From an uncultured Neomegalonema sp. (GTDB lineage Bacteria; Pseudomonadota; Alphaproteobacteria; Rhodobacterales; Rhodobacteraceae), in the NCBI GenBank assembly GCA_937911325.1, contig CALDSD010000081.1:1-64000 (forward strand): a stretch of DNA of 64,000 nucleotides, read 5' to 3'. The position numbers were made by a program, and so were the translations under genes. The notes below the pieces were generated by a model that was not told where the DNA came from, ran no database searches, and saw nothing but the letters and a program-made list of their open reading frames with translations. Positions 1-64,000 of the stretch are shown here, piece after piece. Position 1 is the first letter of the stretch. Each line of letters starts with the position of its first letter.

Positions 1-977
1 CGCCGGAAGAAACGGGATGTGAGATTTATGGCAAGGCCGAATTCCTCAATCCCGGGCAATCGGTCAAGGACCGCGCGGCGCTTTTCATCATCCGCGATGC
101 CATCGCCAAAGGGCAGCTGCGGCCCGGTGGCACCATCGTGGAAGGCACAGCTGGCAACACCGGCATCGGGCTGGCGCTTGTTGGTGCGTCCATGGGTTTC
201 AAAACCGTGATCGTGATCCCGGAGACGCAAAGCCAGGAAAAGAAGGATATGATCCGCCTTGCGGGTGCGGAACTGGTCGAGGTGCCTGCAGTGCCCTATT
301 CCAACCCCAACAACTACGTCCGTTATTCCGGGCGGCTCGCCGAAGAAATGGCGCGGCATAACAACAATGGCGCGATCTGGGCCAACCAGTTCGACAACGT
401 CGCCAACCGTCAGGCCCATATCGACAGCACCGCGCCGGAGATCTGGCGGCAGACCGACGGCAAGATCGACGGGTTTATCTGCGCCTGCGGATCCGGTGGA
501 ACACTGGTCGGCACGGCGACGGGTCTTCGCGCGCGCTCAAGCGACGTCAAGATCGGTTTGGTCGATCCGGACGGCGCCGCTCTTTACCGCTACTTCGCGG
601 AAGGCGAACTCAAATCCGAAGGCTCGTCGATCTCGGAAGGGATCGGTCAGGGGCGGATCACCGCCAATCTGGAAGGCTTCAAGCCGGACTTCGCCTACAA
701 TGTCTCCGATGCTGAGGCGCTGCCGATCGTTTTCGACCTCATGCGCGACGAGGGGCTGATCATGGGGCTGTCCACCGGGATCAATGTCGCCGGCGCGATC
801 CGTCTGGCGAAGGAACTGGGGCCGGGCAAGACCATTGTGACGATCCTCTGCGACTATGGGACCCGCTATGCGTCCAAGCTCTACAATCCGGAGTTTCTCG
901 CAAGCAAAGGCCTGGCGTATCCAGAGTGGTTGCAAGGGGCGCGGGACGAACTCCCGGCTGTTTTCGAAAATGCGTGA
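1..977 (+). CDS. cysK: cysteine synthase A (5' end outside window)
   Basis: PLP-dependent O-acetylserine sulfhydrylase, the last step of cysteine synthesis, which swaps the acetate of O-acetylserine for sulfide. The reading frame is open from base 3, so about 325 residues are visible and only the N-terminus is missing. The PLP lysine lies in GQSVKDRA (bases 66-68), followed by the substrate loop EGTAGNTG and the phosphate-binding glycine loop CGSGGT. Length and motifs fit the CysK/CBS-like fold-type II family. A cystathionine beta-synthase would normally carry extra domains, and none follow here. The next gene begins 88 bases downstream on the same strand. Confidence 0.9.
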   Translation, partial: PEETGCEIYGKAEFLNPGQSVKDRAALFIIRDAIAKGQLRPGGTIVEGTAGNTGIGLALVGASMGFKTVIVIPETQSQEKKDMIRLAGAELVEVPAVPYSNPNNYVRYSGRLAEEMARHNNNGAIWANQFDNVANRQAHIDSTAPEIWRQTDGKIDGFICACGSGGTLVGTATGLRARSSDVKIGLVDPDGAALYRYFAEGELKSEGSSISEGIGQGRITANLEGFKPDFAYNVSDAEALPIVFDLMRDEGLIMGLSTGINVAGAIRLAKELGPGKTIVTILCDYGTRYASKLYNPEFLASKGLAYPEWLQGARDELPAVFENA

Positions 978-1065
978 CGTCGATCTGTATCGGACACGCG
1001 CGAAGCGTTGACGAGATCGGCGGCGTGCTGAAAACCTCGGCGGGCTTACGTCGAGGAGATCAGAC

Positions 1066-1788
1066 ATGTCCACCCAAGCCTTGTTCCGCGATGACGCCTA
1101 CGCACAGACATGCCAGGCCAAAGTTCTCGGTGTGAGCGACCGCGACGGCGTCATCCTCGATCGGAGCGTCTTCTATCCGATGGGGGGCGGACAGCCCGGC
1201 GATGTCGGCGTGTTGCGCTGGGATGGCGGAGAGACGCCCATTGCAACGACGGTCAAGGGCGAAGCGCCGGACGAGATCGTCCATGTGCCTGCCGAAGGCG
1301 CGGTCGTTCCCCCGGTCGGCGCCGAGGTCGAGGCCGTCCTTGACTGGTCGACGAGGCACAAGCACATGCGCATCCACACAGCGCTCCATTTGCTTTCGGT
1401 TGTGATCCCGTTGCCGGTCACTGGCGGTCAGATCGCCGCCGAGAAGGGGCGGCTTGATTTTGACATGCCGGACGCGCCTGAGGACAAGGACGCGCTGAGC
1501 GAACAGCTCAACGCGCTGATCGCAGCCGACCACGCCGTCTCGGAGACATGGATCACCGACGCAGAACTCGAAGCCAATCCGGATCTCGTGAAGACGATGA
1601 CGGTCAAGCCGCCGATGGGGCAGGGGCGGGTGCGGATTGTGCGCATCGGACCGGAGGACGGGCCGATCGACTTTCAGCCTTGCGGCGGCACGCATGTGCG
1701 CTCGACTGCAGAGATCGGGCGGGTCGCGCTTGGAAAGATCGAGAAAAAGGGCAAGCGGAACCGTCGCGTCAGTCTCGTTTTCGCCTAG
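1066..1788 (+). CDS. alaX: alanyl-tRNA editing protein, AlaX type
   Basis: Free-standing editing domain related to the second half of alanyl-tRNA synthetase. The family hydrolyses Ser-tRNA(Ala), and sometimes Gly-tRNA(Ala), in the cytoplasm. The 240-residue protein has the zinc-binding HTALH motif at residues 104-108 and the second ligand pair CGGTH at 206-210. The FYPMGGGQPGD signature near residues 36-46 marks the N-terminal beta-barrel of the AlaX-M/AlaX-L type. A GAGGAG ribosome-binding site lies just upstream of the ATG. There is no catalytic synthetase domain, so this is not a truncated alaS. Confidence 0.9.
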   Translation: MSTQALFRDDAYAQTCQAKVLGVSDRDGVILDRSVFYPMGGGQPGDVGVLRWDGGETPIATTVKGEAPDEIVHVPAEGAVVPPVGAEVEAVLDWSTRHKHMRIHTALHLLSVVIPLPVTGGQIAAEKGRLDFDMPDAPEDKDALSEQLNALIAADHAVSETWITDAELEANPDLVKTMTVKPPMGQGRVRIVRIGPEDGPIDFQPCGGTHVRSTAEIGRVALGKIEKKGKRNRRVSLVFA

Positions 1789-1868
1789 GCGAGCCGTGTT
1801 GGCGCCTGGTCAGTCACTCTGACGTCATCGCTTCCGCTTAAACTGGCTGGTGGTATGGGGAGGCTGTC

Positions 1869-2927
1869 ATGCGGAAGCTGTTGTTGGGAGTATCTCTGAC
1901 GCTGTTCGCGGTCGCCGCTCAAGCGGAAGAGCTTGAGTATGTCGGCGAGTTTCGATTGCCGACCGGGATCAAGATCGACGGGGTGGAGATTGGCGGTCTT
2001 TCGGCTCTCGAATACGACCCGGCGTCCGGGACTTTTCTTGCTCTGTCCGATGATCTCGCCCAGTACGGCCCAGCGCGGTTTTATGAGATCGCGCTCGATC
2101 TGAGCGCAAAGGGCATTCGCGGCGTTGATATCCGCCGGCGCGTCGACCTGAAGGATCTGGAGGGCGAGGCTTATGCGCCGAGGTCGCTCGACCCCGAGGG
2201 GTTGCGCCTCGCCAGCGGCGCGACCCTGTTCTGGTCGCACGAGCGCGACGAGGCCGGTGTTCCTTTCGTCGGCGAGATGACGCGCGACGGGCGCGCCACG
2301 CGCCGGTTTGAGCTGCCCGAGTATTATGCGCCAACGTCTGACGGGGCGGTTGGGACGCGCACGAACTTGGGGTTCGAAGCCCTGACCGTCCGAGACGGCG
2401 TCGTCGTCGCCGGCATGGAAAACGCGATGAAGCAGGACGGGCCGGAGGCGTCGCTGTCAGAAGGATCTCCGGCGCGCGTTCTCACGTTCGCGACCGAGAC
2501 GGGCGCGCCGATGGCTGAATACGTTTATGTGACTGAACGCGTGCCGGCGCGCCCTAGCCCAGCCACCGGATTTCATACTAACGGCCTGGTTGAGTTGCTC
2601 GCGCGCGCGGAGGGTGGGTTTTACGCTCTGGAACGCGCGTTTTCTGCGGGTCAGGGCAACACGGTGCGCATTTTCATCACGCGTTTTGAGGGCGCGACGA
2701 ATGTGCTGGGAACCCCATCGCTGCTCGAGGTCGACTACCAGCCAATGCCGAAGGAGCTTCTGTTCACCTTGCAGGCGGGCGGGATCGCCGACACGATCGA
2801 CAATCTCGAAGGCATGACCTTTGGACCGGAGATCGACGGCGCGCGCACGCTCGTGCTGGTGTCGGACAACAATTTCAATCCGAACGGCCAGTTCACGCAG
2901 TTTCTGTTGTTCAAGATTATCGAATAG
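1869..2927 (+). CDS. secreted esterase-like / phytase-like protein
   Basis: 352 residues. It has a signal peptide (charged MRKLL start, hydrophobic core, AQA cleavage motif near residue 19) and a single domain matching the esterase-like activity of phytase family (PF13449). Typical traits are the GGLSALEYD segment early on, an acidic SLDPEGLRL stretch, and the late NLEGMTFGP and LVLVSDNNFNP motifs of a beta-propeller. Export to the periplasm is expected. The substrate is unknown, since family members are named from weak homology to phytases. selO follows after 64 bases on the same strand. Confidence 0.75.
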   Translation: MRKLLLGVSLTLFAVAAQAEELEYVGEFRLPTGIKIDGVEIGGLSALEYDPASGTFLALSDDLAQYGPARFYEIALDLSAKGIRGVDIRRRVDLKDLEGEAYAPRSLDPEGLRLASGATLFWSHERDEAGVPFVGEMTRDGRATRRFELPEYYAPTSDGAVGTRTNLGFEALTVRDGVVVAGMENAMKQDGPEASLSEGSPARVLTFATETGAPMAEYVYVTERVPARPSPATGFHTNGLVELLARAEGGFYALERAFSAGQGNTVRIFITRFEGATNVLGTPSLLEVDYQPMPKELLFTLQAGGIADTIDNLEGMTFGPEIDGARTLVLVSDNNFNPNGQFTQFLLFKIIE

Positions 2928-2991
2928 CGGCTGGTTGACGGCGCCGACCACGCGACCGAGGTATACGGCCACCCGTCACAAGCGAGACGTC

Positions 2992-4434
2992 ATGCCTGTA
3001 GCGCCGACTTACCGTCCAGAAACGATCCACGCGCGATTGGGGGACGCGTTCTTCGATCCAGTCGATGCTGCGAACTTTCCCGAGCACAAACTGCGGTTCC
3101 GGAATGATCGCTGGGCTGCGCGCGTGGGGTTGGGAGAGCTGGACGACGCCGAGTGGGTCACGCATTTCGGGCGGTTCGCGCCGCTGCCGGACAACCTGCC
3201 GAAACCCCTGGCCCTCCGCTATCACGGTCACCAGTTCCGTCACTACAATCCCGATATCGGCGACGGTCGAGGCTTTCTGTTCGCCCAGCTCCGCGATGAC
3301 GCGCGTCGGCTGCTGGATCTTGGCACGAAAGGCTCAGGTCGCACGCCCTACTCGCGAACGGGAGATGGACGCCTGACCCTGAAAGGCGGGGTCCGCGAGA
3401 TCCTGGCGACAGAGATGCTCGAGGCGCTCGGGGTCAATACCTCGAAGACCTTCAGCCTCATCGAAACCGGCGAGGCGCTGGAGCGCGGCGACGAGCCGTC
3501 TCCGACCCGGTCCGCGGTGCTGGTGCGGCTCAATCACAGCCACATTCGGATCGGCACGTTTCAACGCCTCGCAGCCTACGGCGAGACCGACGAGATCAAG
3601 CGTCTGGTCGATCACGGCATCGAGCACTATTGGCCCGAAGCCGCGAACGACCCGGATCCGGTGATCGGGTTCTACCGCCGGGTCGTCGACGCCGTCGCGA
3701 CCATGGGCGCGCAATGGATGGCCGCAGGCTTCGTCCACGGCGTGCTGAACACCGACAACATCACGATCACGGGCGAGAGTTTCGACTATGGACCCTGGCG
3801 GTTCATTCCCGAAGTCGACCCGGGTTTCACCGCCGCATATTTTGATCAAACAGGTCTTTATGCGTTCGGACGTCAGCCGCAGGCGCTGGAGTGGAACCTC
3901 GCGCGTTTGGCTGAGTGTCTGTTGGACCTAGCGGAGCAAGAAAAACTCCAGCTTGGACTGCAGCTGTTTCGTCCGGTGTTTCAAAGGACTTTTGGCGCGG
4001 CTGTTCTGGCGAGGTTGGGGTTGGCGAGCGCGGACTCTGAAAGCGACGCCGCTCTGGCGCGCGAGCTGTTTGAGGCTCTGCACGCGACACGCGCGCCGTT
4101 CGAACAAAGCATTCATGATCTTGTCGGGGGCGGTCTCCCGGACCGGTTGGCGTCCAGCCCCAACGCGGCCGTTTACGAGCGATCGGAAATGGCGGGGGTT
4201 CTGGGGCTGCTGCGCGACCGGCGGCAGGTCGCCGGCGTCGACGACGCGCTCGCGGCTCCGATGTCAAAGGGGCAGCCGCCAACGCTGTTGATTGACGAAG
4301 TCGAGACCCTGTGGTCCGCGATCGCCGAGCGCGACGATTGGACCCCGCTGGAGCGCAAGATCCAGAAAATGCGCGCCTACGGCGCTTGGCGGTCGAGCTT
4401 CGCATCTTTGCCAAACGCCGCGACGGACGTTTGA
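2992..4434 (+). CDS. selO: protein adenylyltransferase SelO
   Basis: Pseudokinase-fold enzyme that transfers AMP to Ser/Thr/Tyr of target proteins and is linked to redox stress. I take the ATG at 2992, which gives MPVAPTYRP. An in-frame upstream extension reads as non-coding because it overlaps the end of the preceding gene. The 480 residues match the usual bacterial length of about 480. Motifs visible are RYHGHQF, LGTKGSGRTPYSRTGDGRL (nucleotide loop), GVREILATEML and the HGVLNTDN catalytic/metal loop. The protein ends NAATDV with no C-terminal cysteine in the last residues. Confidence 0.92.
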   Translation: MPVAPTYRPETIHARLGDAFFDPVDAANFPEHKLRFRNDRWAARVGLGELDDAEWVTHFGRFAPLPDNLPKPLALRYHGHQFRHYNPDIGDGRGFLFAQLRDDARRLLDLGTKGSGRTPYSRTGDGRLTLKGGVREILATEMLEALGVNTSKTFSLIETGEALERGDEPSPTRSAVLVRLNHSHIRIGTFQRLAAYGETDEIKRLVDHGIEHYWPEAANDPDPVIGFYRRVVDAVATMGAQWMAAGFVHGVLNTDNITITGESFDYGPWRFIPEVDPGFTAAYFDQTGLYAFGRQPQALEWNLARLAECLLDLAEQEKLQLGLQLFRPVFQRTFGAAVLARLGLASADSESDAALARELFEALHATRAPFEQSIHDLVGGGLPDRLASSPNAAVYERSEMAGVLGLLRDRRQVAGVDDALAAPMSKGQPPTLLIDEVETLWSAIAERDDWTPLERKIQKMRAYGAWRSSFASLPNAATDV

Positions 4435-4587
4435 AAAACGCGCAATGAATTGAAACTTCAAGCGGCTGCGTGATCATCATCTTGCGAATTTTGCGGAATC
4501 GCCCGGTCTTTGCCGATGTCCCGGTTGCCTCGCTTGAGCGCGCGCGCTTTCACTGTCGCGAGCAACAATAAGAACTGGGAGAGCTCC

Positions 4588-5439
4588 ATGCCGCGCAGCG
4601 ACAGCACCACCCTTGTCAGCGTCAAATGGCTCGCGGATCATCTTGCGGCGCCGGACGTTCGGGTGCTCGACGCGTCCTGGCACCTGCCCGACGCCGGGCG
4701 CGACGCCAAGATCGAGTTCGCAAGCGAGCACATCCCAGGCGCGGCGTTTTTCGACATCGATGACATCGCCGACGAGCGGGCGGGCCTGCCGCATACGGCG
4801 CCGCCGATGGAGAAGTTTGTCTCGCGGGTTCGCAAGCTCGGGGTCGGGGATGGTCACCGGATCGTCATCTACGACACGGTCGGCATGTTCTCAGCCGCCC
4901 GCGCGTGGTGGATGTTCCGGTACTTTGGGCATCAGGACGTGGCGGTCCTCGACGGCGGGTTGCCGAAATGGAAAGCGGGGGGGCTTCCGGTCGAAGACAT
5001 GCCGGCCGTCGCACGCGAACGACATTTCACTCCGCGCGTCCGATCGATGATGCTCAAGGACGTCACCGAGGTCAGCCAGGCGGTGAAGCTCGGGGAAACC
5101 GAGATCGTCGACGCTCGCAGTCCGGGCCGTTTCGCCGGCGCCGAGCCGGAGCCGCGCGAGGGACTGCGCGCCGGCCACATCCCGGGATCCAAGAACGTGC
5201 ACTATGCGACGTTGCTGAACGCCGACGGCACCATGAAGGACGACGCCGACTTGAAAGCAGTGTTCATTGCGGCGGGCGTCGATCTGAGCAAGCCCATTGT
5301 CACGACCTGCGGTTCCGGCGTGACCGCGGCGATCCTTTTGCTCGCGCTGGAGCGGATCGGCGTACGCAACGCCGGTCTCTATGACGGGTCCTGGGCGGAG
5401 TGGGGCGCGAGCGAGATGTTGCCGGTGGAGACAGGGTGA
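4588..5439 (+). CDS. sseA: 3-mercaptopyruvate sulfurtransferase (two-rhodanese)
   Basis: Two tandem rhodanese domains in 283 residues. It transfers the sulfur of 3-mercaptopyruvate, or thiosulfate in related enzymes, to a thiol acceptor. The catalytic cysteine is C241 in CGSGVTA; the CGSGV form of the loop is typical of mercaptopyruvate sulfurtransferases rather than thiosulfate rhodaneses. The N-terminal inactive domain carries VRVLDASWHLP and HIPGAAFFDID. The start at 4588 is chosen because MPRSDSTTLVSVKWL matches the family and a GGGAGAG lies just upstream. The next start codon is 9 bases past the stop, so the following GNAT gene is probably co-transcribed. Confidence 0.9.
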   Translation: MPRSDSTTLVSVKWLADHLAAPDVRVLDASWHLPDAGRDAKIEFASEHIPGAAFFDIDDIADERAGLPHTAPPMEKFVSRVRKLGVGDGHRIVIYDTVGMFSAARAWWMFRYFGHQDVAVLDGGLPKWKAGGLPVEDMPAVARERHFTPRVRSMMLKDVTEVSQAVKLGETEIVDARSPGRFAGAEPEPREGLRAGHIPGSKNVHYATLLNADGTMKDDADLKAVFIAAGVDLSKPIVTTCGSGVTAAILLLALERIGVRNAGLYDGSWAEWGASEMLPVETG

Positions 5440-5448
5440 GGCGGCGGC

Positions 5449-5973
5449 GTGACTGGCGAACAGCTCGAATACGTCGTCACCTATCTTGAGATGACGGCTC
5501 CGCCTTCGGGTCCGCTGAAGCCGGCGCCGATGGGCGCGCCGCTGGCGCTGATGCGCGTCGAGCAACCCAAGGCGCATTTCTTTCTCTATCTCTACGGCAC
5601 GATCGGCGCAGCGTATGAATGGACCGACAAGCTGCGAGAGCCAGCGAGCGACGTTCGCGCGTTCGTCGAAGACCCCAAGGTGGAGATGACCGTGCTCTAT
5701 CGCGGCGGCGCGCCCGCCGGTTTTTTCCAGCTTGATTTCCGGGAAGAGGGCGTCTGCGATCTCGCTTATTTCGGTTTGATGCCCGAGGCGGTGGGCCAGG
5801 GGTTGGGTGGTTGGTTGTTGTCAGAAGCGATTCGCGAGGCGTGGTCTCGCGGCATTGGCAAAATGACTGTGAACACCAATACGCTGGACCATCCGGCCGC
5901 CCTCTCGAACTACCAAAAGGCTGGCTTCAGCCCGGTTCGGCGCGAAGCGCACACGCGAACAGCCGCTAAATAA
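5449..5973 (+). CDS. GNAT-family N-acetyltransferase
   Basis: 174-residue acetyltransferase of the GNAT fold. The acetyl-CoA loop is seen in GLMPEAVGQGLGGWLL (motif A, QGLGG) and the C-terminal motif B around NYQKAGF, with strands between. The start used is GTG at 5449, right after sseA; an ATG at 5491 is possible and would remove 14 residues. The substrate cannot be read from sequence. The spacing suggests an operon with sseA. Confidence 0.8.
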   Translation: MTGEQLEYVVTYLEMTAPPSGPLKPAPMGAPLALMRVEQPKAHFFLYLYGTIGAAYEWTDKLREPASDVRAFVEDPKVEMTVLYRGGAPAGFFQLDFREEGVCDLAYFGLMPEAVGQGLGGWLLSEAIREAWSRGIGKMTVNTNTLDHPAALSNYQKAGFSPVRREAHTRTAAK

Positions 5974-6251
5974 ATGGCTGTTTCCGCCCATGTGGCGGAG
6001 TCGCTACGATTCTAGATCTAGGTTATTTTTGCCATTCGCACCCGACATTTAGGGTTGCGTTCATCGTTCCACTCGATACTACTGATGCTCCGAGAGAGAC
6101 GGCAGACCACAACATCTAGTTCAGAGACCAACAGATTAAAGGTCCGACGCTAGATCTGCCAAACAAGTCGCAGTGAGCAGGTGCCCGGGAAGAGCGATCC
6201 TGGGCGCAGAGGAATTGTGCGCCGGTTGAGGCGCGAGGAGATGGGGCGAGT
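5974..6251 (+). promoter_or_regulatory. nrdJ upstream region with NrdR-box-like elements
   Basis: 278-base gap ahead of nrdJ. It holds a short hairpin (TCCGCC at 5983 paired with GGCGGA at 5994) after the GNAT gene. Three elements share an AT(C)TAG core. The best is CCACAACATCTAGTTC at 6107-6122, which fits the NrdR box acaCwAtATaTwGtgt at 11 of 16 positions by my count. A weaker one is at 6009-6024 around CTAGATCTAG and another at 6147-6162. Box spacing is about 40 rather than the common 31-32 bases, so assignment to NrdR is tentative. No cobalamin-riboswitch B12 box was seen. Confidence 0.35.
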
Positions 6252-9200
6252 ATGAAGATCGAGCGTCGGTTCACGAAGGAAGGTCAGTCTCCCTATGCGG
6301 ACATCGAGTTCCGCAAGGCGACCTCCGAGATCCGGAACCCGAACGGAGAGCGCGTCTTCGCGCTGGAAGGGTTTGATGTGCCAGCGGCGTGGAGCCAGGT
6401 GGCCTGTGACGTCCTGGCTCAGAAATACTTTCGCAGAGCGGGCGTCGCGGCGCGCCTGAAGCCGGTCGCCGAAAAGGGCGTGCCGAGCTGGCTGCGCCGT
6501 TCGACGCCAGATCTCAGCGGCCTGAAGTCGATCCCGACGGAAGAGCAGTACGGCGGCGAGACCGATGCGCGTCAGGTGTTTGATCGTCTGGCCGGCGCAT
6601 GGACCTTCTGGGGCTGGACCAGCGGCTACTTCACCGAAGAGGCCGACGCCCACGCATACTATGATGAGATGCGGTACATGCTGGCGAAGCAGATGGCGGC
6701 GCCGAACTCGCCACAGTGGTTCAACACCGGGCTCTACTGGGCCTACGGCATCGACGGTCCAAGCCAGGGCCACTTCTATGTCGACGACAAGACCGGCAAG
6801 ATGAAGAAGTCGCGGTCGGCCTATGAGCGTCCGCAACCACATGCCTGCTTTATCCAGTCCGTATCCGACGATCTGGTCAACCCGGGCGGGATCATGGACC
6901 TGTGGACCCGGGAAGCGCGCCTGTTCAAATACGGCTCGGGCACCGGGGCGAACTTCTCGCATCTGCGCGGCGAGAACGAGCCGTTGACCGGCGGCGGCAA
7001 ATCGTCGGGACTGATGTCCTTCCTGAAGATCGGCGACCGGGCCGCCGGCGCGATCAAGTCCGGCGGGACGACGCGTCGCGCTGCGAAGATGGTCATCGTC
7101 GATGTCGACCACCCGGACATCGAGACGTTCATCGACTGGAAGGTGATTGAAGAGCAAAAAGTGTCTGCGCTTGTCGCCGGTTCCAAGCTTCACCAGAGGC
7201 TTCTGAATGAAGTGATGGCGTCGGCGGTGAATTCGGATCTTGGGCCGGACGCCAAGTTCGACCCCAAGCAGAACGAGCCGCTGAAAGCCGCGATCAAGGA
7301 AGCTCGGAAGTCCGAGATCCCGGAGAACTACATCCAGCGCGTGCTGCAATACGGCAAACAGGGCTACACCTCGATCGAGTTCCCGGTCTACGACACCGAC
7401 TGGGACAGCGAAGCGTACCTGACCGTTTCGGGGCAGAACTCGAACAACTCGGTTCGCGTCACCGACGCTTTTCTGGAGGCGGCCGAGGTCGGCGCTGATT
7501 GGCAGCTGACCCAACGCACCAACGGCCAGGTCGCCAAGACCGTGAACGCCGCCGAGCTGTGGGGCAAAATCGGTCACGCAGCCTGGGCCTGCGCCGATCC
7601 GGGCCTTCAGTACCACGACACCGTGAACGACTGGCACACCTGCCCGGCGTCGGGTCCTATCCGCGGCTCGAACCCGTGTTCGGAGTACATGTTCCTCGAC
7701 GATACGGCCTGTAACCTGGCGTCGTTGAACCTGCTCTCGTTCCGCCGGGACGATGGCTCGTTCGACATCGCGGCCTATGAGCACGCCTGCCGTCTGTGGA
7801 CGGTCGCGCTCGAGGTTTCCGTGACCATGGCGCAATTCCCGTCGGAGGCGATTGCGCAGGGGTCCTATGACTTCCGCACGCTGGGTCTGGGCTTCGCAAA
7901 TATCGGCGGGCTGCTGATGTCGGGCGGCTACAGCTATGACAGCGACGAAGGTCGTGCGATCTGCGGCGCGCTCTCAGCGGTGTTGACCGGCGTCAGCTAC
8001 GCGACCTCCGCCGAAATGGCGAAAGAGCTTGGTCCGTTCCCCGGCTACGCCAAGAACAGCGAGCACATGCTGCGCGTCATGCGCAACCATTGGCGCGCGG
8101 CGCATGGCGAGTCGTCGGGTTACGAAGGTCTGCGCACGTTGCCGACGCCGCTCGACAAGGCGAACTGTCCTGACGCGGCGCTGGTCGAGGCTGCGGCCAA
8201 AGCCTGGGATCAGGCGCTGGCTCTGGGCGAGGCGCACGGCTACCGCAATGCGCAGGCGTCCGTGATCGCACCAACCGGCACCATCGGTTTGGTCATGGAT
8301 TGCGACACGACGGGCATCGAACCGGACTTCGCGCTGGTGAAGTTCAAGAAACTCGCAGGCGGCGGCTATTTCAAGATCATCAACCGGTCCGTGCCGCGGG
8401 CGCTTGAGGCTCTTGGTTATGGCGAGCTCGAGATCAACGCCATCGTCGATTACGCGGTGGGCCACGGCACGCTCAAGGGCGCGCCCGGCGTCGACCATGA
8501 CGCATTGATCGCCAAAGGCTTCGGCCCGGAAGAGATCGAGAAGATCGAGGCGAAACTCGCCGACGCGTTCGACATCCGCTTCGTCTTCAACCGTTGGGTT
8601 CTGGGTGACGAGTTCCTGAAAGAGAAGTGCGGTCTGACCGATGCGCAGCTCGACGATCCGGAGCTCGATCTTCTGAAAGCGCTCGGCTTTGAAAAGGCGG
8701 AGATCGACGCGGCGAACAACCATGTGTGCGGGACCATGACCCTGGAAGGCGCGCCGTTCCTGAAGGACGAGCACCTGCCGGTCTTTGATTGCGCCAACCC
8801 GTGCGGCAAGCTCGGCAAGCGCTACCTGTCGGTCGATGCGCATATCGAGATGATGGCGGCGGCTCAGCCGTTCATCTCCGGCGCGATCTCCAAAACGATC
8901 AACATGCCGAACGACGCGTCGATCGAAGACTGTCAGGCGGCGTACATGAAGTCGTGGCGGATGGCGCTCAAGGCCAACGCGCTCTACCGCGACGGCTCGA
9001 AGCTCAGCCAGCCTCTCGCCTCGCAGCTTCTGGATGAAGACGAAGATCGTGAAGATCTCGTCGAAGAGCTGGCGGCAAGCCAGCCCGCCGCCGCCCGCGC
9101 CGAGGCGTTGGCCGAGCGGATCGTCGAGAAGATCGTGGTGCGCGAGATCGTGAACCGCGAGCGCGAGAAGATGCCTGACCGCCGGAAGGGCTACACCCAG

Positions 9201-9995
9201 AAGGCGATCGTCGGCGGGCACAAAGTGTATATTCACACTGGCGAGTTCGACGATGGGGAGCTCGGCGATATATTCATTGATATGCACAAGGAAGGTGCGG
9301 CCTTCCGAAGCTTGATGAATAACTTCGCCATCGCGGTGTCCGTCGGTCTGCAATATGGCGTGCCGCTCGAAGAGTTCGTCGACGCCTTCACGTTCACACG
9401 GTTCGAGCCGGCTGGCTTCGTCCAGGGCAACGACCAGGTGAAGAACGCGACCTCGATCCTCGACTACGTGTTCCGCGAGCTGGCGATCTCGTATCTGGGC
9501 CGGCACGACCTCGCCCATGGCGCGGCGGCGGAAGGCGTTCGGTTCGACGAGATGGGCCGCGGTCACGACGAGGGGCAGCAGAACTTCAAGGAAGCCGATG
9601 AAGAAGTCGCGAAGCCTGCGATCGAGATGGTCAAGCAGATCGCCTCGTCCGGCTTCCTGCGCAAGACGCTGCCGAATGACTTTGTCGTGCTGAAGGGCGG
9701 TCTCGACGCGACTGCGCGTGGTGTCGACCAAGGCTCGGCGGCTCTGCAGGCGGCTGCGGTGGCGGCCGAGGTCGTCGCGGACATGGAGCCCGACGGCGGC
9801 GTCGCGGTCCTCGAACGCAAGGAAACGCGCACCGAGGTCAAGGCGACCGTCCGGACGGACCTCAAGGCGCGGGCCGAAGCCAAGATGAAGGGCTACGAGG
9901 GCGACCCTTGCGGCGAGTGCGGCAACTTCACGCTGGTGCGCAACGGCACCTGCCTGAAATGCGACACCTGCGGCAGCACCTCGGGGTGCTCGTGA
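6252..9995 (+). CDS. nrdJ: adenosylcobalamin-dependent ribonucleoside-diphosphate reductase (class II)
   Basis: Makes deoxyribonucleotides with a B12-generated thiyl radical, so it needs neither an oxygen-dependent nor an anaerobic activator. At 1247 residues it matches the long alphaproteobacterial class II form. Visible family segments are [15 protein letters not shown] (about residues 152-166), [42 protein letters not shown] (catalytic Cys and Glu region), IAPTGTIG and a late TSCPD-type domain. The C-terminal tail has [13 protein letters not shown] and a terminal SGCS, consistent with a zinc site plus the re-reducing cysteine pair. GAGGAG precedes the ATG by about 10 bases. A strong terminator follows. 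Confidence 0.95.
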
Positions 9996-10098
9996 CCCGC
10001 GGCTAACAGAATTCGTCGGCGGGGCAAGCTCCGCCGGCGTCCGATCCAGGCATCGAGCAGTGCAGGAAACCTATCATTATAAGAGCCTGGAATAAGCC

Positions 10099-10132
10099 TG
10101 GGCGGCCGCAAAGGTCGCCCTTTTTCTTTTTT
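10099..10132 (+). terminator. intrinsic terminator of nrdJ
   Basis: GGGCGGCC (10100-10107) pairs with GGTCGCCC (10113-10120), eight pairs including one G-U, around the loop GCAAA. It is followed directly by TTTTTCTTTTTT. It separates nrdJ from the convergent aldehyde dehydrogenase gene. Confidence 0.9.
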
Positions 10133-10168
10133 GTCGCGCTCAACATCGGCGCTGCTGTTCGGGTTGGC

Positions 10169-11629
10169 TCAGAGATCGTGCGCGGCCGCGCCGCTGATCG
10201 ACTTGATGTCCTGAAACGCGCGAATGCCCCAGATCCCGGCCTCGCGACCGACGCCGGAGGCTTTGACGCCCCCGAAGGGAGCGCCCGGGGCGCGGCTTGA
10301 CCCGTTCACTTGGATCATGCCGGCGTTGAGCTTTCGAGAAACCCGATCCGCCCGCGCCGGGTCGCCCGTCTGCAGGTAGGCGGCCAGCCCGTAATCAGTG
10401 TCGTTGGCGAGGGCGATCCCGTCTTCCTCTGTTTCGAAGGGAGTCATCGTCAGGACCGGGCCGAAGATCTCTTCGCGGAAGATGCGCATCTTGGAGGCGA
10501 CGTCGGCGAACACTGTTGGACGGGAGTAAAAGCCTGTCGTGATCCCATCGGGGCGCCCCGGTCCGCCGCTCACAAGGCGAGCCCCCTCCGTGACGCCGGT
10601 TTCGATCAAGCCTTGCACGCGTTCGAACTGCGTATGGCTGACCTGAGGGCCGAGGTGGTCCCCCGGTTGTTCTGGGGGGCCGACCTTGAACGTGTCGGCG
10701 AGCTGCGCCGCCAAGGCGACGGCGTCGTCGTAGATCTCGCGTGCGACCAACATCCGCGATGCGGCGTTGCAGGATTGTCCGGCGTTGCGGAAGCAGTGCG
10801 CGAGCCCCTGGCTGATCGCGGTTTCCAGATCGCAATCCTCAAACAGCAGGTTTGGGGATTTGCCGCCCAACTCGAGCGTCACCCGCTTGAAAGACTGCGC
10901 CGCCGAGACTGCGATCTGGCGGCCCACATCCGTCGAGCCGGTGAACGAGACGACGTCGATATCCGGGTGCGCGACCAGAGCCGCGCCCGTGCTTCCATCG
11001 CCCAGGATCAGATTGAACACGCCCGGCGGCGCCTGGCTCGCGCGTTCTGCGTCCTGCATGGCTTCCGCGACAAGGACGGCTGTGCGTGACGAAAGCTCGG
11101 ACGGTTTCAAGACGACCGGGCAGCCGGCGACGATCGCCGCGCCAAGCTTCAAAGCCACCTGATTGAGCGGCCAGTTCCACGGTGTGATCAGCGCTGCGAC
11201 TCCGACCGGCTCGAAACGGACGCGATGCGCCGGTCCGTCGGTCGGGTGCGCTTGATCGTCATCGATTTGTTCGGCTGCGCGAAGGGTCTCCTGCAAGTGA
11301 TCCAGACCTGCGTCGACCTGCCGGCTGCGGGCGAAGTCGATCGGCGCCCCGATCTCATCGCTGATCGCGTCGGCGAGCGCAGCGCGGCGAAGCTCCAAAG
11401 CCTCAATCAACGCTGCGAGCAGTGAAAGGCGCGCCGCTTTTGGCGCGTGCGCCCATCCGTTGTCGAATGTCCGACGCGCAGCTCTGACTGCGTGGTCGAC
11501 ATCGGTCTCATCACAAACGGCGACCCAGCCAGACGGGGCTTCCGTCGCTGGGTTGGTCAGCTCGAAGCGGCCTCGCCCGGACGGCGAGGTCCACGCTCCA
11601 TCGATGGAGATGGCGTTGAGTTTGCGCAT
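10169..11629 (-). CDS. NAD(P)-dependent aldehyde dehydrogenase next to the bhc cluster
   Basis: 486 residues from the ATG at 11629; an in-frame TTG at 11644 is the alternative, and neither has a good Shine-Dalgarno. Aldehyde dehydrogenase superfamily. Visible are the PWNWPLNQ entry of the cofactor domain, FTGSTDVGRQI (NAD loop), the general base in LELGGK and the catalytic cysteine in NAGQSC (about residue 287), plus PFGGVKASG at the C-terminus. It lies 91 bases beyond bhcD on the same strand but behind an apparent terminator. Glycolaldehyde to glycolate oxidation would feed the bhc pathway; that substrate is my inference, and succinate-semialdehyde or other aldehydes remain possible. Confidence 0.85.
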   Translation of the reverse strand: MRKLNAISIDGAWTSPSGRGRFELTNPATEAPSGWVAVCDETDVDHAVRAARRTFDNGWAHAPKAARLSLLAALIEALELRRAALADAISDEIGAPIDFARSRQVDAGLDHLQETLRAAEQIDDDQAHPTDGPAHRVRFEPVGVAALITPWNWPLNQVALKLGAAIVAGCPVVLKPSELSSRTAVLVAEAMQDAERASQAPPGVFNLILGDGSTGAALVAHPDIDVVSFTGSTDVGRQIAVSAAQSFKRVTLELGGKSPNLLFEDCDLETAISQGLAHCFRNAGQSCNAASRMLVAREIYDDAVALAAQLADTFKVGPPEQPGDHLGPQVSHTQFERVQGLIETGVTEGARLVSGGPGRPDGITTGFYSRPTVFADVASKMRIFREEIFGPVLTMTPFETEEDGIALANDTDYGLAAYLQTGDPARADRVSRKLNAGMIQVNGSSRAPGAPFGGVKASGVGREAGIWGIRAFQDIKSISGAAAHDL

Positions 11630-11662
11630 GGTTGCGAGGTCCAAATGGTGGGCTCAACGCTA

Positions 11663-11690
11663 AAACCGGGCGGAACCGATGTCCCGCCCG
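11663..11690 (-). terminator. intrinsic terminator after bhcD
   Basis: On the minus strand a perfect 7-bp stem (CGGGCGG / CCGCCCG, 11667-11673 with 11684-11690) with a 10-base loop is followed by GTTTTAG. It lies 30 bases after the bhcD stop codon and before the aldehyde dehydrogenase, so it probably ends the bhcABCD transcript with possible read-through. Confidence 0.6.
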
Positions 11691-11720
11691 AACATGTGCG
11701 CGTTACAATGAAATTCGGCG

Positions 11721-12686
11721 CTAGAGAGAGACGACCTGAGCCGCGCCCTGCGCTTGGGCCAGCTTCGCTGCGACGGAGGCGACGGCGAGATCTTGAAGAC
11801 CGACGCCGGTGCCATCGAACAAGGTGATCTCCGTGTCCGAGCTTCGGCCTGGGTGGTCGCCGTTGATGACCTTGCCGATCGGAGTGATCGCGGTCTCGGC
11901 GATCAAGCCCGCGCCGATCGCATGCTGTGTCTCGCCGATCGAGACTGATTGCGCGATCTCATCGGTGAAGACCGTCGCCGCCGCGACCAACGCCGCGTCG
12001 ACTTCCTGCTTGCCCTTGGTGTCGGTTCCCATGCAGGCGATATGCGCGCCCGGCTTGACCCAATCCTTCATCAGAAGCGGCTCAAAGGCCGAGGTGATGG
12101 TGATGATCACGTCGGCCTCGGCGCCGAGCTTCTCAGGTTCAACCGCTTCGAATGGAAGGCCGATCTCGGTCGCGACCGCTTCGAGTTTCGGCAGCATCTC
12201 GGGGTGCGGGTTCCAGGCGACGACTCGCTCGAACTGGCGTTGTTCGGCGGCGGCGCGCAGCTGGAACTGCGACTGATGACCCGCGCCAACCATGCCCAGC
12301 ACCTTCGCATCCTTACGGGCGAGATGGGAGATCGAGACCGACGAGGACGCCGCTGTGCGCACCGCGGTCAGATAGTTGCCGCCGACCAAGGCGTCGAGCT
12401 GGCCAGTGTCGGGGTCGAACAGGAACACCGTCGACTGGTGGTTGGTCAGGCCCTTGGCCATATTGCCAGGCCAGTAGCCGCCCGACTTCACGCCAAGCAC
12501 CAGACCGGCGCGATCGAACCCCGACTTGAAGCCGTAGAGCGCGTCCGCGTGACCAATCGCTTCGCGGATCACTGGGAAGTTGTAGGCGTCCCCACGCGCC
12601 ATCGCCCCGAAGACGTCCTCCACGGCCTTGAAGGCGTCGGCGCGGCCCACGACCTTCTGGCAGGTCTCTTCGGAAACAATGAGCAT
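11721..12686 (-). CDS. bhcD: iminosuccinate reductase
   Basis: Ornithine cyclodeaminase/mu-crystallin family member of 321 residues. In the beta-hydroxyaspartate cycle BhcD reduces iminosuccinate to L-aspartate with NADH, regenerating the amino donor used by BhcA. The nucleotide loop is GMVGAGHQSQFQL, with the family segments GVKSGGYWP early and NYLTAVRTAASS before the Rossmann fold. Assignment to BhcD rather than a lysine or ornithine cyclodeaminase rests on the exact neighbourhood with bhcA, bhcB and bhcC. It is separated from bhcC by 80 bases containing a hairpin. Sequence family is certain; the specific substrate is inferred from context. Confidence 0.88.
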   Translation of the reverse strand: MLIVSEETCQKVVGRADAFKAVEDVFGAMARGDAYNFPVIREAIGHADALYGFKSGFDRAGLVLGVKSGGYWPGNMAKGLTNHQSTVFLFDPDTGQLDALVGGNYLTAVRTAASSSVSISHLARKDAKVLGMVGAGHQSQFQLRAAAEQRQFERVVAWNPHPEMLPKLEAVATEIGLPFEAVEPEKLGAEADVIITITSAFEPLLMKDWVKPGAHIACMGTDTKGKQEVDAALVAAATVFTDEIAQSVSIGETQHAIGAGLIAETAITPIGKVINGDHPGRSSDTEITLFDGTGVGLQDLAVASVAAKLAQAQGAAQVVSL

Positions 12687-12713
12687 AACGGAACTCCCGG
12701 ATATTATTTTGAA

Positions 12714-12743
12714 ACGCCGCCCCAGTTGGAGCTGGAGCGGCGT
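12714..12743 (-). other. hairpin between bhcC and bhcD
   Basis: Seven-bp outer stem ACGCCGC / GCGGCGT (12714-12720 with 12737-12743) and four-bp inner stem CCAG / CTGG around a TTGGAG loop, with single-base C/A bulges between. On the minus strand it is followed by TTCAAAATAAT, a poor U-tract. It could attenuate bhcD or mark an RNA processing point. The same outer-stem sequence recurs in the terminator at 61397-61424. Confidence 0.55.
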
Positions 12744-12766
12744 GGATTGGTTCGGCGTCGCCTGGC

Positions 12767-13945
12767 TTAGTACGCTTTGCCGCGGGCGGTGATCGGCCAG
12801 AGCTTTTCGACCTTGCCCCCCCGCACGCCTACGTACCAGTCATGCACGTTGCAGGTCGGGTCGCAGTGCCCCGGCACCAGCTTGAGCTTGTCATTCACCT
12901 TCAACACCGCTTCAGGGTCGGCGATGACGCCGTGCTCGTCCGAACACTTCACGTACTCGACGTCGTCGCGGCCGAAGATCACGGGCAGACCGCTGTCTAC
13001 AGACTGCGCTTTCAGCCCGGCGTCGCAGATCGCCTTGTCAGCCTTCGCGTGGCTCATGACGCTGGTCAGCAAAAAGAGCGCGTTCTCCCACTCGCCCTGG
13101 TCGATCCGCTTGCCGTCCTTGTCGAGGATGCGGCCGTAGTCGGCGTCCATGAAGGCGTAGGATCCGCATTGAAGCTCGTTGTAAACGCCCGAATTGCCCT
13201 CGAAGTAGTAAGAGCCGGTGCCGCCGCCACCGACGATGTCGCATTCAAGGCCTTCGCCTTTCAACGTCTCGACAGCATCTGTGACCATCGCGATCGCGAC
13301 GTCGATCTTGGCTTTGCGGTCCTCGTAGAGATCCATGTGCTGCATCGCGCCCTGATAGGCTTGGATGCCCGCGAACTTTAGTCCAGGAGCCGCGTCGATC
13401 GCCTTGGCGATTTCAACGACAGCCGGGGTGGTCGTCACGCCGCAGCGACCAGCGCCGCAGTCGAGCTCGACAAGACACTCGATCGGCGTGCCGTGCGTAG
13501 TCGCCGCCGCAGAGAGATCGGCGACGTTCTCGATGTCGTCGACACAGCAGATCGTCCGTGCGCCGAGTTTCGGCATCCGCGCAAGACGGTCGATCTTGGC
13601 GGGCTCGCGCACCTGGTTCGACACCAGCACGTCTTTTACGCCAGCGCGGGCGAACGACTCGGCCTCGGAAACCTTCTGGCAGCAGACGCCAACCGCGTCG
13701 CCATGATCAATCTGGTAATGCGCGACATCGGCGGACTTGTGCATCTTGCCGTGGACGCGGTGGCGCACGCCCATCGTCTCGCAATGCTTGCGCATTTTCT
13801 CGATGTTGCGTTCGAAGGCGTCGAGATCGACCACAAGGCACGGCGTCTGGATCTCCGACTCGTCCATGCCGATCGCGGCGGGGATGTCGTAGCCGACCTC
13901 GTAGTCGTCAATGTTGAGGTCTTTCATACGAACGGGGGCATTCAT
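12767..13945 (-). CDS. bhcC: beta-hydroxyaspartate aldolase
   Basis: Fold-type III PLP enzyme of the D-threonine aldolase-like family, 392 residues. BhcC joins glycine and glyoxylate to beta-hydroxyaspartate, the C-C bond-forming step of the cycle. The likely PLP lysine is K67 in HRVHGKMHKSAD. Near the C-terminus GHCDPTCNVHDWYV carries the His/Asp metal site typical of these aldolases. The start at 13945 (MNAPVRMKDLN) is chosen because GGGAGGA lies 7 bases upstream; a longer frame to 14020 would overlap bhcB. The gap to bhcB is 37 bases. Confidence 0.92.
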   Translation of the reverse strand: MNAPVRMKDLNIDDYEVGYDIPAAIGMDESEIQTPCLVVDLDAFERNIEKMRKHCETMGVRHRVHGKMHKSADVAHYQIDHGDAVGVCCQKVSEAESFARAGVKDVLVSNQVREPAKIDRLARMPKLGARTICCVDDIENVADLSAAATTHGTPIECLVELDCGAGRCGVTTTPAVVEIAKAIDAAPGLKFAGIQAYQGAMQHMDLYEDRKAKIDVAIAMVTDAVETLKGEGLECDIVGGGGTGSYYFEGNSGVYNELQCGSYAFMDADYGRILDKDGKRIDQGEWENALFLLTSVMSHAKADKAICDAGLKAQSVDSGLPVIFGRDDVEYVKCSDEHGVIADPEAVLKVNDKLKLVPGHCDPTCNVHDWYVGVRGGKVEKLWPITARGKAY

Positions 13946-13982
13946 TTGGTCAGTCCTCCCAGTTTGAAACTCGTCAGCAGTG

Positions 13983-14957
13983 TCAATTTGAAAGCCAAGG
14001 CAGCTTGTCGAGATCGACATTCCCGCCTGTCACGATCACGCCGACGCGTTTTCCCGCGAAGGCGTCTTTGTTTTTCAGAATCACCGCGAGCGGCACAGCG
14101 CAACTCGGCTCCATCACGATGCGCAGGCGCTTCCAGGTGAGCTTCATCGCGTCGATGATCTCCTCCTCGGTCGCGGTCATGATGTCGGTCACGAAGTTCG
14201 ACACGAAGTGCCAGGTGTTTTCCTTGAGCGGGACTTTCAGCCCATCCGCGATCGTCTGAGGCGCATCGTCGGCGATGATGTGACCGGCCTTGAACGAGCG
14301 ATAGGCGTCGTCCGCGTTTTTGGGTTCAGCCGCGATGATCTTGATATGCGGCGCCCGGTTCGACAGCGTAAGACAGGTGCCGGAGATCATGCCGCCGCCG
14401 CCAATCGGCGCGACCATCATCTCGAGGTCTTCGACTTGCTCGTTGAACTCCAGCGAGCAAGTGCCCTGACCTGCGATCACTCGCGGGTCGTTGTAGGGGT
14501 GCACAAACTCTGCGCCCGACTTGGCGACGACCTCTGCGAACGTCGCCTCACGCGAGGATGTCGAAGGTTCGCACTCGACGATCTCACCGCCGTAATAGCG
14601 CACCTGATCTTTCTTCGCTTGCGGCGCTGAATGCGGCATCACCACAGTGCAGGGGATGCCTCGGCGCCCGGCCGCATACGATAGCGAGAGCGCGTGATTG
14701 CCGGAGGAATGGGTGGCGACGCCGATCTTCGCCATGTCATCCGAAAGACCGAATACCGCGTTGCAAGCGCCGCGCACCTTGAACGCTCCGGCCTCTTGGA
14801 AATTCTCGCACTTGAAGAAGAGTTCCGCGCCCGTCAGGCGATCGAGATAGTCCGATCGCAAAACAGGCGTGCGATTGATATGCGGTTTGATCCGCTCGTG
14901 CGCCGCGAGAACATCGTCGAACGTGGGGATGTCCGTGGATGGGGTGTCGTCGAGCAT
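13983..14957 (-). CDS. bhcB: beta-hydroxyaspartate dehydratase
   Basis: Fold-type II PLP lyase of the serine/threonine dehydratase family, 324 residues. BhcB removes water from beta-hydroxyaspartate to give iminosuccinate. PLP lysine K60 lies in GAFKVRGA; SSGNHA and the phosphate loop GGGGMISG are present. I take the ATG at 14957, two bases past the bhcA stop; an in-frame TTG at 14963 overlaps that stop, so the two genes are tightly coupled either way. Threonine dehydratase or serine racemase is the alternative by family alone; the gene order decides. Confidence 0.92.
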   Translation of the reverse strand: MLDDTPSTDIPTFDDVLAAHERIKPHINRTPVLRSDYLDRLTGAELFFKCENFQEAGAFKVRGACNAVFGLSDDMAKIGVATHSSGNHALSLSYAAGRRGIPCTVVMPHSAPQAKKDQVRYYGGEIVECEPSTSSREATFAEVVAKSGAEFVHPYNDPRVIAGQGTCSLEFNEQVEDLEMMVAPIGGGGMISGTCLTLSNRAPHIKIIAAEPKNADDAYRSFKAGHIIADDAPQTIADGLKVPLKENTWHFVSNFVTDIMTATEEEIIDAMKLTWKRLRIVMEPSCAVPLAVILKNKDAFAGKRVGVIVTGGNVDLDKLPWLSN

Positions 14958-14959
14958 GA

Positions 14960-16150
14960 TCAAGCCGCTTTCTTCAGTTCGACCGCTTTTTGCGCCCGGT
15001 AGAACTCCTGCGCGGCGGCGACGCCTGCGCCGAGTTCGATCGGGTAATCCAGGTCTTTCATCGCCATTTCGATCGTGGCGATCCCGGACAGGGCCATCGA
15101 TTCCGTCAACGATCCAAGATGCCCGATCCGGAACGCTTTGCCGTTCATCGGGCCGAGCCCCACGCCGAAGGACATGCCGTACGCATCGTATGCGTGGTTG
15201 GTCAGGACGTTGCTGTCGAAGCCTTCAGGAACATAGGTGGCGCTAACGGTGTCGGAATACAATTCACGCCGCGCCGCGCAGAGCTCGAACCCCCACGCAG
15301 ACACCGCGCGCCGAACCCCTTCGGCGAGACGCGCATGGCGGGCGAACACGTTGTCGAGACCCTCGTCAAACAGCATCGCCACGCACTCGCGCAGGCCCAG
15401 AAGCAACTGAACCGGCGGCGTGTAGGGATAGCCGCCATTGGCGTTGGCCGCCTCCATGTCGCGGAAGTCGAAGAAGGTCCGCGCGCACTGGGCGGTCTCC
15501 ATCGCGGCCCAGGCCCTCTCGCTCACGCCCAGGATCGCCATCCCGGTCATGAGCATGAACCCTTTTTGCGAGCCCGTGACGGCGATGTCGACGCCCCAAG
15601 CGTCCATCTCGAACGGCATCGACGCAAGCGAGCTGACGCAATCGACAAACAGCAGGGCGGGATGATCGCTGGCGTTCATCGCCCCGCGCACGGCGGCGAT
15701 GTCGCTGACAACGCCCGTGGCCGTTTCATTGTGCGTGACGAGCACCGCCTTGATCTCGTGAGAGGCGTCTGCGGCCAGGCGCTCGGCGAAAAGATCGGCG
15801 GGCGCACCCTCGCCCCAAGGCGTCTCGATGATTTCGACGTCGAGCTTGTGACGCTCGCACATGTCGATCCAGCGGTGGGAAAACATGCCGTAACGGGCGA
15901 CCAGCACCTTGTCGCCGGGCGAGAGCGTGTTCGTGATCGCCGCTTCCCAGCCGCCTGTTCCCGACGCAGGGAAGGTTATCACCCGGCCAGTCGTCGTCTT
16001 GAAGACGCTTTTGAGGTCTTCAAGCATGGGCGCGAGGACATCGACATTATCCGGGGCGCGGTGGTCGAGCGTTTGCGCGTTCATCGCATGGCGCAGGCGA
16101 TCTGGAATGTTTGTGGGTCCAGGAATGAACACCGGATTCTGGCTGGTCAT
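14960..16150 (-). CDS. bhcA: aspartate-glyoxylate aminotransferase
   Basis: Fold-type I PLP aminotransferase of the serine-glyoxylate/alanine-glyoxylate group, 396 residues. BhcA uses aspartate to aminate glyoxylate, giving glycine and releasing oxaloacetate, the net product of the cycle. The PLP lysine is K196 in TGSQKGFM; FIPGPTNIPD at the start and the PASGTGGWEAA loop are family hallmarks. GGGAGG sits 6 bases before the ATG. It is the first gene of the minus-strand bhcABCD unit and faces bhcR across an AT-rich region with IclR-type palindromes. Confidence 0.93.
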   Translation of the reverse strand: MTSQNPVFIPGPTNIPDRLRHAMNAQTLDHRAPDNVDVLAPMLEDLKSVFKTTTGRVITFPASGTGGWEAAITNTLSPGDKVLVARYGMFSHRWIDMCERHKLDVEIIETPWGEGAPADLFAERLAADASHEIKAVLVTHNETATGVVSDIAAVRGAMNASDHPALLFVDCVSSLASMPFEMDAWGVDIAVTGSQKGFMLMTGMAILGVSERAWAAMETAQCARTFFDFRDMEAANANGGYPYTPPVQLLLGLRECVAMLFDEGLDNVFARHARLAEGVRRAVSAWGFELCAARRELYSDTVSATYVPEGFDSNVLTNHAYDAYGMSFGVGLGPMNGKAFRIGHLGSLTESMALSGIATIEMAMKDLDYPIELGAGVAAAQEFYRAQKAVELKKAA

Positions 16151-16213
16151 CAGCGGCCTCCCAAATTGGTATGCGGGTTAACATAGCACTTGCCGCGGGA
16201 TTTCCAATTTTAT

Positions 16214-16228
16214 TGAAAACAGTTTTCA
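16214..16228. promoter_or_regulatory. IclR-type half-conserved palindrome near bhcA
   Basis: Perfect 7-1-7 inverted repeat, TGAAAAC-A-GTTTTCA, 63 bases upstream of the bhcA start. It resembles the larger palindrome at 16301-16321 and the general IclR pattern (GGAAA...TTTCC) with one arm base changed. Likely a second BhcR-binding site; inferred. Confidence 0.5.
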
Positions 16229-16300
16229 TATCTGAGGAAATACACATAACCGTATGATTTTATGGAGGTTTGCCTTTTCCATTTTCGGGGTTTTGAATTT

Positions 16301-16321
16301 TTTTGGAAAATTTTTCCAAAA
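16301..16321. promoter_or_regulatory. candidate BhcR operator, perfect 10-1-10 palindrome
   Basis: TTTTGGAAAA, one T, then TTTTCCAAAA: both arms match perfectly. The core TGGAAAA-T-TTTTCCA is close to the classical IclR operator pattern WGGAAATNATTTCCW (two mismatches by my count). It ends 7 bases before the bhcR ATG at 16329, so binding would block bhcR itself and could control the divergent bhcA promoter. The region is strikingly AT-rich against its neighbours. Confidence 0.75.
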
Positions 16322-16328
16322 TCAATAT

Positions 16329-17219
16329 ATGGTCACTGAACGCAACCAGACGGACAAAGCGATGTCGGAATCGGTGACAAAGCGACCACGTGGTCGGCCA
16401 AAGTCAGTTTGGCGCGAAGAGCAGTCAGCGCCGGTGCAGGCGTTGGACCGCGGGCTGCTGTTGATGAACGCCCTGGCGCGGACCAGCGGCGCGACCCTGA
16501 CGGAATTGTCGCTGAGCGTCGGCATCCCTGCTTCCTCGGCGCATCGGCTGCTAGGGACGCTGCAACGCCACGGCTACGTCGATTTCGACGAAACGGACCA
16601 GACATGGTCGATCGGCCTCCAGGCGTTTCAAGTTGGCGCTGCTTTCTCGCGCCGGGCGGATCTGATCACCATCAGCCGACAAGTCATGCAGGGGCTGATG
16701 GAGGAAACAGGCGAAACCGCGAATCTCGCCCTTCCCGACCGGGGCGACGTCGTGTTCGTGAACCAGGTAGAGACGACAAACCCCATTCGAGCGTTCTTTC
16801 GCATCGGCGCGCGAGGGCCGATGCATGCGACCGGGATCGGCAAGGCCTTGTTGGCGGAGATGTCCGACGCGACCGTCGCCGGGATCCTGGAACAAAAGGG
16901 GTTGCCGCGGTTCACGGACAGCACAATGGCGTCCCCTAAAGCGTTGTTTTCAGAGCTGGCCGCGATCCGGGAGCGCGGGTGGTCGATCGATGATGAAGAA
17001 CACTACGAAGGAATGCGTTGCGTCGCGGCGGTTATCCGAAACGCGCATGGCGAAGCGGTGGCGGGCGTGTCGGTTTCCGGACCCAAAGGACGCGTGACCG
17101 ATGACGTGATCGCCGAGAACGGACCGAAAGTCCGACGCGCGGCCGAAGAGCTCAGCCGTTTGGCGGGCGGGGTCGCTTCGCAGGATGGATGGACCAAGAT
17201 CGAACTCGACAGGTTGTAG
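16329..17219 (+). CDS. bhcR: IclR-family regulator of the bhc cluster
   Basis: 296 residues from the ATG at 16329. A start at 16362 is also plausible, and no clear Shine-Dalgarno decides. N-terminal PRGRPK is an AT-hook-like basic patch, followed by the winged-helix DNA-binding domain (ALARTSGATLTELSLSVGIPASSAHRLLGTLQRHGYV) and the IclR effector domain with MHATGIGKALLA and a C-terminal GVSVSGP. In known bhc loci BhcR senses glyoxylate and controls bhcABCD; here it is divergent from bhcA with palindromes between. A frame extending to 16254 reads through the palindrome and is unlikely to be translated. Confidence 0.9.
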   Translation: MVTERNQTDKAMSESVTKRPRGRPKSVWREEQSAPVQALDRGLLLMNALARTSGATLTELSLSVGIPASSAHRLLGTLQRHGYVDFDETDQTWSIGLQAFQVGAAFSRRADLITISRQVMQGLMEETGETANLALPDRGDVVFVNQVETTNPIRAFFRIGARGPMHATGIGKALLAEMSDATVAGILEQKGLPRFTDSTMASPKALFSELAAIRERGWSIDDEEHYEGMRCVAAVIRNAHGEAVAGVSVSGPKGRVTDDVIAENGPKVRRAAEELSRLAGGVASQDGWTKIELDRL

Positions 17220-17269
17220 CCAAGCCTCTGAGTGCAACCAACGCTCTGATTGTACCAAACGCTCTGGCC

Positions 17270-17635
17270 TCAACGACCGCGGCTTTCCCCGTCTCGCGTC
17301 TTAAGCGCTTGCATAACCTGACGCATTTTGTCGACCGGCTCTCGGTAGATCTTCAGTTCCGACTGCTCTGGCACCCGCGAACGCGTCCCGCATTGCGGAC
17401 AGTCGAAATCGTAGTGTGTCGCGAACCAATCGGCGGGTTGAACGAACTCCGCGCCGCATTTCGGACAAGGCGTGCTCAGCTTGGGCGGCGGGACGGCGGC
17501 GGCTTTGTCCAGATCGAACGGTTCTGGGGCGTCCTCACTTGGGCGGGGGGCGTCCGCGACCGGGCGGGCGTCTTTCTTGCGCGCTGAAGGATCAGGTTTG
17601 GGCGGTGCGCGGTGGAATAATCGGCCCAGAACCAT
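17270..17635 (-). CDS. hypothetical protein with zinc-ribbon
   Basis: 121 residues from the ATG at 17635. A proline/charged linker (about residues 10-50) is followed by a zinc ribbon with CPKCG and CPQCG knuckles about 26 residues apart, then a basic helical tail. The same frame stays open upstream to 17938, and the stretch just before the ATG (codons down to about 17760) also reads like protein, so the true start may lie upstream at a non-ATG codon. Function unknown. It is convergent with bhcR, with 50 bases between stops. Confidence 0.5.
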   Translation of the reverse strand: MVLGRLFHRAPPKPDPSARKKDARPVADAPRPSEDAPEPFDLDKAAAVPPPKLSTPCPKCGAEFVQPADWFATHYDFDCPQCGTRSRVPEQSELKIYREPVDKMRQVMQALKTRDGESRGR

Positions 17636-17912
17636 TTCGTTGACGCGCTCCTCTATCTCGCAGGTCGACAGCCGCTGGCGGCGATCTGCGCCGCGTTGGG
17701 TTTGGTTAACGAAGACCGCAATATGACCCTCCTGACTGAGTCGCGAAAGGACCTGTTCACAGCGCAAGCGGCGAATTTCGCAAATTCGACTGGTTGAATT
17801 GTGCGCTGGAAGCCTCAGCGGAGAACGAATCCGAAATCCTGTCGCTGAACTGAGACTTTCCAGCGTCCGCCTGATGTGGCCTAGTCGATGGGCAATTGTG
17901 GGAGGGGCGAAA

Positions 17913-19787
17913 ATGGCTGCGACGCAGCGGAATGTCATCCAGCGGGGCCTCGACTATATCCTGGGCCGCAACTTCGCGATCGGGCTCGCGTCGATGATGC
18001 TGCTGGCGATTTCGGGTTTCGCAACCTGGCGCGGGATGACCGACTTCATCGCCGGCATTCAAGACAACGCCGCCTCGGTGCGCGACCCGCTTTCCGGCTC
18101 GACGGCCGCTCTGGCGTTGGCGATCGTGGTGGTGCTGACCTTTCTGATGTGGATCGCCCTGCGCGAGACGGTCAAACCGCAGCGAACCGGCAATCTCATC
18201 CTCACGACGCCGCTCTATGTCTTTCTGGTGATCTGGTCGGTCGGCTTTGGCTATGGCTACTGGTGGAGCCTGATCGCCGGCTCGGAAGCGACGCGCACAG
18301 GGCTTCAGGGACAGGCCGAGGACGTGCGCGACGCGACGGTGGGCGTCGCTTCGCGTCTTGCGGCGGTTCAAAGTCGACTGGATGCGGTTGTGCGGACCTC
18401 CGAGCGTCAGATGCAGCTTGAGGAGGCGAGCGGCGGCAGTTGCGGGGTGGCCTCGGGCCGCGGCCGCGGACCGCTCTACCGAGCGCGGGAAGGGGTGCGA
18501 AACTCTGTCCAGGCGCTGTCTGAGGAGATGAATGCGGGCTGGTTGGGCTCGATCGAAACCGATCTGGATGAATTGAACGGGCGTCTGAACACGATCGGCG
18601 ACGTGGCCGGAGCCACCGTGGCTGAACGCCAACAGGCGTTTGCGCGCGTTTCCGCCGAGTTGCGCGGCCGCGCTGCCGAGATCGCGACGCGTTCCGACGC
18701 GTTGGGCCAGGCATTCGCCTCAGACATGAGGGCTCTGGCGGGCGAGTTGGCGGTCGAGCCGGGACAACCGGGGTTCAAGTGTTACGACCCCAGCCTCGCC
18801 GCCCGTTTGAACGAAGCCGCGAACGACGCGTCCGAGCCGGCGAAGATCGATCTGCGAGAGGCGAAGTTCTCCGAAGGGGCCGCCGGCGTCGCCAACGCGG
18901 TGATGACGATCTGGACCAAACTGGGCCGGGGGGTGCAGAGCCTTTACACCGACGTGCCGCCGATCGATCCGCGCGAGGCGTTCTCGGGGCGCGATCTGAT
19001 CGCGCTCCTGGCGGCGATCGGCGTCGATATGGGACTGTTGGTCCTCGCCTTCATCAACCCGCCGGCGCTTGCGGCGGCGACGCGCGACGCGTTCGAGCGC
19101 AACATGGCGCGGGTGAGTCTCGCCAGCGACGAGGTGATCCGCGAGCTCGCACGTGCGATGAAGACGGCGATCCATGACGTGCCGGGGCTCGATCTGGAGA
19201 AGGTCCGGATGCACTTCATTTCGCACCGGGGCGAGGGGTATTTCATCACCCCCAATCTCTACCGGTGCGGCGATCGGGTCGGGGATGATCAGGCGGAGGA
19301 CCCGCAGGCGGAGATCCGCCGTGGCGTGGCCATGAACCAGATGGCCGGGATCTTTGACGAATACGGCATCATCGAGCCGATGACGGAGGATGATCGAAAG
19401 CAGTTCTGGCGCGATGATCCGCGTCGGCTCTCGCCGGAGCTGATGGAGCAAGGACTGCCGGACGCCGCGCGCGAGAAGATCGAGGGCGAGGTCGAGAAAC
19501 AGCTGACCGAGGCCTGGGGCGAAGGCGGGGAGGCTGGTCTGTTCGGCAAGGCCCGCCACGCGCTCGAGGTCGCGGGCTGGTCGGTGGCCGCGCGCAACAA
19601 TCCCGAGATCTGGCCGCTCAAGAGCAAGGTTGGGCTGACGCCGTTATTGTACGCCGTGGCGGTGGCGTCCGGCTATGATCCGGATAATGACGGGCTTCAG
19701 TCAGGCTTGACCGATCGCAGCGAAGCCGCGGCCCTTCTGGAAGGCGACGCAGTCAAGCGGATCGAGGACAAATCGCAGGGCGCTTAG
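17913..19787 (+). CDS. unrecognised membrane protein with coiled-coil
   Basis: 624 residues from an ATG preceded by GGGAGGGG. Three hydrophobic helices lie near residues 21-40, 64-84 and 97-118, then a long heptad-like region (about 130-300) rich in Ala, Glu and Arg. A further membrane segment follows near 365-390, then a cytoplasmic-looking C-terminal half of about 230 residues. The membrane-coil-membrane layout resembles the DUF4407 type, but I cannot assign it. No enzyme motif seen. It stands alone between the zinc-ribbon gene (divergent) and the minus-strand membrane-protein pair (convergent). Confidence 0.7.
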   Translation: MAATQRNVIQRGLDYILGRNFAIGLASMMLLAISGFATWRGMTDFIAGIQDNAASVRDPLSGSTAALALAIVVVLTFLMWIALRETVKPQRTGNLILTTPLYVFLVIWSVGFGYGYWWSLIAGSEATRTGLQGQAEDVRDATVGVASRLAAVQSRLDAVVRTSERQMQLEEASGGSCGVASGRGRGPLYRAREGVRNSVQALSEEMNAGWLGSIETDLDELNGRLNTIGDVAGATVAERQQAFARVSAELRGRAAEIATRSDALGQAFASDMRALAGELAVEPGQPGFKCYDPSLAARLNEAANDASEPAKIDLREAKFSEGAAGVANAVMTIWTKLGRGVQSLYTDVPPIDPREAFSGRDLIALLAAIGVDMGLLVLAFINPPALAAATRDAFERNMARVSLASDEVIRELARAMKTAIHDVPGLDLEKVRMHFISHRGEGYFITPNLYRCGDRVGDDQAEDPQAEIRRGVAMNQMAGIFDEYGIIEPMTEDDRKQFWRDDPRRLSPELMEQGLPDAAREKIEGEVEKQLTEAWGEGGEAGLFGKARHALEVAGWSVAARNNPEIWPLKSKVGLTPLLYAVAVASGYDPDNDGLQSGLTDRSEAAALLEGDAVKRIEDKSQGA

Positions 19788-19849
19788 CGGGCGATCCCTG
19801 TGCGCGGTCGCTGAAGAAAGGTCCGCCACGCTTCTGCGTGACGTGTGAC

Positions 19850-20206
19850 CTATGGGCCTGCTAAGTACAGACCGTAGATCGCCCAGGGCGCGTAGTGAAA
19901 ACTCGTTACAAAGGCAGCGCCGCCAAACATCAGCGTGCATGCGGCGTTTAACGAACTGGCGCATGCTGTTACTATGGCTTTTTGTGGAAACTTATAGATC
20001 AATAGAATATTCAAAGAAAAAATCAATATAACTGTCAGCGCCCATTTTAACTCAACCTCATGAATGAATATACCAAAGCTCGGCAGGTAGATCTCGGCGG
20101 CGACTGGAATGGCGGCGTTGATTGCAAATAGAAAAATATAGAATTCTGATATTTCGAACTGAACGTCATTGTCGACATCGGATATATTCTGGATCAATCG
20201 CTTCAT
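19850..20206 (-). CDS. small membrane protein, AT-rich, paralogue of next gene
   Basis: 118 residues from the ATG at 20206 with four predicted membrane helices (about 20-38, 44-62, 66-84 and 95-113). Base composition is far richer in A and T than its neighbours, with AT-rich codons such as ATA and AAA. Its C-terminal segment GGAAFVTS matches GGTAFLTS of the protein encoded at 20353-20772, and both have four helices in the same order. No clear ribosome-binding site. Function unknown. Confidence 0.55.
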   Translation of the reverse strand: MKRLIQNISDVDNDVQFEISEFYIFLFAINAAIPVAAEIYLPSFGIFIHEVELKWALTVILIFSLNILLIYKFPQKAIVTACASSLNAACTLMFGGAAFVTSFHYAPWAIYGLYLAGP

Positions 20207-20352
20207 AGTGCTGTATCGCCTAATGCATGGGGCCGGTGTGTTCGCGACCCGGTCAGAAAAATCGCGCGCATCGAGTTTCGCAGAGTGTTCGGGTCTTGGC
20301 CGGCCAGAGCAGGCCAGGCGCGCGTCTCCTAGCTCTGGCTCAGAATGGCGCG

Positions 20353-20772
20353 TCATCTCTCCCAAGCGGAGGGCCATTCCGGGGGAGAGGTGAGAAAAGC
20401 TGTTCCGCCCATGTCGTAAGCGCTTGCGAAATCGTCGAGGTAGAAACTGCCCCCGATCGCGCCGCTTGCGAGGAGATTCAGGGCGATCAGCCATCCGGTC
20501 AATCGTTTGAAAGCGCGGGCATATTCCAGAACATAGAGATTTATGGCGAGGATCGCGCCAACCACGGCCAGCCACAGGGCGAACAGGTCCTCGCAAGCAA
20601 CGATCTTATACAGCCCCAGGACCTTCACCGCATAAAGGTCGTGTATGACCGGTAGGATCACATTGGCGAATGCAAGAAGCGCAAAGCTTGTCGGAAAGAC
20701 AAAGCGGTAGATCCGCTCGCCGTTCTCTCGGGTCGCGATCTTGACGCGCACGTTGGTCGGTCCTGGCTTCAT
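20353..20772 (-). CDS. small four-helix membrane protein
   Basis: 139 residues with four hydrophobic segments (about 24-44, 60-82, 92-110 and 118-132). The N-terminus is soluble and basic. A shared layout and the GGTAFLTS motif link it to the 118-residue protein downstream. It begins 44 bases past ubiH-like on the same strand, so it may be the third gene of a HAD nucleotidase, hydroxylase, membrane-protein unit. No family recognised. Confidence 0.6.
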   Translation of the reverse strand: MKPGPTNVRVKIATRENGERIYRFVFPTSFALLAFANVILPVIHDLYAVKVLGLYKIVACEDLFALWLAVVGAILAINLYVLEYARAFKRLTGWLIALNLLASGAIGGSFYLDDFASAYDMGGTAFLTSPPEWPSAWER

Positions 20773-20816
20773 CTCGCCAAGAATAGGGGAATAGTCCCGT
20801 TTGTGATAGCGGCTTT

Positions 20817-22043
20817 CTAACTCGCGCCGCCCATGCCGTAGCGCATCGCCGTCTGTTTCAGCGGCTTCAGGCCGGCGATCGCTTGTAGGCCATAGCGGCG
20901 GAGGTCGCGGATCGGTTTGAAGGGTCCGATCGCCGCCTGGTTGAGCGCTGCTGTCGCAGACACGCGCGCCGCCGCGTCGCTCCAGCGCGCGCGGGTATAT
21001 CGGGACAATAGACCCTCATCGCCGATGTCCCGACCCGCCGTCCGGGCCTCAAGCGCCAGATCGAGCAGCGTTTCCGCGTCTTTGAGAGACATGTTCAGTC
21101 CTTGCGCGCCGATTGGCGGCACCACATGGGCGGCTTCCGCAACCAGTGCGGCGCGCGGCGCGTGCCAGCGGTCGGCGATCATCGACACCATCGGCCAGGA
21201 GGCGCGGCGCGAGGCGAGCCGCAAATGCCCCAGAACGCCTTGGGAGCGTTCGTTCACCGCGGCCTCGAAGGCTGCGTCGTCCATCGCCGTCAACCGATCG
21301 GTTTCGACGAAACTCTCCATCCACACGACGGAGGAGCGATGCTCGACACCCCCTTCAGGGCGTTGGCGATCGAGGTAGGGCACCAGGGTAAAGGGTCCGC
21401 CCGTGCGCAGGATCTCGGTCGAGACGTTTTGATGGGGACGGTCATGGGCGACGATGAAGACCATCGCGCGCTGTGGGTAGTCGATCCGCTTCACCCCAAT
21501 TCCGAGCCTCTCTCGAACCACTGAATTCCGCCCGTCGGCGCCAATGACCAGCTTGGCGCGCAATCGTGTTCCGTCGGACAGAGTCGCCAACGCCGCGTCG
21601 TCGCGGAAGACCAGATGGGTCAGCTCCGCCGGCGCGCGCAGGTCGGCATGCTCAAGCCCGCCGAGGCGGTTCAGCAACGCCGCCCGCAAGTCGGTGTTGG
21701 CGATGTTCGCCCCGAAAACCGGCTGCTCGATCTCGTCGGCGTTGAAGTCGACCGAAGCGGGTTCGCCGTCGCCGTCGCCCGCGTCCATCATCCGCATAAC
21801 GGCGAGGTCGCTCGCTTTCTCGCCCGCCTGCGGCCAGGCCTGGGCCCGTTTGAGGGTTTCGATCGACGGGATCAGCAGCGCGGTCGTGCGTAGATCCGCG
21901 TCGGAGCGATCGAGATCAAGCACGGGTTCGGCCTTGTCGATACAGACAGTCGCAAACCCTTCCTGGGCGAAAAGCGCTGTCGCGGTCAGCCCCGCGGGCC
22001 CGCCGCCCACCACCAGAACATCGCAGTCGATTATGTCCATCAT
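20817..22043 (-). CDS. UbiH/UbiF-family FAD-dependent hydroxylase
   Basis: 408-residue flavoprotein monooxygenase of the ubiquinone-hydroxylase group, which adds a ring hydroxyl using NAD(P)H and oxygen. The FAD dinucleotide loop is VVGGGPAGL (about residues 11-19), the second motif is IGADGRNS, and the third is AEAAHVVPPIGAQGLNM. In the third motif the usual GDAAH reads AEAAH, which keeps an acid but loses the glycine. The start is ATG 22043 or the next codon, 22040. It sits 51 bases after the HAD gene on the same strand. Which ring position it acts on cannot be told. Confidence 0.85.
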   Translation of the reverse strand: MMDIIDCDVLVVGGGPAGLTATALFAQEGFATVCIDKAEPVLDLDRSDADLRTTALLIPSIETLKRAQAWPQAGEKASDLAVMRMMDAGDGDGEPASVDFNADEIEQPVFGANIANTDLRAALLNRLGGLEHADLRAPAELTHLVFRDDAALATLSDGTRLRAKLVIGADGRNSVVRERLGIGVKRIDYPQRAMVFIVAHDRPHQNVSTEILRTGGPFTLVPYLDRQRPEGGVEHRSSVVWMESFVETDRLTAMDDAAFEAAVNERSQGVLGHLRLASRRASWPMVSMIADRWHAPRAALVAEAAHVVPPIGAQGLNMSLKDAETLLDLALEARTAGRDIGDEGLLSRYTRARWSDAAARVSATAALNQAAIGPFKPIRDLRRYGLQAIAGLKPLKQTAMRYGMGGAS

Positions 22044-22094
22044 GACTGTGTACCTAGGTGTCGAAACGGGATGGGCGATGCGGCGAAACGACCG

Positions 22095-22757
22095 TCACGT
22101 CAATTGTCTCAGAAAAGCGGTGAGGTCCTCCGCCACGTAGTGCACGTGGTCGCCATCGGCGCCTTCCGAGGCATGCGCGTCGTCGGTCGGCGTCCAGACC
22201 GTCTTCATCCCAAGTTCGTGGGGAACTTCGAGATTGCGCGCCGTATCCTCGAACATCGCGGCGCTGGCCGGCGCGATCTTGGTTGTCTTCAGAACCATTT
22301 CAAAGGCGGCCCGGTGCGGCTTTGGCAGATAGGCGCTGTCTTCGATGCCGAACACGCCGTCAAACACCTCGGCGATGCCAAGTTGCGCGATGACGCGGTC
22401 GCCATGTCCTCTCGACCCGTTCGTGTAGACGATCTTGCGGCCGGGCAACGCCTCTATCGCGGCGCCGAGCGCCGGATCCTTGGCGACGCTGCTCAGATCG
22501 ATGTCGTGCACATACTGCAGGAAGTCCTCCGGCGGCATGTCGTGCTCGCGCATCAGGCCACGCAACGTCGTGCCGTGTTCGCGCCAGTAATCGCCGCGCA
22601 GTTTGTTGGCGCTGTCGGCGTCGAGGCCCAGGGCCGACGAGATGAAGTCGGTCATCCTCATGTCGATCTGATCGAACAGCCGACACCGGTGGTCGTAGAG
22701 CGTATTGTCGAGGTCGAAGATCCAGGCGTCGACATGGGCGAAGGCGTCTTTGGGCAT
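22095..22757 (-). CDS. HAD-family pyrimidine 5'-nucleotidase
   Basis: 220 residues, haloacid-dehalogenase fold. The nucleophile motif is FDLDNTLYDH (about residues 14-23), motif II is YTNGS, and motif III lies around KPHRAAF and MFEDTARNL. The LDNTLYDH form with a helical cap (LRGDYWREHGTTLRGLM) is typical of the pyrimidine 5'-nucleotidase (SDT1-like) subgroup that dephosphorylates UMP and CMP. AGGAAG precedes the ATG. First gene of a minus-strand run with the UbiH-type hydroxylase. Confidence 0.85.
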   Translation of the reverse strand: MPKDAFAHVDAWIFDLDNTLYDHRCRLFDQIDMRMTDFISSALGLDADSANKLRGDYWREHGTTLRGLMREHDMPPEDFLQYVHDIDLSSVAKDPALGAAIEALPGRKIVYTNGSRGHGDRVIAQLGIAEVFDGVFGIEDSAYLPKPHRAAFEMVLKTTKIAPASAAMFEDTARNLEVPHELGMKTVWTPTDDAHASEGADGDHVHYVAEDLTAFLRQLT

Positions 22758-22951
22758 GGATCTTCCTAGATCTGGCGGCGAATCAGTGCGTGGCGCCGGC
22801 GACGCAATACGGTCTTTCGCACGAAATGACGCGAATCAATATTTGTCCTACCAAAACTTGGTCCTAATAATACCTAGCGAGGTGGGTGGTTCACCTGAGA
22901 TCGGCAATGTCCGCCGCGGCCAGCCGGGCGAGACAGCAAGAGGAGTGCGAG

Positions 22952-23716
22952 ATGGGCCCATTGCGCCTCATTCGCGGACGCTATGCGGTGCGTCTCGCTG
23001 AGACCAAAGACGACGTTCGCGCGGCCCAGAAGCTGCGGCATGACGTGTTTATCGCCGGACGGGAAGTCGCATCGTCTGAAACAAGGTCCGCTGGGCTGGA
23101 CGCCGACGACATCGACCCATTGTGCGATCACGTTCTGATCGAAGAACGCAAGTCCGGCCAGCTGATTTGCTGTTTCCGGCTTCTGCCGCTCGAGAACGGC
23201 GAGCAGATCGACCGCTCTTACTCCGCCAGATACTATGAGCTGTCGTCGCTGCGCGAGTTTGACGGTCCCATGGTCGAGATGGGCCGGTTCTGCATCGATC
23301 CGGAGCATCGGAATGCGGACGTTCTGCGTTTCGCGTGGGCGGCGATGAGCCGGTATGTCGATGAACGCGGGGTCGAACTGCTGTTTGGTTGTTCGAGCTT
23401 CGAAGGCAATGACACGGAAGCCTATGCGGACGTGTTCGCCATGCTCACAGAGAAGCACTTGGCGCCGAAGCGTTGGCTGCCGAGGGTCAAGGCTCCGTAT
23501 GTCTTCCGCTTTGCGAAGAAGCTGCGCCTGCGCCGTCCGGATCCGGTTAAGGCCATGCGCGGAATGCCGCCGTTGTTGCGGGGGTATCTGTCGCTTGGGG
23601 GATGGGTCAGCGATCATGCGGTGATCGATAAGGACCTGAACACCCTGCATGTCTTTACCGGGTTGGAGGTAAAGCGCGTGCCAAGCTCCAAAGTGCGGTT
23701 GTTGCGCCAGGCGTGA
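22952..23716 (+). CDS. olsB: OlsB-type N-acyltransferase (ornithine lipid synthesis)
   Basis: 254 residues, GNAT-like N-acyltransferase. OlsB transfers a 3-hydroxyacyl chain from acyl carrier protein to the alpha-amino group of ornithine, giving lyso-ornithine lipid at the membrane. Family signs are LRHDVF near residue 33, the EMGRFCIDPEHR core and FGCSSFEG. The start at 22952 is set by AGGAG 6 bases upstream. The usual partner olsA (O-acyltransferase) is not in the window. Some relatives make other acyl-amino acids, so the amino acceptor is inferred. Confidence 0.72.
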   Translation: MGPLRLIRGRYAVRLAETKDDVRAAQKLRHDVFIAGREVASSETRSAGLDADDIDPLCDHVLIEERKSGQLICCFRLLPLENGEQIDRSYSARYYELSSLREFDGPMVEMGRFCIDPEHRNADVLRFAWAAMSRYVDERGVELLFGCSSFEGNDTEAYADVFAMLTEKHLAPKRWLPRVKAPYVFRFAKKLRLRRPDPVKAMRGMPPLLRGYLSLGGWVSDHAVIDKDLNTLHVFTGLEVKRVPSSKVRLLRQA

Positions 23717-23843
23717 TCTTTCGGCCGGTTCGGGCCTGCGTTAGCGCCGATTAACAACGGTCGCAAACCTCTCATTAACGTGGTTACGGCACGCTCTGTG
23801 CGTGCACGCCTGTTTGCTAGGCGCAAATGAGAGAGAGCGAACG

Positions 23844-24170
23844 ATGAATGCCCTTCGCAAACGACTGATGTCCGGCCAGGAAGGCCGCGCATTCCCCCGC
23901 GTAAGCGGCCTGCCCGTTTTCGTGACCGTTGACGGCGAAACCTACCGCGCCCGCGATTGGTCGATCGGTGGAATTGGCCTTCGCGACTATCCAGCCGAGG
24001 TAAAGGTTGGCGATCACATCAGTGGAGAGCTGCGTCCATCGGACAATCGCGCCTGCGGTGTGAAGTTCGTCGGCGAAGTCGCCTGGACAGACGGCGACGG
24101 CTCAGTTGGACTGCGATTGCTGTTCGTCCCCGTCGGAGACGCGGCGAACCAGCCTGAGTCGCAGGACTAG
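23844..24170 (+). CDS. PilZ-domain protein
   Basis: 108 residues forming a single PilZ domain, the c-di-GMP receptor fold. Both ligand signatures are present: RAFPR (RxxxR) and DWSIGG (DxSxxG), so binding of c-di-GMP is likely. The start at 23844 follows a GAGAGAG purine stretch; an upstream in-frame ATG at 23802 lacks one. No output domain is attached, so it probably acts through a partner protein. Single gene; a stable hairpin follows. Confidence 0.85.
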   Translation: MNALRKRLMSGQEGRAFPRVSGLPVFVTVDGETYRARDWSIGGIGLRDYPAEVKVGDHISGELRPSDNRACGVKFVGEVAWTDGDGSVGLRLLFVPVGDAANQPESQD

Positions 24171-24189
24171 ACTTCCCCTTTCCTTCACA

Positions 24190-24209
24190 GGGAAGCGTTC
24201 GCGCTTCCC
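24190..24209 (+). other. UUCG-capped hairpin after the PilZ gene
   Basis: GGGAAGCG and CGCTTCCC form a perfect 8-bp stem around TTCG, an exceptionally stable tetraloop. No T-run follows, so it is either a rho-assisted 3' end or an mRNA-stabilising structure. Confidence 0.5.
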
Positions 24210-24268
24210 GAAACGGGTTCAGACGACCTACTGTTCTCTGATGAGACAGATTGAGGTCGTTTTGAGAT

Positions 24269-25222
24269 ATGCCTGATACGCGTCTTCGCACAATTCTCAC
24301 GCAGTTTGGGGCGCCGACCGCCGAAACGCTGCGTTTCAACGCGACGCTCCGCGAGAAATTGCAAGGTCTTCCACCGCCCTGGGAGGTCGATATCGACCTG
24401 ATGCGCGCGCTGCGCGCTGAAGGCAAAGGGATCTTGCCGATCGACGGGCCTTTGCCGGACGCTGAATGGCGTGTTCTTGATGACGGCGCGGGCCGTATCC
24501 GGCTGATCGAGCATTCGGCGCCAAAGGGCGTCTACGTCCATATCCACGGCGGCGGTTGGACGTTCGGAGCGCCTGAGCAGTTCGACGGTCGAAACCTGCG
24601 TTTGTCAAAGGCTGCGGACGTGACGGTCGTCTCTGTTCAATACCGTTTGGCGCCTGAGCATAAGTGGCCGACCTGCGCCGATGATTGTGAAGCAGCGGTT
24701 CTCTGGGCTCTGGAGCACGCTGGGGACTTGCCGGTGTTTATCGGCGGCGAGTCTGCGGGTGGTCATCTTGCGGCGGCGTCGCTGCTGCGCCTTAGGGAAA
24801 AGGGGCTGCTGTCGCGGATCCGCGCAGCGGTCCTGATCTATGGCTGTTTTGATCTTCGTGGCGCGCCGGCGCTTCGAAACTGGGGGGACGAGAACCTGAT
24901 CCTGTCGACGCCGATCGTCGACTGGTTCATCAACAACCTGATCAGCGGCGCCGCGCAGGCCGATGATCCGCTGGTCTCGCCCCTCCTCGCTGACCTTCAC
25001 GACATGCCGCCGGCGCTGTTTTGTGTGGGAACGCTCGACCCGTTGGTTGACGACACGCTGTTCATGGCCGAACGGTGGCGCGCGGCGGGGGCCGAGAGCC
25101 AGTTGGCGGTTTGGCCGGGCGGGGTCCATGCGTTCGACTACTTTGATCGACCTGAATTCGAGCTGCCGATCGCGCTCGAATTGCAAGAAGACGTTGCGAA
25201 CTTCATCCGAGCGCGCCTCTGA
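24269..25222 (+). CDS. alpha/beta hydrolase, hormone-sensitive-lipase type
   Basis: 317 residues. The oxyanion-hole motif HGGGW (about residues 92-96) and nucleophile elbow GESAGG (Ser about 161) place it in the HSL esterase family (alpha/beta hydrolase fold 3). A DPLVDD segment and the GGVHAFDYF histidine complete the triad. No signal peptide, so it is cytoplasmic. Natural ester substrate unknown. Confidence 0.85.
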   Translation: MPDTRLRTILTQFGAPTAETLRFNATLREKLQGLPPPWEVDIDLMRALRAEGKGILPIDGPLPDAEWRVLDDGAGRIRLIEHSAPKGVYVHIHGGGWTFGAPEQFDGRNLRLSKAADVTVVSVQYRLAPEHKWPTCADDCEAAVLWALEHAGDLPVFIGGESAGGHLAAASLLRLREKGLLSRIRAAVLIYGCFDLRGAPALRNWGDENLILSTPIVDWFINNLISGAAQADDPLVSPLLADLHDMPPALFCVGTLDPLVDDTLFMAERWRAAGAESQLAVWPGGVHAFDYFDRPEFELPIALELQEDVANFIRARL

Positions 25223-25394
25223 AGCCTGGCGGGCCTGGCGCGTTGACACAGCCTGTGGTCGCGCACACGCCGCCGCGGAACCCCGATCGCGGATTTCCAC
25301 CCCTTCAAATGGCTGTGAACCGTCGCCACATGAACGTGACCGGAAGATTGAAGCGGTCCGACTTTGATCGGCCCGCAGAAGCGAGGTCGCATAA

Positions 25395-25577
25395 ATGTCC
25401 GCCCCGTGGTTCTACATCCTTGGCGTCTTGGGGATCTTCGTGATGGCGTGGTTGGCGGAAAAGGCCTTCGGCGACGGCGGAACCTACGACGCACGGGACG
25501 AAGACTTTTGGGATTATGAGGACCGCAAGGACGCGCGCCACGATCGTGGGCGGCGTCGGCGTCGCAAACGCGGGTAG
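25395..25577 (+). CDS. small single-helix membrane protein
   Basis: 60 residues. One hydrophobic helix (residues 5-21) is followed by an acidic patch and an Arg/Lys-rich tail (RRRRRKRG). The ATG follows a purine-rich stretch (GAAGCGAGG). Codon use fits the neighbours. No family recognised; it may be a membrane-anchored nucleic-acid- or lipid-contacting peptide. Confidence 0.5.
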   Translation: MSAPWFYILGVLGIFVMAWLAEKAFGDGGTYDARDEDFWDYEDRKDARHDRGRRRRRKRG

Positions 25578-25629
25578 ACGGCGTTAACCTGGCTCGACGC
25601 GAACACGCGCGGGAAAGGATCAAACGGCG

Positions 25630-26472
25630 ATGCGCAACGAACGTCTTCCTTCACTCGACTATGAAGCGGAATACAACAATCGCGCGCGTGTGCCCGAGCA
25701 CATGGCGATCATCGGACAGTGGGGTCGAGACGCCGCGGCGGCGCGCGACGAACTCGGCGGGCCGCGCGACCTTGCATACGGCGAAGCGCCGCGCAACGTG
25801 TTGGACGGGTTCACGCCGACAGGTTCCATCAACGGCGCTGTCGTGATGTTCATCCATGGCGGCTACTGGCAAACGCTCGATAAATCGAGCTTTAGCCACA
25901 TGGCGCGAGGCCCTGTCGCCCATGGCGTTAGCGTTTACATTCCAAGTTACACGCTGTGCCCGGACGTTCGGATTTCCGACATCATAGCGGAAATGCGGAC
26001 AGCCGCGATCGCTGTTCATCGCCTGACCGGGAGTCGGGTCGTGGTCGCAGGGCATTCCGCCGGAGGGCATCTCGCCGCGGCGCTGCTCGCGACCGAATGG
26101 CCTGCGATCTCCGATGATCTGCCTGCCGACTTGGTCACCTCCGCCTATTCCATCTCGGGCGTCTTCGAGCTCGCGCCGCTCGTGCACACAAGCATCAACG
26201 GCGCGCTGGGGCTCGACGCTGCGTCAGCCGCTGCGGTCAGCCCAGCGCTTTGGGCCGCGCCCACAGGCAAGACTTGTGATGCGGTTGTCGGCGGAGCAGA
26301 AAGTTCGGAGTTTCACCGACAGAGCGCGGATCTCGCGCACAGCTGGGGAGCCGCCGGCGTCGCCACCCGGTATGAGAGCGTTCCCTATGCCAACCATTTC
26401 GACGTCATTGCGCCGATGGCGGATCCTGACAGCGCGATGACGGCTCGGCTCGTCCAACTCGCAAAGCTCTAG
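25630..26472 (+). CDS. alpha/beta hydrolase, arylformamidase-like
   Basis: 280 residues. The N-terminal YNNRARVPEH segment and HGGYW oxyanion motif are typical of the kynurenine-formamidase-like branch of alpha/beta hydrolases. The nucleophile elbow is AGHSAGGH, and NHFDV carries the catalytic histidine. No other tryptophan-catabolism gene is in the window, so a role in kynurenine production is not supported by context; a general amidase/esterase is equally possible. Confidence 0.75.
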   Translation: MRNERLPSLDYEAEYNNRARVPEHMAIIGQWGRDAAAARDELGGPRDLAYGEAPRNVLDGFTPTGSINGAVVMFIHGGYWQTLDKSSFSHMARGPVAHGVSVYIPSYTLCPDVRISDIIAEMRTAAIAVHRLTGSRVVVAGHSAGGHLAAALLATEWPAISDDLPADLVTSAYSISGVFELAPLVHTSINGALGLDAASAAAVSPALWAAPTGKTCDAVVGGAESSEFHRQSADLAHSWGAAGVATRYESVPYANHFDVIAPMADPDSAMTARLVQLAKL

Positions 26473-26529
26473 GCGAAATTCGACTAAAAGTTTACCGACC
26501 TTTCATCCCGTGTGCGGGAAAAGTCCCCA

Positions 26530-27978
26530 ATGAAAGGACGAAGCAGGCCCATTTCCGGTATGATGCTCGTCGCGGCGCTCAGTTTCGCCGAGGCTGCGCA
26601 GGCATGGGAGCTGGAGGTCGGCCGTGCGCAGGTCGACAGCACCTTCGACGTCGACCGCGCCACTCGGGTGGCGTTTCAAGATCCATTCGCGGTCCCGCCC
26701 GTCGTTGTGCCGCTCACGACCAGTCAAGGCGCAAGCTCAGCTATTTTGAGGGTCTTCAACATCACCACAACAGGCTTTGACGTGGTCGTTACAGAGCCTC
26801 CCGGCGAGGATGGGCCCCATGTCGCGCAACAATTCGACTACATCGCCATGGAGCCCGGCGTGCATTTGCTGCCGACAGGTGAAACCGTCGCGGCCGGCGT
26901 GCTGACGACGGATCTGTTCGTGGGGTTTGGCGGCTCGGGAGGAACCAGCGGATGGGATATGGCCAGTTTTGGCGGCGCTCTCTCCGGAACTCCGGCGGTG
27001 GTCGCAGCGCTCCAGAGCTTCAATAGCAATCCGAGCGCGGAGCCGTGGAACGAGCCTCTCAGCCCGTTTTTGTCGGTGGCGATCGGGAATGTTTCCAGCA
27101 GCGGGTTCGCTGTTGCAATCGATAGGGTTCAATCCGTCTCGGGAACGTTGGCGAGCGAGACGATCGGTTGGATCGCTTTTCCGGCGGGAGGCGGCGTTTT
27201 CGACGACGACGCCGACGCGACGATTTCGTGGCGCTCGGTTGTCGGGGGAGCCGTTCGCGGGTGGGATAACGGCTGTTTCTCGGTCGCCTTCGGGGCGACC
27301 CTGGCCAATCCGCGCGCCATCGCCTCTACGAACACCCGCAATGGCAGTGACGGCGGCTGGCTGCGCCGTTGCAGCTTGAGCGGATCAAACGTGGGGTTGA
27401 CCGTCGATGAGGACACGGATCTGGACAGCGAGCGCGCCCATACCGCTGAAAGGGTCGGTTTGCTGGCGTTCTCAGGCGATTTTCACGTGAACTTCGGTTT
27501 GGCGGAGGTTTCCGTCAGCAAGTCGGTCGAGATCGAGGAAGACCCGATCAACGGCGCAACGTCGCCGTTGGCCATTCCACAGAGCCGGTTGCGCTATCGG
27601 ATCGACTTTGAAAACGCCGGCGGCGGGCCCGTCGACGCGGATAGCCTTGTGGTCGTCGACGCCTTGCCCGTCGGGGTCGCGTTGAGGGTTGTGGATCTGA
27701 CCGACTTCACCACGGGGACTGGCCCGGTACACTTTGCGGATATTGGGCCTTCAAGCGGTTTGACGTTTACGGTCGGCGCGTTGTCCGACAGCTCTGACGA
27801 CCTTGCGTTTTCGAACGACGGCGGCGCTTCGTTCACGTACACGCCGTCCCCGGATGGTCGCGGCGTGGACCCGGCCGTGACCCATATCCGCTTGACGCCG
27901 AAAGGTGAATTCGCAGCCCCACAGAACGGCGGCGCTGCGCCAGGTTTTCGATTCCTATATGACGTGATCGTTAACTAA
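26530..27978 (+). CDS. secreted protein with H-lectin-like and DUF11-like domains
   Basis: 482 residues from the ATG at 26530, with a signal peptide ending near AQAWE. Residues about 20-310 contain repeated segments such as FNITTTGFDVVV and DYIAMEPG, which look like H-type lectin/carbohydrate-binding modules. The C-terminal 160 residues (VSVSKSVEIEEDP, FENAGGGPVDADSLVVVD) form a DUF11-like Ig domain. First gene of a run of four exported proteins. It probably acts at the cell surface; ligand unknown. An in-frame GTG at 26512 is an alternative start. Confidence 0.7.
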   Translation: MKGRSRPISGMMLVAALSFAEAAQAWELEVGRAQVDSTFDVDRATRVAFQDPFAVPPVVVPLTTSQGASSAILRVFNITTTGFDVVVTEPPGEDGPHVAQQFDYIAMEPGVHLLPTGETVAAGVLTTDLFVGFGGSGGTSGWDMASFGGALSGTPAVVAALQSFNSNPSAEPWNEPLSPFLSVAIGNVSSSGFAVAIDRVQSVSGTLASETIGWIAFPAGGGVFDDDADATISWRSVVGGAVRGWDNGCFSVAFGATLANPRAIASTNTRNGSDGGWLRRCSLSGSNVGLTVDEDTDLDSERAHTAERVGLLAFSGDFHVNFGLAEVSVSKSVEIEEDPINGATSPLAIPQSRLRYRIDFENAGGGPVDADSLVVVDALPVGVALRVVDLTDFTTGTGPVHFADIGPSSGLTFTVGALSDSSDDLAFSNDGGASFTYTPSPDGRGVDPAVTHIRLTPKGEFAAPQNGGAAPGFRFLYDVIVN

Positions 27979-27997
27979 ACTAAGTGAGGACGCAGAC

Positions 27998-28033
27998 ATG
28001 CGGCTCATAAAGAGATTTCGGAGGCGAAGATGA
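27998..28033 (+). other. possible 11-codon leader ORF upstream of DUF11 gene
   Basis: ATG at 27998 with AGGA upstream encodes MRLIKRFRRRR, and its TGA overlaps the ATG of the next gene (ATGA at 28030). A short basic peptide in this position could couple translation. It may equally be chance in a purine-rich leader. Confidence 0.25.
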
Positions 28034-28524
28034 TCTGGACGCAGGCGAAAACGATGTTTGCTGCAGCTCTGTTGGCGATGTCCGCCGGTTTGGCGGCCAG
28101 CGTCGCCTGGGCGCAGGTCGATGTTGAAAGCGTCGTCGAGAAAGAAGTTGTGGTTCAACGCGACGGCGCTTCGGTGGTGGTGAGGGAGCCTGCTGAGCGC
28201 GTCGTACCGGGGGAGGTGGTGGTTTATACCTATCGATTGCGCAACTCAGGCGATCAGCCGGCGAGCAACGTCGCTCCGAGCACGCGGATCCCTGAAGAGA
28301 TGATCTACATCTCCGGCAGCGCCGAGGGGCCGGGCGCGCGGGCGACGCTGTCGGCTGACGAGGGGGCCTCTTTTGCGCCGGAGGGCGAAGTGCTGGTCCA
28401 GGGCGAGGACGGAAGCTTGCGCCCGGCGCGGCCCGAGGAGTTCACGAACATCCGTTGGGTGCTCGAACAGCCGTTGGCGCCGGGTGCTCAGACCAGCGTC
28501 GCGTTCAAGGCGCGGCTGAAGTAG
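28030..28524 (+). CDS. small secreted DUF11-like protein
   Basis: 164 residues with a signal peptide (hydrophobic core about 9-24, VAWA cleavage site). The mature protein is one Ig-like domain: VVPGEVVVYTYRLRNSGDQPA and the strand pattern before IPEEMIYISGS match the DUF11 repeat. CGGAGG lies 6 bases before the ATG. It is short for a stand-alone adhesin and may pair with the larger neighbours. Confidence 0.75.
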   Translation: MIWTQAKTMFAAALLAMSAGLAASVAWAQVDVESVVEKEVVVQRDGASVVVREPAERVVPGEVVVYTYRLRNSGDQPASNVAPSTRIPEEMIYISGSAEGPGARATLSADEGASFAPEGEVLVQGEDGSLRPARPEEFTNIRWVLEQPLAPGAQTSVAFKARLK

Positions 28525-28779
28525 CGGCGGATCCACGAGACTGACGTCAACGGCGCCGGCTGAGGCTTCCTCGGCCGGCATTTTGTCTGTGATAAAGAAA
28601 AAATTCATGATTAATCCAGTGTTATGCAAATATACGCGCTTCCGTAAATGCCAAATACATTAGTATGTTAAATAGTTAAGGGCGAATTTACTACAAATAG
28701 TTCAACTTTATAGAAAAATTTTACTCGATTTGTGTGTATTGGGCTCCGGGCAATGACCCCAATTGTGTCGGAGCAAACT
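28525..28779 (+). promoter_or_regulatory. AT-rich promoter region of the second DUF11 unit
   Basis: 255 bases, strongly A+T-rich between about 28590 and 28740 in an otherwise GC-rich region. A possible sigma-70 promoter is TTTACT (28687-28692), a 16-base spacer and TATAGA (28709-28714), about 65 bases before the next start codon. No rRNA-like or riboswitch structure recognised. Confidence 0.35.
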
Positions 28780-29802
28780 ATGAAATCGATCTTCACCCCA
28801 GTTTCGCGGGTCATGGCGGCAAGCGCTATGCTTCTCGCAGTCCAATCCGGCGTTGCACACGCGACCGCCGGAGACGTCATCAGCAATACCGTCACCGTCA
28901 ACTTCGAGGTGAACAGCCAGGCTCAGACCGCTGTTACCGACTCGGTCGACTTCACCGTCGACGAAATGGTCGACTTCCTTGTCGCGGATGGCCATGGCGG
29001 CGCGATCAATAACCAGCCAGGCCAAACGCAGACCCTGAGCTTCCAGATCGACAATGACGGCAACAAAGACCGTGACTTCAACCTTGCTGTCGTCTTCACC
29101 GGTTCGGGTTTGACGGCGGCGGCCGTTGGAACCGCGGCAGGTTCTCTGGCCGAGGGCGAATACGCAATCAGCGCCAGCAATGTCAGCATTGGCGAAAGCG
29201 GCGATACGACCGTCACTGTCAGCTACCGTGTTCCCAACACAGTCGCGAACGGCACGAGCTACGACTTCCGCGTGACGGCTGTCGCGGCGGACGGGACCAC
29301 GCCTTTGGTCGAAACCGGCACCAGCGACATCGACACGGAAGAGATTGTGTTCGCCGACGGCGACGCCGACCCGTCCGGCTCGGACGATGCGGCTCAGAAC
29401 AACTTCTTCTTTGACACGGTGACGGTGACTGTTCAGTCGGCGACCGTCAGCGCAACCAAGGAAGTCGCGGTTCTGGATGATGGCCGGACCGGTTCCTACG
29501 CTTGTGCGACGATTCCGACAAACGGGACGCCGGCCGCAGGCAGCGGCGACAACCCGATCCCTGGCGCATGCATCGAGTACACGATCACGGTCGACAACAC
29601 CGGTCCAATCGACGCGAGCTCTGTGCAGATCACGGACAACGTGGCTGGCGACGTCGACGTGGTTGCGGTGAGCTATCTGGCCGATGGCGCGACCAACTAT
29701 GTTGCCGGATCGTTCACCGATCAGTCCGTCGACACCAATGTCGGCACGATCGGCGCGACCACCGGGCAGGCGATCCTGCTGATCCGCGGCGTCCTTCAGT
29801 AA
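28780..29802 (+). CDS. secreted DUF11-domain protein
   Basis: 340 residues from the ATG at 28780, preceded by GGAG. Signal peptide ends near AHATAG. The first mature 45 residues (GDVISNTVTVNFEV) resemble the N-terminus of the 1703-residue protein downstream (GETVSNTATIEFTV). A middle Ig-like region contains FQIDNDGNKDRDFNL, and a C-terminal DUF11 domain (EYTITVDNTGPIDASSVQI) follows, with a Cys pair in SYACATIP...PGACIEY. Thr/Asp-rich, very acidic composition. Likely an exported surface or matrix protein; partner unknown. Confidence 0.75.
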   Translation: MKSIFTPVSRVMAASAMLLAVQSGVAHATAGDVISNTVTVNFEVNSQAQTAVTDSVDFTVDEMVDFLVADGHGGAINNQPGQTQTLSFQIDNDGNKDRDFNLAVVFTGSGLTAAAVGTAAGSLAEGEYAISASNVSIGESGDTTVTVSYRVPNTVANGTSYDFRVTAVAADGTTPLVETGTSDIDTEEIVFADGDADPSGSDDAAQNNFFFDTVTVTVQSATVSATKEVAVLDDGRTGSYACATIPTNGTPAAGSGDNPIPGACIEYTITVDNTGPIDASSVQITDNVAGDVDVVAVSYLADGATNYVAGSFTDQSVDTNVGTIGATTGQAILLIRGVLQ

Positions 29803-29812
29803 GGCGCGGTCC

Positions 29813-29834
29813 GACGGGCGCGACGCCGCCCGTC
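29813..29834 (+). other. GC hairpin between DUF11 genes
   Basis: GACGGGCG (29813-29820) pairs perfectly with CGCCCGTC (29827-29834) around a 6-base loop, 11 bases after the stop codon. No U-tract follows, so it may stabilise the upstream mRNA or allow partial read-through into the large gene. Confidence 0.4.
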
Positions 29835-29986
29835 AACACCCCGGGGTCCGGCGTCTCAATCCGCCGGATCCCACGCTGACCCCTCGATAGAACTCTGTCG
29901 ACGTTCTCCACCCAAAAGAGAGAGCGCGGCCCCGCCCGTCGATCACAGGCGCAAATGCGCCGAGAGAGCGAGAGAGGACCGAGCAA

Positions 29987-32900
29987 ATGTCGGTCGGTCG
30001 CCACAGCATCAAAACGACGCTTGAGCGCGCCCTGATGTGGACGCGGCTCGCGATGCTGGGCGCTTTCTCCGTTTTCGCCGTTCCTTCGACGGCTCACGCG
30101 GCAAATCCGGGCGAGACAGTCTCAAACACGGCGACGATCGAATTCACGGTCGGCGGCGCGCCGCAGCCTGCAATCAACAGCACGACTGCGACCTTTATGG
30201 TCGTGCCGGAGCCGACCAGCTCGACGATCGCATTTTTCAGGCATACTCCGTCGGGCTTTGGCGGCGCGTCGCAAACCGTTCGCACGACCCGGTTCCAGGA
30301 CGGCGGCGGCGCGTTCCAGACGGTGACGCCGCCCACCAACATCGCGGGTGATCTGGCGGATGGCGAGGCGGCGGTGTCCTTGTCGTCAGCCAATGTGTTT
30401 CAAGCGGGCGAAACCGCGTTTATCGAAGTAACGGACCTCGGCCGCAACTACGACGATGGCGCGATCGATACGCTCGACATCACCATCACGGACTCCGACA
30501 CGGGCGATCAGGAGGTCTTGCGTCTTCAGGAGACGGGTCCTGCCACGGGCGTTTTCGCCGGCTACATCGTTCTGACCGATCAGGCCTCGCCGACGCAGCT
30601 CGACGGCGTGTTGTCGATCGCCGACGGCTCCACTGTGACGGCCCGTTACACAGACCCGTTCGATTCAAGCGACGTCTCGACCAGCTCGGCGCTGATCGAT
30701 CCGTTTGGCGTGGTGTTTGACAGCTCGACCGGGGCGACGATCGACGGCGTCACGGTCACGCTTCTGACGTCGGCTGGCGCGCCTGCGAGCGTCTTCTCGC
30801 CGGACGGCGTCACAGCCTATCCGAACACGGTCGTCACGGGTGGGAGCGTCACGGACGCAGGCGGAACGACGTTCGCTCTGGCGCCGGGCGAGTACCGTTT
30901 CCCATTGGTGGCGGCGGGCGATTACCGCCTACAGATCACTGCGCCGAACGGCTACGTTTTCCCGAGCACGGTCTCGGATGTGGCGCTGCAGACGCTGCCT
31001 GGCGCGCCTTACGCGCTCAACTCGGGGTCGCGCGGCGGCGTGTTCACGGTGACAGGACCGGGACCGCTGCAGGTCGACATCCCGGTCGACCTTCGCCGCG
31101 ACGTGTTCCTGCAAAAGTCGGCCTCCGAAAGCGTTGTCGGCGAGGGCGACTTCGTCAAATACGAGCTAACGCTCGAAAACGGGACGACGGATCCGGGCGC
31201 GGACATCGTCATCGAAGACCGCTTGCCGCGTGGTTTCCGCTATCAGTCCGGCTCACTGCGACTGGACGGCGCCAAGGTCGCGGATCCGCAGATTTCGGGC
31301 GATGGTCGGCTGCTCAATATCCTGGTGGGAGATCTGGCGTCGGGTCAGACAGCGACAGTCACCTATGTCGCAGAAGCCACCATCCGCGCGCCGAAGGGCG
31401 ATGCGGTGAACGCGGCGACGGCTTATGGTCCCGGCGGCTTTCTTTCGAACCGGGCGACGGCGGTCGTTCAGGTTCGCGAAGAGCTTCTGCGCAGCCGATC
31501 CTACATCATGGGACGTGTGTCGGTGAACGCCTGTGATCTCGACGAACCGTGGCCGCGCGAAATCACGCCCGGGGTCAGCTTGGCCGGGGCCCGGATCTTC
31601 ATGGAGACGGGCGAGTTCGTCGTGACCGACAAGGACGGCGAATACCATTTCCAAGACGTCGAGCCGCGCCCGCATGTGGTTCAGCTCGACCTCGCCAGCT
31701 TGCCGCCGGGCTTCGAGCCGGTGATGTGCGAAGAAAACAACCGCGCCGCCGGCTCGGCGATCAGTCGCTTCGTCGATCCGAAGGGCGGCCAGATCGAGCG
31801 CGTCGACTTCCATGTTCGGTTCAACGGAGCAGCCGCCGAGAAGGCCAAAGCGGACGCGGCGGCAAAGGAAGAAGAGGGCGCCGGCGCGGAGACTGCAAGC
31901 GACCAGGACGCTCAGGAGATCATCGACCCTTCGAGCCTGGATGTCGCTTGGCTGGCGCAGCAGCCGGCAGAGTTCAAACTCGTGTATCCCGTCGACGGCG
32001 CCAGCGTCGCCACGCCGGGCGTCGCCGTCGGCGTTCTTCAGCCGAAGGGATCCTCGGTCGAGTTGCGTCTGAACGGTCGCGAGGTTTCCGGTCTGAACGG
32101 CCGCGAGCCGCTGTCCGCCGCAGGGGCGCCGGCCACGCTGCGTCGCTGGGGCGGCGTCGACATCGAAGCGGGCGCGAACCGCCTTGAGGCGATCCTTCGC
32201 GACAGCGCGGGCGCCGAGATCGAGCGGATCGAGCATACGATCTACTACGTGCAGGAAGCCGCCAAGGCGACGTATCTGCCTGCCCGGTCGACGCGCGTCG
32301 CCGATGGTCAGACGGCGCCGGTCATCGCGGTTCGGTTGACGGATCGCGGTGGGCGCCCTGTGCACAAAGGGCTTCAGGTCAAAGTCAATGTCGAGCCGCC
32401 GTATAAGCTCGCCGGGGCGCAGGATCGCATCGACGCCGATCCGCTGACGGCGACAAATGCAACCGAAGCCACGGTCGCGGTCGGCGCTGACGGGATTTTG
32501 CCGATCTCCCTGGAGCCAACCTTCGCGTCCGGCTTCGTAAAATTGCTGGTGACCATCGGCGATGAACAGGAAGAGGTCCGCGCCTTCCTCAAGCCTGGCA
32601 AGCGCGACTGGATCGTCGTCGGCATCGCCGAGGGAACCGCGGGCTTCAATCGAATCTCCGGCAATATGGAGAACTATGATGCGGCCGGGGGCGAGGACGA
32701 GAGCTTCACGGATGGGCGCGTCGCCTTCTACGCGAAGGGCGCGATCAAGGGTGAATGGTTGCTGACGATCGCAGTCGACACAGCCAAGCGCCGCGGAGAC
32801 GCCGACGAGCGCGTCTTCGAGACAATCGACCCCGATGCGCTCTATCCGGTTTACGGCGACGCCTCTGAACGAGGCCACGACGCTGAAAGCCAATACCCGC

Positions 32901-35098
32901 TGTATCTCAAGCTCGAGCGTGAGCAGTTCTTCGCGCTCTTCGGCGACTATGACACCGGCCTCGATCAAAGCGAGTTGGGGCGCTACGAGCGTCGTTTCTC
33001 CGGCTTGAAAACGGTCTATGAGGGCGAGCAGTTCAGCGTGATCGCCTTTGGCGCGGAGTCCAATCAGGGCTTTGTCAAAGACGAGATCCCGTCCGACGGA
33101 ACCACCGGACCGTACCAGCTGTCACAAAGCCCGATCGTCGTCGGCTCGGAGACGGTGCGCATCGAGACCCGAGACCGCTTCGACGGATCGATCGTCGTCT
33201 CGGAAACGCCGCTCGCGCGGTTCACCGACTACGAGATCGACTACCTGACCGGCGAGCTTTACTTGCGCGCGCCGTTGGCGAGCACGGATGTCAGCTTCAA
33301 CCCGAACTTCCTGGTCATCGACTATTCCGCCGAGCAGGACATCAATCGCGGCTTCACCTATGGCGGCCGGGCCGCCGCACGCTTCCTCGACGGGAAAGTC
33401 GAAATCGGGGCGACGTATGTTCATGAGGACAGCGCCTCTTCGGCGGAGGCGGTCACCAGCGACCTCGCTGTCGCGGACGCGACGATCCAGCTGCGGGAAG
33501 ACACCGAACTGCGCCTGGAGGCCGGCGTCAGTGAGAATGAAACAACCGATGGCGACGCCTCGGCCACGGCGTTTCTGGCGGAGCTCAATCACCAGTCCGA
33601 ACGGCTGCAAGCGAAAGCGCGTTTCCGTCAGGAAGACGCAGGCTACGGCGTCGGCCAGACCTCGGATGAGACCGGCGGGATCCGCTCCTACGGCGTTTCG
33701 GGCAGCTATCGCATCTCCGAGCGCGACAATGAGGAGACCGACGATCTGCTGCCGGACTTCGGTTTGCGGACGGAGTTCAGCGCTGAGCGGGAAGAAGATC
33801 TCGACAGCGACGCCAGCCGGACGCGCGGTGAGATCTTTCTTGTCGCTGAAAACGACGGCGGGGAGACGAAACTGGGCGCGCGCGCCGTTCGCGACGAGCT
33901 CTCTGACGGGTCGGTTGAGCGCACGGATCAGCTGATCGTCGCGACCGAACAGCTCTTCTGGGACAATCGCTTGCGCTTGTTCGCGACGCGCGAACAGACG
34001 ATCAACGGCGGCAAGAGCGAAGCGTTCCCGACACGGACGCTGACCGGGGCCGAGTTTCAGGTGACGGACTGGATGTCGCTGATCGGAATGTACGAGGCGA
34101 GCCAGCAGGACGATGACAGCGGCGACGCCGTTCGGGTGGGAGTTGAGACGCAGCCCTGGGAAGGCGGACGCATCAACGCCTACGGCGACCGGCTAAAGGG
34201 CGAGGGTGGGCAGCAATTGATGGCGACGGTCGGCGTCGGCCAGAGCCTGCGCCTCGATGAGAACTGGTCGGCCTCGGTCGGCGTCGAACGTCAGCAGGTC
34301 CTCACCGCGACGTCGGAGGCGGTGACCGCGGAAGAACGCATCTTTGGCGAGACGCGTCCTATGGAGAACTTCACGCTCGCCAACGCGGGCCTGGGCTACA
34401 CGGACGAGGACTGGAGCTTTTCCACGCGGGTGGAGGCGCGGAACGGCGCGACCGAGGACCGCGTAACCTTCTCGATCGGAGCTTATGGCGACGTCACCGA
34501 CGCCTTTGCGGTTTCCGCCAGCGCACGGATCCTGTTCCGCGACTTTGAAGACACCGGCCTGAGCCAGGAGGTCGATCTCGACCTCGGCTTCGCCTATCGT
34601 CCGGTCGGCGGCGACGTCATTGTGCTCAACAAGCTGACGCTCGGCCACACGGATGACGAAAGTGATCTGGACGACAGCACGCGCAGCTCGAAAATCGTGA
34701 ACAACACGACGCTGAACTGGCGCTTTACGCCGCGTCTGGAAGTCTCCGCCAATGTCGGCGGCAAATACACGATCGCGGAGATTGACGGCGAGGACTACAG
34801 CGGCGCCAGCGGCGTCGTCGGAGCCTCGGCGCGCTATGATCTGAGCGAGATGTGGAGCATCGGCGCACAGGGGGCCGCGCTCTATAGCGAGAACTCCGGC
34901 CAGCTGGAGAACTCCGCCGGGCTGTTTGTCGGGTTCAGCCCGATGAACAACCTTTTGCTTGAGCTCGGGTATAACTTCATGGGCTTTGACGACAGCGATT
35001 TCTCGGACGCCAACTACACCTCTCAGGGCGGCTTTGTCCGCGCGAAGATCAAGTTTGATCAGAACAGCTTGAGCGGCGTGCTCAAGGAGTTCGAGTAA
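29987..35098 (+). CDS. giant outer-membrane protein: DUF11/SdrD-like N-terminus with C-terminal beta-barrel
   Basis: 1703 residues with a good purine ribosome-binding site. A signal peptide ends at AHA (residue 38). Residues about 40-370 are Thr/Ser-rich Ig-like; about 373-495 form a DUF11 domain (VKYELTLENGTTDPGADI). Residues about 503-570 form a carboxypeptidase-regulatory/SdrD-B-like domain (VSLAGARIFMETGEFVV). An Ala/Glu linker lies near 617-655, with further Ig-like strands to about 860. The last 830 residues (from about GKRDWIVVG) alternate short aromatic strands and acidic loops like an outer-membrane barrel. The end is VRAKIKFD plus a 13-residue tail rather than a terminal Phe. Role unknown; possibly a porin-like anchor for the three secreted neighbours. 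Confidence 0.75.
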   Translation: MSVGRHSIKTTLERALMWTRLAMLGAFSVFAVPSTAHAANPGETVSNTATIEFTVGGAPQPAINSTTATFMVVPEPTSSTIAFFRHTPSGFGGASQTVRTTRFQDGGGAFQTVTPPTNIAGDLADGEAAVSLSSANVFQAGETAFIEVTDLGRNYDDGAIDTLDITITDSDTGDQEVLRLQETGPATGVFAGYIVLTDQASPTQLDGVLSIADGSTVTARYTDPFDSSDVSTSSALIDPFGVVFDSSTGATIDGVTVTLLTSAGAPASVFSPDGVTAYPNTVVTGGSVTDAGGTTFALAPGEYRFPLVAAGDYRLQITAPNGYVFPSTVSDVALQTLPGAPYALNSGSRGGVFTVTGPGPLQVDIPVDLRRDVFLQKSASESVVGEGDFVKYELTLENGTTDPGADIVIEDRLPRGFRYQSGSLRLDGAKVADPQISGDGRLLNILVGDLASGQTATVTYVAEATIRAPKGDAVNAATAYGPGGFLSNRATAVVQVREELLRSRSYIMGRVSVNACDLDEPWPREITPGVSLAGARIFMETGEFVVTDKDGEYHFQDVEPRPHVVQLDLASLPPGFEPVMCEENNRAAGSAISRFVDPKGGQIERVDFHVRFNGAAAEKAKADAAAKEEEGAGAETASDQDAQEIIDPSSLDVAWLAQQPAEFKLVYPVDGASVATPGVAVGVLQPKGSSVELRLNGREVSGLNGREPLSAAGAPATLRRWGGVDIEAGANRLEAILRDSAGAEIERIEHTIYYVQEAAKATYLPARSTRVADGQTAPVIAVRLTDRGGRPVHKGLQVKVNVEPPYKLAGAQDRIDADPLTATNATEATVAVGADGILPISLEPTFASGFVKLLVTIGDEQEEVRAFLKPGKRDWIVVGIAEGTAGFNRISGNMENYDAAGGEDESFTDGRVAFYAKGAIKGEWLLTIAVDTAKRRGDADERVFETIDPDALYPVYGDASERGHDAESQYPLYLKLEREQFFALFGDYDTGLDQSELGRYERRFSGLKTVYEGEQFSVIAFGAESNQGFVKDEIPSDGTTGPYQLSQSPIVVGSETVRIETRDRFDGSIVVSETPLARFTDYEIDYLTGELYLRAPLASTDVSFNPNFLVIDYSAEQDINRGFTYGGRAAARFLDGKVEIGATYVHEDSASSAEAVTSDLAVADATIQLREDTELRLEAGVSENETTDGDASATAFLAELNHQSERLQAKARFRQEDAGYGVGQTSDETGGIRSYGVSGSYRISERDNEETDDLLPDFGLRTEFSAEREEDLDSDASRTRGEIFLVAENDGGETKLGARAVRDELSDGSVERTDQLIVATEQLFWDNRLRLFATREQTINGGKSEAFPTRTLTGAEFQVTDWMSLIGMYEASQQDDDSGDAVRVGVETQPWEGGRINAYGDRLKGEGGQQLMATVGVGQSLRLDENWSASVGVERQQVLTATSEAVTAEERIFGETRPMENFTLANAGLGYTDEDWSFSTRVEARNGATEDRVTFSIGAYGDVTDAFAVSASARILFRDFEDTGLSQEVDLDLGFAYRPVGGDVIVLNKLTLGHTDDESDLDDSTRSSKIVNNTTLNWRFTPRLEVSANVGGKYTIAEIDGEDYSGASGVVGASARYDLSEMWSIGAQGAALYSENSGQLENSAGLFVGFSPMNNLLLELGYNFMGFDDSDFSDANYTSQGGFVRAKIKFDQNSLSGVLKEFE

Positions 35099-35206
35099 GA
35101 CCCCGGGCAACGCGTGCTGGGCTTCGGCTCGCAGATCCTGTATCGTCCGCATCAACGACGGCGGAGACTGTCGCGACATTGAGCACAGCATGAGCAGGAT
35201 CAGGAC

Positions 35207-36469
35207 ATGACGGACCTGTCCCCGGACGCGTTTCATCCGCGCGGAGCGGCGGGTGTCGGCCGCGTCGGCCGCGTCGGCCAGCGCGCCTATGCGGGCGGCG
35301 GCGCTTTGCAAGACGAACCGCCGTCAGAAGTCAGTCAATGGAGCCAGTGGGCGAGATCCGTCGACCATGTGTCGATCCTGATTTGCGTGGCTTTGTTCTG
35401 CATCGGCGTTGTTCTCGCATTCGCGGCGTCTCCGGCGCTTGCGGAAAGCAACCAGACATCGCCGTTCTATTACGCATGGCGGCATCTGATCTTCGGCGCG
35501 CCAGCGTTCGTGCTGCTGTTCACGATCTCTTTCTTCAGCCCGTCGGCCGTGCGGCGCTTGGCGGTTTTCGCGACCTTCGCAGGCCTGGTGGCGTTGGCGC
35601 TGCTGCCGCTTTATGGCACCGATTTCGATCAGGGCGGGACGCGTTGGTATGCGCTGCCTGGCTTGGGGTCCCTGCAGCCCTCGGAGTTTCTCAAACCCGC
35701 TCTCATCGTCACCTGCGCATGGCTGCTGTCGGCTTCGAGCGGTGTGGATCGAGGTTCCAACGCGCGCGATCAGGGCCTCGGACCCGCGGGCGCCGGCGCG
35801 TCTCTGGCGCTTCTCGCGACGGCGGCGGCGCTCTTGGTGATACAGCCCGACTATGGTCAGACGGCCCTCATCCTTGTGGTGTGGGCGGCCATGTACTTTG
35901 TCTCTGGCGCGTCTCTTGTCACTCTCGCAGCGCTCGCCCTATGCGCGTTCGTCGGCGCGATCATCGCCTTTCAAGTCGAGCCGCATATCGCCTATCGCGT
36001 CACCGCCTTCTGGGAAGAGGGCGGCGCGCCGCCGCAACAGCTGCTGGATGCGCGGCAAGCGATGATCAACGGCGGCTGGTTTGGCGTCGGCCCCGGGGAC
36101 GGCGTGAACAAGCTCACCTTGGCCGAAGCCAATTCAGACTTCATCTTCGCTGTGGCGATCGAGGAGTATGGATTTGCGCTCGGCGTGCTGCTGGTGGTGC
36201 TCTTCTCGTTCATCACCCTCAACGCGCTCTGGCGGTTGCGCCGGGTCGAGGCCGCGTTTCCGCGTTTGGCGGGTATCGGGTTGGCGTTGCTCTTCGGCCT
36301 TCAGGCCTTCGTCAATATGGCGGTCACCGTGCAGCTTCTTCCGGCGAAAGGGATGACGCTTCCGTTCATCTCCTATGGCGGGTCGTCGCTCATCGGGATC
36401 GGATTGACGATGGGCATGCTTCTGGCTCTCACGCGCCGACGATTGCTGGACGAGACGCGCCGCTTCTAA
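35207..36469 (+). CDS. ftsW: FtsW, lipid II polymerase of the divisome
   Basis: 420 residues of the SEDS family, a septal peptidoglycan glycosyltransferase working with FtsI. About ten membrane helices begin after a 45-residue cytoplasmic tail containing a small GVGRVGRVG repeat. Family motifs are GTRWYALPGLGSLQPSEFLKP (loop 4 region), the ARQAMINGGWFGVGPG segment, SDFIFAVAIEEYG and the PFISYGGSSL signature near the C-terminus. AGGATCAGGAC precedes the ATG. It heads the wall/division block; the usual upstream murD is absent. Confidence 0.95.
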   Translation: MTDLSPDAFHPRGAAGVGRVGRVGQRAYAGGGALQDEPPSEVSQWSQWARSVDHVSILICVALFCIGVVLAFAASPALAESNQTSPFYYAWRHLIFGAPAFVLLFTISFFSPSAVRRLAVFATFAGLVALALLPLYGTDFDQGGTRWYALPGLGSLQPSEFLKPALIVTCAWLLSASSGVDRGSNARDQGLGPAGAGASLALLATAAALLVIQPDYGQTALILVVWAAMYFVSGASLVTLAALALCAFVGAIIAFQVEPHIAYRVTAFWEEGGAPPQQLLDARQAMINGGWFGVGPGDGVNKLTLAEANSDFIFAVAIEEYGFALGVLLVVLFSFITLNALWRLRRVEAAFPRLAGIGLALLFGLQAFVNMAVTVQLLPAKGMTLPFISYGGSSLIGIGLTMGMLLALTRRRLLDETRRF

Positions 36470-36682
36470 CGCGCCTGCAGCGCGGCAAACGCCGCCTTCG
36501 CATCGGCCTATGATGGAACGACCGCGCGCGGGCGGTTCGTCAATTGAACAACGAAGTCGAGGTTTTCGCCCATCTTTCGCCCCCGTCGCGCTTGATCCGT
36601 GAGGAAATCCGAGGTGAAAGAGAGCGTTAACCCTCGTGAGCGGGCCACGCCTCGGCCTGCTTGGGAAGGATGAGGAGCGAAG

Positions 36683-37807
36683 ATGTACGAGAGCGGACGC
36701 GGTCGGTTTCTAGTGATCGCCGCCGGTGGGACCGGAGGGCACATGTTTCCTGCGCAAGCCCTGTCGCAGGAGATGCTCAGGCGAGGGTGGCGGGTCTCCT
36801 TGTCGACCGACGACCGCGGGTTGCGCTATGCGGGCGGCTTCCCGCCGGAAGTCGAGCGCCGCGAAGTGCAGTCTGCGACTTTCGCACGCGGCGGGATCGC
36901 CGAGAAAATGCGGGCGCCTTTCACGATCCTGTCCGGCGCCAACGAAGCCATCGCGTGGTTCAAGAAGGAGAAGCCGGATTTGGTCGCCGGGTTCGGCGGC
37001 TATCCGTCGTTGCCGGCGCTGGGCGCTGCGTGGCGGCTCGGCCTCCCGCGAATGATCCAGGAGCAGAACAGCGTACTGGGCCGTGTGAACGCGCTGTTCG
37101 CCAAGCGGGTGCATGCGGTCGCCTGCGGCGTCGAGCACATCTCCAACGCGCCGCTGGGAGCGAACCTGCACTTCATCGGCAATCCGATCCGGGACGCGGG
37201 CCGGGCGTTGTCGGGCTCCCCTTACCATCAGATCGACGAGAACGGGCCGATCCGGTTGCTGGTCTTCGGCGGCAGTCAGGGCGCCCGGATCTTTGACGAG
37301 CGCGTGCCCGCTGCGGTAGCGGCGTTGCCGGCTGAAATCCGCGATCGGCTGCTGCTGACCCAACAGGTTCGCGAGGCGGATCAGAACGAAGTTCGCGAAG
37401 GGTATCGCCGCGCTGGCGTTCTGGCCGAGCTCGCGCCGTTTTTCGATGATATGCCGCAGCGGATCGCCGGGGCGCATCTGGTCGTCTGTCGAGCCGGCGC
37501 CTCGACCATCGCCGAACTGACGGCCATCGGCCGGCCCGGCGTTCTCGCGCCGTATCCGGCCGCGATGAACGATCACCAGACGCATAACGCACACGGCCTT
37601 GTCGACGCCGGGGCGGCCGTGATGCTGCCAGACGCCGAGATGTCGGTAGAGCGGCTGACGGCCCAACTGACCGAGTTGCTGAACGACCCGGCCCGGCTGA
37701 CCGCGATGGCGACAGCGGCGCGAGGATTGGGCGCTCCGAACGCGGCAAGCGATCTGGCGGATCTGGCCGAGCGGGTCGCAAACGGCGAGGAAGTCGCCGC
37801 CGCTTAG
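36683..37807 (+). CDS. murG: MurG, lipid II synthase
   Basis: GT28 glycosyltransferase of 374 residues that adds GlcNAc to lipid I on the inner face of the membrane. The N-terminal loop AAGGTGGHMFPA, the second G-loop VFGGSQGARIF, and the UDP-binding VCRAGASTIAELT with YPAAMNDHQ are all present. GAGGAG lies upstream. There is a 213-base gap from ftsW and 96 bases to murC. Confidence 0.95.
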   Translation: MYESGRGRFLVIAAGGTGGHMFPAQALSQEMLRRGWRVSLSTDDRGLRYAGGFPPEVERREVQSATFARGGIAEKMRAPFTILSGANEAIAWFKKEKPDLVAGFGGYPSLPALGAAWRLGLPRMIQEQNSVLGRVNALFAKRVHAVACGVEHISNAPLGANLHFIGNPIRDAGRALSGSPYHQIDENGPIRLLVFGGSQGARIFDERVPAAVAALPAEIRDRLLLTQQVREADQNEVREGYRRAGVLAELAPFFDDMPQRIAGAHLVVCRAGASTIAELTAIGRPGVLAPYPAAMNDHQTHNAHGLVDAGAAVMLPDAEMSVERLTAQLTELLNDPARLTAMATAARGLGAPNAASDLADLAERVANGEEVAAA

Positions 37808-37903
37808 AGTTGGACTGAAGGGGGCGCTCGACGCTGGCGATTGGCTGTTGGGCGCCCTATGGGTGGCGCTCTGTCATCCGCTGAGCCGAAGGACCAAGCC
37901 GTC

Positions 37904-39310
37904 ATGACCCCTCTTCCCCTCGATATCGGAGCGATACACTTCGTCGGGATCGGCGGCATCGGCATGTCAGGTATCGCCGAGGTGATGCTCAATCTGGGTC
38001 ACCAGGTTCAGGGATCCGACCTCAAGGAAAGCGGCATCGTCGAGCGCTTGCGCGGTTTGGGCGCAGAAATCCACATTGGTCAAAGCGCCGAGAACCTTGG
38101 ATTGGCGAAGGTCGTCGTGATCTCCTCCGCCATTCAGGAGGACAATCCGGAGTTGATGGCGGCGCGCGCGCGCAGCCTGCCCGTCGTGCGTCGGGCCGAG
38201 ATGCTGGCCGAACTGATGCGTTTGAAGTGGAATGTCGCGGTCGCCGGAACGCACGGCAAGACGACGACAACCTCGATGGTCGCCGCGGTGCTAGACGCCG
38301 GCGGCGCCGACCCCACGGTGATCAACGGCGGCATTATTCAAAGCTACGGCTCGAACGCGCGGCCTGGAGAGGGCGACTGGATGGTCGTCGAGGCTGACGA
38401 GTCGGACGGCACGTTCATCAAGCTGCCGTCGACCGTCGCCGTGATCACCAATATCGATCCCGAACACATGGATCATTACGGCTCCTTCGACGCGTTGCGG
38501 GGCGCGTTCCGGACCTTCATCGAGAACATTCCGTTCTACGGCGCCGCCGTCTGCTGCATCGACCATCCCGAAGTGCAGGCGTTGATCGGGCGCATACGCG
38601 ACCGCCGGGTCGTGACCTATGGCTTCTCGCCGCAGGCGGACATCCGGGCCAGCCGTCCCGCTTATGAAGGGGGCGCTGCGACCTTTGACGTGACGATCCG
38701 CTCGCGCCGGACCTCCGAGGAGAAGACGATCGAAGGCCTCAGTCTGCCGATGCCCGGCGAGCACAATGTGCTGAACGCGCTTGCTGCGATCGGGGTCGCG
38801 CGAGAGCTGCGGCTCGACGTCGACGCGGTTCGCTCGGCGCTCGCCGGGTTCAAAGGCGTGAAGCGGCGCTTTACCGATGTCGGCGACTGGAACGGCGTCC
38901 GTCTCATCGACGACTACGGCAATCACCCTGTCGCGATCGCCGCCGTGCTCAAGGCTGCGCGGGCTTCAAGCTCGGGCCGGGTCATTGCGGTTCATCAACC
39001 CCATCGATACACGCGCCTGCGCGATCTCTTTGAGGACTTCTGCGGCTGCTTTAACGAAGCCGACGTGGTCGCGATCGCCGACGTGTTTCCAGCCGGCGAG
39101 GCGCCGATCGCCGGAGCGGATCGGGACAGCCTCGTCGATGGCCTGCGCGCGCATGGACATCGACGGGCGCAGGCTCTTGAAAGCGCCGAAGCGCTTCCTG
39201 ATTTCGTCGCCGCCGAGGCGAAGCCGGGCGATATCGTCGTTTGTCTGGGGGCTGGCAACATCACGCAATGGGCGAACGGCTTGGCGAAGGCGCTGGAGAC
39301 GCGGGGATGA
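37904..39310 (+). CDS. murC: MurC, UDP-MurNAc-L-alanine ligase
   Basis: 468 residues. ATP-dependent addition of L-Ala to UDP-MurNAc, the first step of stem-peptide building. The N-terminal UDP loop is [14 protein letters not shown], the ATP loop [12 protein letters not shown], and the Mur-ligase centre [10 protein letters not shown] followed by [12 protein letters not shown]. The start at 37904 (MTPLPLDIG) is chosen over an upstream in-frame codon because the match begins there and AAGGA lies about 10 bases before. Its stop overlaps the murB start (ATGA). Confidence 0.95.
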
Positions 39311-40275
39311 CCCCGCCGCAAGAAGGCGTGGCGATGGACGGAGAGGCGTTGATCGCGGCGCTGCCGCAGGTCCGTGGGAAACTGCAGCCGATGGTTCCGC
39401 TTGCGCCTTACACGTGGTTGCGGGTTGGTGGTCCGGCGGAAGTCTTGTTTTCCCCGGCCGACGCCCAGGACCTCGCCGCGTTTCTTCGCGAGACCCCTGG
39501 CCATATTCCAGTGACGGCGGTGGGCGTCGGTTCGAACCTGATCGTCCGCGACGGCGGCGTGCCCGGCGTGGTCGTTCGCCTTGGCAGGGGATTCAATCAG
39601 ATCGAGACCGATGGGCGCGTCATCCGCGCCGGCGCAGCGGCGCTCGACGCGCGGGTGGCGCTCGCGGCGGCGGACGCCGGGATCGCAGGGCTCGAGTTCT
39701 TGAGGGGGGTGCCCGGCGCGATCGGCGGCGCGCTCCGGATGAATGCGGGCGCATATGGCCGCTACATGGCGGACATCTTCGTGGAGGCGCAGGGCGTCAC
39801 GCGAGCGGGCGAGATCGTGCTCTTCACGCCTGATCAGATGAGCTTTTCGTACCGGGACAGCGCGCCTCGGGACGTGATCTTCACAGCGGCTGTTCTTAAG
39901 GGCGCGCCGGACGCCTCTGACCTGATCCACGCCCGAATGCAGGAACTGATGGCCAAGCGCGAAGCGGCGCAGCCGGTGAAGGATCGGACTGCCGGCTCGA
40001 CCTTTCGCAACCCGGCGGGGTTCTCGTCCACCGGAGCCGAGGGCGAGAGCCAAGAGCTCAAAGCCTGGAAGGTGATCGAAGAGGCTGGCTGCAGAGGTCT
40101 GCGTCTCGGCGGCGCGGTCATGAACGAGAAGCACACGAACTTCCTGACCAATGCGGGCGGCGCCTCCGCAGCCGATCTGGAGAACCTCGGCGAAGAAGTG
40201 CGCCGACGCGTGATGGCGCATTCGGGTGTCGACCTGCTTTGGGAGATCGAACGGATCGGCAGACGGGAAGACTAG
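39307..40275 (+). CDS. murB: MurB, UDP-N-acetylenolpyruvoylglucosamine reductase
   Basis: 322-residue FAD enzyme that reduces enolpyruvyl-UDP-GlcNAc with NADPH to UDP-MurNAc. FAD motifs [12 protein letters not shown] and [13 protein letters not shown], the [18 protein letters not shown] loop, the catalytic Ser in AGSTFRNP and the late NEKHTNFL are visible. It starts with the ATGA overlap with murC, so the two are translationally coupled. Its TAG overlaps by three bases with the stop of the convergent ureohydrolase gene. Confidence 0.95.
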
Positions 40276-41195
40276 CTGTTCCGCGCCATTGCGCCGATCG
40301 CGTTGCACAGGATCCGCGCCGCGGTCAGCGCGGCGACGCGGTTGGGGTCGCGCTCGGGCACGAACTCGATGAGGTCGAAGGCGGCGAGCCGGCCTTTCCC
40401 CGCGACGGCCGCGACAAGGTCGATCGCCTGGGTGTAACTCAGCCCGCCGGGCGTCGGCGCCTTGACCGCTGGCATGATCCCGGCGTCCAGCGCGTCGCAG
40501 TCGAAGGTGATCAAGCAAACCGAGCCCGTCGGAATGTGGCGCGTGACGGCGTCCACCCCGTCTGTGTGAAGCTCCCGCGCCGTGACGATCTGCGCTCCCC
40601 ACGAGCGTGCGATATCGACCTCCTCCGGGCGGGCGGAGCCGACGCCGCGCATTCCGACCTGCACGATGCGTTCGACATGCGGCATTTCAGACGCGCGCCG
40701 CATCGTGCTGGAGAAGCCCATGGGTTCGCCAAGCCGCTCGTCGCGCCAGTCGATATGCGCGTCGATCTGGACAATCGTCAGCGGACCAAGCGGCGCCAGG
40801 GCCTCGATGAAAGGGATCGGCGTGGAATCGTCGCCGCCGATCATGATCGGGGCCGCCCCCGCTGCGACGATTCGAGCGGTCAGATTTCGGATTTGTTCGC
40901 GATTTGACGCGCCCTCGGTCGGAAGCGTGGGCAGGTCGCCGGCGTCATGGATCGTGAACCCGCCCTCTCCCAACAGCGGGCCGCCGAGATCAAAGTCCCA
41001 ATGATCCAGCCAGGCCCAATCCTCCGCCATGACCTCCCGAAGAACGGCTGGCGTCGCGCCGAAGGGACGATTGTCGATGCCGGGATAGGGCGTGCCGTGC
41101 GGAGCGCCGAAGACGATTGCGCGCGCTTCGTCAAAGGTGATGTCATGTCTCGGGGCCGAGAAAGGTCGGGTCTCCGCGTCTATCAACCTGATCAT
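40272..41195 (-). CDS. ureohydrolase (agmatinase/arginase family)
   Basis: 307 residues, manganese ureohydrolase fold that cleaves urea from guanidino compounds. Metal motifs are IGGDDST, DAHIDWRD and FDCDALDAG. The first normally reads GGDHS; here the His ligand is Asp, a form found in a subset of agmatinase-like proteins. So agmatine is likely but guanidinobutyrate or related substrates are possible. It is inverted inside the division/wall block, between murB and ddl, which is not its usual place. It starts at 41195, close to the 18-bp tandem repeats. Confidence 0.8.
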   Translation of the reverse strand: MIRLIDAETRPFSAPRHDITFDEARAIVFGAPHGTPYPGIDNRPFGATPAVLREVMAEDWAWLDHWDFDLGGPLLGEGGFTIHDAGDLPTLPTEGASNREQIRNLTARIVAAGAAPIMIGGDDSTPIPFIEALAPLGPLTIVQIDAHIDWRDERLGEPMGFSSTMRRASEMPHVERIVQVGMRGVGSARPEEVDIARSWGAQIVTARELHTDGVDAVTRHIPTGSVCLITFDCDALDAGIMPAVKAPTPGGLSYTQAIDLVAAVAGKGRLAAFDLIEFVPERDPNRVAALTAARILCNAIGAMARNS

Positions 41196-41210
41196 AACGC
41201 TCTCACAGTC

Positions 41211-41264
41211 TTTGTTCGTTCCACGCGCTTTGTACGTTCCACGCGCATTGTTCGTTCTGCGCGT
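41211..41264. repeat. three tandem 18-bp repeats
   Basis: Units at 41211-41228 (TTTGTTCGTTCCACGCGC), 41229-41246 (one change) and 41247-41264 (four changes). They lie between the divergent ureohydrolase and ddl starts, with the first copy 16 bases from the ureohydrolase start codon. The direct repetition at nearly two helical turns would suit regulator binding, but slippage is also possible. Confidence 0.8.
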
Positions 41265-41368
41265 AATGTCGTGAAATCACGCTTCAACGTCATCCCCAAG
41301 CTGGAAATCATCAACGCTTTTCGTGGTAGCCTGATGCTTCGATGTCCGCTTCTGCCAGGATTTTCTTC

Positions 41369-42328
41369 ATGACGGAGCCGCTGGCGCTCATCCCCAAGGA
41401 CCGAAAGTATCAGCGTGTGGCCATGCTGCAGGGCGGCATGTCGGCCGAGCGCGAGGTCAGTTTGTCGTCTGGTCGGGAATGCGCGGAAGGCCTGCGCCAG
41501 GCCGGGTACGAGGTCATTGAGATCGATGCCGGCGTGACGCTTGTCGAGGATCTCAAACGCGCCCGCCCTGACGCGGTCTTCAACGCGCTTCACGGCCGTT
41601 GGGGGGAAGACGGGTGTGTTCAGGGCCTGCTGGAGTGGCTCCGAATTCCATACACGCACTCAGGGGTCTTCGCATCGGCTCTGGCGATGGATAAAGAGCG
41701 CTCGAAGCGGGTTTATGAGGATGCGGGTCTGCCGATTGCGGCCAGTCTCTTGGCGAGTCCCGAAAGCATCTCCGCCGCCCATGTCATGGAGCCGCCCTAT
41801 GTTGTGAAGCCGAACAACGAAGGCTCCTCTGTGGGCATTCACATTGTGCATGAGCGTGCGAATCAGCCCCCGCAGGTGGCGGTTTTCGACGCGCCGGCGG
41901 AATTGATGGTCGAGGCGTATGTCGGCGGCCAGGAACTGACGGTTTCTGTGATGGGAGACCAACCTTTGGCCGTCACCGATATCATTTCGGATGGATGGTA
42001 CGACTACCACGCCAAATACGCCGAGGGCGGCTCCCGGCATGTCATACCCGCTGAAATTCCTCAGGAAATCACGGATGCGGCACTGAAAATGGCGGTGACG
42101 GCCCATCAGGTTCTGGGGTGTCGAGGCGTGTCTCGCACCGATTTCAAGTACGATCCGAGCCGCGGCGGAGTTTCGGCCGGTCTCAGCGAAAAATTAATCA
42201 TCCTAGAGACTAATACTCAGCCTGGAATGACGCCGACTTCGCTCACCCCGGAACAGGCCGCCTATCGCGGCGTCTCGTTCCCGCAGCTGATGGCTTGGAT
42301 GGTCGAGGACGCGTCGTTGGATCGGTAG
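41369..42328 (+). CDS. ddl: D-alanine-D-alanine ligase
   Basis: 319 residues, ATP-grasp ligase making D-Ala-D-Ala for the stem peptide. GGMSAEREVSLSSG is the N-terminal motif; ALHGRWGEDG, KPNNEGSSVG (ATP loop), SRTDFKYD and the LETNTQPGMTPTSL metal loop are present. The start at 41369 follows AGGA 8 bases upstream; an in-frame ATG at 41342 would add nine residues. ftsQ follows after 48 bases. Confidence 0.94.
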   Translation: MTEPLALIPKDRKYQRVAMLQGGMSAEREVSLSSGRECAEGLRQAGYEVIEIDAGVTLVEDLKRARPDAVFNALHGRWGEDGCVQGLLEWLRIPYTHSGVFASALAMDKERSKRVYEDAGLPIAASLLASPESISAAHVMEPPYVVKPNNEGSSVGIHIVHERANQPPQVAVFDAPAELMVEAYVGGQELTVSVMGDQPLAVTDIISDGWYDYHAKYAEGGSRHVIPAEIPQEITDAALKMAVTAHQVLGCRGVSRTDFKYDPSRGGVSAGLSEKLIILETNTQPGMTPTSLTPEQAAYRGVSFPQLMAWMVEDASLDR

Positions 42329-42376
42329 CGGTCGTCCGCGCTATGGCGCGGAGCGGCCGGTCGGAGGGCGAGCCGC

Positions 42377-43651
42377 GTGTCGACGCGAGACGGATCAGAT
42401 GAGTGGCCGGAGCCAGGCCTGCGCGGATTTCGCGGTGACGACATGCGTCGTCGCGAACTTGCGCGCCCGCCCGAGCCGACCGCATCGGCTCCGATCGGCC
42501 GCGACCGGAGGCCGGTCGGCTACGGCGCTTTCGAACATGACGCGGCGGACCCTCATCAACCCATCTTCGAAGCTTCGCGTCCGGACCAGACCTTTTACGG
42601 CGCGCGGCCGGGGGACGGTTTCGACGCCGCTCGCACGTCTGTCGGCGCAGCCCCATTGCGCGCCGCCGAGGCGATGATCCGAGGCGGCGTCGCGGGCGCC
42701 GACGGCGGTTTGGGCGATGCGCTGAGAACCTCTCGCCGCGCCGCGGGTTTTGGCGATCGCGAGCGGTCTTGGTCGATCAAACGGCGGGTGGCTGAAATCC
42801 TGAGCTGGAAAATGCCGGTGAAGTACAAGCTCGGCGTTTTCGCGCCGCTTGGCTTGGCCCTGGCGTTCGCTGTTCATACGATACCGCCGCTCTACGAGGG
42901 CGTCAGAGACGCCGCGCAGGCCGTTTACGCCGCCGCTGAGGCCCGTCCCGAACTGTCGATCAAGACGGTGGAGATCGACGGCGTCAGCCGCGTCACGGAA
43001 GAGCAGATCTTGGCGGCGCTCGATCTTGAGACCTTTGGCCGGTTCACGCTCGCGTTCGATCTTGAGGCGGCTCAACAGCGGCTCCTCGACAACACGCCTT
43101 GGCTGGGGGCGGCTCAGGTCGCGATCCGCCCGCCCGACATGTTGCGCGTGGTCGTCGCCGAAAAGACGCCGGCGGCGCTGTGGCGCAAGCGGGAGGGGCT
43201 TTTCCTTCTCGACGCGCAAGGCGTTCAGATCGGACCCGCGTCCCGTACGGGAGAATGGCGCAGGTTGCCGCTTCTGATCGGAGAACAGGCGCCTGCCGCG
43301 ATGGCCGAGGGTTTCCGCGTCCTTGCGCGGGCGGAGGAAGCCGGTTTGCCGATTGTCGGGCTGACCCGCGTCGGCGGACGGCGCTGGGATCTCGAGCTGC
43401 TCGGCGCGCCGCGCGTCATGCTTCCCGAAGCGTCGCCTGTCGAGGCTCTGGACAAAATGCTTGGTTGGCGTGAGGTCGCCGATCTCTTGTCGCGAGACCT
43501 CATCGCGATTGATTTGCGGTTGCCGAACGCGCCGACGGCGCGTTTGTCCGCCGATGGTTGGGCGTCGCATCAAGAGCGTCTGCAGAGCCTGCGCGACCGG
43601 CGCAGGGGCGGCGCCGGGGCCGAAACGCGTCGGCCGGAGCAGGGCGCATGA
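42377..43651 (+). CDS. ftsQ: FtsQ, divisome protein
   Basis: 424 residues from a GTG with GGAGGG upstream. A long cytoplasmic tail of about 150 residues, rich in Arg, Gly and Ala, precedes one membrane helix (about 158-174, LGVFAPLGLALAFAVHTI). Then come a POTRA domain (SIKTVEIDGVSRVTEEQILAAL) and the FtsQ domain (TPWLGAAQVAIRPPDMLRVVV, EKTPAALWR). The family links the early and late divisome by binding FtsB/FtsL. The tail is longer than in enteric FtsQ but usual for alphaproteobacteria. The stop overlaps the ftsA start. Confidence 0.92.
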   Translation: MSTRDGSDEWPEPGLRGFRGDDMRRRELARPPEPTASAPIGRDRRPVGYGAFEHDAADPHQPIFEASRPDQTFYGARPGDGFDAARTSVGAAPLRAAEAMIRGGVAGADGGLGDALRTSRRAAGFGDRERSWSIKRRVAEILSWKMPVKYKLGVFAPLGLALAFAVHTIPPLYEGVRDAAQAVYAAAEARPELSIKTVEIDGVSRVTEEQILAALDLETFGRFTLAFDLEAAQQRLLDNTPWLGAAQVAIRPPDMLRVVVAEKTPAALWRKREGLFLLDAQGVQIGPASRTGEWRRLPLLIGEQAPAAMAEGFRVLARAEEAGLPIVGLTRVGGRRWDLELLGAPRVMLPEASPVEALDKMLGWREVADLLSRDLIAIDLRLPNAPTARLSADGWASHQERLQSLRDRRRGGAGAETRRPEQGA

Positions 43652-45054
43652 GGGATTTTCTGGGCTTCGGCGAAACGTTGCTGGATCATGCGGACCCGCG
43701 CGCAGGCAGCACTGGCTCCCGCGATCTCTATGCCCGTCATCGCGCGATGCGAGAGCGTTTGCGCGCGGCTCAGCGGCAGGGCCGTATGGCCGTTCTGGAC
43801 ATCGGATCCTTCAAGATCTGCTGCGCTATCATCGAGTTTGACGGAGACATCGCGTCGCCGCGCGTCCTAGGCGTGGCGCAGGTGCGATCCCGTGGCGTCC
43901 GAGCGGGCGTCATTGTCGATATGGCCGAGGCGGAGCAAGCCATCCGGCAGGTCGTGGCGCAGACCGAACGCGCCGCGGGCGTGCGCGTATATCATGCGTT
44001 GGCGACCCTGACCGGCGGTTTTCCGCGATCGCAGACCGCGGCCGCAGAGGTCGCCGTATCGGAAGGCGGACGCGTCACCGAAGCCGATGTCGTCCATGCC
44101 TTGCGCGCCTGCAAGATCCCAAGCTCGGGCCCAGCGGAAACGGCTGAGGCGCGCACGACGCTGCACGCGCAACCGGTGTCCTGGACGTTGGACGGCGAAC
44201 ATGGACTGCGGGACCCGAAAGGGCTGTCAGGCCGTCGGCTCGGCGTCGATCTGCACATTCTAACGGTCGCCGAGAGCGCGATGCGCAACGTTGCGACAGC
44301 GCTGTTGAGCGCCGATCTAGAGCCTGTCGGGGTGGTGTCGACCGCTTACGCCAGCGCTTTGTCCTGCCTAATGGGGGATGAACAGGACCACGGCGCCGCC
44401 TGCATCGATCTGGGCGGCGGGGCCAGCGCTGTCTCATTGTTCCTTCGGGGCCGTCTGGTGTTCGCTGATCTTGTTCGACTAGGCGGAGAACACGTGACGC
44501 TCGACGTTTCGCGTGGTTTTGGCTTCGATTTTGACGCGGCCGAGCGGCTCAAGATCCTGGAGGGCTCGGCGATTGCCCTGGGCTCCAGTATGCGCGGAGC
44601 GATCGGCGTCGGACCCAGTCAGGCGCTCGATTCGGATCTGCGGGGATACGGCGCCCCGGCTCCGACGCACCGAACGCCGTCTCGCTCCGATCTCGTCGCG
44701 GTGATCCGTCCGCGCATTGAAGAGATCCTGGAGCTCGCCCGCGATCGGCTTGAGCAAGCAGGGTTCGCTTACCTTCCGACCCGCCGCGCTGTCTTGTGCG
44801 GAGGAGCCGCGCAGATGCCGGGCGTGCTCGAGACCGCTCAGCGCGTTCTCGGTCGTGATGTCCGTATCGGACGTCCAAAGCAGTTCCGCGGGCTCGCGCC
44901 GGACTTCGCCGGCGCGCCCTTCGCCGCTCTCACCGGCCTCATGGTCTACGCCGCAAACCCGCCAGAAGAGGTTTGGGACCTCTCCAGACCTGTCCGGCCT
45001 CGCGCCACGAGTTTGAGCGGGAGAATGTGGCGCTGGATCCGCGACAGCTGGTAG
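43648..45054 (+). CDS. ftsA: FtsA, actin-like divisome anchor
   Basis: 468 residues starting in an ATGA overlap with ftsQ. Actin-like ATPase: phosphate 1 motif VLDIGSFKICC, phosphate 2 motif CIDLGGGASAVSLF, adenosine motif VLCGGAAQMPGV. The SHS2-like 1C domain is in the segment after VDMAEAEQAI. The C-terminal amphipathic end GRMWRWIRDSW fits a membrane-targeting helix. FtsA ties FtsZ filaments to the inner membrane. Confidence 0.94.
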   Translation: MRDFLGFGETLLDHADPRAGSTGSRDLYARHRAMRERLRAAQRQGRMAVLDIGSFKICCAIIEFDGDIASPRVLGVAQVRSRGVRAGVIVDMAEAEQAIRQVVAQTERAAGVRVYHALATLTGGFPRSQTAAAEVAVSEGGRVTEADVVHALRACKIPSSGPAETAEARTTLHAQPVSWTLDGEHGLRDPKGLSGRRLGVDLHILTVAESAMRNVATALLSADLEPVGVVSTAYASALSCLMGDEQDHGAACIDLGGGASAVSLFLRGRLVFADLVRLGGEHVTLDVSRGFGFDFDAAERLKILEGSAIALGSSMRGAIGVGPSQALDSDLRGYGAPAPTHRTPSRSDLVAVIRPRIEEILELARDRLEQAGFAYLPTRRAVLCGGAAQMPGVLETAQRVLGRDVRIGRPKQFRGLAPDFAGAPFAALTGLMVYAANPPEEVWDLSRPVRPRATSLSGRMWRWIRDSW

Positions 45055-45362
45055 GTCGACCAGACGCGCCACAGGTCGGGTTAATCTGGGTTAACAGCGC
45101 CCGCGCGACCGCACGAGATCGACACAGAGTTCATCAAAATTAACCAAAAGCTTCTTTAAACCGATCAATGGTTAAAGTTGTCGGTTAATTCCGTCGAGTT
45201 TTTATCGACGATACGTCCCGCGCGCAGTATGTTCAGAAAAAATAAACGATAACAGTTGAGGCTCTGATCCGTTGGGTGCGGCGCAAGATCGGCCGGCGGG
45301 TCTTCATGAAGGACTGGTCCGCGGCGCGGTATGTCGAAACGCGGTCAGGGACGCGAGCTGAA
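45055..45362 (+). promoter_or_regulatory. ftsA-ftsZ intergenic region with six TTAA sites
   Basis: 308 bases without a gene. TTAA occurs at 45081, 45091, 45140, 45156, 45172 and 45185. The pair 45081/45091 reads TTAA-N6-TTAAC and 45140/45156/45172 are exactly 16 bases apart. CtrA, which controls ftsZ in related bacteria, prefers TTAA-N7-TTAA, so these are near but not exact sites. Probably the ftsZ promoter region. Confidence 0.45.
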
Positions 45363-46856
45363 ATGACATTGAATTTGCGGTTGCCTGAGCATGAAGAGCT
45401 CAAGCCGCGCATCGTCGTAATCGGCGTGGGCGGAGCCGGCGGCAATGCGGTCAACAACATGATCGAGAAACGGCTCGAAGGGGCCGATTTCGTCGCGGCG
45501 AACACGGATAGCCAGGCGCTTCAGAACAGCCAGGCGCCCCGGCGGATCCAGCTGGGGGTCGGCACGACCCAGGGCTTGGGCGCGGGGGCTCGGCCGGAGG
45601 TCGGGTTTGACGCGGCTGAAGAATCGATGGCCGAGATCGTCGATAGTCTGTTGGGCGCGCATATGTGCTTCATCACCGCGGGCATGGGCGGCGGCACCGG
45701 CACCGGCGCCGCGCCGGCGATCGCGCGCAAGGCGCGTGAAATGGGGATCCTGACGGTCGGTGTTGTGACCAAGCCGTTCGGGTTCGAGGGCTCCAAGCGG
45801 TCGCGTTTGGCGGAAGAAGGCATCGCCCAGCTTCAGGCCCATGTGGACACGCTCATCGTGATTCCCAATCAGAACCTTTTCCGCGTCGCCAATGAGCGCA
45901 CGACTTTCGCCGAAGCTTTCATGATGGCTGACGATGTTCTTTACCAGGGCGTCAAGGGCGTCACGGATCTCATGGTGCGGCCTGGGATCGTGAACCTCGA
46001 CTTCGCCGATGTGCGCGAAGTGATGAACCGCATGGGCGGAGCTATGATGGGCTCGGGCGAGGCGACCGGCGAGACCCGGGCTCTCGACGCCGCAGAGCGC
46101 GCGATCGCCAATCCGTTGCTCGACGATATCTCGCTGAAGGGCGCGCGCGGCGTATTGATCAACGTGACTGGCGGCGCCGACCTCGGTCTGTTCGAAGTTG
46201 ACGAAGCCGCCAATCGCGTTCGCCAGGAAGTCGACCCGGACGCGGCGGTGTTTTTCGGCGCCGCGCTCGACCCTGAAATGGATGGGCGGGTGCGGGTCTC
46301 CGTCGTCGCGACAGGTCTCGGCGCAGCGGACTATGCGGTTCGACCGGATCTCTCGCAGGCGGGCGGCATCGGTCATAGCGCTGGACATAGCGCTGGACAT
46401 GGGTTCGGAGCCGGGGAGATGGGGCCTGCCGTCGATGCGGTGCCGACCTATCGGACTGGCGACGATCGACCGATCTTGGGCGCCGCGGGCGCAGCGCGAC
46501 CGACGGATCCGACGCAAGCGCCGGCTCAGGCCGCTGCTCCCGCGCCGTTTGCGCCGCCCGCAAGCGCTGAAGTCGACTTTTCAGCTCAGCGACCCGCTGC
46601 GGGCGCTGCTCCTTTTGGCCACGCTCTGCACGCGCGCCCGACGGAGGGCGACGACGACTACATGATCGATGAAGGGTCGCTCTCGGCCGGGGGCGGCGGC
46701 GCTGATCCAAATCCTGCTCCGCGCCAACACGGCGGGGAGTACAACCCCCTTGGCGGCGTCACTCGGCAGGAGGGCTCCCTGTTCTCGGGAGGCGTGCCGG
46801 AGTCGGATGGGTTTCGGTCGCCGTTGAGTTTCGGTCGCGCGGGCGCCCGCGCGTAG
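45363..46856 (+). CDS. ftsZ: FtsZ, tubulin-like division GTPase
   Basis: 497 residues. It polymerises into the division ring. GTP-binding: [14 protein letters not shown], tubulin signature [12 protein letters not shown], synergy loop [11 protein letters not shown]. The start at 45363 gives [19 protein letters not shown], the usual N-terminus of the group. The globular part ends near residue 325; a Pro/Ala/Gln-rich linker follows with an HSAGHSAGH repeat. The last residues are [15 protein letters not shown] and do not match the usual alphaproteobacterial end motif (PAFLRR-type) that binds FtsA and other partners. Confidence 0.95.
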
Positions 46857-47212
46857 GAAGACCCCGCCGATAAAGGGGCGCAACAGGGCAGAAAGAAAGC
46901 CGGCGCGGGCCGGGAAGAGCTTGGGACGTCCTCCGATCGAGAGAACGAACTCAGGGTCGCGATCCCAGCGTTTTTGCGTCGCCAGGCGAACTAGGCCGTA
47001 TTTCCAACATATTTTCGCAGGCGCAAACGCGTCTGCGCTTGACGGCGCGGCAGTGTTCGCGCGGCTCCGCCCGGCGTCCGGAAATCGCCGCGGGGACAGG
47101 GATGTGTGGCGTCGGAGCAAGTATGACGCAATCGGTAACATAGAGTGAATTGTTGGTAAGTGTGCGCTGCGGTATCACCATTCTTAACAAGTGGGCGTTG
47201 GGAGCGGGCAAG
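46857..47212 (+). other. ftsZ-lpxC intergenic region
   Basis: 356 bases in which I see no convincing gene. Several antisense and alternative frames stay open but have arginine-rich, low-complexity composition. The last 100 bases contain an A+T-richer stretch (around 47130-47195) that likely holds the lpxC promoter; no confident -35/-10 pair is visible. Confidence 0.4.
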
Positions 47213-48115
47213 ATGCAGGCGGCGGAAAATTCTGCGGCGGTTTTCAAAGGGGTCGGCGTGCATGGCGGCCAGCCGGCGACCGCGACTATTCGGCCAGCGG
47301 CCGCTGGATCCGGCGTCAGTTTCAGACGCGTCGACCTTGAAGGCTCTCCCACAGTTCCCGCGCGGTTTGACTGCGTCGTCGATACGCGCTTGTGCACCGT
47401 TCTGAGCAACTCTGAAGGCGTCACGGTGTCGACGGTCGAACATGTGATGGCGGCTCTCGCAGGGCTGCATATTGGCGATGCTGTGATTGATCTAGACGGG
47501 CCGGAGATGCCCATTATGGACGGCAGCTCTGCGGCGTTCATCGACGGGATCGTCGGTGCGGGCCTGCACAACTTCTCCGCCGCGCTGCGGGAGATCGAGA
47601 TCCTCGAAACGGTTCGGGTCGAGAAGGACGGCAAGGTGGCCGAGTTGAGCCCCGGCCGGTCTTTTCAGGTGTCGTTCGAGATCGACTTTGAAGATGCGGC
47701 GATCGGGCGTCAAAGCCGGTCGCTGACGCTGGTCAACGGTACGTTTGTTCGTGAGCTGAGCCGCGCGCGCACTTTCGGACGTCTTCATGAGGCGCAACAG
47801 CTGCGGGCGATGGGGCTCGCGAAAGGCGCATCGCTCGAGAACGCCATCGTCGTCGACGGCGACAAGATCCTCAACGAGGACGGTTTGCGGTTCGACGACG
47901 AATTCGTTCGCCACAAGATGCTCGACGCTGTCGGCGATCTGGCGCTTGCGGGCGCGCCGATCCGTGGGAAGTACCGTGGCGTCAAAGCGGGGCACGAGAT
48001 GACCAATCTGCTGCTCCGCGCGCTGTTTGAGCGCCCAACGGCGTGGCGTTGGAGAGAGCCCGAAGACCAGCAGCGGAAAAGAGCCGCCCCGGCGTACGGG
48101 ATGGCGGCTGCGTAG
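47213..48115 (+). CDS. lpxC: LpxC, UDP-3-O-acyl-GlcNAc deacetylase
   Basis: 300 residues. Zinc deacetylase, the committed step of lipid A synthesis. Zinc ligands are H77 (in EHVMAAL), H234 and D238 (HKMLDAVGD); MDGSSAAFID and the acidic NEDGLRFDDEFVR loop agree. GGGAG lies 8 bases before the chosen ATG. Its presence shows that the organism makes lipid A. A weak AGGGC/GCCCT hairpin lies at the stop codon. Confidence 0.95.
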   Translation: MQAAENSAAVFKGVGVHGGQPATATIRPAAAGSGVSFRRVDLEGSPTVPARFDCVVDTRLCTVLSNSEGVTVSTVEHVMAALAGLHIGDAVIDLDGPEMPIMDGSSAAFIDGIVGAGLHNFSAALREIEILETVRVEKDGKVAELSPGRSFQVSFEIDFEDAAIGRQSRSLTLVNGTFVRELSRARTFGRLHEAQQLRAMGLAKGASLENAIVVDGDKILNEDGLRFDDEFVRHKMLDAVGDLALAGAPIRGKYRGVKAGHEMTNLLLRALFERPTAWRWREPEDQQRKRAAPAYGMAAA

Positions 48116-48304
48116 GGCTCATCGGCCCTGCTCTTTCACGGGGATCGGATCACCGGAGCGCCTTCTTCCGCTCAGTCTATTGCGGCGTCGCCGCCATTCT
48201 CACTTGAGTTCCGCGGTTGGATCGTGTCTCAACTTCGCCAGATTTGACGCGGTTAACGTCCGTATAGCCGCTAGGGTTGACGCCAGGACCGAAGGAGCCT
48301 TCGA

Positions 48305-49156
48305 GTGATTGCTTCGAAGAACACACACATACTGTTTGCGCGAACATGCGCCCCGCTTGTTCTCGCGGTGGTTTTGGCTGGTTGTTCGGCCGGCGACGAC
48401 GTCTTGCGGGCCTCCGAAGACACGCCGGCGAACGTCTTGTATGAACAGGCCCAGTCGGCGCAGTCCGGCGGCGACCTGGAGCGAGCGGCCTTGATCTACA
48501 ACGAGGTCGAGAGGCTGTACCCAACCTCTCAGCTGGCGAAACGATCCATCATCAACTCCGCCTATGTGTCCTACGAAGCCGATCAGTTCGACCTCGCGAT
48601 CCTCTCGGCGCAGCGGTATCTGGATTTCTATCCGTCCGATAAGGACGCCCCCTATGCGCAATACCTGATCGCAGTCAGCCACTACGACCAAATCACCGAT
48701 GTGGGGCGCGACCAGGCTCGAACCGCGCAGGCCTTGCAAGCTCTGCGCGAGCTCGTGAACCGATATCCCGAAAGCGAGTATGCGCGCGAAGGACAGATCA
48801 AGCTGGAGCTGACGCTCGATCACCTCGCCGGCAAAGAGATGGAGATCGGCCGCTTCTATCTCAAGCGCGCCAATTACGTCGCTGCGATCAACCGGTTTCA
48901 AAACGTGATCGAGCGTTACCAGACGACGTCGCATGTCGAAGAAGCCATGCATCGCCTCGTCGAGGCGTATCTCGCTCTTGGGATCAATGGCGAAGCGCAG
49001 GCCGTCGCTTCGGTGCTGGGCTACAACTTTCCGGGCAGCCCCTGGTACGTGGACAGCTATGCTCTCTTGACGGGGCGAAATCTTGCGCCGCGCGAAGAAG
49101 AAGGCTCGTGGATCTCCAAGGTGTGGGGGCGCGTCTTCAAGGGCGACTGGCTCTGA
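48305..49156 (+). CDS. bamD: BamD, outer-membrane assembly lipoprotein
   Basis: 283 residues from a GTG with AGGAG 6 bases upstream. Lipoprotein signal with lipobox VLAGC (Cys about 27), then TPR repeats (LYEQAQSAQSGGDLERAALIY, LAILSAQRYLDFYP, AINRFQNVIERY). BamD is the essential partner of BamA in folding beta-barrels into the outer membrane. lpxC-bamD-recN order is common in alphaproteobacteria. Confidence 0.93.
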   Translation: MIASKNTHILFARTCAPLVLAVVLAGCSAGDDVLRASEDTPANVLYEQAQSAQSGGDLERAALIYNEVERLYPTSQLAKRSIINSAYVSYEADQFDLAILSAQRYLDFYPSDKDAPYAQYLIAVSHYDQITDVGRDQARTAQALQALRELVNRYPESEYAREGQIKLELTLDHLAGKEMEIGRFYLKRANYVAAINRFQNVIERYQTTSHVEEAMHRLVEAYLALGINGEAQAVASVLGYNFPGSPWYVDSYALLTGRNLAPREEEGSWISKVWGRVFKGDWL

Positions 49157-49195
49157 GCAAGACCTGACGCCGTAAAGGATTTCCCGTAATCGCTC

Positions 49196-50881
49196 ATGCT
49201 CCGCCGGCTTTCAATCCGCGATATTGTTCTAATCGATGCGGTTGATCTCGATTTCGAGCGCGGACTCAACGTTCTCACCGGAGAAACCGGAGCCGGCAAG
49301 TCGATCCTTCTCGACGCGTTGGGCTTGGCGCTTGGCGCTCGTTCATCCGCCGGCTATGTCCGTCCGGGGGCGAGCCAAGGCGCGGTTTCAGCGGTGCTGA
49401 AGATCGCGGACGCGCATCCGGCCCGCGCGCTTTTGATGGATCAAGGTTTCGACGTCGAGAACGATGAAGCGGTCTTGCGTCGCGTGGTTTCGCCCGACGG
49501 CAAAAGCAAGGCGTTCTTGAATGGCGAGCCGATCTCCGTCAGCCTGCTGCGCCGGATTGGCGGCTTGGTGGTCGAAGTCCATGGCCAGCACGATGATCGC
49601 GGCCTTCTGAACTCCGCTGGTCATCGTGAATTCCTCGATACGTTTGCCGAAGCGCAGGATTTGCTAGCGGCCTGCCGCGCGACGAAAGCGGCCTGGGACG
49701 CCGCGCACGAAGCCGAGACGGTTCTCGCGCAGACGGCCGAGGCCGCCCAGCGCGACCTGCACTTCCTCGAGCACGCGTTGGAAGAGCTTGATCGACTGTC
49801 GCCAGAGCCGGATGAGGAAGCACGGCTCGACGCGGAACGACGGGTCATGAAATCGGCTGAGCATATCTCCGAAGACGTTCTGCGAGCCGCCGCCGCGATG
49901 GGGCCCGGCCCCGAGGGAGCCGAAGAACGATTGTTGGATGCGCTCAAGCGCCTGCAGCATGTGGCGGATAAAGCTGACGGCGGGCTCGACGGCGCGATTG
50001 CCGCGCTCGATCGGGCGCTGGCGGAACTGGGTGAAGCCGCCCGCCAGGTTTCTGATGCGGCGGCGGCGCTCTCGTTTGATCCAGCCCGGCTCGACCTGGT
50101 TGAAGAACGCCTTTTCGCGTTGCGCGCGCTCGCGCGAAAACACCAAAAGCGCGTTGACGAGCTGCCTGAACTCCGCGGTGAACTTCGGCGAAAACTTGCG
50201 CTCGTTGAAGAAGGCGATGCGGCGGCGCGCGCCGCCGCGGCCGAAACTCAGAAGGCCCGCACAGCCTTCTTTGAAGCCGCCGGCGCCCTTCACCAGCGGC
50301 GTTTGGCGGCGGCGTCCCGGCTGGACGCAGCCATGGCGGCGGAGCTCGCGCCGCTGAAGCTTGACCGAGCAGTCTTCAGGACTGACGTCGCTGAGCTGCC
50401 GGAGGATCAAGCGGGGTCCGACGGCGTCAGCCGTGTCGCGTTCACCGTTGCGACAAATCCGGGCGCTGCGCCTGGGCCAATCGACAAGATCGCCTCGGGC
50501 GGCGAGCGTTCGCGGTTCCTTCTCGCCTTGAAGGTCTGCCTGGCGCTCGACGCCAACGCCGCAGGGGTGGCCGTGATCTTCGATGAGATCGACCGCGGCG
50601 TCGGCGGCGCCACCGCGGACGCGGTTGGGGCGCGTCTTCTACGCTTGGCCGGAGCGGATGCCGAGCAGGTGCTGGTCGTGACCCATTCGCCTCAGGTCGC
50701 AGCGAAGGGCGACTATCATTGGCGCATCGAAAAGTCCGATCAAAGCGGGGGCGTCGCGACATCTGTTTCTCGACTGGATCGCGACGGCCGCGTCGAAGAA
50801 ATCGCCCGTATGATCGCAGGCGCGGAAGTCACGCCGGCGGCTCGAGAGGCTGCGCTGAGTCTGCTTACGGGGAGTGATTAA
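49196..50881 (+). CDS. recN: RecN, DNA repair SMC-like ATPase
   Basis: 561 residues. Walker A GETGAGKS near residues 29-36 and the C-terminal SGGERSRFLLALKVCL signature plus IFDEIDRGVGG Walker B form a split ABC ATPase. The middle is coiled-coil, rich in Ala, Glu and Arg. RecN holds broken ends and sister chromatids together in double-strand-break repair. The gap to bamD is 39 bases, so it may be co-transcribed. Confidence 0.95.
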   Translation: MLRRLSIRDIVLIDAVDLDFERGLNVLTGETGAGKSILLDALGLALGARSSAGYVRPGASQGAVSAVLKIADAHPARALLMDQGFDVENDEAVLRRVVSPDGKSKAFLNGEPISVSLLRRIGGLVVEVHGQHDDRGLLNSAGHREFLDTFAEAQDLLAACRATKAAWDAAHEAETVLAQTAEAAQRDLHFLEHALEELDRLSPEPDEEARLDAERRVMKSAEHISEDVLRAAAAMGPGPEGAEERLLDALKRLQHVADKADGGLDGAIAALDRALAELGEAARQVSDAAAALSFDPARLDLVEERLFALRALARKHQKRVDELPELRGELRRKLALVEEGDAAARAAAAETQKARTAFFEAAGALHQRRLAAASRLDAAMAAELAPLKLDRAVFRTDVAELPEDQAGSDGVSRVAFTVATNPGAAPGPIDKIASGGERSRFLLALKVCLALDANAAGVAVIFDEIDRGVGGATADAVGARLLRLAGADAEQVLVVTHSPQVAAKGDYHWRIEKSDQSGGVATSVSRLDRDGRVEEIARMIAGAEVTPAAREAALSLLTGSD

Positions 50882-51037
50882 GACTTGTTTACCGCGCTGC
50901 TCGCGCAGATGTGACGCGTCGAGCGCGCCTCTGGGTCGCATCTGACTACCTTTTTTAGGGAAGTTCGGACACATAGATGGATCTCAGCGCTCGCGTCTGA
51001 CGCGATAGCGCGCTTCGCCACTGGTCAGGGAATCGCG

Positions 51038-53191
51038 ATGCGTCTTGCCGCGTTCATAAAACAAGCTCTGATCGCCTCTGCTTGGATCTCGGTTGCGGGC
51101 GGGGTCGCGCAGGCGGTGACGTCGCCGGAGACGGCGGCGACAGAAGCGGCGCAAGTGCGTTTGCTGGCGGATGTGAACCAGCTGGCGCCGGGCGACGCGG
51201 GTCTGGTCGCCTTGCATCAGGTGTTGGGCGACGGCTGGCACACCTATTGGCGCAATCCTGGCGACACGGGCGAGGCCACCCGGATCGAGTGGACGGCGCC
51301 CGAAGGGGTCGTCATCGGCGACACGCGGTGGCCCGCGCCAGAACGCGTCCCGTTTCCTCCGTTCGTCAACTACGGCTTTGAAGACGAGAGCCTTCTGGCG
51401 CATCCGATTACGCTCTCCTCGGACTGGCCAGCCGGACAACCGATCGAGCTTCAGGCGAAGGCCGATTGGCTGATCTGCTCGAATATCTGCATTCTGGAGA
51501 CCGGCGTTTTCACGCTTATGATCCCCACAGGAGGCGAAACCGTCGCCGACCCTGCGCTGGAGCGCGTATTCGCTGACGGAGCGGCGTCTTTGCCCGGCCC
51601 TGCGCCCGGAGCCGCCGGCGGCGAAGTCTCGTCCGGGGAGCTTGTTCTCAGAGTCGCTGCGCCGGAACTCGCACGAGACGGTCTGGACCAGATCTATTTC
51701 TTCCCAGGCGCTTATGGGGCGATCGAACCGGCGGCGGAACAGGTGATCGAACGTCGCGAGGGCGGATTGGTCGTGCGCGCGCCGTTGGGACGCGATGGCC
51801 ATTCGGGACCGATCGACGGCGTGTTGCGCGCGGTGGACCGCTCGGGCGGATTGGACGCCCCGGTCACTTTCAGGATCAGCGCGCAGGAGACAGTGCTTGA
51901 TCTCGGAGCGCTGACATCCGGATCGGCGGATGCTGCAACCGCCGACGGCGCCGCGCCTGCCGCGTCGGGCATGACGATCCTGGGCGCGGCCCTCTTCGCC
52001 TTCCTGGGCGGTCTCATACTCAACCTGATGCCATGCGTATTTCCGGTCTTGGCTCTGAAAGCGCTGTCGCTCGCCAAGCATTCCGAGGAAGGGCAGGCTG
52101 AGCGCCTGAGCCAGGGGCTGGCCTATGGCGCTGGCGTGCTCGTGAGTTTCCTGATCTTCGCGGGCGTATTGGTCGCCTTGAAGTCGGCTGGCGCCGCCGT
52201 CGGCTGGGGCTTCCAGCTGCAGACGCCGCTCGTCGTCGCTCTGCTGGTCTATGTGCTGTTTTTGGTCGGCCTGAACCTGTCTGGCGTTTTTGAAGTCGGG
52301 GCGCGTTTCGCCGGCGTCGGCGGCGGCTTGACGCGGCTCCAGGGCTCATCGGGCAGCTTTTTCACGGGCGTTTTGGCGGCGGTCGTCGCATCCCCCTGTA
52401 CGGCGCCTTTCATGGGCGCCGCTCTGGGATACGCTTTGACGCAGAGCGCCGCGACCGCGTTTGTGGTGTTCGCTGCGCTTGGGATCGGCTTTGCGGCTCC
52501 GATCGTCGCGCTCTCCGCCTCTCCCGGTTTGGCGCGGGCGCTGCCCAAGCCGGGCCCCTGGATGATCAGATTCCGCCAATTCCTGGCCTTTCCCATGTAC
52601 GCCGCCGCCGCTTGGCTGCTGTGGGTGCTGGGCAATCAGGCGGGCATGGACGCCGTGTTCGGCGCGATGCTGGGTCTCGTCCTCGTCGGTATGGCGGCTT
52701 GGGCGATGGGAGTGGGCGCGCCACAGTCCGTCACTGGTCGCCGTGTCGCGCTCGGGCTCGCCACGTTGGCGGTCATTGGCGCCGTCGCAGCGCTTGGACC
52801 CAGCTATACCGAGCGCGCGACGCCGGAGGGTCGGATCGCCGCTGCTCCAGCCAAGGGGGTCCGCTACGACGGGGATCGCCTCGCTCAGTTGCGCGACGAG
52901 GGACGCGCTGTGTTCGTGAACATGACCGCGGACTGGTGCATCAGCTGCAAAGTCAACGAACGCTTGGTGTTCGACGCCCAGAGCTTTGACGACGGCCTCG
53001 CCTCGATGAACGCCGTCTACATGGTCGGGGACTGGACCGTTCGCGACCCGGCGATCACCGCGGTGTTGGAGCGGTTTGGTCGCGCCGGGGTGCCGCTTTA
53101 CGTGGCCTACCCGGCCGGAGGCGGCGACCCGGTCGTGCTTCCGCAGATCCTGACCGAGCAGATCGTTTTCGACGCGCTATCGAGCGGTTAG
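51038..53191 (+). CDS. DsbD/ScsB-family thiol:disulfide reductase
   Basis: 717 residues that carry electrons from cytoplasmic thioredoxin to periplasmic thiols. A signal-like N-terminus is followed by a periplasmic DsbD alpha-like domain (GDGWHTYWRNPGDTGEA). Then comes an eight-helix core with cysteines in LMPCVFP and ASPCTAP, and a C-terminal thioredoxin domain with WCISC (C634, C637). The N-terminal half fits the ScsB branch, some members of which support copper tolerance. The stop is 4 bases from the convergent FAD-oxidase stop. Confidence 0.88.
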   Translation: MRLAAFIKQALIASAWISVAGGVAQAVTSPETAATEAAQVRLLADVNQLAPGDAGLVALHQVLGDGWHTYWRNPGDTGEATRIEWTAPEGVVIGDTRWPAPERVPFPPFVNYGFEDESLLAHPITLSSDWPAGQPIELQAKADWLICSNICILETGVFTLMIPTGGETVADPALERVFADGAASLPGPAPGAAGGEVSSGELVLRVAAPELARDGLDQIYFFPGAYGAIEPAAEQVIERREGGLVVRAPLGRDGHSGPIDGVLRAVDRSGGLDAPVTFRISAQETVLDLGALTSGSADAATADGAAPAASGMTILGAALFAFLGGLILNLMPCVFPVLALKALSLAKHSEEGQAERLSQGLAYGAGVLVSFLIFAGVLVALKSAGAAVGWGFQLQTPLVVALLVYVLFLVGLNLSGVFEVGARFAGVGGGLTRLQGSSGSFFTGVLAAVVASPCTAPFMGAALGYALTQSAATAFVVFAALGIGFAAPIVALSASPGLARALPKPGPWMIRFRQFLAFPMYAAAAWLLWVLGNQAGMDAVFGAMLGLVLVGMAAWAMGVGAPQSVTGRRVALGLATLAVIGAVAALGPSYTERATPEGRIAAAPAKGVRYDGDRLAQLRDEGRAVFVNMTADWCISCKVNERLVFDAQSFDDGLASMNAVYMVGDWTVRDPAITAVLERFGRAGVPLYVAYPAGGGDPVVLPQILTEQIVFDALSSG

Positions 53192-53195
53192 TGGT

Positions 53196-54596
53196 CTAGT
53201 TCCGCTCGATCAGTTTGCCGGGATTGAGCAGTCCTTGCGGATCGAGGGTCTGTTTCAACGTCGCCATGACGGTGTAAGCCTCGCCGTGCTCGGCGCGCAT
53301 GAACTTCTTCTTGCCCAGGCCGACGCCATGCTCTCCCGTGACGGTGCCGCCCATCGCCAGCGCCCGCTCCGCCACGCGGTCGGCGATCCTCGAGGCCTCC
53401 TTGCGCTCGGCCGGATCGCTGGGGTCGATCAAGATCGAGAGATGAAAGTTGCCGTCGCCGACATGGCCCACCAGCGGCGCTGATAGAGACGACGCGGCGA
53501 GGTCGGCTTTGGTCTCAGCGATCGCTTCCGCCAGTCGGGAGATCGGAACGCAGACGTCGGTGACATACCCTTCTGCCCCTGGGCGCAGCGCTTTCGCTGC
53601 GTAGTAGGCGTTATGACGCGCGGCCCACAGGCGATTGCGATCCTCGGTTCGGGTCGCCCATTCGAATCCGGATCCACCATATTCAGCCGCGAATTCGCCG
53701 AAGCGCTCGGCTTGTTCGGCGACGCCGGTTTCAGTGCCGTGGAACTCGAGAAACAGATGCGGTTTTTCAGGCAGTCCCATATCCGAATAGAGGTTCATGC
53801 CCTTGATCTGAAACTCGTCGAGGAGTTCGATCCGCGCCACCGGCAGGCCGGATTGGATTGTGAGGATCACAGCGTCGACCGCGCCTTCGATCGTCTCGAA
53901 AGCGCAAGTGGCGGCTGAAACCGCCTCTGGCTGCCCGTAGAGCCGCACCGTGAGTTCGGTGATGATGCCCAACGTGCCTTCGGATCCGACGAAGAGCTTT
54001 GTCAGGTCATAGCCGGCGGACGATTTGCGGGCCCGTGAGCCAGTGCGGATAATCCGTCCGTCCGCGAGCACCACCTCGAGCGCGAGCACGTTCTCGCGCA
54101 TCGTGCCGTAGCGGACGGCGTTCGTGCCCGAGGCTCGGGTGGCCGCCATACCGCCCATGGTCGCATCGGCCCCGGGGTCGACCGAGAACATCAAGCCGGT
54201 TGCGCGCAACTCCTCATTGAGCTGCTTGCGGGTGACGCCGGGTTGAACGACGGCGTCGAGATCGGCCTCATTGACCGCAAGCACCCGGTTCATTCGGCTG
54301 GTGTCGAGGCTGACGCCGCCTTGAACCGGGATGACGTGTCCTTCCAGCGATGTTCCAACGCCGAAAGCAGTGACGGGACACTTATGCGCCGAGCAGATCG
54401 CCAGGACCTGTGAGACCTCGTCGGTGCTTTCGGGGAACGCGACGGCGTCTGGGCGCACAGGGGCGTGATGCGCCTCGTCGCTTGCATGCTGATCTAGGAT
54501 CGAGGAGCCGGTCGACAGTCGGTCGCCCAGCAGTGCGCTCAACTGAGCCAACGCAGCCGAGTGGCCGACGCTGTCTTCTGGCTTGCCTGACATCAT
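53196..54596 (-). CDS. FAD-linked D-lactate dehydrogenase-like oxidase
   Basis: 466 residues, vanillyl-alcohol-oxidase/GlcD-like fold. The FAD domain carries TAFGVGTSLEGH and PGADATMGGMAATRASGTNAVRYG; the C-terminal substrate domain has GHVGDGNFH and GEHGVGLGKK metal/substrate histidines. It acts as a one-subunit 2-hydroxyacid dehydrogenase passing electrons to the quinone or cytochrome pool. D-lactate is the likely substrate by family. Glycolate cannot be excluded, but no glcE/glcF subunits are nearby. Confidence 0.85.
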   Translation of the reverse strand: MMSGKPEDSVGHSAALAQLSALLGDRLSTGSSILDQHASDEAHHAPVRPDAVAFPESTDEVSQVLAICSAHKCPVTAFGVGTSLEGHVIPVQGGVSLDTSRMNRVLAVNEADLDAVVQPGVTRKQLNEELRATGLMFSVDPGADATMGGMAATRASGTNAVRYGTMRENVLALEVVLADGRIIRTGSRARKSSAGYDLTKLFVGSEGTLGIITELTVRLYGQPEAVSAATCAFETIEGAVDAVILTIQSGLPVARIELLDEFQIKGMNLYSDMGLPEKPHLFLEFHGTETGVAEQAERFGEFAAEYGGSGFEWATRTEDRNRLWAARHNAYYAAKALRPGAEGYVTDVCVPISRLAEAIAETKADLAASSLSAPLVGHVGDGNFHLSILIDPSDPAERKEASRIADRVAERALAMGGTVTGEHGVGLGKKKFMRAEHGEAYTVMATLKQTLDPQGLLNPGKLIERN

Positions 54597-54737
54597 CCTC
54601 TCCGGTGCGGTTGAATTCGCCTATGACCCTAGTCGCAGGAACACTTTGGGAAAAGACGCGCCGTACATGCTGACAGGTCGGTTTTCGGCGCGCATCATCG
54701 TGGTCGGGATCGTTTCATCATCGCAGAGGAGAGCGAT

Positions 54738-55271
54738 ATGTCAGAGTCGGGGAGGGCGACGGACGTCGCGCCCGCATGTTTCAAAACGCCGTTTCCCAAT
54801 GCGCCGCTCGACTGCGGCGAACGAGCCGTCGACGCCGCCTGGATCGACTACAACGGGCACATGAACATTGGATACTACGGCGTCGCCTTCGACCAGGCGA
54901 TTGATCATGTTTTCGACGAATGGATCGATTGGGGCGGGGCGTACGCCGCGCGCGAAAAGATGGGTCCGTTCGCGCTGCAGTCGCAACTGCACTTTCTCGA
55001 CGAACTCAAGTTGGGTGAAAGCTTCGTCGTCCGGTTTCAGCTTCTAGACTGCGACCACAAGCGAATTCACTACTTCGCGACGATGTACAACCTCCGGACG
55101 GGCTCGCTCGCTGCGACATGCGAGACTGTCTCAATGAATGTCGATCTGACGGCGCGGCGATCAGCGCCCTTGCCCGACCGGCAACGGCGTCGCATTGAAG
55201 AACTGTTGAATGCGCATCGTGAGCTTCCACGACCGGAGCTCGCCGGCGCGTCCTTGGGGTTGCGGCGCTGA
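54738..55271 (+). CDS. hotdog-fold thioesterase
   Basis: 177 residues. WIDYNGHMNIGYYGVAFDQAID contains the DYNGHMN signature of the 4HBT-like/betainyl-CoA thioesterase group, with a central helix and the strand FVVRFQLLDCDHKRIHYF. Cytoplasmic. Closest in layout to thioesterases fused to carnitine dehydrogenase, but no carnitine genes are here. Substrate unknown. Divergent from the FAD oxidase with a 141-base promoter gap. Confidence 0.82.
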   Translation: MSESGRATDVAPACFKTPFPNAPLDCGERAVDAAWIDYNGHMNIGYYGVAFDQAIDHVFDEWIDWGGAYAAREKMGPFALQSQLHFLDELKLGESFVVRFQLLDCDHKRIHYFATMYNLRTGSLAATCETVSMNVDLTARRSAPLPDRQRRRIEELLNAHRELPRPELAGASLGLRR

Positions 55272-55329
55272 ACGCACGCCGAGAGGCGACAGCGAAAACG
55301 GGTAGGCGCAGGGTTCGAAAGCGGCGGTC

Positions 55330-57003
55330 ATGTCCACCAGCAACCGATATCGCACGTTGCGGCGTAAAGCTTGGGTCATCCGGATCCGGCCAATCCTCGA
55401 ACGCGCGATGTCGATGGAGCAGCCTTATCTCTGGGTGATCGCCATCATTGTCGGCAGTCTCTCCGCCTGCGCCGCGGTCGTGTTTGTGGAGACGCTGAAT
55501 TTTCTAGCGCTGACATTCTATGGCGCGACGGAGGAGACGCTCTACGAGAGAGCCGCCGCCCTGCCTTGGTGGGTGTTGCTGCTGACGCCGGTTCTCGGCG
55601 GCGTGATCGTCGGGCTCATCACGAAACACCTCGGCGGCCACGACAGCCCGATCGGCGTCGCGGAAGTCATTGAGGCGCGCGCGCTCCAACAGGGTCAAGT
55701 CGACTTGCGGCAATCAAGCGCGTCTGTTCTCGCCGCTTCGGTTTCGCTTGGGATGGGCGCTAGCGCGGGCCGCGAAGGCCCCGCGGTCCTGGCGGGCGCG
55801 ACGATTTCGTCCCTCGTCTCCCGCTACCTCAAGCTGGCGCCGCACGACGCGCGAACCGTGATGGGGTGCGCAGTCGCAGCGGCGGTCTCCGCAAGCTTCA
55901 ACGCGCCTTTGGCGGGCGCCCTGTTCGCGCTGGAGGTCGTGCTTGGCCACTATGCGGTCCGCGCGTTCGCGCCGATCACGATCGCCAGCGTCGCGGGCGC
56001 AGTGATCTCGCGCAGTTACTTTGGCGACGAAGCCGCCTTCGCAATTCCGTCTGTCGCGTTCGGCTCGTATGCGCAGTTCCCTGCATTTTTCTTGCTGGGC
56101 CTGCTGTCGGCGGGGGTCGCCGGCCTGATGATGTGGTCGATCTTCCTGGCCCGCGATGTGATCGACGGCGTTCGAGAAGCGGCGAAGGTTCCGGTTTGGC
56201 TGCAGCCCGCCATGGCTGGATTTCTGCTCGGGTGCACAGCGCTCGTTTTCCCCAACGTGATCGGCGTCGGATACCAGACGACCAGCCTGGCGCTCGCGGG
56301 CGCCTTTGGGTTCTGGACCTGTGTGCTCTATGCGGTCGCCAAATGTTTCGCCACCGCAGTGACGCTTGGCGGGCGGTTCGCCGGCGGGGTCTTTTCGCCG
56401 GCGCTGGTCTTGGGCGCCTTGACCGGCTCGGCCTACGGCGCCGTCGCGACGGACATCTTCCCGTCGGTCGCCGGCAGCCAGGAGCTTTACGCCCTAGCCG
56501 GAATGGGCGCCGTCGCCGGCGCGGTTCTGGGCGCTCCGGTCTCGACCACTTTGATCGCGTTCGAGCTTACTGGCGACTACGGCACCGCCATCGCGGTGAT
56601 GGTGTCGACCTCCGTGGCGACCGTCGCGACCCAACAGACGGTCAATAAGAGCTTCTTCCACTGGCAGCTGCATCGACGCGACATCGATCTTGCCGCGGGC
56701 CCGCAGCACTTCCTGCTGCCGACCATGAAAGTCAGTCTCTACCTTCGCCCACGAGGGGCGGAGAACGGCGCTTCAGATACAGCCGCCTGGGCGCTTGTCG
56801 AGCAAGGCGTGTCTCTGCGCGCGGACGATACGTTGGAGGATGCGTTCCCGCTGTTTCGCAATGGAGCGCTGGCCTTCGTGCCGGTCGTCGGAGAAATCGA
56901 AGAGGGCGCTGGCGACACTTTGATCGGCGCTCTTTTCTATACAGACGCGCTTCGCGCCTATAACCGGGCCTTGGTCGACGTGCACGAGGAGGAGCACAGC
57001 TGA
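55330..57003 (+). CDS. ClC-family chloride channel/transporter with CBS-like tail
   Basis: 557 residues. Membrane ClC core with GAGREGP-type motif (gating Glu E149), NAPLAGALFALEVV, GGVFSPALVLG and a C-terminal CBS-like pair (about residues 465-550, SLRADDTLEDAFPLF). Numbering runs in step with the E. coli ClC-ec1 protein (E148, E203). At the internal proton-glutamate position it has V203 after E202, as in ClC channels, so proton coupling may be lost. The ATG follows GGCGGTC with no strong Shine-Dalgarno. Confidence 0.85.
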   Translation: MSTSNRYRTLRRKAWVIRIRPILERAMSMEQPYLWVIAIIVGSLSACAAVVFVETLNFLALTFYGATEETLYERAAALPWWVLLLTPVLGGVIVGLITKHLGGHDSPIGVAEVIEARALQQGQVDLRQSSASVLAASVSLGMGASAGREGPAVLAGATISSLVSRYLKLAPHDARTVMGCAVAAAVSASFNAPLAGALFALEVVLGHYAVRAFAPITIASVAGAVISRSYFGDEAAFAIPSVAFGSYAQFPAFFLLGLLSAGVAGLMMWSIFLARDVIDGVREAAKVPVWLQPAMAGFLLGCTALVFPNVIGVGYQTTSLALAGAFGFWTCVLYAVAKCFATAVTLGGRFAGGVFSPALVLGALTGSAYGAVATDIFPSVAGSQELYALAGMGAVAGAVLGAPVSTTLIAFELTGDYGTAIAVMVSTSVATVATQQTVNKSFFHWQLHRRDIDLAAGPQHFLLPTMKVSLYLRPRGAENGASDTAAWALVEQGVSLRADDTLEDAFPLFRNGALAFVPVVGEIEEGAGDTLIGALFYTDALRAYNRALVDVHEEEHS

Positions 57004-57029
57004 TCCCTTGCACCCTCGATCAACGCGCG

Positions 57030-57356
57030 TTGCTACACAATCTGCCCGATGCGCGCAGCGCCGAGATCACAGAGACTATTCACCAGTCGGCCGCGGTTCG
57101 GATCGAACGCATCGTATCGCATGGGCAATCGTCGCCGGACGGATTTTGGTACGATCAGAGCGAGGCTGAGTGGGTCATGGTCCTGGCCGGCGCCGCGCGC
57201 CTCCAGATCGAAGGGGAAGGCTCCCCGCGGCTGCTCGGACCGGGGGACGCCCTCAACTTGCCGGCGCATTGTCGACATCGCGTCCTTTGGACGGATCCAA
57301 AGCAGCCGACGGTCTGGCTCGCGGTCTTTGTGAAAGAGGCGACCGACGGCCTTTAG
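57030..57356 (+). CDS. cupin-domain protein
   Basis: 108 residues from a TTG at 57030. A single cupin barrel: EAEWVMVLAGAARLQIEG (motif 1) and HCRHRVLWT with LGPGDALNLP. The same frame is open to the ClC stop. A strong GAGGAGGAG sits just before an in-frame CTG at 57000, so a CTG start giving ten more residues is possible. Metal site incomplete; function unknown. Stop overlaps the convergent monooxygenase stop. Confidence 0.7.
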   Translation: MLHNLPDARSAEITETIHQSAAVRIERIVSHGQSSPDGFWYDQSEAEWVMVLAGAARLQIEGEGSPRLLGPGDALNLPAHCRHRVLWTDPKQPTVWLAVFVKEATDGL

Positions 57357-57661
57357 GCGCCCTCGACCGCCTCGAACAGCTCGAGTTCGGGCGGCTCCAG
57401 ATACTGTGTCTTGCTGGCGCCGGCGTCTTTGTGCGCCAGGCGGAACGCTTCGGATTTGGTCCAGGCCTCAAACGCGTCTCGCGACGCCCAGACCGAGTGC
57501 GATGCGTAGAGGACGTGATCCTCGGCTTCTCCGCCCTTGAGCAAGTGGAACGTTTTGAACCCGGGAACGTCGGCCAGCAGCGACTGACGGTTTTTCCAGA
57601 CCGCTTCGAATGTCTCTTCAGACCTGAGAGCGACCTTGAACCGGTTCATGGCGACGAACAT
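57353..57661 (-). CDS. IsdG-like heme monooxygenase / ABM domain
   Basis: 102 residues, antibiotic-biosynthesis-monooxygenase ferredoxin-like fold, usually a dimer. The heme-degrading triad of IsdG/IsdI (Asn, Trp, His) lines up as N6, W67 and H77. The core AFEAWTKSEAFRLAH is typical. It probably opens heme for iron; no TonB receptor or heme transporter is nearby. Minus strand, convergent with the cupin gene. Confidence 0.78.
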   Translation of the reverse strand: MFVAMNRFKVALRSEETFEAVWKNRQSLLADVPGFKTFHLLKGGEAEDHVLYASHSVWASRDAFEAWTKSEAFRLAHKDAGASKTQYLEPPELELFEAVEGA

Positions 57662-57723
57662 GCGATTTCCCTCTGTGCGCTTTCAGGCGCAGCTGACCCA
57701 AGGCGTCGGGATCGCGCAAGCCC

Positions 57724-59121
57724 TCAGGACAGGACCTGCTCAATTCGCGCAGCAGCCGACAAGAGAGCGGCCTCGCCGCGTGGGGCGCCGATCACCTGCA
57801 CGCCAAAGGGCATCCCGTCATCGAGCGATCCTGACGGCATGGAGATGACCGGCAGTCCCTGAAGCGACCAGACGAACGTGATCGTCAGCCAGTCCATGTA
57901 GTTCTCAAACGCAACCCCCTCGCAAGCGTCGGGGAAGCGTGTCTCAACCGGGAAGGCGGGCATCGAAGCCCCGGGACACAGAATGGCGTCCACGCCGCTC
58001 GCAAACAGCTCGAGCGTCGCCGCGGTCATCGCCGACCGCGCCAGGCGCGCGTTGATGATCTCTTCCGCGGTCAACTCCAGACCCTTTTCGGCGTTCCAGA
58101 TCACTTCGGGTTTCAGAGCGTCGCGGTGGGTCTCAAGCATCGGCAGGAACTTCTGGGCGAAGCCGACCGCCCGCAGCGTTTGGAACGCCTGCTTTGTCGC
58201 GCTGTAGTCAGGCAGCTCTTCTGAAATCTCCACACCGGCGTCGGCCAGGCGCTCGACGCTTCGGCGAAATGCAGCCCGCATCCGGGAATGCACCGGCGGC
58301 AATCCGCAATCTTCGGTGACGACAATGCGCAGCTTCTCTTTTGGTTGCTGAGCCGCGGCGAAGAAAACGCCGTCGGCCGTATCAAATGAGATCGGATCGA
58401 GCGGCGTCGCGCCCGCCATCGCGTCCAACCCCAGGCCAAGGTCGCCGACGTCCCGCGCCATCGGACCTTCGACCGAGAGATCGTTGAACATGTCGCCGTC
58501 GGGGCCATGACCGATCCGGCCCGGCGTGGGCCGGAGCCCACAGACGCCGCAAAAGGTCGCCGGCGTCCGCAGCGAGCCGCCGAGATCGGATCCATGTGCG
58601 AGCCAGGCCATCCCATGCGCCAGCGCGGCGGCGCCGCCGCCCGACGAGCCGCCTGCAGTCAGGGCGTGATCATGCGGATTGCGCGTTGCGCCGAAGACGT
58701 CGTTGAAAGTGTTGCCGCCCGCGGCCCATTCGGGTGTGTTGGATTTGGCGAAGACGACGCCGCCGCGCGCCTCGAGCCGCGTGACAAGCTCATCGGAGCG
58801 TGTAGCGACGTTGTCGGCGAAGATCGGCGAGCCATACGTTGTTCGCACGCCGCTCACATCGGTCATGTCCTTGATTGGGATCGGCAAGCCGGCGAGCAAT
58901 CCGCGCTCAGACGCCGGTCGTGTTTCAAGGTTCGCCGCGTGCTCGCGCGCGCGCTCGAAACAGAGCGTGGGGAGCGCATTGACGGGATGCGCGCCGATCT
59001 GGTCGCGATTGCCAACGCGCGCTTCGACGACGTCGAGCGCTTCGCTTGGGCTGAGCGCGCCGTCGCGCAGAAGGGCGACGATCGCGCGTGCGGGGCGGTC
59101 CAGCAAAGGAAGATCATCCAT
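57724..59121 (-). CDS. amidase, amidase-signature family
   Basis: 465 residues. Ser-cisSer-Lys triad seen as IKDMTDV (Lys about 84), GGSSGGGAAALA (cis-Ser about 158) and GSDLGGSLRTPA (nucleophile Ser about 182). Hydrolyses carboxylic amides; no GatB/GatC genes are present, so it is not the tRNA amidotransferase GatA. Substrate unknown. Located alone, 62 bases upstream of the minus-strand monooxygenase gene. Confidence 0.88.
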   Translation of the reverse strand: MDDLPLLDRPARAIVALLRDGALSPSEALDVVEARVGNRDQIGAHPVNALPTLCFERAREHAANLETRPASERGLLAGLPIPIKDMTDVSGVRTTYGSPIFADNVATRSDELVTRLEARGGVVFAKSNTPEWAAGGNTFNDVFGATRNPHDHALTAGGSSGGGAAALAHGMAWLAHGSDLGGSLRTPATFCGVCGLRPTPGRIGHGPDGDMFNDLSVEGPMARDVGDLGLGLDAMAGATPLDPISFDTADGVFFAAAQQPKEKLRIVVTEDCGLPPVHSRMRAAFRRSVERLADAGVEISEELPDYSATKQAFQTLRAVGFAQKFLPMLETHRDALKPEVIWNAEKGLELTAEEIINARLARSAMTAATLELFASGVDAILCPGASMPAFPVETRFPDACEGVAFENYMDWLTITFVWSLQGLPVISMPSGSLDDGMPFGVQVIGAPRGEAALLSAAARIEQVLS

Positions 59122-59263
59122 GGCTCAGGCTTACCCCTTAGACCCGATGGCCGCACCCGTTTTTACACGAATGTCACATTCGTCGTGAGCTCGGCTACGA
59201 AACTGGCGATCGGGTCGGCGCCGCCCCATATCCAACGCCGACCAAGGGCGTTTGGGAGAAACC

Positions 59264-59677
59264 ATGAAGATTGGAGACGCCGCTCGAGCCGCCGGCCTTC
59301 CTGTCAAAACGGTGCGGTACTATGCCGATATCGGGCTGGTGTCGCCCAGGTCCCGGACCGCGTCCGGTTATCGGGACTATGCGGACGACGATGTTCGCCG
59401 GCTGAGGTTTGTTCGGCAATCTCGCGCATTCGGCTTCAACGTCGAGGAATGTCGGGAGCTCCTGTCTCTGTACGCCGACCGCAGCCGCGCGAGCGCCGAC
59501 GTCAAGCGGATCGCCCAGGCCAAAGTCGCCGAACTTGACCTGCGTCTTCGCGAGTTGCACGCGCTGCGCGACGAACTCTCGTCTCTCGCCGCCGCGTGCC
59601 AGGGCGACGATCGGCCAGACTGTCCGATCCTGGCCGGCCTTGCCGGAACGCAGGACAAGCAGCGAGCGCCGACATAA
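59264..59677 (+). CDS. cueR: CueR/HmrR-like copper-responsive MerR regulator
   Basis: 137 residues. N-terminal MerR winged helix ([23 protein letters not shown]) with a dimer helix. The metal loop keeps C112 and C120 spaced as in CueR (C-x7-[10 protein letters not shown]) and S77, which marks monovalent Cu/Ag/Au sensors. GGGAGAAA precedes the ATG. CueR activates copper export and oxidase genes; none is adjacent, but msrA lies 94 bases downstream. Confidence 0.85.
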
Positions 59678-59771
59678 CGCGGAAGAGCTGGTCGAAACGT
59701 TTTTAAGGACTACTTTTATCCCGACGCATGATGCGACGGTGATGGCGCCGGAACGAGAAAAGGAATGGGAA

Positions 59772-60419
59772 ATGCTCAGTCTGTTCAAAAAGACCGCGAT
59801 GCCGGACCCGGCGAAAGCGCTTCCCGGACGCGCAGAGCCGCTTCCCACCGCCTCAGCTCACTTCGTGAACGGCAATTCGCTCAAGGCGCCGTTTCCTGGC
59901 GGCTTGCAGACCGCGATGTTCGGAATGGGATGCTTCTGGGGAGTTGAGCGGAAGTTCTGGAACACGCCGGGTGTTTGGGTGACGGCCGTCGGCTATGCGG
60001 GCGGCTACACGCAGAACCCGACGTACCGGGAAGTCTGTTCGGGCCAGACCGGCCACAACGAAGTCGTTTTGGTTGTCTTCGACCCGTCCAAAGTCAGCTA
60101 TGAAACGTTGTTGCAGGTCTTTTGGGAGGGGCATAATCCAACCCAGGTCATGCGCCAGGGCAACGATGTCGGCACGCAGTACCGGTCTGGCGTCTATGTC
60201 TATGACGATCACCAGCGCGCCGCGGCCGAGGAGACGCGCGTCGCGTATCAAGATCGGCTGACAAGCGCAGGCTATGGAAAGATCGCGACGGAAATCCTGC
60301 CTGCGCCGGAGTTTTTCTATGCCGAGGACTACCACCAGCAGTATCTCGCGAAGAACCCCGGCGGCTATTGCGGCGTCGGCGGCACCGGCGTCAGCTGCCC
60401 GATCGGCGTCGACGCCTGA
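59772..60419 (+). CDS. msrA: MsrA, peptide-methionine-(S)-S-oxide reductase
   Basis: 215 residues from ATG 59772 with AAGGA upstream. Catalytic C54 in [36 protein letters not shown] and the [12 protein letters not shown] segment are family hallmarks. Resolving cysteines lie in the C-terminal GGYCGVGG and SCPIG. Repairs oxidised methionine with thioredoxin. A larger in-frame extension upstream overlaps cueR in another frame and is not coding. Confidence 0.93.
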
Positions 60420-60463
60420 GGTGGCGTACGCGGCTCCGGCCTAGACAGCTCAGCGGCAAGATG

Positions 60464-60491
60464 AAAGAGGTCGGGACGCCCGGCCTCTTTT
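60464..60491 (+). terminator. intrinsic terminator of msrA
   Basis: AAAGAGGTCGGG and CCCGGCCTCTTT pair (one G-T wobble) around ACG, ending in TTTT. It is nearly symmetrical, so it may act in both directions. It lies 44 bases after the msrA stop and just before prmA. Confidence 0.8.
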
Positions 60492-60522
60492 GCTGTCGCG
60501 GCCTCTTTCTCCGGAGAACCCG

Positions 60523-61392
60523 ATGCCGACTTACACTGCCCTCGCGACCCTGGACGACGAGCCTGCGGCCTATGCCCTTTCGGACGCGTTGGAGGCGTTG
60601 GATCCCACCGGCGTCGGCGCGTTTGAGATCGAGGACGGTTCAGGACGTTGGGAGGTCGGCGGCTACTTCAACGAGAAGCCTGACGATGTGGCGCTGGCGC
60701 TCTTGGCGGCGGCGCATGGCGCAACGCGGTTCGTGGTCTCAGAAGTCGGGGATACGGACTGGGTGGCGCAGGTGCGGCGCGAGCTGAGCCCGGTGCGCGC
60801 CGGGCGGCGCTTTATCGTCCATGGCGGGCATGATCGCAGCGCAGTTCCCTTGAACGCCGTCTCGCTGGAGATCGAAGCGGCCATGGCGTTTGGAACCGGG
60901 CACCACGGCACCACGGAAGGATGTCTGGAGGCGATCGACGCCTTGCGGCTGACGCCCGGCTTTCATCCGCGCCGCATCGCCGATATCGGGTGTGGAACCG
61001 GTGTTCTGGCGATGGCCGCCGCGCGGGTCTGGCAGGCTCGGATCATCGCAACCGACATCGATCCGGTCGCCGCCGCCACAGCCAGGGCGAACTTCCGCGC
61101 GAACAGGATCGGGTCCTCGGCGGCGGTTGGGCGCGCGCCGGGGTTTCGCCACGCGCGCATCCACGCGCTGGCCCCTCTGGATCTGGTGTTGGCGAACATT
61201 CTCGCGCGCCCTCTGCGTTTGTTGGCTCCGGACATGGCGCGCTTCACTCGGAGCGGGGCCCGCGTCGTCCTTTCCGGTGTTCTGGAGCGACAAATACGCT
61301 TTGTGTTGGGTCCGTTTGAAAACCGCGGCTTTGCGCTAGAGCGTCAAGCTTTGAAGCGCGGTTGGGCGACATTGACCCTTCGCCGGTTCTGA
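60523..61392 (+). CDS. prmA: PrmA-type ribosomal protein L11 methyltransferase
   Basis: 289 residues. The SAM fold is visible as AFGTGHHGTTEGCLEAI, IADIGCGTGVLAMAAA and TDIDPVAAATARAN; LDLVLANILARPLRLLAP carries the N-P-like substrate motif of the family. Start 60523 follows GGAGAA. Methylates lysines of L11. The N-terminal 90 residues are the L11-binding part and are more diverged than the catalytic half. Confidence 0.88.
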   Translation: MPTYTALATLDDEPAAYALSDALEALDPTGVGAFEIEDGSGRWEVGGYFNEKPDDVALALLAAAHGATRFVVSEVGDTDWVAQVRRELSPVRAGRRFIVHGGHDRSAVPLNAVSLEIEAAMAFGTGHHGTTEGCLEAIDALRLTPGFHPRRIADIGCGTGVLAMAAARVWQARIIATDIDPVAAATARANFRANRIGSSAAVGRAPGFRHARIHALAPLDLVLANILARPLRLLAPDMARFTRSGARVVLSGVLERQIRFVLGPFENRGFALERQALKRGWATLTLRRF

Positions 61393-61396
61393 AATG

Positions 61397-61424
61397 AAAA
61401 CGCCGCCCCAATCGGAGCGGCGTT
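61397..61424 (-). terminator. terminator of the DUF1127 gene, shared hairpin sequence
   Basis: AACGCCGCCCC and GGAGCGGCGTT pair with one mismatch around AATC. On the minus strand the stem is followed by TTTCATTT. The outer stem is the same as the bhcC-bhcD hairpin at 12714-12743. Confidence 0.65.
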
Positions 61425-61449
61425 CCTGTCTCAGTTCATTTCGTCGCGC

Positions 61450-61656
61450 TTAGAAGCGGCTCGTTCTTTCCCACGCGAAAGTCTCGATATCGGTCTCGAC
61501 GCCGATGTCGCGCAGGTTGTGCGCGTTGACGCGGCGCAGGGCGTCGACTGTTTCGAGCCACGCCATGTACTGGCGGACCGGCTTGATAAAAGTATCCGTG
61601 ATCGAAACACCAGTGCGGAAATCGACGGGTTTCGCGGCGACAGCAACGTCAGACAT
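61450..61656 (-). CDS. DUF1127-domain small protein
   Basis: 68 residues ending RRVNAHNLRDIGVETDI with the RDIG motif of DUF1127, a family of small arginine-rich proteins common in alphaproteobacteria and tied in some to phosphate and stress control. The minus strand upstream of the ATG has AGGAGG. Function not known here. Confidence 0.75.
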   Translation of the reverse strand: MSDVAVAAKPVDFRTGVSITDTFIKPVRQYMAWLETVDALRRVNAHNLRDIGVETDIETFAWERTSRF

Positions 61657-61821
61657 ATGTAACCCTCCTCAGGTTCTCGGTGACCCGCACGGCGTAACTT
61701 GTGCGTTGACGGGGAGTTAGAGATGAGGAGGGCTGCTTTCAACTGCACTTTTCACATGGGACCCATGCATGCAGATCATGACGGAATCGCCCATGATTCA
61801 AGAGCGACCCCGACTGTTCCA

Positions 61822-62088
61822 TCAGCGACGAAAATCGTGCCGATCGAGTTTCAGAGCACGCAAACGACGACCGACCGACTTGACGGCTTCGTGCTCGATA
61901 TAGCTTGGAAAACCGTCCGCGAGCCGGGCCCGCGAAACCCGAGCGGGATACCGGGAGAAGTCTTCGCGTCTTCGAGTGAAAACGCCAAGCAGCGCATGCA
62001 TCCAGTTCTCGGAGCTTTTGGCCGGGATCGTCGCCTCTGATGGCGCCTGAGCCAGTTTTGTTTCCTCATGGGAAGATTTTTTTCTCAT
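61822..62088 (-). CDS. small hypothetical protein
   Basis: 88 residues from an ATG with a strong AGGAGG 10 bases upstream. Start MRKKSSHEETK is charged; the second half (WMHALLGVFTRRREDFSRYP, EHEAVKSVGRRLRALK) is basic and helical. The ribosome-binding site is the main support. No family recognised. It is the second small basic protein in this minus-strand pair with the DUF1127 gene. Confidence 0.55.
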   Translation of the reverse strand: MRKKSSHEETKLAQAPSEATIPAKSSENWMHALLGVFTRRREDFSRYPARVSRARLADGFPSYIEHEAVKSVGRRLRALKLDRHDFRR

Positions 62089-62356
62089 AGTTCTCGCGCC
62101 TCCTTTTGTTCGCGAGTGGTCTAGGCAGACGTCGACATCTGCAGCGACATCGCAGTTCAGCGTCAACTATCTGTCATAAACCTGTCGCAAACAAGGTCAG
62201 AGCGCACAGTTTCAGGATTTCTGCCTGTGGTCGCTGGCGGGAGATCGCAAGCCATGGTATCCGCATCTAAAGATGCTACTAATTGTGCCTTGTAACGGCA
62301 TATGCTGAGTGCTTCGGCGAGCACAAAGATGCGAGGGCGAGAATGCAGGGGCGAAC

Positions 62357-62863
62357 ATGCGGGTGATTGGCGTCGACCCTGGATTGCGGCGAATGGGCTG
62401 GGGCGTCGTAGACGTCGACGGCGTAAAACTGCGTCACGTCGCCAACGGCGTGTGCCAATCCGACGGTTCGACGGATCTGGCGAGCCGGCTGGCGGGGCTC
62501 TTTCGGCAGCTTGAAGACGTCGTCAACACGCACAAACCCGCGACTGCCGCGGTGGAGCAGACCTTCGTCAACAAGGACGCGGCGGGAACGCTCAAGCTCG
62601 GTCAGGCGCGCGGCGTCGCGATGCTGGTTCCTGCATTGTGTGGGATCGACGTCGCGGAATACGCGCCGAACGCGGTGAAGAAGGCCGTCGTCGGCGTCGG
62701 ACATGCTCAGAAAGAACAGATCCAACACATGGTCGGCGTTTTGCTGCCCGGCGCCAAGGTCGCGGGACCGGACGCGGCGGACGCGCTCGCGATCGCGATC
62801 TGCCACGCCTATCAAGCCGACGCGCGTTCGCGGATGGCTGCGGCCGTCGCTGCGGCGCGCTAG
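62357..62863 (+). CDS. ruvC: RuvC, Holliday junction resolvase
   Basis: 168 residues. RNase-H-like nuclease that cuts Holliday junctions. Acidic residues lie in [12 protein letters not shown] (D7), AVEQTFVN and [14 protein letters not shown]. Start 62357 follows AGGGG. ruvA begins 16 bases after its stop. Confidence 0.95.
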
Positions 62864-62879
62864 GAAAGGGACACGCGCT

Positions 62880-63593
62880 ATGATCGGCAAGATCTCTGGA
62901 CGGGTCGGATACATCGCGGACGATCACGCGCTGATCGAGGCGGCGGGCGTCGGTTATGTCGTCTACTGCGCGCCCAGGACGCTGGCGGCGCTGCCTCGGC
63001 CAGGCGGGACGGCGGCCCTCTTCACGGAACTCGTGGTGCGCGAAGACCTGATGCAGCTGTTCGGCTTTACGACGCTGGTCGAAAAGGAATGGCATCGGCT
63101 GCTGACCTCTGTGCAAGGCGTGGGGGCGAAAGTCTCGTTGTCGATCCTCGGCGCTCTGGGCCCCGACGGCGTCAGTCGGGCGATCGCGCTCGGCGACAGC
63201 TCGGCCGTCAAGCGCGCGCCTGGCGTCGGTCCGAAGCTGGCGTTGCGCATCGTCAATGAACTCAAAGACAAAGCCCCGAACGTGATGGCGCTCGGCGCAG
63301 CCGCCGCCAAGGCGGCGACGCCGGTGGAGGGAGCCTCGCCGGCCGCGGGGATCGACCCCGCCGCCGGCGAGCCAGATCCGGGATCTGGCGGCGAAGACCC
63401 GATCGTCGCGCCCGAGGCGCCGAGCGCGGCGGAAGCTGAGGCCGATGCGCTTTCGGCGCTGGCCAATCTCGGCTATCAGCCGCACGAAGCCGCGAGCGCC
63501 GTCGCGCGCGCCGCGAAGCAGGCGGAGGAGGCCGGCGAACCGGTCGAGCCCGCGGCGCTGATCAAGGCGGCGCTCAAGACGCTGGCGCGATAG
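62880..63593 (+). CDS. ruvA: RuvA, Holliday junction branch-migration subunit
   Basis: 237 residues, longer than the usual 200. MIGKISGRV starts the OB domain; the helix-hairpin-helix pair is [16 protein letters not shown] and [17 protein letters not shown]. An acidic, Pro/Ala-rich linker (about residues 145-190) separates it from the C-terminal RuvB-binding domain ([20 protein letters not shown]). AAGGGA lies before the ATG at 62880. Confidence 0.93.
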
Positions 63594-63602
63594 GCCGCAG
63601 TG

Positions 63603-64000
63603 ATGGATGATCGGGCGATGAGCGCAGACGTGACCGACGACTACCCAGAGCTGCCGGATCCCAGCGATCGGTTGATTGATCCGTCGCAACGCGACGAGGA
63701 CGACGTCACGCTGCGTCCTCAGCTCTTGCAGGAGTTTGTCGGTCAGGAAGCCGCCAAAGCCAATCTGCAAGTCTTCATCGAAGCGGCGCGCCAACGCGGT
63801 CGTGCGATGGACCACCTGTTGTTCTATGGCCCTCCCGGCCTCGGCAAGACGACGCTCGCGCAGATCGTCAGTCGAGAACTGGGTGTGAATTTCCGGATGA
63901 CCTCGGGACCGGTGATCGCCCGCGCCGGCGATCTGGCGGCGATCCTCACAAATCTCGAGGCTCGCGATGTGCTCTTCATCGATGAGATCCATCGACTGAA
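63603..64000 (+). CDS. ruvB: RuvB, branch-migration motor (3' end outside window)
   Basis: The first 132 residues of the AAA+ helicase motor are visible. [19 protein letters not shown] leads into Walker [24 protein letters not shown] and Walker [11 protein letters not shown] follow at the window edge. Start ATG 63603; an in-frame ATG at 63618 is an alternative. Gene order ruvC-ruvA-ruvB is intact. Confidence 0.95.

Follow-up and report, generated by a model that had tools for sequence, protein, structure and literature searches.

A putative divided DUF11/CLIPPER domain and a predicted giant outer-membrane barrel in a block of apparently exported proteins: a candidate surface fibre

The question raised by this locus is what a predicted giant outer-membrane barrel does for the apparently exported proteins encoded next to it. 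The window, a stretch of 64,000 nucleotides from an uncultured Neomegalonema sp. (contig CALDSD010000081.1), contains four co-directional ORFs at 26530-35098, as the sequence-only reading had pointed out. That reading suggested that the barrel might serve to anchor the neighbouring proteins or to export them, which is compatible with our results though unproven; it had not seen a divided DUF11 domain that appears able to link the proteins physically, nor the peptidoglycan-binding domains of some relatives (see below). With a probability of about 0.55, we propose that the products of g1, g3 and g4 form a head-to-tail fibre, tip (g1) - g3 - g4, built by strand donation between split CLIPPER domains, locked by Lys-Asn isopeptide bonds and based on the g4 barrel.

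26530..27978, plus strand: g1, 482 aa, ATG at 26530 (GTG at 26512 is an alternative start)
28030..28524, plus strand: g2, 164 aa, signal peptide and one CLIPPER-type domain
28780..29802, plus strand: g3, 340 aa, ATG at 28780; signal peptide, hairpin, middle part and truncated CLIPPER domain
30035..35098, plus strand: g4, 1687 aa, ATG at 30035

The length of 1703 aa given earlier for g4 is obtained with an alternative upstream ATG at 29987. The first three proteins had been described as rising in size, which the lengths above contradict. All four have signal-peptide-like N-terminal stretches, read by eye, in agreement with the claim that the block is exported. The description of the proteins as DUF11-like holds for g3 (26.8 bits) and g4, which are above the PF01345 (DUF11) cut-off of 24.6; g2 is below it (21.3 bits), and g1 is assigned by profile-profile comparison only, and its main recognisable domain is not DUF11 but an H-type lectin (PF09458, two Pfam stretches, 37.4 bits against a cut-off of 24). 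No promoter was found in a sigma-70 scan, and nine terminator-like sites were counted against 8.5 in shuffles. Phage origin was rejected, as g1, g3 and g4 have no PHROGs match at E<=0.001.

Relatives of the core g2-g3-g4 come from about nine phyla. Among the best 80 of 130 relatives, 68 loci offer 3.8 kb or more of sequence before the barrel ORF; in 60 of these, g4 is preceded on its own strand by both a g2-like and a g3-like gene, in seven by g3 alone and in one by neither (search span up to 8 kb for g3 and 10 kb for g2), the loci having been retrieved via g4 and several coming from related strains or MAGs (e.g. L092, L096), so that the counts are not independent. Since relatives are present in many phyla, the block is not a chance arrangement. 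The co-occurrence on which the earlier reading depended holds for g2, g3 and g4, g1 being the exchangeable member. In current annotations these genes appear as DUF11 or NEW3 domain-containing proteins, OmpA family members, TonB-dependent receptors or hypothetical genes, and no description of the g2-g3-g4 set was found in open-licence journal papers.

The complete internal DUF11 domain of g4 provides a reference of 139 positions, with Lys at 13, Asp at 47 and Asn at 110. CLIPPER chemistry, as described in PMC12617251, consists of a Lys-Asn bond with participation of Asp. The domains considered are the following.

27502..27975, plus strand: truncated CLIPPER domain at the C-terminus of g1; Lys in SVSKSVEIEE (27511-27540), Asp in LVVVDALPV (27646-27672)
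29425..29799, plus strand: truncated CLIPPER domain at the C-terminus of g3; Lys in SATKEVAV (29449-29472), Asp in VQITDNVAG (29623-29649)
31097..31489, plus strand: complete internal DUF11/CLIPPER domain of g4; PF01345, 42.8 bits against the cut-off of 24.6

The internal domain of g4 has a full isopeptide triad by sequence: Lys362, Asp396 and Asn460 are invariant in 11 aligned long homologues, and Asn is present in 44 of the 48 complete g4-internal domains. The C-terminal domains of g1 and g3 retain Lys and Asp, but the proteins end before the Asn position, and there is no full triad within the domain. The profile of g3 C-termini matches the reference at 97.6% (positions 16-103, Lys on Lys in the global alignment), that of g2 and g3 C-termini together at 98.3% (positions 17-103), and that of the tip proteins, to which g1 is assigned, at 98.4% (positions 4-102, Lys on Lys and Asp on Asp). 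The g1 C-terminus itself fails the profile of the C-terminal domain (CTD) at 1e-3, and its assignment rests on a profile-profile match of 95.1% by hhalign. The Lys column is conserved in 72 of 73 g3 proteins and 22 of 22 tips, and the Asp column equally so. These Lys counts come from separate alignments and are supported by the direct profile alignment to the g4 domain; earlier local alignments, starting past that column, gave 5/73 for g3 and 6/21 for the tips. A regular expression for Lys and Asp also matched 25 of the 66 g2 proteins and was too loose, so column counts were used instead. For the missing last strands, the protein stop is better evidence than the Asn counts, whose zeros for tips and g2 are weak, the local alignments mostly stopping near position 59. 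The g3 protein of the window also has a CARDB match (27.9 bits) and belongs to its family at E 2e-14, although at 340 aa it is a short form of a family mostly of ~870-1070 aa; the usual proline after Asp is absent from it.

A possible source of the missing strands is found directly after the signal peptides of g3 and g4.

28864..28968, plus strand: N-terminal hairpin of g3, TAGDVISNTVTV..., at the presumed mature N-terminus
30104..30205, plus strand: N-terminal hairpin of g4, NPGETVSNTATIEFTV..., putative donated strands with Asn

The hairpin profile was found in 77 of 80 g4 and 71 of 72 g3 proteins, in none of the 66 g2 proteins and 22 tips, and in 18 of 1250 other ORFs. Asn is present in 137 of the 148 hairpins; the 11 without it all belong to the 41 hairpins that the motif had missed. 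The motif search itself selected 41/85 g4, 58/68 g3, 1/66 g2, 4/28 tip-like proteins (three g3-type genes and L127) and 47/1239 other ORFs. The motif-selected profile aligns to DUF11 positions 110-133, and none of 300 column shuffles reaches its score, but this profile was built from motif-filtered N-termini and the shuffle test is biased accordingly. Without motif selection the result is weaker, one shuffle of 300 reaching the score, and when every column of this unselected profile is used, the top-scoring alignment no longer lies at these positions. Direct hhalign comparison of the hairpin with the missing strands gives 0.8% for g3 and 2.9% for g4, so that their putative homology is weak when taken alone. 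On the other hand, joining the g3 C-terminus to the hairpin raises the score over 61 loci by 3.9 bits with the g4 hairpin and by 6.4 bits with that of g3, compared to 0.8-1.4 bits in shuffled controls and 0.2-0.5 bits with random ORFs. Residues 28-73 of g2, joined in the same way, give 3.0 bits, probably as part of the DUF11 start.

These data bear on two simpler explanations. A subfamily of DUF11 could naturally end at this point, Lys and Asp being remnants and the N-terminal motif an unrelated beta-hairpin. The low direct hairpin scores and the well-folded model of g2, with its structural range on 9ifr (see below), agree with this; the shuffle and joining controls, and the near-invariance of Lys and Asp in g3 and tips as against their loss in g2, do not, and we consider it very improbable. 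Alternatively, the g3 hairpin could complete the C-terminal domain of the same molecule, giving a closed monomer with no role in assembly. Both halves are indeed present in g3, and their joining yields the largest gain. However, the tips have the C-terminal half only and g4, among divided halves, has the hairpin only, as the ends of a chain would, which leaves self-completion a slim chance.

In the preferred reading, the chain would be assembled as follows. The g3 and tip proteins end in a CLIPPER domain with the bond-forming Lys and the catalytic Asp but lacking the last two strands, and the Asn-bearing hairpin of g3 or g4 would supply them. The N-terminus of one protein would then complete the C-terminus of the next, in the order tip (g1) - g3 (at least one copy) - g4, g3 being the predicted connector or shaft subunit, and a spontaneous Lys-Asn isopeptide bond would lock each joint. 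The protein g4 would be the base, with its complete CLIPPER domain, Ig domains and plugged ~40-strand barrel holding the fibre, and the barrel would probably pass the folded chain outward. The gene set, the residue conservation, the end points of the C-terminal domains, the distribution of the hairpin and the barrel prediction are computational results; the identity of the hairpin with the missing strands, strand donation, the covalent bond, the order of assembly, export via g4 and the function of g2 are proposals built on them.

The predicted tip or cargo protein here is g1. Next to the core there is often a fourth, variable, adhesin-like protein; at one locus (L145) it is a shorter relative of g1 (389 aa, phmmer 2.4e-13) located after g4. 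In the window g1 lies upstream rather than downstream, a point against the fibre. Tip proteins have a common C-terminal domain after unrelated N-terminal parts and, in the 20 named loci, stop 0-5 residues past this domain. The set of 22 tips was hand-picked and consists of these 20 loci, the 389-aa protein of L145 and g1; an overlapping ORF of 566 aa (L062), g3-type genes and fragments, ORFs cut by contig ends (L072, L125, L131) and L147, a duplicate of L104, were left out.

A common C-terminal domain behind unrelated N-terminal parts would also fit a type 9-like secretion. The C-terminal DUF11 might be a sorting signal for an SprA-like barrel outside Bacteroidota, with single release or anchoring and no polymer. 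This would leave unexplained both the N-terminal hairpin of g3 and g4 and the retention of Lys and Asp in a domain ending before Asn. We return to it with the barrel.

The position of g2 is different. It matches TIGR01451 (29.4 bits, cut-off 24), and its AF2 model has pLDDT 93.5 and is well folded alone; according to this model, a domain without the last two strands may be stable on its own. The model superimposes on the CLIPPER structure 9ifr (Z 8.6, rmsd 1.9 A, 88 residues), tied best among the matches listed, which neither include nor exclude T9SS domains; the aligned range is 20..109 of the 123-residue chain and, if in order, would extend past the Asn strand. A Foldseek search gave no match for g2 at E<=0.001, and a sequence search for solved relatives gave nothing convincing. 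Asp is present in 5 of 66 members of the g2 family, and there is no conserved Lys. As the family lacks Lys, Asp and the hairpin, we propose that g2 occupies hairpins non-covalently, possibly as a chaperone-like placeholder or cap.

The protein g4 consists of a signal peptide, the hairpin, a CarboxypepD/SdrD-like domain, the complete CLIPPER domain, a second weak CarboxypepD-like stretch, a linker, Ig-like domains, and the giant barrel with a plug-like insert.

31976..32596, plus strand: Ig-like domains of g4 before the barrel; strands at model residues 10-216
32612..35059, plus strand: predicted outer-membrane beta-barrel of g4, ~40 strands (AF2)
33098..33298, plus strand: plug-like small beta insert of g4, GTTGPYQL...GSETVRIETRDR...DYEIDYLTGELYL

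For the SdrD-like domain announced earlier, CarboxypepD_reg is above its cut-off (35.2 bits against 32.3) and SdrD_B below its own (26.2 against 29.7). Sequence searches for solved relatives of the N-terminal half gave SdrD/CarboxypepD-type matches, and 9ifr at E 0.1 only. The Ig domains previously placed before the barrel appear as Ig-like strands in the AF2 model, and this region matches the glycoside hydrolase 4ypj over 221 columns (E 2e-6).

Some relatives carry peptidoglycan-binding domains: in one (L133) the barrel is preceded by SPOR and followed by OmpA, another (L121) has OmpA at the end of a gene for the N-half, and among 49 scanned N-terminal stretches SPOR was found in six and OmpA in seven, most having neither. 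This places the ends of the barrel protein, including the N-terminal half, in the periplasm, and a joint at the surface then requires threading through the barrel. The same domains could mean that g4 is a passive, peptidoglycan-tied connector similar to Deinococcus SlpA, to which g1-g3, as adhesins or envelope proteins of a common kind, would attach without a covalent chain. Indeed, SlpA (8ae1) is the best Foldseek match to the g4 model (E 2.7e-11). However, most of the 49 stretches have no such domain, the Pfam matches of g4 at E<=1 include no SLH family (nor an autotransporter barrel domain, nor PF00577), and the division of the CLIPPER domain stays unexplained; a passive anchor seems unlikely to us.

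Structure prediction gives the C-terminal region of g4 as a barrel rather than as soluble repeats, in agreement with the earlier suggestion. The model, computed from a 70-sequence alignment, has pLDDT 83.1 and pTM 0.75; the barrel occupies model residues 222-1037 (g4 residues 861-1676), and alignments with several porins extend from its initial strand region to its final one (219..1036). According to the model, this could be among the largest membrane barrels yet predicted, with a strand number that could exceed that of SprA. No second barrel of this family was found in the same genome at E<=10, and a sequence search for solved relatives of the barrel region gave two weak matches only. The top structural match is FimD 9fy9 (Z 16.9, rmsd 10.9, 362 residues), FimD and PapC being among the top matches; SprA 8gl8 aligns over 385 residues at 6.4 A (Z 12.4). 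The whole-barrel profile matches TonB receptors at 96.0%, ushers at 93.8%, SprA at 88.8% and LptD at 27.9%; as TonB receptors match as well, it mainly detects a barrel, and only the plug region discriminates. The plug-like insert, with DSSP strands at model residues 402-439 between barrel strands, lies within the most conserved stretch of g4, and its profile gives SprA 42.5%, usher 13.3%, TonB receptors 0.3% and LptD 0.2%.

The size of the barrel, its alignment with SprA and the plug profile, closest to SprA of the four families, all speak for the type 9-like explanation. On the other hand, the whole-profile match to SprA is not above that to TonB receptors, and the genome has no match to TIGR04189 (SprA), a search in which 14 control genomes were also silent; it does detect the family in Gracilimonas and, within the sample of that phylum, in 47 of 61 genomes. 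T9SS membership was rejected on this ground, and a type 9-like sorting route is in our view rather doubtful.

Returning to the strand-donation fibre, a broader claim is tentative and in our judgement falls somewhat short of even odds: that the loci of the nine or so phyla represent a new fibre class, in which sortase-free intermolecular isopeptide polymers of split CLIPPER domains, with a shaft of g3 repeats and exchangeable adhesin tips (lectin, GEVED, beta-helix, DUF11 stalks), would leave in folded form via a plugged barrel of ~40 strands, exceeding the 36 of SprA. If true, this would be a route of surface-structure assembly distinct from the chaperone-usher, sortase, type IV and curli-like ones: a giant outer-membrane barrel would carry chains held together by a split domain that probably reacts with itself. 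It would also give testable roles to genes now carrying the annotations listed above.

Among known systems, the closest analogy is with chaperone-usher pili (FimD/PapC), where the N-terminal strand of one subunit completes the Ig-like domain of the next, the tip has no donor strand, and the base is a plugged barrel of 24 strands. The block resembles them in the predicted strand donation between exported subunits, the donor-less tip and the predicted base, a large barrel with a plug-like insert, but ~40 strands are predicted, and the subunits, being CLIPPER domains, carry isopeptide residues. Identification of g4 as an usher was rejected, as TonB receptors match the barrel profile at least as well as ushers do, and neither usher PF00577 nor PapD chaperone PF00345 was found in the genome, although both were detected in the E. 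coli control. An autotransporter (type 5) was rejected given the ~40 predicted strands and the Pfam result above.

Deinococcus SlpA is an envelope connector (PMC9388160). Both it and, by prediction, g4 have a large outer-membrane barrel. SlpA carries an SLH domain, whereas none was found in g4, and g4 belongs to an operon that encodes secreted subunits. The type 9 translocon SprA has 36 strands (PMC10994853). With it the block shares a giant single-chain barrel, as predicted for g4, possibly a conserved C-terminal domain of the cargo (here DUF11/CLIPPER) and a common motif region around GSxxV...DYxIDYxxGxI; it differs in being mostly outside Bacteroidota and in the divided-domain pattern.

The CLIPPER fibrillar adhesin B9T28_05395 of Acinetobacter silvestris is, according to PMC12617251, a single long chain in which the bond is intact and intramolecular. 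The domain family is the same, and the block's relatives include some with GEVED-type adhesive parts and OmpA-type anchors, but here the domain is split between separate proteins. Such a split is familiar from the laboratory-made isopeptide pairs SpyTag/SpyCatcher and isopeptag, in which a strand-less domain reacts with a partner in trans. The block would be a natural pair of this kind, used for assembly; if so, split isopeptide pairs exist in nature, and new tag/catcher pairs could be derived from them.

Four genes make up the block: g1 (482 residues, a lectin), g2 (164), g3 (340) and the barrel gene g4 (1687).

26530-35098: g1-g4, four co-directional open reading frames, upstream neighbours of ftsW- and murG-type genes

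The N-termini of all four resemble signal peptides (4/4, judged by eye). A Pfam scan found H-type lectin (PF09458) in two stretches of g1, at 37.4 bits against a cut-off of 24. The g2 protein is barely more than a single DUF11-type domain, and such a domain closes g3. The g4 protein combines a CarboxypepD/SdrD-like and a complete DUF11 domain with a second, weak CarboxypepD-like stretch, a charged linker and Ig-like domains; its C-terminal region is long. Between g2 and g3 there is a GC-rich stem-loop of 11 pairs (28555-28579); sites of this kind are no commoner in the window than in shuffles. Upstream of the block (22886-26472) lie genes for a GNAT acyltransferase (PF13444), a PilZ-domain protein and two alpha/beta hydrolases, and ftsW-murG follow it directly (35098-35207). 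The murD gene of this genome is on another contig (G000:C97:96102-97517), and thus the division and cell-wall cluster is interrupted at the block or at a contig end. Another contig (G000:C68) carries an ORF of 4411 aa with two strong DUF11 matches (L152:4113-17348, minus strand). No second g4-type barrel was found in this genome besides that of the window.

The gene set is widespread. Own genome included, g4 has matches in 38 of 196 genomes of the order and in 15 of 385 at the class level, four of the 15 being weak. In ten genomes of the order the relatives are long, with open frames of 1914-1988 residues; in others the barrel is shorter, about 1150-1300 residues, and often adjoins a giant DUF11 ORF. 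Scanning named genomes with the g4 alignment yielded 130 relatives, the best 80 of which were retained as loci. By title, these 80 come from Alpha-, Beta-, Gamma- and Deltaproteobacteria, Nitrospirae, Aquificota, Verrucomicrobia, Lentisphaerae, Acidobacteria, Planctomycetes (Brocadiia) and Gracilimonas. Among the 68 loci with enough sequence, all gathered via g4 and including related strains, iterated profiles find g2-like and g3-like genes together in 60, upstream of g4 and sharing its strand, a g3-like gene alone in seven and neither in one. The g2-like proteins usually have 160-220 residues, and the g3-like ones mostly 870-1070. The block of the window is a compact subtype with a short g3, as in the relative L144 (g2, g3 and g4 of 173, 371 and 1733 residues) and in L145 and L146, two copies in one genome. 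The latter each have an additional g3-like gene (329 and 333 aa) 5' of g2.

The annotations given to plasmid relatives, including short barrels, are DUF11 or NEW3 domain-containing protein, OmpA family, TonB-dependent receptor and hypothetical protein. A plasmid of Acinetobacter haemolyticus (L265) carries several small DUF11, NEW3 or hypothetical genes with a g4 relative of 2008 aa; its OmpA family gene is separate, and it also encodes a DUF11 protein of 978 aa. In a second, two-gene layout (L046-L055, e.g. L048 and L053; L267), a giant DUF11 ORF, in several cases longer than 2000 aa within the stretch covered, precedes a shorter g4-related barrel (about 1150-1300 aa); on a Sinorhizobium meliloti plasmid a DUF11 protein (27110-37198 of the plasmid record) is followed by a hypothetical protein (37195-40980). 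Beside the Rhodobacterales operons of L038, L039, L040, L044 and L045 a small response-regulator-like gene with LIADDHD near its start was seen by eye, at times with an adjoining kinase-like ORF. In many genomes sampled from the Gracilimonas phylum there is an additional protein, about 1050-1270 aa long, whose match to the SprA profile is confined to positions near 604-690; the one tried, an 887-aa open stretch in L185, was missed by the g4 barrel profile.

DUF11 now bears the name CLIPPER (PMC12617251). As crystal structure 9IFR shows, the domain is CnaA-like and contains an intramolecular isopeptide bond that joins Lys to Asn, with an Asp as the presumed catalyst. In the complete internal domain of g4 the corresponding Lys362, Asp396 and Asn460 are invariant in an alignment of 11 long homologues, and occupy positions 13, 47 and 110 of a 139-position profile. 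The C-terminal domains (CTDs) match this profile at positions 17-103 (g2 and g3 together, 98.3%) or 16-103 (g3 alone, 97.6%), and all their alignments, including that of the tip proteins described below, end ahead of the Asn-bearing strands.

An extra large protein (556-2637 residues) with the same CTD at its end was observed in 20 of the best 80 loci, and only 0 to 5 residues follow the CTD. Pfam content of six such proteins and one neighbour in L121 comprises DUF11 or DUF7933 repeats, SdrD_B, beta-helix or GEVED domains; they look like adhesive tips. Their CTDs match the complete domain at positions 4-102 (98.4%). The C-terminal part of g1 matches the CTD profile (95.1%), and by this match the lectin is the candidate exchangeable member of the window. 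A relative of g1 with 389 residues follows g4 in L145 (2.4e-13), the alignment covering its C-terminal part.

The tip alignment sets a lysine on Lys362 and an aspartate on Asp396, as does the global alignment of g3; each of the two residues is kept in 72/73 g3 and 22/22 tips. No conserved lysine was observed in the g2 family. An earlier local alignment gave lysine in only 5/73 g3 and 6/21 tips, since the alignments started past this residue; it gave aspartate in 72/73 g3, 21/21 aligned tips and 5/66 g2. Asparagine was found there in none of the g3, tips and g2, whereas 44/48 complete domains have it. As many local alignments of tips and g2 ended early, the protein's own stop is stronger evidence than this count. 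The predicted structure of g2 (pLDDT 93.5) aligns with 9ifr (Z 8.6, 1.9 A, 88 residues) in a tie with other Ig-like folds; Foldseek alone gave no match for it at E<=0.001. Its range on 9ifr does not reveal strand pairing and, read in order, argues against a missing strand in g2.

The missing strands may be supplied by a partner. Directly after the signal peptide, g3 and g4 contain a candidate hairpin GxxIxNxAxxxY...SNxVxxxV (GDVISNTVTV and GETVSNTATI in the window). Its profile matches 77/80 g4, 71/72 g3 and 18/1250 other ORFs, and none of 66 g2 and 22 tips; between the hairpins of g3 and those of g4 the match is 98.6%. Of the 148 hairpins, 137 carry Asn at this place in the motif (107/107 selected by the motif and 30/41 others). 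Alignment to the complete domain puts the motif-selected profile at positions 110-133, the part absent from the CTDs, with 0/300 shuffles scoring as high. Without motif selection the best placement is 110-134 for well-filled columns (1/300 shuffles equally good) and elsewhere when all columns are used; hhalign probabilities are low (0.8% for g3, 2.9% for g4). Joining the g3 C-terminus by script to the g4 or g3 hairpin raised the domain score by 3.9 or 6.4 bits, respectively (means over 61 loci); shuffled hairpins added 0.8-1.4 and random ORFs 0.2-0.5. Joining g2 residues added 3.0 bits, probably because they include a DUF11 start. The proposed homology of the hairpin to the missing strands rests on short sequence.

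These classes would form a chain: tips have the C-terminal half only, g3 has both halves, and g4 has the hairpin only, followed by the base. A shaft could arise from g3 adding to g3. As Lys and Asp are kept without Asn, and Asn is in the partner hairpin, an intermolecular isopeptide bond is the natural expectation. Having neither reactive residues nor hairpin, g2 would suit the role of a non-covalent placeholder or cap. We consider this split-domain chain slightly favoured (probability about 0.55).

The base was modelled by AlphaFold2 from g4 residues 640-1688 (numbering of the modelled frame) aligned with 69 relatives (mean pLDDT 83.1, pTM 0.75). DSSP assigns about 40 long strands between model residues 222 and 1037, an approximate count since some adjoining pairs, e.g. 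362-371 and 373-381, may each form a single strand. The series is broken by a small, plug-like beta insert (402-439) within the most conserved stretch of g4. Several porins align structurally from about 219 to 1036, which suggests that the predicted C-terminal region is a closed barrel. By barrel geometry, 40 strands would make a barrel about 7-8 nm wide between backbones, with room for folded Ig domains. The top Foldseek match is Deinococcus SlpA (8ae1, E 2.7e-11); the FimD usher aligns with a VIA Z of 16.9 (10.9 A, 362 residues) and SprA, ranked lower, with Z 12.4 (6.4 A, 385 residues). No membership follows, as each fails to cover most of the model well. Whole-barrel profile comparison is non-specific (TonB receptors 96.0%, ushers 93.8%, SprA 88.8%, LptD 27.9%); the plug region alone ranks SprA (42.5%) above ushers (13.3%), TonB receptors (0.3%) and LptD (0.2%).

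In Aquificota and one deltaproteobacterial MAG (L084, L121, L127, L131, L133) g4 is divided into adjacent genes for a DUF11/SdrD half and a barrel half. The latter has a SPOR domain in L133 and is SPOR-like by eye in other loci; Pfam found no SPOR in the L121 barrel protein. In the deltaproteobacterial L133, Pfam places SPOR before the barrel (4.5e-15) and OmpA after it (4.3e-24), and the DUF11/SdrD half of Thermovibrio (L121) ends in OmpA (1.2e-11). Among 49 N-terminal stretches scanned, six contain SPOR and seven OmpA. If these relatives are a guide, the ends of the barrel would face the periplasm; the fibre could then be put together on the periplasmic side, with the barrel as its way out. 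Threading, energy source and order of assembly are inferred. The full picture, in which the chain is bonded covalently and leaves through the barrel, is tentative, and we would put it at somewhat less than even odds.

Searches of open-licence papers, preprints excluded, found no description of this gene set. If the reading is true, the system resembles a chaperone-usher fibre in how it works, but is covalent and has no chaperone. It differs from the chaperone-usher system in its genes, as the own genome has no match to usher (PF00577) or PapD, and from T9SS in that SprA was not found there. In the described CLIPPER adhesin the domain is undivided, whereas here it is split between proteins.
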